This document shows positions 1 through 23,904 of a stretch of DNA of 23,904 nucleotides, piece after piece. The DNA lies in the IMG/VR virus record IMGVR_UViG_3300028388_000793, positions 1 to 23,904 of that record. One strand, written 5' to 3'. Position numbers and translations under genes: made by a program. The notes under the pieces were generated by a model. It saw nothing but the letters and a program-made list of their open reading frames with translations, was not told the origin of the DNA and searched no databases. Source of the stretch: a virus. Numbering within the stretch: position 1 is the first letter of the stretch; the number at the start of each line of letters is the position of its first letter.

Positions 1-19
1 GTTCGTATCCAAATGCCAT
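1..19 (-). CDS. Start of an unidentified small gene, cut by the window edge
   Basis: Six codons (MAFGYE) begin at an ATG that overlaps the TAA stop of the preceding gene in a TAATG junction, the coupling used repeatedly in this cluster. Nothing can be said about function. The support is the overlap pattern only. Confidence 0.45.
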
Positions 20-327
20 TATTTCCATCCTCTGTGTTCAACTAACATTTCGATGTAGTCGTCTATGTTTTCAAAACCTTTTTCTTGACCGTTTATACGC
101 CAAGTCATATCACTACGATTGCTCCATTCGTACAAAAACCATTCCATATCAATGATCTCGTCCTCACTGAATATCTGTTTGATCAGCATATCGTTTTGAC
201 CGTGCAGAGTTTCAATGTACAGATTATCATAAAATGCGGTACGAATATCGCTTGGAATGGAGTCAATCCACTGCTCAGTCTTACAGTGATTCTCATAGAT
301 TTTTCTGAACAGTTTTATTTTAGTCAT
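19..327 (-). CDS. Hypothetical acidic phage protein, 102 aa
   Basis: I do not recognise a family. The protein is soluble, acidic and rich in aromatic residues, with several Trp in the C-terminal half (WFLYEW, TWRIN) and no cysteine motif, signal peptide or membrane segment. A GTG one codon upstream is possible, but the ATG overlapping the TGA of the upstream gene (TGATG) is the more likely start. It is a distal gene of the minus-strand small-gene cluster transcribed from the promoter near 3250. Early accessory proteins in such clusters often act on host functions, but that is only an inference here. Confidence 0.65.
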   Translation of the reverse strand: MTKIKLFRKIYENHCKTEQWIDSIPSDIRTAFYDNLYIETLHGQNDMLIKQIFSEDEIIDMEWFLYEWSNRSDMTWRINGQEKGFENIDDYIEMLVEHRGWK

Positions 328-452
328 CACTCACTCTTCCTTAGCTTTTTTATTTGGATGGTGAGCACTGCTCCAAATATCGTCATCAACGTGTTGAGGA
401 GCCAAAACGTAATGAGATGACCGAACGTGATCGGCGCATTAAGAATCTCCAT
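327..452 (-). CDS. Tiny single-pass membrane protein, 41 aa
   Basis: A 41-codon gene fits exactly between its neighbours: its ATG overlaps the TGA of the upstream gene and its own TGA overlaps the next ATG. Residues about 8-33 form one hydrophobic segment (FGHLITFWLLNTLMTIFGAV and on), followed by a basic tail (KKLRKSE), which predicts a bitopic inner-membrane peptide with the tail in the cytoplasm. No family is recognised. Position, stop/start coupling and composition support it as a real gene despite its length. It could be a small membrane effector; the sequence does not show which. Confidence 0.6.
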   Translation of the reverse strand: MEILNAPITFGHLITFWLLNTLMTIFGAVLTIQIKKLRKSE

Positions 453-656
453 CACTCACTCTCTACGTCTTTAACCCAGCGGACACCGAGCAGCAGCCAG
501 AACATTTGACGGTGGAACCAATTCGGATGGTGGCCTTTCATGGGCCTATAGCTCACGTCATACGCAATGCAGCTCCACTCGGAGAGCTTCGGGACTTGAA
601 TGGCTGTTTGCACCAGGCGAGGGTCAAAATTCTCCATGTCCACCTGTATCGATTCG

Positions 657-664
<8 letters not shown>
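452..664 (-). CDS. Hypothetical phage protein, 70 aa, GTG start
   Basis: The frame stays open further upstream, but the likely start is the GTG at 664. It has a purine-rich ribosome-binding site (AAAGGGAGAG) just upstream and overlaps the end of the preceding gene by 8 nt; longer starts would bury most of that gene. The C-terminal half is aromatic and basic (HHPNWFHRQMFWLLLGVRW), with a short hydrophobic run that may be membrane-associated. No known family is recognised. Confidence 0.55.
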
Positions 665-1271
<607 letters not shown>

Positions 1272-1272
<1 letters not shown>

Positions 1273-1754
1273 TACTCACCTTTCCAACTTAGGTTGTCAA
1301 TAAACACTTTAAGTGTGCGGTCATCATCCTGTAAACTATACTTGATTACTTCGTCGTCCTTTAGATACTTATCATAAGTACGACCTTTATCATCAATCAC
1401 TTCAAAGCGAGTTACATTCTTCATAGCACTCAACTCAAAACTATCGAAAATCATATTGTGTAGGTTAAAGTATCCACAACTCATGCCTTGGCCGTACATA
1501 CCCATATCAAATCCAAACACATCATACAGTGCACCACGATAAGTACGGCGATAACCTGCCGCAAGGGCGTCGTCCATCGTCACCCCGCTTGTCCTCCGAT
1601 TGTGCTCTTCCTCTGTGAGTTTTTGGCCGTTGATGTACCAAGCTTTTGTGCCGCTGGAAAACTCAACAGCAGGACCGTCCTCGCGGTGTCGTTCGCCGTC
1701 TAGGTACCAAGTCTTGGTGCCATCCTCAAAAACTTTAACGGTGTACTCTTTCAT
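1272..1754 (-). CDS. MORN-like repeat protein, 160 aa
   Basis: The N-terminal 50 residues carry two copies of a short beta-type repeat: DGTKTWYLDGERHREDGPAV at about residues 11-30 and a second, less perfect copy starting SSGTKAWYINGQKL. The pattern (G-T-K-x-W-Y-x-x-G, then H-R-E-D-G-P-A) is typical of MORN-type repeats common in phage and host proteins of unknown function. Residues about 55-160 form a distinct aromatic, acidic domain (YGQGMSCGYFNLHNM) that I cannot assign. The repeats suggest a binding scaffold, not an enzyme. Start and stop are both coupled to neighbours. Confidence 0.7.
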
Positions 1755-1906
1755 TGCTCACTCTCCTCTAGTGCCTTCAGTTCTGCCCGAAGTTCGCGGA
1801 GTCGCGCAAGATCATTGTAGTACGCAGAGCCATCAGCATAGGGTAAACGGATTTTAATGTATTCTATCAAATTCTTGATGGATTCAATCTCTTCAGACTT
1901 GTTCAT
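1751..1906 (-). CDS. Small coiled-coil-like hypothetical protein, 51 aa
   Basis: The frame remains open upstream, but the ATG at 1906 is preferred because longer starts would overlap the well-supported upstream gene almost fully. The product is highly charged and helical (LARLRELRAELKALEESEQ), with heptad-like Leu spacing suggesting a coiled coil. It overlaps the previous gene by 14 nt and the next by 4 nt (ATGA). Function unknown. Confidence 0.6.
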   Translation of the reverse strand: MNKSEEIESIKNLIEYIKIRLPYADGSAYYNDLARLRELRAELKALEESEQ

Positions 1907-2165
1907 TGTAATCGTGGTCTTGATTGGATTGACGACGAAGAGTGTGAAACTCCTTACAGTGCTCTTCAAAGGTATTCCACATCTTTTCAAAACGCATCGA
2001 ATAGACACTCTGAATGCCCAGGAGGAGGTTCAAGATTTTATCTGTATGTTCAGCAGACAGGTCTTTAAACGCTACATTTTCTCCAATATAATTGGCAGCA
2101 TCTTTGACATCATCAACAACATTCCAGCAGTTCATGATGTCTTGCTCAAGGTCAAAGATTTTCAT
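1893..2165 (-). CDS. Conserved small phage protein, 90 aa
   Basis: The N-terminus (MKIFDLEQDIMNCWNVVDDV) is familiar from small hypothetical proteins of T4-like marine phages. No enzymatic motif is visible, and it appears soluble, helical and acidic. The recollection of similar proteins is family knowledge from memory and was not checked. It starts inside an ATGA overlap with the upstream gene. It probably belongs to the early region. Confidence 0.7.
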   Translation of the reverse strand: MKIFDLEQDIMNCWNVVDDVKDAANYIGENVAFKDLSAEHTDKILNLLLGIQSVYSMRFEKMWNTFEEHCKEFHTLRRQSNQDHDYNEQV

Positions 2166-2443
2166 AAAACATACTCCTTGTTCGATTTAAGTTGCCATCG
2201 CTCTAAGACTGGACCATTTTCGTCTTCGTCGACGATAATATAAGCAATAGTTTTCTTGACGTTTGCGTAGCGATATCCTGACATACCACAAACTCCCTCG
2301 CCGCCTACCCAGACGATATGGGGATAGAATTCTCGATTTCCTTCAAAATAGGGACAAGTGTTTTCGGAGTATTCAAAGTGGTTGCCAGTTTCTTTTTCGA
2401 CAAAGCAACCAATCTGGTCTTTGGCATGCACTTGAAACGCCAC
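2162..2443 (-). CDS. Conserved small phage protein, 93 aa, GTG start
   Basis: I place the start at the GTG at 2443 because a near-perfect Shine-Dalgarno (AGGAGG) lies 6 nt upstream and because related phage proteins, as I recall them, begin with (M)AFQVHAKDQIG; upstream ATGs would lengthen the overlap with the preceding 48-aa gene. The sequence has a conserved-looking core (CPYFEGNREFYPHIVWVGGE) and an acidic strand (AYIIVDEDENGPVLERWQ). No catalytic motif is recognised. Function unknown; early cluster member. Confidence 0.7.
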   Translation of the reverse strand: MAFQVHAKDQIGCFVEKETGNHFEYSENTCPYFEGNREFYPHIVWVGGEGVCGMSGYRYANVKKTIAYIIVDEDENGPVLERWQLKSNKEYVL

Positions 2444-2444
2444 C

Positions 2445-2591
2445 TTACTCCTCCTCATATCCATCAAACCAACTATCACCTCGGGTGTCTTCTCGAGAGC
2501 AATGCGCTTGTGCTTCTTCGAGGGTCAGACCACGTTTAACTATTCGACTGGCGTCGTTAAAGCGAAACCGAACAATTTTATACGTTTTCAT
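2445..2591 (-). CDS. Small conserved phage protein, 48 aa (KTYKIVRF type)
   Basis: Begins MKTYKIVRFRFN, continues RGLTLEEAQAHCSREDTRG and ends WFDGYEEE. This matches, from memory, a widespread tiny phage protein family with the same LTLEEAQxHCxREDT core; its function is not known. The AGGAGG that serves as Shine-Dalgarno for the next gene is embedded in its terminal GYEEE codons. Its ATG overlaps the stop of the upstream gene (ATGA). Confidence 0.75.
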   Translation of the reverse strand: MKTYKIVRFRFNDASRIVKRGLTLEEAQAHCSREDTRGDSWFDGYEEE

Positions 2592-2767
2592 AGACAAAAA
2601 CTCTCCAGTTCATGAGGGTTGACCGTATAGAACTCAGCGAAGACTCGGTCCGGATCAGTTCCGGTATCGGACAACCAATTTTGGTAATCCAGCATCCTGC
2701 TGAAGACTTCGATAACATCATTGGTATCGCGGTCCTGCACTACGATAACGCCACCTTCAATAATCAT
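2588..2767 (-). CDS. Hypothetical phage protein, 59 aa
   Basis: The likely start is the ATG at 2767, which overlaps the TGA of the upstream 148-aa gene (ATGA). The product is acidic (MIIEGGVIVVQDRDTNDVIE) with a beta-rich N-terminus and a helix around SRMLDYQNWL. No family recognised, no cysteines apart from one near the C-terminus. It is translationally coupled to both neighbours. Confidence 0.6.
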   Translation of the reverse strand: MIIEGGVIVVQDRDTNDVIEVFSRMLDYQNWLSDTGTDPDRVFAEFYTVNPHELESFCL

Positions 2768-3210
2768 GCTACAACACCCCATCCGTAGTATTGTTTGTTG
2801 TAAGAAACTTTCGCTCCGTTTTTGCGGAGGTAGTAGGTCTCGATGCATCCGTCGACACCTTCCTTCCAGTAGTCTTCACGCTCACGCGTGATAGTGGCAT
2901 GCCACAGTTTCATGGTGCGGTCCCACTTGAGGACGATCGGGATCTCCCAATCCTCGCACTCGATCTCGCAATCGTCAAGGATCGTCCACTCCATGACCTC
3001 CTCGCGAGTGTAGAGCGTGTCGCACTCGATGACTTCGGTGAGGTGAGGGATGCCGTTCTTGCCGATCTTGAGGCACTGCTCAACTGTCAGGTTCTCGACG
3101 ACGTAGACTTCGCCACCCTTCGGTTTCCAGTACTGAGGGCACTCGCCACGACCGTCCCAGTCATGGGCACCGTAGTTCTCGTGGACTTGGGTATAGATAG
3201 CGAGTTTCAT
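2764..3210 (-). CDS. Conserved phage protein of unknown function, 148 aa, first gene of the early operon
   Basis: The first gene after the promoter at 3242-3270 and therefore probably strongly expressed early. The N-terminus (MKLAIYTQVHENYGAHDWDG) followed by GECPQYWKPKGG is a pattern I associate with a recurrent phage protein family without known function. The protein is rich in Trp, Tyr and acidic residues and has no membrane segment. Its base composition is clearly more GC-rich than the window average (for example 35 of 60 bases at 2881-2940), a trait shared with the first gene behind the third copy of this promoter (21448-21840). The leader has only a weak Shine-Dalgarno (GAGAAG). Confidence 0.75.
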   Translation of the reverse strand: MKLAIYTQVHENYGAHDWDGRGECPQYWKPKGGEVYVVENLTVEQCLKIGKNGIPHLTEVIECDTLYTREEVMEWTILDDCEIECEDWEIPIVLKWDRTMKLWHATITREREDYWKEGVDGCIETYYLRKNGAKVSYNKQYYGWGVVA

Positions 3211-3241
3211 AATCTTCTCTCATTTCTCAATTTATGAGGGT

Positions 3242-3270
3242 ATTATACACTGAGCAGACAGAGAAAGCAA
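3242..3270 (-). promoter_or_regulatory. Sigma70-like early promoter P1
   Basis: On the minus strand a TTGCTT -35 (3265-3270) and a perfect TATAAT -10 (3242-3247) are separated by 17 bp. The -35 lies in a block (TTTAGTTCTTGCTTTCTCTG) shared with the other two copies. The leader to the start at 3210 (ACCCTC, then TGAGAA) also resembles that of the copy at 21871. It would drive the small-gene cluster 19-3210 by host RNA polymerase. Confidence 0.75.
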
Positions 3271-3288
3271 GAACTAAATTTCTTTTAA

Positions 3289-3328
3289 AATCAAGGACTT
3301 AGGGGCATCCGGACGTAAGTCTTTGATT
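3289..3328 (-). terminator. Stem-loop SL1 of the intergenic promoter cassette
   Basis: Inverted repeat with 13-nt arms (3289-3301 and 3316-3328, one mismatch) and a 14-nt loop, placed just upstream of promoter P1 and downstream of the SprT-like gene. The AT-rich arms and the TTTT following on the minus strand suit an intrinsic terminator, possibly bidirectional. A second short palindrome (AAGGAAAAATTCCTT) lies at 3331-3345. It resembles the stem-loop part of PeSL cassettes of T4-type phages. Confidence 0.6.
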
Positions 3329-3378
3329 CATAAGGAAAAATTCCTTCATTGTTTATTTTTATCGTTCGGATGCTTTTC

Positions 3379-3393
3379 ATAGGCGATGCCTAT
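3379..3393. other. Short palindrome at the SprT-like gene stop
   Basis: The 15-bp sequence ATAGGCGATGCCTAT has 6-nt arms around a 3-nt loop. It overlaps the tandem stops (TGA TAG on the minus strand) of the SprT-like gene. The GIY-YIG gene at the other cassette also ends TGA TAG next to a hairpin (21987-22012). A role in transcript 3' ends is possible but not shown. Confidence 0.4.
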
Positions 3394-3830
3394 CAGTTGG
3401 AGAAGGGGATGTGGACGGGGAAGGTGCTATTGAAGATCTCTGCTTCCAGGCGGAATGCCTCCTCCTCCCAGGGTCGCTTTTCGTACTCGATACCATTGGC
3501 AGGTTTACCTTTCCAGGTCCATCCTCCATCTCCTCGGAGCTCTCCACGGAGAAATTGACGAGCATGGACCAATTCATGGGTCATTGTACGCATTAATTCT
3601 AAAAATGTAAGATTTCTATCAGTAAATGGACATTTCTTTGCGATAAACAAATAAGCATATTCTTTATCACCTTCACATAATCCTAATGCACCACCAATAT
3701 TATTCTTGAATTTAATTGTAATCGGACGTGTTCTAATTCTATGTAACTTTAATTGTTTTAATACATCTAAGGCATATAATCTAACAAGGTGTTTATTTTT
3801 GACTCTACCTTTTATAAACAAATTTTGCAT
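3393..3830 (-). CDS. SprT-like zinc metallopeptidase, 145 aa
   Basis: Residues about 82-92 contain the zincin signature THELVHARQF, with His85, Glu86 and His89 as predicted metal ligands and catalytic base. A downstream glutamate-rich helix (PWEEEAFRLEAE, residues 120-131) would give the third zinc ligand, as in the SprT/Spartan family. The C-terminal zinc ribbon of longer SprT proteins is absent, so this is a compact catalytic form, as I recall from T4-like marine phages. Cellular relatives degrade DNA-crosslinked proteins; the phage substrate is unknown. It is two nt downstream of the preceding gene and followed by stem-loop SL1. Confidence 0.8.
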   Translation of the reverse strand: MQNLFIKGRVKNKHLVRLYALDVLKQLKLHRIRTRPITIKFKNNIGGALGLCEGDKEYAYLFIAKKCPFTDRNLTFLELMRTMTHELVHARQFLRGELRGDGGWTWKGKPANGIEYEKRPWEEEAFRLEAEIFNSTFPVHIPFSN

Positions 3831-3832
3831 TA

Positions 3833-4135
3833 CTACTTTCCAATGTGCTTAATATTGTCTTTGGAAATTACCTGATATGCACCTTTATTATATGCAGGAG
3901 CGACAGTATAATTCTTACTAATCTCCTTCTTATTAATTATATCATTATCAATATTATGTTCTACGCCCATTCTAACAGGCAAACTTGGATACTTCTCATC
4001 ATTTAATCGGAAGTTACGTTGCGGTTTATAATTAGAGAATGAACGAGTATAAGTCTTAGACTTACCCCATGCATTATAATTCTTCTTGCGACCAGAAGCG
4101 TAACTACGCATATCGCCATGTTTGATAGAAGGCAT
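3833..4135 (-). CDS. Basic hypothetical phage protein, 100 aa
   Basis: Very rich in Lys, Arg, Asn, Ser and Tyr (RKKNYNAWGKSKTYTRSFSN), without hydrophobic segments or Cys motifs. It is probably nucleic-acid-associated or partly disordered. The ATG at 4135 has a good Shine-Dalgarno (GAGGAG, 5 nt spacing). It is the first gene behind the second cassette promoter region (4164-4194) and is followed by the SprT-like gene. Similar small basic proteins exist in T4-like marine phages, but I cannot give a function. Confidence 0.65.
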   Translation of the reverse strand: MPSIKHGDMRSYASGRKKNYNAWGKSKTYTRSFSNYKPQRNFRLNDEKYPSLPVRMGVEHNIDNDIINKKEISKNYTVAPAYNKGAYQVISKDNIKHIGK

Positions 4136-4160
4136 ACCGTCTCCTCAACTAAAATTACAA

Positions 4161-4194
4161 GGCATAGTATGCCTGGACCTGACAGAGAAAGCAA
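4161..4194 (-). promoter_or_regulatory. Early promoter P2 with a palindromic -10 region
   Basis: The block conserved with P1 (TTTAGTTCTTGCTTTCTCTG) ends at about 4185. A TACTAT -10 candidate (4164-4169) is 19 bp from TTGCTT (4189-4194) or 17 bp from GCTTTC (4187-4192), so the spacing is weaker than in P1 and P3. The -10 sits inside a perfect 13-bp palindrome (GGCATAGTATGCC, 4161-4173) absent from the other copies, which could be an operator. It would drive 3833-4135 and the SprT-like gene. Confidence 0.5.
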
Positions 4195-4214
4195 GAACTA
4201 AATTCTCTTATGTT

Positions 4215-4239
4215 TCAAGGACTTACGATAACTCCTTGA
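4215..4239. terminator. Stem-loop SL2 of the intergenic promoter cassette
   Basis: Arms of 11 nt (4215-4225 and 4229-4239, one mismatch) around a 3-nt CGA loop. The arm sequence (CAAGGACTTA) is shared with SL1, but the long loop of SL1 and SL3 is missing. It lies between divergent promoters, so it is more likely a relic or an insulator than the terminator of an adjacent gene. Confidence 0.5.
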
Positions 4240-4280
4240 TTTGTAAGGAAATTTAAATTTCGTTATGAATCAGTGACTTA

Positions 4281-4288
4281 TATAAATA
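4281..4288 (+). promoter_or_regulatory. T4-type late promoter
   Basis: The exact octamer TATAAATA, the consensus recognised by the T4-family late sigma factor (gp55) with the sliding clamp, stands 27 nt before the GTG at 4315. Transcription would start about 6-7 nt downstream, leaving a short leader with the AGGAGG site. It is the best late-promoter match in the window and drives the only plus-strand genes. Confidence 0.8.
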
Positions 4289-4314
4289 GACTAGAGACCA
4301 CAGGAGGATGCAGC

Positions 4315-4578
4315 GTGGACGACCTATTTGACTTCGGATTCACGGCAGTTGACGAGACTGAGCTTGAGGCAGTCCAGAAAGCATCTGCTCAGGTAGAGTC
4401 CGTGTCTTCTACGGTAGAAGAAACTCAGGCAAAATTAGATGGACTCTTTAATGCCATTCAACCATTACTTACGAATTTAAAAAAGAATCCGGAAAAAGAA
4501 TATATCCTCTGGCCAAATAGATTGGACAAGATTGAACAGTTCGAAGATCATATTCAAAATATTTACAAGGGTCAGTGA
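4315..4578 (+). CDS. Small acidic coiled-coil protein, 87 aa, GTG start, late gene
   Basis: The GTG at 4315 is chosen because AGGAGG lies 7 nt upstream and because the longer in-frame start at 4273 would precede the late promoter. The N-terminus VDDLFDFGFTAVDETELEAV is short, acidic and hydrophobic, then residues about 18-50 form a helical, heptad-like stretch (ASAQVESVSSTVEETQAKLD) consistent with a coiled coil. From memory, T4-like marine phages carry a coil-containing protein with a similar DLFDFGFTAVDE start. Late expression and the following gene suggest a structural or assembly role, but that is inference. Its stop overlaps the next start (TGATG). Confidence 0.7.
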   Translation: MDDLFDFGFTAVDETELEAVQKASAQVESVSSTVEETQAKLDGLFNAIQPLLTNLKKNPEKEYILWPNRLDKIEQFEDHIQNIYKGQ

Positions 4579-5399
4579 TGCTTTATAACGATAATCCCGA
4601 ATTAATAATCAGTTCTTTGACTGAAGGTACGCATTATTCTTCGGTCTATAATAAGTATCAGAAAATCGAGTTTAAAGAAAAACTCGAACAAAATATCGCA
4701 AAGATTGTAAAAGAAAAACATCTCTATCTAAACTATAAAACTGAGTTGAATAATGCGGTAGAAGAAATTATCAACAAGGTCCCATATTATCTAAACTTCC
4801 TTGCTTCTAGGAATTATCTTAATGTTTTATTTGTCGGATACTATGATGCTGGAAAGATTGACTGGTTAAGAAGATATAATTCGGACAGTTATCATGATGA
4901 AGTTCCGGAGGAGAGAAAACCTCTTGAAACCTTTATGGATTATAATACTCTCTTTCAATTTATACCAATAGTTTGTAAGGAATTTGGGTATAATATAAAT
5001 TTCAAGGTGCTAAGACCAGTTGAATCAAAACACAATATTCTTATGCATGATCTTTATGATTTTTTTATCCCAAATAATATTCAAACCTACGGACCGCAAT
5101 ACGTCCATGGCAAAGAAGTTACCATACAAAACTTTGATTATGATGCGATTGTATTCTTGGGTGTGCCTAGCAATTCAAATCAAGAGCAAATAAGCGAAAA
5201 TTGGTTTGGATTCGGTAGACACTCCTGCGAATTAATTGATTTTTACTATGGGCAAGAAAAAAGGTTCTCGAATTCCGTAGATATTTCTCCAGATATTGCA
5301 AGAACCATTTCTATCCGATCTGAATGGGATTATCATTCTAGAGTCACTGGTCTCTCTATAGACAATCGAATCCTAGAGAAAACTATCAGTATACTTTAG
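4578..5399 (+). CDS. Unknown phage protein, 273 aa, late gene
   Basis: No family is recognised. The N-terminal 80 residues are helical and charged; a hydrophobic beta-like stretch (YLNVLFVGYYDAGKIDWLRR) near residues 80-100 looks like the first strand of a Rossmann-type fold, and a similar strand (YDAIVFLGVPSNS) recurs near 190-205. These could belong to a nucleotide- or SAM-binding domain, but no diagnostic glycine motif is clear. It is transcribed with the preceding small protein from the late promoter at 4281. It converges on, and overlaps by 4 nt, the opposing gene ending at 5396. Alternatively it is a virion-associated protein. Confidence 0.65.
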   Translation: MLYNDNPELIISSLTEGTHYSSVYNKYQKIEFKEKLEQNIAKIVKEKHLYLNYKTELNNAVEEIINKVPYYLNFLASRNYLNVLFVGYYDAGKIDWLRRYNSDSYHDEVPEERKPLETFMDYNTLFQFIPIVCKEFGYNINFKVLRPVESKHNILMHDLYDFFIPNNIQTYGPQYVHGKEVTIQNFDYDAIVFLGVPSNSNQEQISENWFGFGRHSCELIDFYYGQEKRFSNSVDISPDIARTISIRSEWDYHSRVTGLSIDNRILEKTISIL

Positions 5400-5515
5400 A
5401 AAATTAATTGTGCTACAATGATGCAACCCAGAATTAAAAGAACTGAGGGGTAATTATAGAACACAACGACGAAATCATCTTTTATGTCAATAATCTTTTC
5501 TCTTAGATTAAACAT
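5396..5515 (-). CDS. Tiny single-pass membrane protein, 39 aa
   Basis: The ATG at 5515 has a strong Shine-Dalgarno (GAGGAGG, 6 nt spacing) located in the last codons of the upstream gene. The N-terminus is charged (MFNLREKIIDIKDDF) and residues about 17-39 form one hydrophobic segment ending at the C-terminus (YPSVLLILGCIIVAQLIF). It is predicted to be a C-tail membrane peptide. Its stop codon overlaps that of the convergent plus-strand gene. No family is recognised. Confidence 0.6.
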   Translation of the reverse strand: MFNLREKIIDIKDDFVVVFYNYPSVLLILGCIIVAQLIF

Positions 5516-6134
5516 TAGATGCCTCCTCTTTTTTTCTTGACACCACAATTTCAACATTTTTCGGAATTTGAATTTTGATATTCGAATGACCATGGTAAAG
5601 AACGAATTTTGTGTTTTTAAACTCTTGGAACATATAACTGAAAATTGGTCTCCAGTTATTCGCTAGACGATGAGTATTATTCGCACCTCTATCACTAGAG
5701 AGAATAAAATCAGTTGTGCTCCGTAGATTTAAATCAAATAGCGAATCGAATCCATAAATGTGTATCTCAGACGCTTTCATTACACGAGCAGCATAATCAA
5801 CTGCCATATGACCGCAACTGAAGTTTGTTGCAGTTTTAGCATATTTCGGAACATGCTGGTGAAATGCTTTTATGCAATGAGAATATTTAAGGTAAAAATC
5901 GGGTTTCATCTCCATCCATCTACGTGGACGAGTTCCAAGAATCCAATCATACATGTCAAGTTTTATCTCGCCGCGAGTCAGAGCGTCCATCATCTTGAAG
6001 TCTACCATGCAAGTTGCATAAACTTCTTTTCTCGGCAATTCAAAAGGAGGCATGTTACAAACTAGGAGTTTGCCGGGAGTTCCCCTTTTAAAAAAACTTG
6101 CATGGTCACCATTACCCAATACATTCGCTCTCAT
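5508..6134 (-). CDS. Sialyltransferase/DUF115-like protein, 208 aa (tentative)
   Basis: The N-terminus (MRANVLGNGDHASFFKRG) has the G-N-G-x-x-S/A shape of nucleotide-sugar-binding proteins of the sialyltransferase (GT42-like) and DUF115 groups. A central segment (GHMAVDYAARVMKASEIHIY, then GFDSLF) fits the family theme of a conserved helix followed by a strand and G-x-D. The fit is from motif shape only. A role in adding sugar to a phage or host glycan would match the island further downstream, although this gene is separated from it by nuclease and spanin genes. Other possibilities are an unknown Rossmann-like fold. It overlaps the thermonuclease gene by 4 nt (ATGA). Confidence 0.45.
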   Translation of the reverse strand: MRANVLGNGDHASFFKRGTPGKLLVCNMPPFELPRKEVYATCMVDFKMMDALTRGEIKLDMYDWILGTRPRRWMEMKPDFYLKYSHCIKAFHQHVPKYAKTATNFSCGHMAVDYAARVMKASEIHIYGFDSLFDLNLRSTTDFILSSDRGANNTHRLANNWRPIFSYMFQEFKNTKFVLYHGHSNIKIQIPKNVEIVVSRKKEEASNV

Positions 6135-6622
6135 GATCTATTTCTCTTCTCCATAATGGCAACTGCTTTATCATAATCTGCCTGTGACACAACACCTTCG
6201 GCAAGAAGTTTTTGACGATTGACCATATGCTTTGCCTGAATCTCTTCCTTGCTACCACCATAGTAGTCAACGCAATGCCCCTCTTCCATTAGAATTTGCG
6301 TAACTGGGCGCCAGGCATCGTTCTTAGCATCATAGACATTAAAGTCACCAAGCACTCGACCAAACTTGCCTTTCATGTCCTCACCATCCTTAGAGACTTG
6401 AGTCTTAAGTGTGGCAGTCTTTCCAAGTAGTTCTTTGAGTCGCTTTTTGGCAGCAAGACCAAAGACTTTTTCAACCTTGTCCGAGGTGCGAGACTCCGGG
6501 GTGTCAATCCCCATGATCCGAACACGCTCGTCGGTCATGACAATATCAAACCCCAGTTCAATATCAACGTCTACCGTATCGCCGTCAACGACTCTACGAA
6601 TTCTTGCTCTATACTCATACAT
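6131..6622 (-). CDS. Thermonuclease-like (SNase family) protein, 163 aa
   Basis: The OB-fold nuclease signature is nearly complete: VVDGDTVDVD at residues 11-20 (metal-binding aspartates), VRIMGIDTPESR at 34-45 with Arg35, Asp40 and Glu43 in the positions of the staphylococcal nuclease catalytic residues, and a later GKFGRV with Arg89 as candidate second catalytic arginine. No signal peptide is present with the start at 6622, so it should be cytoplasmic and could attack host or competitor DNA or RNA. The start is set by an 8-nt overlap with the upstream gene; the extended frame further upstream would run deep into that gene. Confidence 0.85.
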   Translation of the reverse strand: MYEYRARIRRVVDGDTVDVDIELGFDIVMTDERVRIMGIDTPESRTSDKVEKVFGLAAKKRLKELLGKTATLKTQVSKDGEDMKGKFGRVLGDFNVYDAKNDAWRPVTQILMEEGHCVDYYGGSKEEIQAKHMVNRQKLLAEGVVSQADYDKAVAIMEKRNRS

Positions 6623-6896
6623 CTTCGTCACTACCTTTGCCGAAAAAGTCATTCCAATCAGGAGTGTCGCCACCTACGACACGAACCCCAGGAATATCCC
6701 ATTCGTCTTCGTCAAAATATCTATCGCACATCTCAAGCATCTCGTGATACTCTGCCATCTTGGTCATTTCGCTTGTGACAGCTTCCATGATGTCAGGATG
6801 CTCACCGATACCCGAAGGATTCTCAAGGTAAACTTCAACGTTCATTCTATGTCTTTCTAGCTGTCCTTCCGCATAACTACGGATTGCGAACAGCAT
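6615..6896 (-). CDS. Conserved small phage protein, 93 aa
   Basis: The start at 6896 (MLFAIRSYAEGQLERHRMNV) gives an N-terminus like that of small T4-like phage proteins I recall, with the following EVYLENPSGIGEHPDIMEAV as the most conserved part. An alternative ATG at 6845 (MNVEVYLENP) is possible. The chosen start overlaps the o-spanin gene by 20 nt. The protein is acidic and helical with an EMTKMAEYHEMLEM stretch. Function unknown. Confidence 0.65.
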   Translation of the reverse strand: MLFAIRSYAEGQLERHRMNVEVYLENPSGIGEHPDIMEAVTSEMTKMAEYHEMLEMCDRYFDEDEWDIPGVRVVGGDTPDWNDFFGKGSDEDV

Positions 6897-7341
6897 TCTT
6901 TCCCGTCCCAGCTTCTGGTTCATTGGGTTTCTCCTCTTTGGGTGGCGCATCAAGTTCTCTATAGTAGACAACAACCTCTTTCAGTTGGTTTATATAGCGT
7001 CGCAGTTCCTGCATATTATACGCCATTAACTCATAGTCGCCAACCGACATGGCAATAAAGACAAGACCGCCATCGTTTTCTTTTCGAGTACGTTCTACAA
7101 ATTCATCAAAGTTCTTCTCTGAGACTACATACCACTTAGGGTCTCGGAGTTTGATTGCTCTCGGCATCGCCGGATGAACAATTGGAATCTTTACTTCTAC
7201 CGTCTTGATTTCCACAGGAATCGGTTTCAGCGGTTCTTCTTTTTTGCCAAAACCAAACTTGGGGAGACCAAAACTGGTGCATCCACTAATCGTCAATACT
7301 GTCAATAAAATCGCTGTCTTTTTCAATAGTCCTGAATACAT
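6877..7341 (-). CDS. Outer-membrane spanin-like lipoprotein (o-spanin), 154 aa
   Basis: From the ATG at 7341 (Shine-Dalgarno AAGGGGACG upstream) the protein starts with a basic tip and hydrophobic core, then a lipobox ISGC with Cys21 as the predicted lipidated residue after signal peptidase II cleavage. The mature part is short and contains a periplasmic helical stretch (ELRRYINQLKEVVVYYRELD) and a Pro/Glu-rich tail. Its first 56 nt overlap in another frame the end of the i-spanin-like gene 7286-7687, the arrangement of Rz/Rz1-type spanins that fuse inner and outer membranes at lysis. It is longer than lambda Rz1, nearer to unimolecular-length variants. No homology claim is made beyond architecture. 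Confidence 0.7.
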   Translation of the reverse strand: MYSGLLKKTAILLTVLTISGCTSFGLPKFGFGKKEEPLKPIPVEIKTVEVKIPIVHPAMPRAIKLRDPKWYVVSEKNFDEFVERTRKENDGGLVFIAMSVGDYELMAYNMQELRRYINQLKEVVVYYRELDAPPKEEKPNEPEAGTGKNAVRNP

Positions 7342-7687
7342 CACTCGTCCCCTTATTAATCCGTGTTTCAATCAACCCAGGTTTGGCAGCAGCAAGTTTC
7401 GCCAGATTGTGACGAGCGAAGATTGCCAGATACCGTTGTGCCTCTGCTTCAATCTCAGCATTCCGAGTAGAGAGTTTATTCAGCGACTCAGTAGTTTTCT
7501 GAAGATTGTTCTGAAGTGCATCAATCGTTTTCTGCTGTTCTGCCTCTCGCATCTCAAATGCATTTAGCAGGTTCTTCTGAGTTGCCAACTCAGCATCCTT
7601 TTCAGCAAGCGCCCGTTGAGTCTGCCCGTAATAGACATACCCCACAGCACTCACCACAATGAGGATTACAAATAAAAGTCTACTCAT
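7286..7687 (-). CDS. Inner-membrane spanin-like protein (i-spanin), 133 aa
   Basis: An N-terminal transmembrane anchor (residues about 3-20, LLFVILIVVSAVGYVYYG) is followed by a long charged periplasmic coiled coil (residues about 24-90, for example QKTIDALQNNLQKTTESLNK). This is the layout of Rz-like i-spanins. The o-spanin start lies inside its C-terminal codons, so the pair is embedded/overlapping. Together they should breach the outer membrane after the lysozyme has degraded the wall. The ATG overlaps the stop of the upstream glycosyltransferase-like gene by 8 nt. A tail-fibre or stalk role is less likely because of the adjacent lipoprotein. Confidence 0.7.
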   Translation of the reverse strand: MSRLLFVILIVVSAVGYVYYGQTQRALAEKDAELATQKNLLNAFEMREAEQQKTIDALQNNLQKTTESLNKLSTRNAEIEAEAQRYLAIFARHNLAKLAAAKPGLIETRINKGTSDVFRTIEKDSDFIDSIDD

Positions 7688-8351
7688 CTCTCATCATCTC
7701 CTTTATAAGTTCTTTACCTTTCTTTCCTGTATGGTGAATGATCAACGGGGTCTTAACAGCAATACCGTCCAGATAATCTAAACGTAGAGTATTATACTTG
7801 TGTGGCAAGGATTCAATCACTGCCATCTTAAGAATCTCATCCCCGTTCATCATCTTATATAGAACTTCCTGATCTCCTTGAATAGGGTTCTCAAGGCACT
7901 CATTTGCCCATGCTTTTAGAATATTCGGTTTACCTTCAAAGGCAACAACGCCAGAGTTATACCAGGTTCCGAGTTCTCCGCGTCGACGAGTCCAGGGACG
8001 ATCCTCGACCATTGAGAGTTTAAAGGGTTGAGTATAATCAAAGATTGCAGAGATATCTCCCATGACTTGACAATCAGTATCCAACCAGCAGACTTTATCA
8101 TATTGAATACCAAAAATTTCTTCTGTTGCAAGAAGCATTGCAAAGGGTTTCTTAAACCACCCCTTGGCATTACTCTTTAGAGTTTTGCACGCTCCAATCT
8201 CATTCTTACACCATTCACGCATTTCATCGGACATACCGAAGTCGATCGGAATTAAAGTGCTATCACGATTTTGTTTATGAAAATTCTCCCAGAACCAAGG
8301 GAGTTGCCACTCGGTGTTTTTGTCACATCCAGTAATGAAGAGGTTTTTCAT
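7680..8351 (-). CDS. GT8-like glycosyltransferase, 223 aa
   Basis: The ATG at 8351 is preferred over longer starts: it begins MKNLFITGCDKNTEWQLPWF. The key motif is a hydrophobic strand followed by D-x-D (CWLDTDCQV, Asp91 and Asp93), typical of metal-dependent, nucleotide-sugar-using GT-A enzymes. Further C-terminal are a YNSGVVAF segment and a DQEVL segment, the usual N-x-G and D-Q elements of GT8-like proteins. The donor and acceptor are unknown. First-pass assignment is glycosyltransferase with good certainty, family GT8-like less so. It is the distal gene of the island. Confidence 0.75.
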   Translation of the reverse strand: MKNLFITGCDKNTEWQLPWFWENFHKQNRDSTLIPIDFGMSDEMREWCKNEIGACKTLKSNAKGWFKKPFAMLLATEEIFGIQYDKVCWLDTDCQVMGDISAIFDYTQPFKLSMVEDRPWTRRRGELGTWYNSGVVAFEGKPNILKAWANECLENPIQGDQEVLYKMMNGDEILKMAVIESLPHKYNTLRLDYLDGIAVKTPLIIHHTGKKGKELIKEMMRDE

Positions 8352-8385
8352 AATTAATCCATTTTTTTTCAAGTTACAAATGCAT

Positions 8386-9033
8386 TTAAGCATTGATTAT
8401 CTTGTAATTACTGTCGTAGTTATGTTTAGCAAAGCATCCCGTTTCATTCTGAATCGTGGAAAACGAATCGTCCGCCATCGCGATAAAAGGATAATGTTCT
8501 TGCAACCAGGGAAAAGTATCCAGATTCAGAAAGATGTCTGTCGGTCTCGCTTTTTGTTTTGCTTTTTCGACCAGAAGTTTTGCTCCCTCTGGCGAAACTA
8601 TGTATGCATGCGCACCTGGAAAATAATTTTTTGTGGTTAATGGACCAACGCCGAAGTGCATTGGAGTTCTAAATTTTCCATAACTTGGCGCACCAATATT
8701 AATACAACCACGAGCACGAATTTTTGGCAAAGCATCTAGAACGATCGCATCGTGTTCAAATATAACGAAGGTCTGTTTCGTTCGAATGCACTCTTTCCAG
8801 AGATTATAGTGTGAAAGGAAAGCAGAGACACAATTTTCGTGGCGAGAATATTTTTCAAAGAATTTATCAGGATCGATACCTTCCTGCATAGCAAGTTGTA
8901 TCGGATTATCCTCGGGAGTGATTGCGGAAAACTTCTCAATCTTTACGCCAAATCGCTTTCCACTTCGAATACATCGCTCAGCAGAAGCAACCGATTGCTC
9001 ATTTTTTAGTATTGTTATAACATACGATTTCAA
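8386..9033 (-). CDS. GT25-like glycosyltransferase, 215 aa, TTG start
   Basis: The start is a TTG at 9033: a GAGGG Shine-Dalgarno stands 7 nt upstream, there is no in-frame ATG or GTG nearby, and the N-terminus MKSYVITILKNEQSVASAER fits GT25 enzymes. Other family features are the SAFLSHYNLWKECI helix and the strand ending EHD (FVIFEHDAI, Glu93-His94-Asp95) in place of the usual E-D-D. GT25 proteins add galactose or similar sugars in LPS biosynthesis. It resembles the gene at 9076-9804 (same SH..W..C and EHDA motifs), so the two are probably diverged duplicates. A candidate late promoter lies at 9066-9073. Confidence 0.75.
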   Translation of the reverse strand: MKSYVITILKNEQSVASAERCIRSGKRFGVKIEKFSAITPEDNPIQLAMQEGIDPDKFFEKYSRHENCVSAFLSHYNLWKECIRTKQTFVIFEHDAIVLDALPKIRARGCINIGAPSYGKFRTPMHFGVGPLTTKNYFPGAHAYIVSPEGAKLLVEKAKQKARPTDIFLNLDTFPWLQEHYPFIAMADDSFSTIQNETGCFAKHNYDSNYKIINA

Positions 9034-9065
9034 ACCATTGCCCTCATGTTCTATAGTTGTTATTT

Positions 9066-9073
9066 GATTTATA
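9066..9073 (-). promoter_or_regulatory. Candidate late promoter before the GT25-like gene
   Basis: The minus-strand octamer TATAAATC differs from the T4 late consensus TATAAATA only in the last base. It lies in the 42-nt intergenic gap, 33 nt before the TTG start at 9033. Position and spacing are suitable; activity is not shown. Confidence 0.5.
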
Positions 9074-9075
9074 TC

Positions 9076-9804
9076 TTACTTCGTGGTGCTTGATGCCGTT
9101 CCTTGCACTTTAGTATAGTAAGGATAAGAAACACGCAACCAAGGGAAGAACTGGCGACACATTAGGGCATCGTTTGGCCACATACCAACTTCTTCAACCT
9201 TTCTTAAAAGTTCCTTTGCTGCGAATGGTTTTATCACATAAGAAGAATTTCCAGGGAGTCCATTTGGTAGAGGAGGTTCTCCTGGTTGATCTATAATCGG
9301 AACTTCTTGAATCCCTTTCTTACCAAAAACAATCTCATGATAAATCGATGCCTTTCTTGTTGCACCTCTTGGATCATTGATACCTAGAATCCCTTTAAAC
9401 TTTTTTTCTACTTTGGGATAATCAAACTTTCTGATAAACAATGCGTCGTGCTCCAGGACCACCAGAGGATGCCCTAGAAGCAAACATTTCTCCCAGATTC
9501 TCATATGAGAGACCATGCAGGCAACAACCTTATTAAAGTCAACTGCAGGATAATGTTTTTTGTAGAGTCCTGTAGCAATATCAAGTCCATCGCCAGAAGC
9601 ATCTATTGGCCAATTCCATTTCAAATTTTTTGTATTGATTGTTTTAAAATCGTTTAGATGCTCTCGAATATCGATTGGAGTTGTTGCCTCAAATAGTTTA
9701 GGAGTAATTCTGGTCTGTGTTTCTTCAATACTTTCGATCAATCTAAATGCAGAATCCTTAGACTTCTCTACGTTTTGACTACAAATAACATACCCATTTA
9801 TCAT
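9076..9804 (-). CDS. GT25-like glycosyltransferase, 242 aa
   Basis: Shares with the preceding-in-map gene 8386-9033 the VSHMRIWEKCLLLGHPLVVL helix-strand and the EHDALF motif (Glu118-His119-Asp120). Here the N-terminus is less typical (MINGYVICSQNVEKSKDSAF), and an insert around residues 140-185 (GIQEVPIIDQPGEPPLPNGL) is not in the sibling. The ATG overlaps the stop of the sulfotransferase gene (ATGA). It probably transfers a sugar to a surface glycan; donor and acceptor are unknown. A GT25 relative with altered acidic motif is the main reading. Confidence 0.65.
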   Translation of the reverse strand: MINGYVICSQNVEKSKDSAFRLIESIEETQTRITPKLFEATTPIDIREHLNDFKTINTKNLKWNWPIDASGDGLDIATGLYKKHYPAVDFNKVVACMVSHMRIWEKCLLLGHPLVVLEHDALFIRKFDYPKVEKKFKGILGINDPRGATRKASIYHEIVFGKKGIQEVPIIDQPGEPPLPNGLPGNSSYVIKPFAAKELLRKVEEVGMWPNDALMCRQFFPWLRVSYPYYTKVQGTASSTTK

Positions 9805-10496
9805 AATTTATTCCAGTAGTTTTTGGTTGCTCCAGTGTCGAAGTCAAATCCCCAGTGTTCAATATCTTTCGCATACCAATCGGCAACAATTTGAATTGTC
9901 TCTGGTGTATAGACATCTCTGTATGAACCCTTGTTGAGTCCGGTCACGTTCCTTGGTTGAGGATCAGCAAGTAAACCAAAATAATCCTTGACGTCCTTGT
10001 TATATTCTTCAAAACGAAGAATGTCACACCGAACTGTATTATATTCATCCGAAACATGATCAAAGGCAGGATACCAACCACGGACTGCACGGTGCCACAT
10101 AAACTCAACAGCACCCCATTTATGCCTCTCCTCTAGGAATGCTTCAAAGGATGAGACATCTGCATAGTCATGATTACCGTACTGCGAGGAACCTTTCTCC
10201 ACTTCAATGACTTTTTTGGCAAAGAAATAGCGAGAGACAACTCGATCCCAAGGATTACGAACAATCGCAAAGGCACGATGCTTTTCTCGAAGGTCAACAT
10301 TTAAATCTCTCCAGCGAGCATGCTCGTGCCCGTGATGATCGCCAGTTGCTCGCATTTTCTGTTCAAGACGTCTTGTATAATCTTGAGAAATATGATTCTG
10401 TGGAATAGCAGAAATAATTTTATTTCGTAGATCCGGATGACGACGAATCGTCATTCCACCATTCTTTGGAATATGAACGAAAATTCTAGGACGCAT
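9801..10496 (-). CDS. Sulfotransferase-family protein, 231 aa
   Basis: Both PAPS-binding elements are visible. The 5'-phosphosulfate loop is FVHIPKNGGMTI (residues 6-17, Lys11, Gly13, Gly14). The 3'-phosphate motif is AIVRNPWDRVVSRYFF (residues 77-92, Arg80 and Ser88). This is the pattern of the Sulfotransfer_2 family that moves sulfate from PAPS to sugar hydroxyls. A catalytic His is likely among the His-rich stretch DHHGHEHARW (residues 53-62). The length is normal for a compact bacterial form. It overlaps the methyltransferase gene by 11 nt. In this context it most likely sulfates a glycan made or extended by the neighbouring transferases. Confidence 0.8.
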   Translation of the reverse strand: MRPRIFVHIPKNGGMTIRRHPDLRNKIISAIPQNHISQDYTRRLEQKMRATGDHHGHEHARWRDLNVDLREKHRAFAIVRNPWDRVVSRYFFAKKVIEVEKGSSQYGNHDYADVSSFEAFLEERHKWGAVEFMWHRAVRGWYPAFDHVSDEYNTVRCDILRFEEYNKDVKDYFGLLADPQPRNVTGLNKGSYRDVYTPETIQIVADWYAKDIEHWGFDFDTGATKNYWNKL

Positions 10497-11103
10497 GTTT
10501 TACTCGCAGAATGTAACTATCCGGAGCATTTGTCTTACGGAAATCGTAGTGCTTGACATCATGCTTTTCGAGTTCACTCATCATCTGGACGTGTCGTGTC
10601 ATATTATACAGTTGAGGGCGAGCATCGGTCCAGGGGTGGGATTTCATTCGATCAAGCATCCAAACATCTTCAATAAAATATGAACCGTCCTCTTTTAGAT
10701 AAGGAAACAGATTCTCAAACGTTAGAAGGTTTGACGCAGGATGGTGTGCGCCATCGTCAATAATAAAGTCGAATTTTATGCCTGTCCATTTTTTATTCAT
10801 CTTTGAATAAATGGCAGCATTGGTAGAATCAAACTTTAACCAGTCGACTCGACTACTGTTAAGTGCTTTTAGATCTTTGGGTTGAGTTCGAGTGAAGATG
10901 TCAATCGTATAAATGTTTGCATGAGGGAAGTATTCTTCCCAGGCAAGAATGCTCTCTCCTCGAAAGCATCCTACCTCCAGTATATTAACTTCTTCTTGAT
11001 TCCGAACAGGAGCAAAGTATTTTTCATAGCAACGATCATACCCATGCTTTTTACCTTTGTCACAATCAAACTTATCAAAACATTCTCTAAGAGTTTTGTT
11101 CAT
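10486..11103 (-). CDS. Class I SAM-dependent methyltransferase, 205 aa
   Basis: Motif I is VNILEVGCFRGESILAWEEY (residues 39-58), followed by a strand ending IYTIDIF (acidic residue that binds the SAM ribose) and later FDFIIDDGAHHPASNL, a strand with Asp pair and His pair seen in macrocin-O-methyltransferase/cephalosporin-hydroxylase-like sugar methyltransferases. These suggest O-methylation of a sugar. The ATG at 11103 is chosen over a TTG two codons upstream. It overlaps the upstream GT gene by 17 nt. Substrate is inferred from neighbours only. Confidence 0.8.
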   Translation of the reverse strand: MNKTLRECFDKFDCDKGKKHGYDRCYEKYFAPVRNQEEVNILEVGCFRGESILAWEEYFPHANIYTIDIFTRTQPKDLKALNSSRVDWLKFDSTNAAIYSKMNKKWTGIKFDFIIDDGAHHPASNLLTFENLFPYLKEDGSYFIEDVWMLDRMKSHPWTDARPQLYNMTRHVQMMSELEKHDVKHYDFRKTNAPDSYILRVKHAS

Positions 11104-11887
11104 ATCCAATCGCTTCCATTAACTGTTTAACATCTTCGCCACGAGAAGGCAGTTTGTCTTTTAAGAAGAAGTGTACGAAATGACAATAATCAATGTTCGT
11201 GTTAGCAGTATATAGTCCATTCCATTTCCAGTGCATTTTCTTGACAGGCACTTGATGTTTCTTCACAAAATAATTCAGGAGAGTCTGATCAGTGCTCCAC
11301 TTCCATGCTCCAACTCCATCAACGAAGTCCTTAAACTCTGCTCGCATCAGAAATTGTTGAGGCGATTCCCCTTTAAGGAAGGGTTTAAACTTCTTACAGT
11401 TGAGAAGGATCATGCCCATATTGAAAAACTCAAGACTTTGTCCATCATAGTTGAAATCTACTTTGGGGTGAAGTCTCGAATACTGCATTGCCGAGTACTG
11501 AATAATTTTCTTTTTGTACTCAGGAGTAATCGGCATTTCTCTTTCGACCACTGCCCCAAATGCTTTATCTGTACCAAAGTCTTCGAAGATATTTGGCGCG
11601 TCTTCTCGAATGAAAATGTCGGCATCAATAATAGCAATCTGGTCCCAGTCATTCAGATATTCAAACGCATTCTCTTTCTCATAGATCGGAAGATATCCGC
11701 CATACTTCTCATATGACTCTCGACTACGATTGCTATTGAAAGGATCTGGGCGAATACGCAGGACGGGTTCTCTTTGCACATAATGGTAAATGTTGTGCAG
11801 TTTGCAGTAATAAGAAACGCTTTGGATGCATTTCTCGTAGAGTTTAGAAGGTTTCCCAACGGCAACCTGATAAATCATTCTCTTCAT
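11087..11887 (-). CDS. GT8-like glycosyltransferase, 266 aa
   Basis: The DxD motif sits in QIAIIDADIFIREDAPNIF (Asp88 and Asp90). A later FFNMGMILLNCKKFKPFL and a STDQTLLNYF segment match the N-x-G-x-x-x-x-N and D-Q elements of GT8-like transferases. The N-terminal RMIYQVAVGKPSKLYEKCIQ is compatible with the first Rossmann strand and helix. No membrane segment, so it is likely cytoplasmic. It is coupled to the radical SAM gene (ATGA) and the methyltransferase gene by overlap. Acceptor unknown. Confidence 0.75.
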   Translation of the reverse strand: MKRMIYQVAVGKPSKLYEKCIQSVSYYCKLHNIYHYVQREPVLRIRPDPFNSNRSRESYEKYGGYLPIYEKENAFEYLNDWDQIAIIDADIFIREDAPNIFEDFGTDKAFGAVVEREMPITPEYKKKIIQYSAMQYSRLHPKVDFNYDGQSLEFFNMGMILLNCKKFKPFLKGESPQQFLMRAEFKDFVDGVGAWKWSTDQTLLNYFVKKHQVPVKKMHWKWNGLYTANTNIDYCHFVHFFLKDKLPSRGEDVKQLMEAIGYEQNS

Positions 11888-12852
11888 ATTCTATACTCAT
11901 TCAAGTCAAATTCTGTGCCATGCATTTTATATAGATCACGATCATGGTTAGTATATACCAAAACTTCAGGATCATCAATCAGAAAATCACAGTCATGACA
12001 GTAGGAAGGATAGTTCCCTGTTCGGTGTCCTTCTCTTAATGCTTCGTATTCGGGACCTTCGACAATCTCCTGTATTGACATTTCGCTCGTGTGCCCAAGG
12101 ACTGCTTCGGAATCCCTTCCCAGTACTTGACAGCAAGGAGCAACTGCGCCGCGCTTACCGTCGAGACCGCCAGCACGTATAACAACATCAGGACTAAATG
12201 GTCTGCCACAAGTTTTTACTTTACCCTCTCTCTTGTAAGTTGGGTCGTATACGCCACTCCAGTTGTGAAGTTTCCAAACTTCTGTCTTCACACCTAGCGC
12301 AGTAACCAGTTCTTTGTACCTATTTAGTTGCAACTCTTGTTCGGCAGGATCTTCTTCGGTAATCAAATGATAAGTTGCAACTACACAATCACTACCAACT
12401 GCCTCTACATATCTTTGCATGTCAAAAATATTTTTGCAGATGGTATCAAAGTTACCACCTTTGGTATTGTACATCCACTGATTATATTCATCGCGTGTTG
12501 AACCAATAAACGAAAAGCGAAAAAAGTCTAGACCAGCATCAACGCATTTCATCATGTATTCGCCAGACATACGGAGACCATTCGAAAACGCAAATGTTTT
12601 TGCATTGTACTTTTTGACGATTTTGATGTATTCGTATAACTGGCGATTCAAGGTAGGTTCGCCCGAGCCTTCTAGATTGACAACACGAAGTCCATGTTTA
12701 GCGCAGTCTCTTACATTATCTTCGAATTCAAGCAGAGACATTCTGGTAATAAATTCTTTCTCTCTACCACCAGTGCGTTTGTCTTGAGGGCACATAGAGC
12801 AAGAATAATTACAACCACCTTGGACTTCAATAACTGCTCTGTCAATTTTCAT
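11884..12852 (-). CDS. Radical SAM enzyme with SPASM-like C-terminus, 322 aa
   Basis: The CxxxCxxC cluster motif is CNYSCSMC (Cys14, Cys18, Cys21), binding the 4Fe-4S cluster that cleaves SAM. NLEGSGEPTLNRQLYEYI (residues 59-76) is the GGE-like motif that binds the SAM amino group. The C-terminal region has further cysteines at 215, 240, 241, 285 and 288 (TCGRP, APCCQV, YCHDCDF), consistent with a SPASM auxiliary-cluster domain. SPASM enzymes modify peptides or sugars, including dehydrogenation and epimerisation. A role in altering a sugar or a protein in this island is an inference. The ATG at 12852 is used; the TTG upstream lies in the preceding gene's stop region. Confidence 0.8.
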   Translation of the reverse strand: MKIDRAVIEVQGGCNYSCSMCPQDKRTGGREKEFITRMSLLEFEDNVRDCAKHGLRVVNLEGSGEPTLNRQLYEYIKIVKKYNAKTFAFSNGLRMSGEYMMKCVDAGLDFFRFSFIGSTRDEYNQWMYNTKGGNFDTICKNIFDMQRYVEAVGSDCVVATYHLITEEDPAEQELQLNRYKELVTALGVKTEVWKLHNWSGVYDPTYKREGKVKTCGRPFSPDVVIRAGGLDGKRGAVAPCCQVLGRDSEAVLGHTSEMSIQEIVEGPEYEALREGHRTGNYPSYCHDCDFLIDDPEVLVYTNHDRDLYKMHGTEFDLNEYRI

Positions 12853-12854
12853 GA

Positions 12855-13673
12855 TCAATTCCTATAGATATTTTCCAAACTATCGAAGTACTCAATTGCC
12901 TTTGTATTCGAATGCTTGAGAAGTTTCTCAAAATTTTTACACCACCAGAATATATTGCTCTCCTGATTAACGTCGTGAGATGCTCTTATGGCATTCGGGG
13001 TATGGTATTTAGTAACACCCTCTTCGCTACAAACAATCATTGGAGTTGCAAGATTCTTTGCTATATAATGCCACATTCCATCATAGCAGATTACGAGTCT
13101 TGCAGTCGCAATATGATAAAGTGCCTCTCGTATTGGTGTTCTGTATGTCAATTCAGTAATATTCATTCCCTGGCGACTGACGTTCTTTATTATACCTTCC
13201 CAATCCGAATTTGTCAACTTTCTTTTCCATCTTCTAGGAATTTCGGCATTAAATAATGGACGCCAAATCACCACCTTCTTTTGGTCTCTTGGTTTAAAAG
13301 TGTTTTTTCGAAATAACCAAGAATTTTCTGGAGCAGGTTGTCCTAACTGGTCGCTAAATGCACCAGATTCAAACCAAAAACGGTTCTTGTTCTTTTTTCC
13401 CTGCTCCTCTGGAGGATAATAGTATCTTCCTCGTGAGTTAAACTCATGAGTAATTATAACGTCTTCTTGTCTCTGGTAAAAGTTATGAATATAGTGCATT
13501 CGCTCGATGATTGTTTCAGGGTCTTCGAAGTGATGGAGGTGGTGTTCCGAATGGTCCCAATGCATTTCTAAGACCACAGGGACACCACTTGTCCATGCCC
13601 TCATATGGCAACTATTCAATGCCCACATGAAATCACCGACTCCAGGTGTTCCCCTCCATGTCACCTTTTCCAT
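12855..13673 (-). CDS. GT9/heptosyltransferase-like glycosyltransferase, 272 aa
   Basis: The N-terminus MEKVTWRGTPGVGDFMWALN matches the G-D-x-x-x-x-x-P/A start of GT9-like transferases, and the C-terminal part has the typical ICYDGMWHYIAKNLATPMIV, where the S-D/D-G helix contacts the nucleotide-sugar, then EEGVTKYHTPNAI. The central segment is rich in Trp, Phe and His. From memory similar proteins are present in T4-like marine phages. GT9 enzymes normally move ADP-heptose to LPS; here donor and acceptor are unknown. It is separated by 17 nt from the EF-hand membrane protein gene. Confidence 0.65.
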   Translation of the reverse strand: MEKVTWRGTPGVGDFMWALNSCHMRAWTSGVPVVLEMHWDHSEHHLHHFEDPETIIERMHYIHNFYQRQEDVIITHEFNSRGRYYYPPEEQGKKNKNRFWFESGAFSDQLGQPAPENSWLFRKNTFKPRDQKKVVIWRPLFNAEIPRRWKRKLTNSDWEGIIKNVSRQGMNITELTYRTPIREALYHIATARLVICYDGMWHYIAKNLATPMIVCSEEGVTKYHTPNAIRASHDVNQESNIFWWCKNFEKLLKHSNTKAIEYFDSLENIYRN

Positions 13674-13690
13674 AATCTACCCCAGAGAAA

Positions 13691-14014
13691 TTACTTTTTA
13701 CCGTTACTGTATGCTTGACCGCCAAAGAATGCAGCAACAATAGCAGCAACAGAAACAAAGTATGTAGCAGCCATGTCGCCAAGAATATCGGCTGCCTTTA
13801 CATGTCCAGTCCAGTCTGCCATCCAAACAGCAAATGGATAGAGAAGTAAACCAAACAGCGCAAACCAGGTCATCTTTCGTTGAGCATCGCGCATGGCATC
13901 TGCATCTTCGAGTTCCTTACGCTTAAACTCAAGATACATCGCTTTCTCTTGATCGTCTACTTTACCATCACCATTTACGTCTGCAGGATGGTAACCTTTA
14001 TTTTCTTCTGTCAT
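13691..14014 (-). CDS. EF-hand membrane protein, holin candidate, 107 aa
   Basis: A canonical calcium-binding EF-hand loop lies at residues 12-23 (DVNGDGKVDDQE, ligands at loop positions 1, 3, 5, 7, 9, 12). It is followed by a charged helix (residues 24-47) and two hydrophobic segments at about 49-67 (TWFALFGLLLYPFAVWMADW) and 82-101 (AATYFVSVAAIVAAFFGG), with a short basic tail. Similar proteins are known to me from T4-like phages of alphaproteobacteria or marine hosts without a proven role. Two transmembrane segments, small size and the presence of spanins and a lysozyme in the same block make a holin plausible; calcium-gated action would be new. A candidate late promoter precedes it (14079-14086). 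Confidence 0.7.
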   Translation of the reverse strand: MTEENKGYHPADVNGDGKVDDQEKAMYLEFKRKELEDADAMRDAQRKMTWFALFGLLLYPFAVWMADWTGHVKAADILGDMAATYFVSVAAIVAAFFGGQAYSNGKK

Positions 14015-14059
14015 TAGAGTGTCCTTTTGGTTTCATAATATAGAACACATAGACATAAT

Positions 14060-15556
14060 TTAAAACACTTTGACTTTATATTTATTTTCCCATAGACGAG
14101 CATCGAGTTCATCGTTAACGATAGGTCGCCCACGTATATTTAGTGACGTATTTAATAGCATGGGAACACCGGTCCGTTCATAATACTCTTCTACAATCTT
14201 ACGAAAAATAGAGGGGCAGTCTGGTTGCAATAATTGGACTCGGGCAGTTCCGTCAACATGCGTCACTGAGGAGTAGTCATGGAGTGCCTTTGAGGTGTAC
14301 TGCATATACTCGTTCATAGGTCCGGAGAAATACTTGTTCGCGTGCTCAGCGAGCACTGCAGGAGCGAAGGGGCGGTATTTATGCCTTCTCTTAATCTCAT
14401 TGACCGTGTCTTTCACATCATATCTTACATCCGCAATCAGAGAACGATTACCAAGAGCACGAGGACCAAACTCTGCTCTACCATTGGCAATGCCACATAC
14501 TTTGTATTTAAGAATATGATCTACAATTTCTCTCGGATTGATTTCACGTTGAATATCGTATCCGAGGTAAGGATTCCATTTTAAGTGAGTCCCGCCAGTT
14601 TTCTCTGCCCAGGTCTTAGCAGCTGCTCCGAGAGCAGAACCGGAGTCTGTCGGAGCGATTGCGATATGCACTTCATCGAACATTTCAAAAATCTTAGAAT
14701 TTACCACAACGTTTTGAGCACAACCGCCAGAGTAAACTAATTTACTCCCGTATTTTCTTGCTTCGGTCATGATATTCAAAATCGCATACTCTGCAAACTT
14801 CTGAACGCTCGCAGCACAATCTTCTGGACTGTATTTCTTAGTTGCTTCTTTTATGAATTTTATAAGTTCTTTCTTTTTATTAGAACGATGACAACCGGGA
14901 GAATAAATATCAAGTCCGTACTCCAATTCTGCTGAAGTATTGGACATTTCATGAAACCAATCAATCAACCAATCACCAAACTTGTCTTCGCCATAAGAAG
15001 AGAGTCCCATAACAACATATTCGTCTTCAAGTGGTCTTAGACCAAGATACTTTGTAATGCTCGTATAGGGAATACCGACAGACTTTGGGGCATGCCACTG
15101 TTTCTTTAAATCAAACTTGGAGTCGAATACACATGCTGTCTGCACTTCTCCAACCCCATCAATAGAGACCATAACAGTATCTTTTGATGATTCCCAGGGA
15201 CGAGTATAGAACGCTGCAGCGCAATGACTCTCATGATGAAGGTGATATGCATCGTAGATCACCGAATCATGATAAGGTACGTTGATCAGGTCTTCCTCTT
15301 TGTAATTACGGAGCGACTCCTTGGGAGGCATGACTGATGGATCTATTCCTCTTGCTTGTCTTTTTAATTTGTGGTCTTCGTAGAAAACGAAATAATCGTC
15401 TTCGCTCGTCAATTCCCACATTTCATCAGGAATTATCGCATCATTTTTCTTTTTAGAATACCTTTCTGCTTGTGATGCGTAAGAGACTGTTCCGTCTTCT
15501 TCTATAATCGCAATTGCTGCGTCGTGATAGTATTCAGAAAAACCAACTATTCGCAT
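14060..15556 (-). CDS. Carbamoyltransferase, NodU/TobZ family, 498 aa
   Basis: The N-terminus (MRIVGFSEYYHDAAIAIIEE) is the first sugar-kinase-fold strand with His11. The HxxxH metal site is HHESHCAAAF (residues 107-116), and GVGEVQTACVF follows. A glycine-rich YSGGCAQNVVVNSKIF and the C-terminal signature FGPRALGNRSLIADVR are diagnostic of the NodU/TobZ carbamoyltransferases, which transfer carbamoyl from carbamoyl phosphate through carbamoyladenylate to a sugar hydroxyl. The length is near that of compact phage versions and somewhat below the roughly 550-600 aa bacterial enzymes. It overlaps the oxygenase gene by 10 nt. A likely substrate is a sugar made in this island. Confidence 0.85.
   Translation of the reverse strand: MRIVGFSEYYHDAAIAIIEEDGTVSYASQAERYSKKKNDAIIPDEMWELTSEDDYFVFYEDHKLKRQARGIDPSVMPPKESLRNYKEEDLINVPYHDSVIYDAYHLHHESHCAAAFYTRPWESSKDTVMVSIDGVGEVQTACVFDSKFDLKKQWHAPKSVGIPYTSITKYLGLRPLEDEYVVMGLSSYGEDKFGDWLIDWFHEMSNTSAELEYGLDIYSPGCHRSNKKKELIKFIKEATKKYSPEDCAASVQKFAEYAILNIMTEARKYGSKLVYSGGCAQNVVVNSKIFEMFDEVHIAIAPTDSGSALGAAAKTWAEKTGGTHLKWNPYLGYDIQREINPREIVDHILKYKVCGIANGRAEFGPRALGNRSLIADVRYDVKDTVNEIKRRHKYRPFAPAVLAEHANKYFSGPMNEYMQYTSKALHDYSSVTHVDGTARVQLLQPDCPSIFRKIVEEYYERTGVPMLLNTSLNIRGRPIVNDELDARLWENKYKVKVF
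14079..14086 (-). promoter_or_regulatory. Candidate late promoter for the EF-hand membrane protein gene
   Basis: The minus-strand octamer AATAAATA differs from the T4 late consensus only in the first base, and T4-like marine phages often use NATAAATA. It lies just inside the end of the carbamoyltransferase gene, about 65 nt before the start at 14014, which leaves room for a normal leader. Confidence 0.5.
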
Positions 15557-16044
15557 GAGAACATATCCCAATTAAATCCAATGATAATTTTTTCTCCGTT
15601 ATTTATTACTGGACTACGGTGAGGAACCATAGAAGGAAATACTACCAAATCTCCTTCATAAATATTTTCATCAAAAAGATTGTAACGAAACTGAGTAGCA
15701 GAGGAAGGTTCTGGTAGTTTTAACATATAAACTCCAGACATGTTGCACCCTTCGTGTGAGTGCCAACCGAATGTTGCACCATCAGAATAAGAAGCAAACC
15801 AGATATTTTTAATTTGAAAACTTCGGAAGGACCAACTTTTTGCGAAATGTTTGAGGTAAGGGTGCAGGGTAGTTTTAATCTTTTTTTGATATGGACCCTG
15901 ATAGTCAATATCATAATCTGAGTGTGTCATGGTAGTATAGAAAGCATCCGGAACTTTTAATATGATGCTTTCTATCTCTTTTATAATTTCAAATTTTATT
16001 TCATTATGTTCTTCGATTGTATACTTTCGAATAAATCTTGCCAT
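15547..16044 (-). CDS. 2OG-Fe(II) oxygenase-type protein, 165 aa
   Basis: The double-stranded beta-helix signature is present: GWHSHEGCNMSGVYMLK (H-x-H type metal site near residues 94-96), then YEGDLVVFPSMVPHRSP with the distal His, and GEKIIIGFN for the 2-oxoglutarate contact. This resembles the 2OG-FeII_Oxy_5 group common in phages. It would hydroxylate a protein or small molecule, possibly a sugar intermediate in this operon. The ATG follows the HAD gene stop directly. Confidence 0.7.
   Translation of the reverse strand: MARFIRKYTIEEHNEIKFEIIKEIESIILKVPDAFYTTMTHSDYDIDYQGPYQKKIKTTLHPYLKHFAKSWSFRSFQIKNIWFASYSDGATFGWHSHEGCNMSGVYMLKLPEPSSATQFRYNLFDENIYEGDLVVFPSMVPHRSPVINNGEKIIIGFNWDMFSCE
15600..15607 (-). 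promoter_or_regulatory. Candidate late promoter for the carbamoyltransferase gene
   Basis: A second minus-strand AATAAATA octamer lies inside the oxygenase gene, 44 nt before the carbamoyltransferase start at 15556. Spacing fits a late promoter, but a single 8-mer in AT-rich coding sequence can arise by chance. Confidence 0.35.
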
Positions 16045-16045
16045 A

Positions 16046-16618
16046 CTAGGTTACGTAGTCATAAATTTCTTTCCAATTTTTCATCATAGGGAATCGAGTT
16101 TCATGCATGTTATAGGCATGTTCCATTATAACGCTGTCAAGTCCCACTTTCTCTCCGGCAACAGCATTCTCAATTTTATCTTCAACCCAGAGATATCCAG
16201 AACCTTCATATTCTTTTAATGTTTCGTCTTTATCTGCTCCGGTGTCCAGATAAATGAAACGATCAAAAACAGTTTTTCCAAAAAGTTTTTTTAGGTTTTT
16301 GGTGCGAAGTCTTTGTGCATTTCGGTCAATACTTAATGAGGTAATCACATGAAATACAAACCCTTGTTCTTTATGTAGTTTCTGAACATATTGAATGGCG
16401 TCCCTAAGAGGAGGTAAGAATCCAACAGCAGCACTTTCATTAAAGAATCGGATCATTTCCTTCGACTGTTTATAATCCATGTCAAACGATTCGTGGATTG
16501 CATACTTCATCGTTTTCATTTTATGTCCACGTTCTTGCATCCAGATGTTAAAGGCATATCCCCAATTCAATAAAACCCCGTCAACATCGGTGAGAATTAC
16601 TTTCTCTAGATCATTCAT
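16046..16618 (-). CDS. HAD-superfamily hydrolase, 190 aa
   Basis: The nucleophile motif is ILTDVDGVLLNWG (Asp11 and Asp13), then a second motif HVITSLS (Ser/Thr), and a third region LWVEDKIENAVAGEKVGLDS with the acidic residues that bind magnesium. The cap region is helical and Met/Lys-rich. HAD phosphatases of this size remove phosphate from sugars or nucleotides; in a glycan island a sugar-phosphate phosphatase is the natural reading, with a 5'-nucleotidase or polynucleotide phosphatase as alternatives. The ATG overlaps the stop of the upstream GT gene. Confidence 0.75.
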   Translation of the reverse strand: MNDLEKVILTDVDGVLLNWGYAFNIWMQERGHKMKTMKYAIHESFDMDYKQSKEMIRFFNESAAVGFLPPLRDAIQYVQKLHKEQGFVFHVITSLSIDRNAQRLRTKNLKKLFGKTVFDRFIYLDTGADKDETLKEYEGSGYLWVEDKIENAVAGEKVGLDSVIMEHAYNMHETRFPMMKNWKEIYDYVT

Positions 16619-17442
16619 AAATCACCATTAAAAATTTTAAAGAGACCGCGATGATATTGATCAATCATCACGATTTTATTTTCTCCACCAGTATAGTGGA
16701 GAAAATTAGATTGCATTCCTCTACCTTCAACGTCATCATAATGAGTTGGAGTATCATTCCATGTTTGATCGATACTCTCAATATCAAAGTTGTGTTTTAC
16801 CAGTTGCGACGAAATAAAAGGTTGATCGTTTATAATACTCATATGCATTTTGGGAGTATCATACAACCAGGACTTCCAATCATCAAAACGTTCTCTTGCT
16901 TTGAGTCTTGCTTCTCGAGTCCAAACAAGAACGCCAGTATTGAAGATTGTAATTCTAGAAGGATGATTCGGGGGAAGAACTGGGACTATAGGACAATTGT
17001 GATACTCAAACTTTTTAAGGTAGTTTTCATAATCTTTTTTGTTATAGTCCCAAGTATTATATCCGCCGTCTCGGTCGGTCCGGATATCGCTTTCATAGAC
17101 ACCAAACACTTCTGCTTCACTTTGATCAAATATATTCTCAGAAGTGTTGCAGACAATGTCTGTGTCTAGAAAAAGCACTTTGTCGTACTTATCAAAAGAC
17201 TCATCATAAATCACACGAAGGCATTCGAACAAATAAGATACAGGATTGTCATGCCCTTTCGTGAGAACTTGTTCTTCAGAAAAGAGGTAATCGCAATCTA
17301 ATTTTTTTGCATAAATCTCGAAGGATCTCCGGGAGATGTCTGCCATCTCTCGGTATACATCAGACCGTTTTCTTCCCCCAAGTTCTCCTCTTTCGTCTAC
17401 AGTATCACTCAAAATTATGTACTGAAAGATTAGATTTTTCAT
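16615..17442 (-). CDS. GT8-like glycosyltransferase, 275 aa
   Basis: DxD motif in DKVLFLDTDIVC (Asp93 and Asp95), preceded by a YDKV strand. A later FNTGVLVWTREARLKARERF and a NDQPFISSQL segment supply the N-x-G and D-Q elements expected of GT8-like transferases, and LHYTGG near the C-terminus is the usual terminal His motif. The ATG at 17442 is used; a GTG four codons upstream is possible. The first 38 nt overlap the small basic gene 17405-17566. It is the first gene of the glycan island in transcription order. Confidence 0.75.
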   Translation of the reverse strand: MKNLIFQYIILSDTVDERGELGGRKRSDVYREMADISRRSFEIYAKKLDCDYLFSEEQVLTKGHDNPVSYLFECLRVIYDESFDKYDKVLFLDTDIVCNTSENIFDQSEAEVFGVYESDIRTDRDGGYNTWDYNKKDYENYLKKFEYHNCPIVPVLPPNHPSRITIFNTGVLVWTREARLKARERFDDWKSWLYDTPKMHMSIINDQPFISSQLVKHNFDIESIDQTWNDTPTHYDDVEGRGMQSNFLHYTGGENKIVMIDQYHRGLFKIFNGDL

Positions 17443-17566
17443 ATTTTCTCTCACGACGATTTTCTAAATCGTCTAGGTAACGGTCACGAGTGAATGCACC
17501 CTTTGACATATTTTTGTGTTTGTTGCGTTTCTTATTGCGAGGGTCATGTCTTGTGTACTTAGCCAT
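17405..17566 (-). CDS. Small basic protein, 53 aa
   Basis: A 53-codon gene starts MAKYTRHDPRNKKRNKHKNM and is strongly basic in its first half, then acidic-basic (RYLDDLENRRERKYEKS). T4-like marine phages carry a similar small protein beginning with YxRxDPRNKK, as I recall. It may bind nucleic acid. It overlaps the start of the GT8-like gene. The Shine-Dalgarno is poor and an AAGGAG lies 11 nt upstream of the GTAG stop of the preceding 29-aa gene, so translation may be coupled. Confidence 0.6.
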   Translation of the reverse strand: MAKYTRHDPRNKKRNKHKNMSKGAFTRDRYLDDLENRRERKYEKSNLSVHNFE

Positions 17567-17572
17567 GATAAA

Positions 17573-17662
17573 CTACCAGGTCTCCTTGATCCATTCGTCG
17601 TAAGGTAAAAAAGTTTGTTTTTTAAATGACCAAAATTTACAATTATAAATGGGATGCTTCAT
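17573..17662 (-). CDS. Tiny protein, 29 aa
   Basis: Starts MKHPIYNCKFWSFKKQTFLP with a strong Shine-Dalgarno (GGAGG, 4-5 nt spacing) at the end of the lysozyme gene, and its ATG overlaps the lysozyme TGA (ATGA). It is basic and aromatic, with no membrane segment. Position and coupling favour a real gene, but the short length keeps confidence moderate. Confidence 0.45.
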   Translation of the reverse strand: MKHPIYNCKFWSFKKQTFLPYDEWIKETW

Positions 17663-18102
17663 ACTGCCTCCAATCGCTCCATTAGACGCTCCGCTCGATT
17701 GGTCACCTGCTTATGCCATCGAGAATCGCGTCCTTCAACAGCAGCAGTTGCCCAGTCGCCTGCTTCAATTGCTGCATTGAATTTCTTAAACCCAGAAAGA
17801 CGAGGACGTCCCATGTTGAACATCATGTTCACGAGCACTTCTTGAACCTCGCCAGGAAGTCCCTCCCATGCCTCTCCGTAGAGGACAACGCATTCAGAGA
17901 TCGAAACCTCTAGGTCTTTCTCGAATGCTTCCCAGACGCGCTCCTCGGAAACCTCAGTGCCTACTTCGCACCCGTGCTCGGGATCACTTTCGACGATAAG
18001 ATGTCCGACACCAAACGTAGGCAAACCAAGGTGGTCAAGGTAGACTTCATATTTGACACCTTCGTCAATCTTAAGTTGTTCGAAAACAGATTCTTTATTC
18101 AT
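17659..18102 (-). CDS. e: T4-type lysozyme (GH24 endolysin), 147 aa
   Basis: The catalytic triad follows T4 lysozyme spacing: Glu14 in KIDEGVKYEVY, Asp23 in LDHLG and Thr29 in PTFGVGHL, corresponding to T4 Glu11, Asp20 and Thr26. The C-terminal NMGRPRLSGFKKFNAAIEAG and DSRWHKQVTNRAERL match the T4 and P22-type core. It cuts the glycosidic bond of peptidoglycan. No signal peptide is present, so it needs a holin to reach the wall. It overlaps phoH by 8 nt and is coupled to the tiny gene downstream. Its composition is GC-richer than the glycan island. Confidence 0.9.
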   Translation of the reverse strand: MNKESVFEQLKIDEGVKYEVYLDHLGLPTFGVGHLIVESDPEHGCEVGTEVSEERVWEAFEKDLEVSISECVVLYGEAWEGLPGEVQEVLVNMMFNMGRPRLSGFKKFNAAIEAGDWATAAVEGRDSRWHKQVTNRAERLMERLEAV

Positions 18103-18817
18103 CTTCGGTTGTAACTCCTAACATCTCTTTTGTCATGATATAGTCTCGCACAAAGTCAGAGCGAACTATATCTGCCCAGGTGAAGTTAATAACAGAGAAC
18201 TTTGTCATGTGTTCTGCAATCTTTAGAAACTTACCAAGTCCTTGTTTGTCACTTCGTTTTGTGAAGTCTGATTGATAGTAATCTCCACAAAAAATTATTC
18301 TACAATTCTGACCAACACGAGTAATTATACTATCCAACTCGTGGAAAGTCAAGTTTTGCATTTCATCAATTACAATCACTGCGTCGCTAATCGTCACACC
18401 TCTTATATATGAGGTTGACATAAACTCCATTGAACCTGCCGCAGTCAGTCGATCATAAGCATCATGCGTATCAAACAACTCTGCGCAAATTGATTTATAT
18501 GGTCCAGTGTATGCTGAAATCTTCTCTTCAAGCGATCCAGGGAGAAACCCAATTTCTCTGGTTGGTACAATAGAACGAACAATCACTACTTTATCGTAGA
18601 AAGTAGATTTCTCAAGAACGTCTTCAAGAGCAAGATAGAGAGCAGTGAATGTTTTTCCTGTCCCTGCTGTACCGCACATGACAAGATGATGTCCGTCATC
18701 CCATGCTTGATAGACTAATTCTTGACTTTTTGTGATAGGTTCAAATGATTTGAGGTTGTCAATACGAAGTTTGACAGGAGGTTTGGATCCTAATGGTTGC
18801 AATTCTTTTTTCTTCAT
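18095..18817 (-). CDS. phoH: PhoH-like ATPase, 240 aa
   Basis: A Walker A motif GTAGTGKT (residues 49-56) and a Walker B motif VIVIDEMQN (Asp151-Glu152) flank the RSIVPTREIGFLPGSLEEKI region (81-100) typical of the PhoH superfamily. FCGDYYQSDF is the sensor/helicase-like motif. The N-terminus is shorter than that of bacterial PhoH and lacks a PIN domain. It is common in marine phages and possibly an RNA helicase or phosphate-related protein; its exact role is not established. Coupled by ATGA to the upstream gene. Confidence 0.9.
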   Translation of the reverse strand: MKKKELQPLGSKPPVKLRIDNLKSFEPITKSQELVYQAWDDGHHLVMCGTAGTGKTFTALYLALEDVLEKSTFYDKVVIVRSIVPTREIGFLPGSLEEKISAYTGPYKSICAELFDTHDAYDRLTAAGSMEFMSTSYIRGVTISDAVIVIDEMQNLTFHELDSIITRVGQNCRIIFCGDYYQSDFTKRSDKQGLGKFLKIAEHMTKFSVINFTWADIVRSDFVRDYIMTKEMLGVTTEDE

Positions 18818-19047
18818 GTGTTAATCGTATTGCCTCTACCAGATTTTTTCTTAATCTCTTTCAAATGATCTTGCCATCCTTTTCCAGCACGAGTCATTGG
18901 AGACTTACTGTCTGAGATCATTCCAGCAATTCCTGTAATAACCTGTTCCCATTCCCCAGTAGCAAGTTTCTCTTCTCGCCTTGCCATGGAAATGTTTTCA
19001 GTAATTTCTGTACCAGTTTTTTTATTTCGGAAAGTGTAAATTGGCAT
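18814..19047 (-). CDS. FmdB-like small protein, 77 aa, no zinc ligands
   Basis: The N-terminus MPIYTFRNKKTGTEITENIS has the M-P-x-Y-x-F/Y start of FmdB-type proteins, but no CxxC pair follows, so the zinc ribbon is degenerate. The rest is basic and ends KEIKKKSGRGNTINT. T4-like marine phages contain similar proteins next to phoH. A Shine-Dalgarno AAGG lies 13 nt before the ATG in the leader and a GC-rich hairpin is upstream (19074-19091). Confidence 0.7.
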   Translation of the reverse strand: MPIYTFRNKKTGTEITENISMARREEKLATGEWEQVITGIAGMISDSKSPMTRAGKGWQDHLKEIKKKSGRGNTINT

Positions 19048-19073
19048 AATTATTAATTCACCTTATATACGAT

Positions 19074-19091
19074 GGGGGACCAAAGTCCCCC
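19074..19091. other. GC-rich hairpin in the leader of the FmdB-like gene
   Basis: A perfect 7-bp stem (GGGGGAC / GTCCCCC) around a 4-nt loop lies 27 nt upstream of the start at 19047 and 29 nt downstream of the gene ending at 19120. No T-run follows in either direction, so a simple intrinsic terminator is unlikely. It could be an mRNA end-stabiliser or processing site. Confidence 0.55.
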
Positions 19092-19119
19092 AAAGAGATA
19101 CTTTGATCACCTTCCTTAT

Positions 19120-19275
19120 CTATTGATGAAGTTCCTGAATAGTTTGATCAAGAAAGTCCTGTTTCATCTTAAGTTTATATACCATTCCTTCTTTGCCTCT
19201 TTTTTGGAGACTCCGAATATAATGGTTTAACTCTCGACTGTCTTTCTTTAACCGTTCTATTTGACAAGCTACCAT
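19120..19275 (-). CDS. Small basic helical protein, 51 aa
   Basis: MVACQIERLKKDSRELNHYI continues to RSLQKRGKEGMVYKLKMKQD and ends with QTIQELHQ. The heptad-like charged sequence suggests a coiled coil. An AAGGAG Shine-Dalgarno lies 5 nt before the ATG at 19275; an ATG one codon upstream is also possible. No family recognised. It occupies a gap between the DUF6433-like gene and the FmdB-like gene. Confidence 0.6.
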   Translation of the reverse strand: MVACQIERLKKDSRELNHYIRSLQKRGKEGMVYKLKMKQDFLDQTIQELHQ

Positions 19276-19308
19276 CATCACTCCTTTTCTTATTATTGTT
19301 GGAGAGGG

Positions 19309-19743
19309 TTATTGTTTTATAAGGTTAGGAAATGCCTCCTCTACTAGGTTTTTGGTAAGATTAATCACTGGCGCCTTTTTGGCGATCATCGATAAAACCA
19401 ATTCAGCATCGCTCGGGTGGATAGATTCGAGCAGTTGAATGAAAATCTTTTCTCTACGATATGCCGGCATACTGCTGCCAGGACCACCTTCGACAAAGAA
19501 TCCGAATTTCTTGTGTTCACGCAGGAGCGTTGAGGGGACTGACTGAGGAAGATTCGGAGTGTATGGTGGTTTACCTTCAGGAAGGAGAAACTGAAGGGAT
19601 TCATCGAAGGTGCCACGGAGAATGTCTTTAAGTGCTTGAACATCTTTATACTTAGAGAGCACTTGTTTGCGCTCTTCATCAGTTGATTGTTTTTCAAATT
19701 CTTCGAAGATCTCGAAGACTTCTTTGTACGAACTGTATGTCAT
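19309..19743 (-). CDS. Conserved T4-like phage protein (DUF6433-like), 144 aa
   Basis: The sequence MTYSSYKEVFEIFEEFEKQ followed by QALKDILRGTFDESLQFLLP and IQLLESIHPSDAELVLSMIA matches, from memory, a conserved protein of T4-like marine phages classed as DUF6433, with no known function. The ATG at 19743 has a weak AAAGGTG site. No membrane segment or catalytic motif is visible. The protein is acidic with helical segments and a Pro-rich middle (PPYTPNLPQSVPS). Confidence 0.75.
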   Translation of the reverse strand: MTYSSYKEVFEIFEEFEKQSTDEERKQVLSKYKDVQALKDILRGTFDESLQFLLPEGKPPYTPNLPQSVPSTLLREHKKFGFFVEGGPGSSMPAYRREKIFIQLLESIHPSDAELVLSMIAKKAPVINLTKNLVEEAFPNLIKQ

Positions 19744-19779
19744 CACATCACCTTTATTTTATATAGCTTTTTTTGATCG

Positions 19780-19974
19780 TCAAAAGGTAAATTGCTCAAG
19801 ATTTTGTTTAATTGTTTTGATCTCAAATTTGGCAATTTCGATAGCATAACGTTGGAATTCAAGACGGTTTTGAAAACGCTCTCCGACTCGACGAAGGATT
19901 TCTTCTTCATCATGAACAAAAGAATCTTCAACAATCTCTTGGATTTCTTGAACCATTTCACCCATCTTACTCAT
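19780..19974 (-). CDS. Hypothetical acidic phage protein, 64 aa
   Basis: Helical and acidic (MSKMGEMVQEIQEIVEDSFV), with a start that overlaps the TAA of the upstream gene (TAATG). The alternative minus-strand frame 19743-19961 is longer but would overlap this gene almost completely and has no good Shine-Dalgarno. From memory, small proteins beginning MSKMGE occur in related phages. Function unknown. Confidence 0.6.
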   Translation of the reverse strand: MSKMGEMVQEIQEIVEDSFVHDEEEILRRVGERFQNRLEFQRYAIEIAKFEIKTIKQNLEQFTF

Positions 19975-20162
19975 TATTTATTCCTCAATTGATTATCTAC
20001 TTCGACAAACACATCATACATCAACAAATAATGTTCTTGTTGCAATCCACCATTTTTATATGTAAATTCAACACAATACTTAAGAAGATCGACAGGAGAA
20101 AGAAGAATGTGCTCATCAGAGTCTGCTTTCTCTCCGCCTGGGAAATTAATTATATCACCCAT
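19974..20162 (-). CDS. Hypothetical phage protein, 62 aa
   Basis: Begins MGDIINFPGGEKADSDEHIL and continues with a helical, acidic part (PVDLLKYCVEFTYKNGGLQQ). The start overlaps the upstream gene by 8 nt and the stop is coupled to the next gene. No motif recognised. One Cys only, no membrane segment. Confidence 0.6.
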   Translation of the reverse strand: MGDIINFPGGEKADSDEHILLSPVDLLKYCVEFTYKNGGLQQEHYLLMYDVFVEVDNQLRNK

Positions 20163-20445
20163 CGTTCATAACATCCAGGACATTTGAGTAAGCAGACTGA
20201 CTCCGACCACCAACAGACCACCGACCAATCTGCTCGGGAGGAATCTCCCCCTCCTTGTAATCATAGATGGTGGCAATCACACCGCCTTCAAACTCGATAT
20301 GCCACTCAACCTGGGTCTTGTAGTCACCGCTAGGTCCGTAGTTAGGCATACCGAAAGCATCAACGATATCCTGAAAAGAGCAGTGGAGTCTCCCAACAAG
20401 GAAGGTACCAGAGGTGTTAATGAAAGCATCTAGATTGAAATTCAT
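20155..20445 (-). CDS. Hypothetical phage protein, 96 aa
   Basis: The ATG at 20445 has an AAGGATAAG site upstream; the open frame before it lies inside the acetyltransferase-like gene. The N-terminus MNFNLDAFINTSGTFLVGRL is followed by DIVDAFGMPNYGPSGDYKTQ and a beta-rich FEGGVIATIYDYKEGEI. The alternating hydrophobic pattern suggests a small beta-sheet protein. No known family is recognised. Confidence 0.65.
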   Translation of the reverse strand: MNFNLDAFINTSGTFLVGRLHCSFQDIVDAFGMPNYGPSGDYKTQVEWHIEFEGGVIATIYDYKEGEIPPEQIGRWSVGGRSQSAYSNVLDVMNDG

Positions 20446-20449
20446 AATC

Positions 20450-20983
20450 TTATCCTTGGTAGTAAGCAAAGGTTTTGAATTTGGATGGTCCGTCGTAGAC
20501 GCTGGCGCCATCAGCGCAAAGTTCTCCAGTCTCATCATCAATATCTAGGGGAATAAATTTCCGACCAGAGGTGCCGAACACGATCACGTTCTTCGTCTTG
20601 CAGAGTTTGGACCAGATCTTACGTCCACCAACAGACTGAACTACGCCTGCCTGGATGACGATTCCAAACTTCTTCATGATGTAAGTATAGAGCATTGGAG
20701 CGACGCTGAATCCCTGGAATCGAGAGTTGACTCGCATCAGATCAACATGATAGGCATTGTCACAGATGTCATTAGTGAGACAAAGTTCGGCAAGTTGCTG
20801 GTAACGACCACGAGAGTCGGGCAGACCGTGGTAAACATAAAATAGGACAGTGGTGTCATTGTCTTCAAAGTTCCCATCAGCAAAGACAAGCATGGTTCGC
20901 AACCTACCCACAAACGTCTCGTGGCGCGTGTGGGGGTTATGGCGACCCATCCTGACTCGCTTCTTCATGTCGATTCTTTCCAT
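20450..20983 (-). CDS. GNAT-like N-acetyltransferase candidate, 177 aa
   Basis: The central part, AYHVDLMRVNSRFQGFSVAP followed by MLYTYIMKKFGIVIQAGVVQ and SVGGRKIWSKL, follows the strand-turn-helix layout of the GNAT acetyl-CoA site, with R-F-Q-G-F-S in place of the usual R-x-x-G-x-G/A. This is a weak but recognisable match. The N-terminus is basic (MKKRVRMGRHNPHTRHE). Start may be 20983 (TAATG overlap with the upstream gene) or the internal ATG at 20968. Substrate unknown; phage GNATs often modify host proteins. Confidence 0.55.
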   Translation of the reverse strand: MERIDMKKRVRMGRHNPHTRHETFVGRLRTMLVFADGNFEDNDTTVLFYVYHGLPDSRGRYQQLAELCLTNDICDNAYHVDLMRVNSRFQGFSVAPMLYTYIMKKFGIVIQAGVVQSVGGRKIWSKLCKTKNVIVFGTSGRKFIPLDIDDETGELCADGASVYDGPSKFKTFAYYQG

Positions 20984-21099
20984 TAGTCATCGATCCCTAA
21001 GAAACGGTTAACAGCAGGAGCGAACGCAAACATAAGAGCGATAACTCCGAAGAAAGAAAACGCATTGAGGACGTGCAGGTAGATCGGATCCATTTGCAT
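20983..21099 (-). CDS. Tiny single-pass membrane protein, 38 aa
   Basis: MQMDPIYLHVLNAFSFFGVI leads into a hydrophobic segment up to about residue 28 (ALMFAFAPAV) and a short tail (NRFLGIDD). The gene fits between its neighbours with a start overlapping the upstream stop and a TAATG with the downstream gene, plus a GGAGG ribosome-binding site. No family. Early cluster membrane peptide. Confidence 0.6.
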   Translation of the reverse strand: MQMDPIYLHVLNAFSFFGVIALMFAFAPAVNRFLGIDD

Positions 21100-21290
21100 T
21101 AGTAACGCTCCTCCCAGTGGTAATAGAACTTAGAGAGCTCAGAACGGATATGCTTCAGATCAACCATGAACGCCTGATCAGTCTCATCGACCTTGTTACG
21201 CTTCGCCTGACGCTGGAGTTCGGCTACCAGGTCTTCCATGTTGTCTAGAAGACTGCCCATGTTACCCATAATGCGATCGCGATGTTTCAT
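21099..21290 (-). CDS. Small helical phage protein, 63 aa
   Basis: MKHRDRIMGNMGSLLDNMED, then VAELQRQAKRNKVDETDQAF and a C-terminal SKFYYHWEERY. Mostly amphipathic helix with an acidic-basic pattern. Both ends are coupled to neighbours (ATGA). No recognised family. Confidence 0.6.
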   Translation of the reverse strand: MKHRDRIMGNMGSLLDNMEDLVAELQRQAKRNKVDETDQAFMVDLKHIRSELSKFYYHWEERY

Positions 21291-21448
21291 TGCTGAACCT
21301 CCATCTCGTGTACGTACACATCCATGTCATACTCAGAGCATTTTTCTTCGAGTTCATTACCGCGAGCTAGAGCAGCCTCTTCGGTAGCGAACACACCGAT
21401 CATTTCAGAATCCGTCCAGCCCTTCAACTCCAACACATACACAGTCAT
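21287..21448 (-). CDS. Hypothetical phage protein, 53 aa
   Basis: MTVYVLELKGWTDSEMIGVF continues ATEEAALARGNELEEKCSEY and ends DVYVHEMEVQQ. The beta-alpha-beta layout with a short helix (EEAALARGNELEEK) resembles small phage proteins of the DUF7336-like kind. The ATG at 21448 has a GGAGG site about 8 nt upstream, and its stop overlaps the next start (ATGA). Confidence 0.65.
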   Translation of the reverse strand: MTVYVLELKGWTDSEMIGVFATEEAALARGNELEEKCSEYDMDVYVHEMEVQQ

Positions 21449-21840
21449 TACACTGCCTCCTTGTACTCGTCGAATCCGAAAGGTGCAACCTCGTAGGTCT
21501 TGCCGTCGAAGGTGATCAGGTCGCCGATCATCATGGAACGCTCGCCGAGGATCTTGTAAATCTCGACGCCATCTTCGCTCCCAGAGACTTTCACGACGGG
21601 ATGCTTACCGACGAACTTGACGTTCGGCGAGTAGTCGAGGTTCTGCAGACCCTCACGCTCGTCAAGGGACCCTTCGAAGTTGGGACCGAAGGACCAGGAC
21701 CCACGGATGTTCTGGAGCAGGCAGTAGACGTGTTCGAGAGCGCAGTCCGTGTCCATACCCGTCGGGACGTTGATCTCAGCCACACACTTCACTTCGGTTT
21801 CCTCGAGCTTGCGGTTGACGTAGTATGCGTATGCTTTCAT
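21448..21840 (-). CDS. Hypothetical phage protein, 130 aa, first gene of an early operon
   Basis: The first gene behind the third cassette promoter (21871-21899). MKAYAYYVNRKLEETEVKCV, then a C-terminal domain with KVSGSEDGVEIYKILGERSM and DLITFDGKTYEVAPFGFDEY that looks beta-rich. No family recognised. It is GC-rich compared with the window (34 of 60 bases at 21541-21600), like the corresponding first gene at 2764-3210, so codon choice or high expression may be shared. Soluble and acidic. Confidence 0.7.
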   Translation of the reverse strand: MKAYAYYVNRKLEETEVKCVAEINVPTGMDTDCALEHVYCLLQNIRGSWSFGPNFEGSLDEREGLQNLDYSPNVKFVGKHPVVKVSGSEDGVEIYKILGERSMMIGDLITFDGKTYEVAPFGFDEYKEAV

Positions 21841-21870
21841 TTCGGTTCTCTCTTCTCATTCAACAAGGGT

Positions 21871-21899
21871 ATTATCGCATATCTGGACAGAAAAGTAAA
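21871..21899 (-). promoter_or_regulatory. Sigma70-like early promoter P3
   Basis: On the minus strand TTTACT (21894-21899) and GATAAT (21871-21876) are 17 bp apart. The block before the -10 (TTTAGTTCTTTACTTTTCTG) is shared with P1 and P2, and the leader (ACCCTTG, then AATGAGAAGA) is shared with P1. It would drive the cluster 19780-21840. Confidence 0.7.
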
Positions 21900-21914
21900 G
21901 AACTAAATTACCCA

Positions 21915-21960
21915 TAAAATCAACAACTTACGTTCGCCCACCCCTAAGTTGTTGATTTTA
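21915..21960. terminator. Stem-loop SL3 of the intergenic promoter cassette
   Basis: A perfect 16-bp inverted repeat (21915-21930 and 21945-21960) encloses a 14-nt GC-rich loop (21931-21944). The arms end in runs of A/T, so it can act as an intrinsic terminator in either direction. It is the most perfect of the three stem-loops and lies between the GIY-YIG gene and promoter P3. Confidence 0.7.
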
Positions 21961-21986
21961 AAGGAAATCTTTTTTCATTGTTTTTT

Positions 21987-22012
21987 CCTATCATCGAGCG
22001 GGGGACGATAGG
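21987..22012. other. Hairpin over the stop codons of the GIY-YIG gene
   Basis: A 9-bp stem (21987-21995 and 22004-22012, one G-U wobble in the minus-strand RNA) overlaps the tandem stop codons (TGA TAG) of the gene. An A-run follows on the minus strand rather than a T-run, so it is not a classical terminator. The SprT-like gene has a similar arrangement at 3379-3393. Confidence 0.4.
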
Positions 22013-22410
22013 TGCTTGCTATGGATCTTGCATCCAATGAATTGATTATAATAATCGTCTTTTAATAATACATCATTCTCAAATTGTAATTTTGCTTCAT
22101 AATAAGAACAATCGCCTTTGGTCTTACATAATATAAGGATTTCTCTCTTATAATTATCTGGTGATTTGTTCTCTACTAATGACTTTAATTCTTCATTAGA
22201 ACCATAATAAGACTTCCAATCAGACTCTACGAGTTTAACTCTCTTTCTTGTTTTACCTTTTAATGGAGGCAATTTACGACTTGACCAAAAGAACTTTTTG
22301 CCAATATACTTCATATTTGTATCAAGTTCTGTTATAAGATATACAAACCCTTGATACTCTTTTAACAAACTTTCATCGGGTTCAAATGGTTGATTATTAT
22401 AATACCACAT
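21991..22410 (-). CDS. GIY-YIG-type endonuclease, Seg-like, 139 aa
   Basis: The N-terminal GIY-YIG motif appears as GFVYLITELDTNMKYIGKKF (residues about 21-40), where GFVYLI replaces G-I-Y and YIG is intact. Later elements are SDWKSYYGSN and CKTKGDCSYYEAKLQFEND, including the catalytic-type Glu. Related phage proteins starting MWYYN are known from T4-like phages and are grouped with Seg-type homing endonucleases. The start at 22410 (MWYYNNQPFEP) is preferred to 22437 because of the Shine-Dalgarno AAAGAG 7 nt upstream. That site is buried in a long hairpin (see 22414-22458). It probably cuts DNA of competing phages or promotes its own spread. Confidence 0.75.
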   Translation of the reverse strand: MWYYNNQPFEPDESLLKEYQGFVYLITELDTNMKYIGKKFFWSSRKLPPLKGKTRKRVKLVESDWKSYYGSNEELKSLVENKSPDNYKREILILCKTKGDCSYYEAKLQFENDVLLKDDYYNQFIGCKIHSKHLSSPAR

Positions 22411-22413
22411 AAT

Positions 22414-22458
22414 GTCGCTCTTTATCGTCATTTCCATATATAGACAATAAAGAGCGAC
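22414..22458 (-). promoter_or_regulatory. RNA hairpin masking the ribosome-binding site of the GIY-YIG gene
   Basis: Arms 22443-22458 (GTCGCTCTTTATTGTC on the minus strand) and 22414-22429 (GACGATAAAGAGCGAC) pair over 16 bp, with a single G-U wobble that is a mismatch on the opposite strand. The 13-nt loop reads TATATATGGAAAT, whose first eight bases are a weak late-promoter-like match to TATAAATA. The 3' arm holds the Shine-Dalgarno AAAGAG for the start at 22410. Confidence 0.7.
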
Positions 22459-22465
22459 TTGATAT

Positions 22466-22933
22466 TTAAAACGAGCACCAATTAACGTATACTCTTCTTT
22501 CGCCTTTTAATACTTCTGTTACTTGATGGTATGTGTCCTTTGTATAGAATATTGTCTCGCCACGCTTTAATTTTATGAGATTACCGTCAGCAATAATATC
22601 TCCGCCAAGACAAGAATCTGGTTCTGAGAGCATAGTAATAACAGTAATGTCTGTATTATGGTCTATATGTTTTTTTGCGTATGATCCTATCTTATATTTT
22701 AAGAAGTATGAAGTTTTAATATTGGCGTCTGTATATTCTTCTATCTTATTGTGTAGGTGTTGTATGGGTTTGCTTCTAGTTTTGCCTACTCCAGTTTTCT
22801 CAACATTACGAAGATTATAATTGCTATCCATAAATGAAGGATCTAGACTTGACATATAATAATCTAGAAGATTAATCTCTTCTTCATTGAAAAGATTAAT
22901 CTTGTGAGTCTTCACCACCCATCTCTCGGACAT
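22466..22933 (-). CDS. 2OG-Fe(II) oxygenase, prolyl-4-hydroxylase-like, 155 aa
   Basis: The metal site is H-x-D in KKHIDHNTDITV (His89 and Asp91), the distal ligand is His136 in DTYHQV, and the 2-oxoglutarate contact is Arg146 or Arg147 in GERRVYVNW. CLGGDIIADG lies between, and the whole follows the prolyl 4-hydroxylase order HxD ... H ... R/K. The start is placed at 22933 (MSERWVVKTHKI); other starts such as a GTG (VVKTHKIN) are possible. The first 38 nt overlap the zinc-ribbon gene. It probably hydroxylates a protein residue. In T4-like marine phages such a gene often follows nrdB. Confidence 0.8.
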   Translation of the reverse strand: MSERWVVKTHKINLFNEEEINLLDYYMSSLDPSFMDSNYNLRNVEKTGVGKTRSKPIQHLHNKIEEYTDANIKTSYFLKYKIGSYAKKHIDHNTDITVITMLSEPDSCLGGDIIADGNLIKLKRGETIFYTKDTYHQVTEVLKGERRVYVNWCSF

Positions 22934-23048
22934 CTGCTTCGGTTCCGCACATGGGACAAAAAGCAGGTTCTTCATCACAATCCATTACGAATACGTTTGT
23001 ATATGTTTCGCAAACTGCACAATAAACCTCAAATTCTTTTTCTAGCAT
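22896..23048 (-). CDS. Zinc-ribbon protein, 50 aa
   Basis: MLEKEFEVYCAVCETYTNVF, then FCPMCGTEADVRE. Cys10 and Cys13 (CAVC) and Cys31 and Cys34 (CPMC) form a two-pair zinc ribbon with a 17-residue spacer. GAGGAGG lies 6 nt before the ATG. It overlaps the 3' end of nrdB by 20 nt and the 2OG oxygenase start by 38 nt. A single small zinc ribbon next to nrdB could assist DNA metabolism, or be regulatory, but this is inference. Confidence 0.75.
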   Translation of the reverse strand: MLEKEFEVYCAVCETYTNVFVMDCDEEPAFCPMCGTEADVREMGGEDSQD

Positions 23049-23904
23049 CTTGATCCTCCTCTTCCCATCCCCACTCGCCTTCCATACCTACGACTGAATA
23101 CTCAGTCACACGCTTCTCAAAGAAGTTATCGTGAGAAGCACCATTTAAAACCCAATCCAACCAAGGCAAAGGATTATCCTTTTGCTTAAACTTGGTCTTC
23201 AGACCCAACTGAAGCAGTCTTCGGTCTGCGATATGTCTTATATATGCTCTCACTTCTTCTCGGGTTAGACCCTGAACATCATTACCTTTGAATGCTAGAT
23301 TGATGAATTTGTCCTCTAGTTTGACAGCGTTGCTTGCCATCTCATAAATCTTGGACTTCAGTTCGTCATTAACAATGCGAGGATGTTCTTCACAGAAAGT
23401 ACGGAACAGCTTGGCATTACCCTGCACATGAATCGTCTCATCCCGAATGGACCACTCAACAATGGTGCCCATGCCTTTCATCTTGCCATGACGCTGGAAG
23501 TTAAGCAGCATGACAAAGGAAGCAAAGACTGCCAGTCCTTCATTAAACACAGACTGAGCAAGTGCTAGAGCAAGACCAGTGTGAGTGTTAATGTCACCCT
23601 GCTTCATGAAGTCAATCTTGTCTGCCATCTCCTTGTACTCTAGGAACGCATGATACTCTTCGTCAGGCAGACCCAGAGTGTCATTCAGCAGAGCATAGGC
23701 ACGTTGGTGGACTGCTTCCCGTCCAGCAAACGAGGAAAGCATGTTGCGAACTTCATTGTTCTTAAACTTAGGAATCAGCAGTTCGTGGTAGTTCTCGCCT
23801 ACCTGTACATCAGACTGAGTGAATAGACGAAGAACTTGAGTAATAAACTCTTTTTCGTCTTCAGTCAGTTTAGTCTTCCAGTCTTGGACATCTTCGGAGA
23901 GTTC
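23029..23904 (-). CDS. nrdB: Ribonucleotide reductase class Ia beta subunit, partial (C-terminal 291 aa)
   Basis: Diiron and radical residues are conserved: LRLFTQSDVQ (Asp ligand), SSFAGREAVHQRAYALLN (Glu, His and the radical Tyr in E-x-x-H-x-x-x-Y), NEGLAVFASFV (Glu) and RDETIHVQGN (Glu and His). The C-terminus EEEDQDARKRI is short and does not obviously carry the usual docking tail. NrdB makes the tyrosyl radical for NrdA, so deoxyribonucleotides are made for phage replication. The gene is open at the right edge; its start is outside the window. It is followed by the zinc-ribbon and 2OG oxygenase genes. Confidence 0.95.
   Translation of the reverse strand, partial: ELSEDVQDWKTKLTEDEKEFITQVLRLFTQSDVQVGENYHELLIPKFKNNEVRNMLSSFAGREAVHQRAYALLNDTLGLPDEEYHAFLEYKEMADKIDFMKQGDINTHTGLALALAQSVFNEGLAVFASFVMLLNFQRHGKMKGMGTIVEWSIRDETIHVQGNAKLFRTFCEEHPRIVNDELKSKIYEMASNAVKLEDKFINLAFKGNDVQGLTREEVRAYIRHIADRRLLQLGLKTKFKQKDNPLPWLDWVLNGASHDNFFEKRVTEYSVVGMEGEWGWEEEDQDARKRI

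Follow-up and report, generated by a model that had tools for sequence, protein, structure and literature searches.

A conserved sugar-building and decorating operon in T4-like marine phages, with virion proteins as a possible acceptor

A viral DNA stretch of 23,904 nucleotides (IMG/VR record IMGVR_UViG_3300028388_000793, hereafter the window) carries an island at positions 7680-17442, and the evidence supports a coherent operon, in a T4-like marine phage, whose dozen or so enzymes build and decorate a sugar. The island contains six glycosyltransferases, a PAPS-type sulfotransferase, a methyltransferase, a radical SAM enzyme, a NodU/TobZ-type O-carbamoyltransferase, a 2OG-Fe(II) oxygenase and an NT5C-like HAD protein. 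All open reading frames were located on the minus strand at the coordinates given below, and adjoining genes are spaced -17 to +45 bases apart, which agrees with the tight coupling on one strand described in an earlier sequence-only reading. The best reading of its function, held tentatively, is a late cytosolic pathway that glycosylates phage virion proteins.

Enzymes of the island

The sequence-only reading had named six glycosyltransferase-like genes, three with DxD motifs, two GT25-like and one GT9-like, and all six were upheld as glycosyltransferase-like by Pfam, an AlphaFold model and invariant motifs. Three genes match Pfam GT8: GT8_A (16618..17442; Glyco_transf_8, E 5e-8) above the cut-off, and GT8_B (11087..11887) and GT_C (7680..8351) just below it, at 1.3e-4 and 2.4e-4. 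The DTD motif of GT8_A is visible in its sequence, and the DAD motif of GT8_B (D88, D90) and the DTD motif of GT_C (D91, D93) are invariant in relatives. For GT8_B, the most widespread core gene (80 of 90 loci), GT8 was detected in 15 of 21 relatives, and a distant homolog of GT_C is present in the pelagiphage HTVC008M (E 2.6e-48). The two GT25 genes, B (8386..9033; Pfam 6e-11) and A (9076..9804; Pfam 3.7e-9), both pass the Pfam gathering score (43 and 37.2 bits vs. 24); B has an invariant EHD motif and matches a GT25 protein in the PDB at 3e-6.

The GT9-like gene (12855..13673) encodes a GT-B glycosyltransferase for which Pfam gave no glycosyltransferase match, either here or among 39 relatives, and which is putatively assigned to GT9 by its fold. 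Its AlphaFold model (pLDDT 93) resembles GT9 heptosyltransferases, the best matches (VIA) being WaaC (Z 11.4), TibC (Z 11.2) and WaaF (Z 11.0), of which WaaC and TibC are tied. The top full-length matches are GT9, with Z 10.6-11.4 over 203-218 residues, and other GT-B enzymes follow at 10.2. A seventh glycosyltransferase-like gene lies outside the island end (5508..6134, minus strand; pLDDT 90). With Foldseek by itself it had no confident match; in a second look (VIA) its model matched Maf (5mu5, Z 11.2 over 166 residues) and CstII (Z 10.2 over 173-187), the next unrelated fold being at Z 5. The modeled protein has the GT42 sialyltransferase/Maf fold, and its catalytic role is putative. This gene travels with the island in 43 of 90 loci.

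The families proposed for the decorating enzymes were likewise recovered by Pfam. The O-carbamoyltransferase (14060..15556) belongs to the NodU/NovN/GdmN/TobZ family and has both the Kae1-like N domain (PF02543, 2e-33) and the YrdC-like C domain (PF16861, 1.5e-43); PDB profile matches are NovN (1e-61), GdmN (6e-59, full-length) and TobZ (5e-38). Its metal-site residues H107, H108 and H111 are invariant in 19 relatives and align with the HHxxH of the novobiocin enzyme. The carbohydrate sulfotransferase-like protein (9801..10496; Sulfotransfer_2 4e-8, phrog_3347 3e-9) is of the PAPS type, and its 5'-phosphosulfate loop HIPKNGGMT and 3'-phosphate motif RNPWxxVxSR are invariant in 21 relatives. 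A SAM-dependent methyltransferase (10486..11103) matches Methyltransf_31 (5.6e-6) and Methyltransf_24 (1.8e-5), and the 2OG-Fe(II) oxygenase (15547..16044; 2OG-FeII_Oxy_5 7e-8) is rare among relatives (5 of 90 loci).

The radical SAM enzyme (11884..12852; Radical_SAM 5e-13, SPASM-type region 3e-8) contains the CxxxCxxC motif, and C14, C18 and C21 are invariant in 40 sequences, as are C215, C240, C285 and C288 of the auxiliary region; C241 is also conserved. A full SPASM domain, with two auxiliary clusters and seven cysteines, was ruled out, as only these five cysteines are conserved C-terminally and none follows them. The region instead carries one auxiliary-cluster (twitch) signature, C215-X19-G235-X4-C240 with C285-X2-C288, in which the spacer exceeds the usual 9-15, and its nearest solved match is BtrN (E 1.4e-6).

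The enzymes of the proposed sugar island were confirmed, with three amendments. The HAD-fold protein (16046..16618; NT5C 1.7e-4, phrog_420 3e-33) resembles nucleotidases and has a putative link to sugar at most; the seventh glycosyltransferase-like gene lies beyond the end first assigned to the island; and 13691..14014 is, by hydropathy, a small two-TM protein, possibly holin-like, and was rejected as a sugar enzyme. A homolog of this small protein adjoins baseplate genes in Melnitz (E 1e-55).

Gene order, variation and late promoters in relatives

Orthologs of the island were found in 90 non-redundant phage loci, many of them from uncultured relatives, and 2920 of 3039 pairwise gene orders (96%) are as in the window. 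Purifying selection was detected, with pN/pS of 0.11-0.43 where synonymous sites were saturated and dN/dS of 0.04-0.16 elsewhere. Because orthologs keep the same order in so many loci and are under purifying selection, the island is not a chance assembly. Individual genes vary in presence, from GT8_B to the oxygenase, and the decay in close relatives that would have spoken against the island was not seen. A DNA-level search of the whole island against 50,697 phage records returned no match.

Variable sugar-modification modules are inserted mid-island in relatives, and mosaic exchange is evident in the loci L013-L018, where the radical SAM protein is 89-95% identical and the adjoining GT9 neighbor only 37-42%. 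Searched against bacterial genomes, the radical SAM profile gave only two matches (66-74% identical), and both look like phage contigs binned in MAGs.

Lysis genes are interleaved with the island. Phage lysozyme and PhoH (17659..18817, minus strand; Phage_lysozyme 9e-10, PhoH 3e-43) lie upstream as syntenic anchors. A spanin-like pair (6877..7687, minus strand; inner 7286-7687, outer 6877-7344), recognized by one N-terminal TM and a lipobox-like signal, overlaps the downstream end and occupies the same place in the relatives L071 and L072.

In T4-like phages, the genes expressed late serve mainly the virion and lysis. Late promoters are present inside the operons of many relatives: the T4-type late promoter motif TATAAATA ranks first among 56 base permutations upstream of the relatives' island genes, with a density of 0.345 per kb there and 0.025 per kb within gene bodies. 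Such promoters recur ahead of the variable module and of the gene for the small membrane protein. The motif clusters upstream of the gene that follows GT8_B (14 of 54) and of the membrane-protein gene (5 of 30 distinct upstream sequences from relatives). In the window alone, the island has no exact late-promoter motif, which counts against the virion reading, and its near-motifs are not above chance; late timing in the window's own phage is inferred.

Place of assembly and acceptor

The sequence-only reading had noted that no export gene is visible, and this holds in the window and in near-complete relatives. No flippase, polymerase or ligase family was found in the near-complete relatives, which have almost no polytopic proteins; TctA transporters are the only ones within the islands of relatives. 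PF01943 and PF04932 gave no match in eight relatives in which positive controls were detected, so a Wzx/Wzy O-antigen pathway was not encountered. These absences favor acceptors reachable from the cytosol; the glycan is assembled there, with host export at most. It had also been proposed that host donors are used, as donor genes are missing. As the best explanation, donors are mostly the host's, but this is not general: some relatives have donor or sugar-modifying genes of their own, within the variable part or at other places (NAD epimerase, a HAD-NTP transferase fusion, PIG-L, UDP-Galp mutase and an annotated UDP-glucose dehydrogenase).

In the proposed mechanism, an oligosaccharide would be made and decorated in the host cytosol during infection. 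The GT8, GT25, GT9-like and GT42/Maf-like transferases would add sugars from nucleotide-sugar donors, the radical SAM enzyme may oxidize or epimerize a sugar carbon, and three enzymes would cap hydroxyls: the methyltransferase, the sulfotransferase (drawing on PAPS) and the carbamoyltransferase (drawing on carbamoyl phosphate and ATP). The order of reactions and the individual substrates are inferred, as is the acceptor, most likely a phage virion protein. For virion proteins speak the families and folds, the synteny, the lack of an exporter, the late promoters, the interleaving with lysis genes and the mycobacteriophage precedent. In addition, the nearest matches of two folds include enzymes that glycosylate proteins: Maf, which acts on flagellin, for the 5508-6134 protein, and TibC, which acts on an autotransporter, for the GT9-like protein. 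A collagen-like acceptor for the GT25/oxygenase pair was considered and rejected: G-X-Y repeats occur in only one relative ORF, and none in C48C1, G001 and G002.

Three acceptors had originally been named, virion proteins, LPS and hypermodified DNA, and they have fared unequally. Remodeling of the host LPS/LOS core is a close rival and a real possibility, if short of probable. Soluble transferases would extend or cap the lipid A-core at the cytosolic face and host MsbA would flip it, which would keep progeny from re-adsorbing to debris or shut out superinfection. GT8, GT9, GT25 and GT42-like enzymes are classic LPS (outer) core transferase families, and the GT9-like fold ties with WaaC and WaaF. 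The missing exporter is compatible with LPS, because these families also serve the LPS core and a modified core could be exported through host MsbA. The central module varies in a way that recalls surface-antigen diversification, core heptose is carbamoylated by WapO in Pseudomonas, and late timing would suit receptor masking before lysis. Against this, so late a remodeling brings lytic phages little, and the operon has no lipid-A-specific or membrane-bound enzyme.

Production of a free or small-molecule glycan, or modification of a host protein (flagellin or pilin, for example), is unlikely. Maf-like and TibC-like folds do act on bacterial surface proteins, and BtrN-like radical SAM and GdmN/NovN-like carbamoyltransferases are known from antibiotic tailoring; however, the late timing in relatives fits virion or lysis functions better, and no phage is known to make such use of these enzymes.

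Hypermodified DNA, with glycosylated, carbamoylated 5-hydroxymethyl pyrimidines, is very improbable, although one phage carbamoyltransferase is known to act on 5hmC (PMC8670742) and the relative C48C1 has a TET/JBP oxygenase. The 5hmC enzyme pairs with thymidylate synthase, whereas the carbamoyltransferases of unmodified contigs lie near glycosyltransferases (PMC8670742). The gene search covers relatives; the genome of the window's phage is represented by a fragment of 24 kb. Neither a thymidylate synthase family member nor dCMP hydroxymethylase was found in C48C1 and G001-G003; of 16 relatives, two (G007, G013) have a thymidylate synthase family member, one (C48C1) has TET/JBP, and a C5-methylase was found in none. 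In the fullest-examined relatives no route to hydroxymethyl-pyrimidine DNA was found, bar one TET/JBP gene, and the operon is complete without any of the three, which disfavors a DNA-base acceptor. A loose set of genes gained by horizontal transfer, with no product in common, is scarcely credible: the mosaic swaps would suit it, but the kept order, purifying selection and invariant catalytic residues oppose it.

Taking virion proteins as the acceptor, we would suggest, more speculatively, that the virions of a widespread, uncultured clade of T4-like phages in the sea are coated with an oligosaccharide bearing sulfate, carbamoyl and methyl groups, made by the clade's own conserved cytosolic pathway, the swappable central module varying the glycan like a serotype. 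If virions carry such a glycan, phage virion glycosylation would extend to T4-like marine phages, with a glycan complexity so far met chiefly in giant viruses; should LPS be the target, a lytic phage would here be rebuilding the surface of its host. Either way, the conserved order and variable module provide a concrete gene set for asking why ocean phages hold many sugar genes.

Comparison with known systems

The island is a variant of glycan clusters already known in T4-like marine phages. The only named record with a close version is C48C1 (OQ984149, 156 kb, classed Kyanoviridae), which shares, with unchanged order, GT8_A, HAD, carbamoyltransferase, GT9, radical SAM, SNase and the sialyltransferase-like gene, its enzymes being 53-67% identical, but is without orthologs of the half of the island that holds GT8_B, the sulfotransferase and GT25; its TET/JBP and UDP-Galp mutase genes lie elsewhere. 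In the pelagiphage HTVC008M, the same slot between RNR beta and lysozyme/PhoH holds carbamoyltransferase, methyltransferase, radical SAM-like and GT_C homologs, whereas orthologs of the sulfotransferase, GT8_B, GT9 and GT25 were not found in that stretch. Many T4-like cyanophages carry a related carbamoyltransferase, although identity to the cyanophage and pelagiphage enzymes is only about 25-32%.

Among more distant systems, LPS core biosynthesis (waa genes, WapO) shares the glycosyltransferase families and heptose O-carbamoylation, which WapO performs on the LPS core of Pseudomonas (PMC8005017). It differs in being chromosomal and in having no sulfotransferase or radical SAM step, and the phage is without heptose kinases or Kdo/heptose synthesis. 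MetaGPA revealed a 5hmC carbamoyltransferase in phages that co-occurs with thymidylate synthase (PMC8670742); the NodU/TobZ-type enzyme is common to both, but its partners here are glycosyltransferases. For mycobacteriophages, glycosylation of virions is established (Freeman 2023, cited in PMC11256854); there the transferases are likewise encoded by the phage and the acceptor is on virions, a location only proposed here; as described in PMC11256854, that gene set is far simpler, with no sulfation, carbamoylation or radical SAM step in the description.

Gene content and phage lineage

The enzymes that the sequence-only reading had listed for the island, a row of glycan-related genes at 7680-17442 on the minus strand, were all found. 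The six glycosyltransferases are present, including three GT8-like genes (GT8_A, 16618-17442; GT8_B, 11087-11887; GT_C, 7680-8351), two GT25 genes (GT25_A, 9076-9804; GT25_B, 8386-9033) and a GT9-like gene (12855-13673), but a probable seventh lies outside these limits at 5508-6134. It is counted here because its predicted structure is Maf-like (Z 11.2) and CstII sialyltransferase-like (Z 10.2; next unrelated fold, Z 5), and because it often accompanies the island in relatives. No Pfam model supports the GT9-like gene in the window or its relatives; the assignment is backed by a confident predicted structure (pLDDT 93) with WaaC, TibC and WaaF as best full-length matches (Z 11.0-11.4), other GT-B enzymes scoring within about 1 Z unit. 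The HAD gene (16046-16618) is present as listed but nucleotidase-like, which leaves its glycan role putative. Missing from that list was 13691-14014, inside the island, encoding a small EF-hand-like protein with two transmembrane segments; its Melnitz homologue (E 1e-55) adjoins baseplate genes, and it is an unproven candidate holin.

The window spans the entire record, a 23,904-base virus fragment, which is recognisable as T4-like by its genes for RNR beta, PhoH, lysozyme and spanin-like proteins. Relatives bearing the same island have a gp23 of T4 type, whose closest named counterparts are those of Phage C48C1 (72%), Methylophilales phage Melnitz (62%) and pelagiphage HTVC008M (60%); the lineage is thus marine, non-cyanophage and T4-like. 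At 4273-5399, a two-gene plus-strand unit is surrounded by neighbours on the opposite strand; its first gene is 73-80% conserved at the same position in relatives.

Conservation and exchange among relatives

Viral contigs were scanned with three of the island's proteins, carbamoyltransferase (14060-15556), radical SAM (11884-12852) and sulfotransferase (9801-10496), which yielded about 140 loci, 90 of them non-redundant, in which the window's order was kept in 2920 of 3039 gene pairs. Counts of these three genes are inflated in the whole set, which was fetched through them; gene presence was counted in the 16 loci that extend over the full distance between PhoH/lysozyme and the sialyltransferase-like gene. 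GT8_B, both GT25 genes and GT_C occur in 15 of the 16, the sulfotransferase in 13, the methyltransferase in 12, and the radical SAM, GT9 and HAD genes in 11, with the carbamoyltransferase and GT8_A in only three and the 2OG oxygenase in one. The DxD of GT8_B and GT_C, the EHD of GT25_B, the PAPS loops, the radical SAM cysteines and the carbamoyltransferase histidines are invariant in the relatives' alignments, pN/pS is 0.11-0.43 against the nearest relative, and dN/dS is 0.04-0.16 where synonymous sites are unsaturated. Given this order, these motifs and these ratios, the genes do not decay in relatives, the outcome that the sequence-only reading had named as counting against it.

The stretch separating GT8_B from the sulfotransferase/methyltransferase pair varies among relatives, where different modules are inserted. 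One type comprises GATase C26, cupin, P-loop and methyltransferase genes; another, a TctA transporter and a TctC-like protein; a third, a HAD-NTP transferase fusion; and a fourth, a second radical SAM along with a hexapeptide acyltransferase, a PIG-L deacetylase and an NAD epimerase. Loci L013-L018 pair a radical SAM 89-95% identical to the window's with an adjoining GT9 of just 37-42%, so that neighbouring genes are exchangeable singly, a pattern indicative of gene-by-gene recombination within the island. A constant frame with swappable decorations would be expected of an exposed glycan under diversifying pressure.

A tripartite tricarboxylate TctA transporter and TctC-like binding protein lie in the islands of L098 (6493-8951), L019 (13262-15798), L020 and L043, and would form a phage-carried nutrient uptake system. 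A recurrent module (L072:5649-9379; L142:6419-9998) opens, downstream of a late promoter, with a conserved protein of about 232 aa without known family, after which come GATase C26 and cupin genes, a pair encoding P-loop proteins and one for a methyltransferase; this module and the HAD-NTP transferase fusion (L098:11371-12711) presumably resemble capsular phosphoramidate synthesis.

Timing, mechanism and acceptor

Among relatives, the T4 late motif TATAAATA was the top-ranked of 56 permutations in the regions preceding island genes (0.345/kb versus 0.025/kb in gene bodies) and was concentrated ahead of the variable module's first gene (14/54) and the small membrane-protein gene (5/30). As motif search found no exact copy in the window's island, late expression is motif-based in the relatives and only inferred for this phage. 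Most likely, the transferases would assemble a short cytosolic oligosaccharide, with the radical SAM enzyme oxidising or epimerising a sugar carbon and sulfate, methyl and carbamoyl groups added as caps. The radical SAM protein shows a twitch signature with one cluster; among solved structures, the protein is matched best by BtrN, a cyclitol dehydrogenase.

The earlier remark that no export gene is visible was borne out: profile searches of eight relatives detected the positive controls and no flippase or O-antigen ligase/polymerase families, and TctA transporters are the sole polytopic proteins inside islands. The acceptor must therefore be accessible from the cytosol, either a protein or a lipid A-core that host MsbA could flip. 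A virion protein is the leading, still tentative, candidate, favoured by the late timing, by assembly in the cytosol, by the lysis genes interleaved with the island and by the Maf/TibC-like folds. Host LPS core comes close behind as a somewhat less probable acceptor; the island's transferase families are typical of it, and carbamoylation of heptose of the WapO type (PMC8005017) would fit. DNA, also proposed from sequence, is unlikely, because thymidylate synthase/dCMP hydroxymethylase is absent from the fullest relatives, namely C48C1 (complete), G002 (circular, gp23 running across the contig ends), G001 and G003, TET/JBP occurs in C48C1 only, and the published phage 5hmC carbamoyltransferase adjoins thymidylate synthase, whereas in unmodified contigs carbamoyltransferases adjoin glycosyltransferases (PMC8670742). 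Two shorter relatives, G007 and G013, have a thymidylate synthase match. In C48C1, alone among the 16 relatives, a TET/JBP oxygenase, an unassigned 344-aa protein and UDP-galactopyranose mutase stand in a row (L011:4584-8031; OQ984149 49583-53030), a candidate cassette for TET-primed DNA galactofuranosylation.

Comparison with known systems

Two phage-like contigs (L154, L155) are binned in a Sphingobacteriales and a Euryarchaeota MAG, an apparent misbinning. The Melnitz record (MZ577097) annotates curli assembly-like genes and an adenylate/guanylate cyclase at L176:2732-8877.

T4-like marine phages are already known to carry glycan clusters. HTVC008M carries a distant version of the island in the same genomic slot (carbamoyltransferase, 3.5e-60; GT_C, 2.6e-48; radical SAM, 4e-8), whereas in Melnitz no core transferase, radical SAM, carbamoyltransferase or sulfotransferase was found. 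Named phage records hold the radical SAM once and the sulfotransferase twice, the latter in two distant uncultured phages. What is new, and nearly unrepresented in those records, is the core of sulfotransferase, GT8_B, GT9 and GT25 in fixed order.
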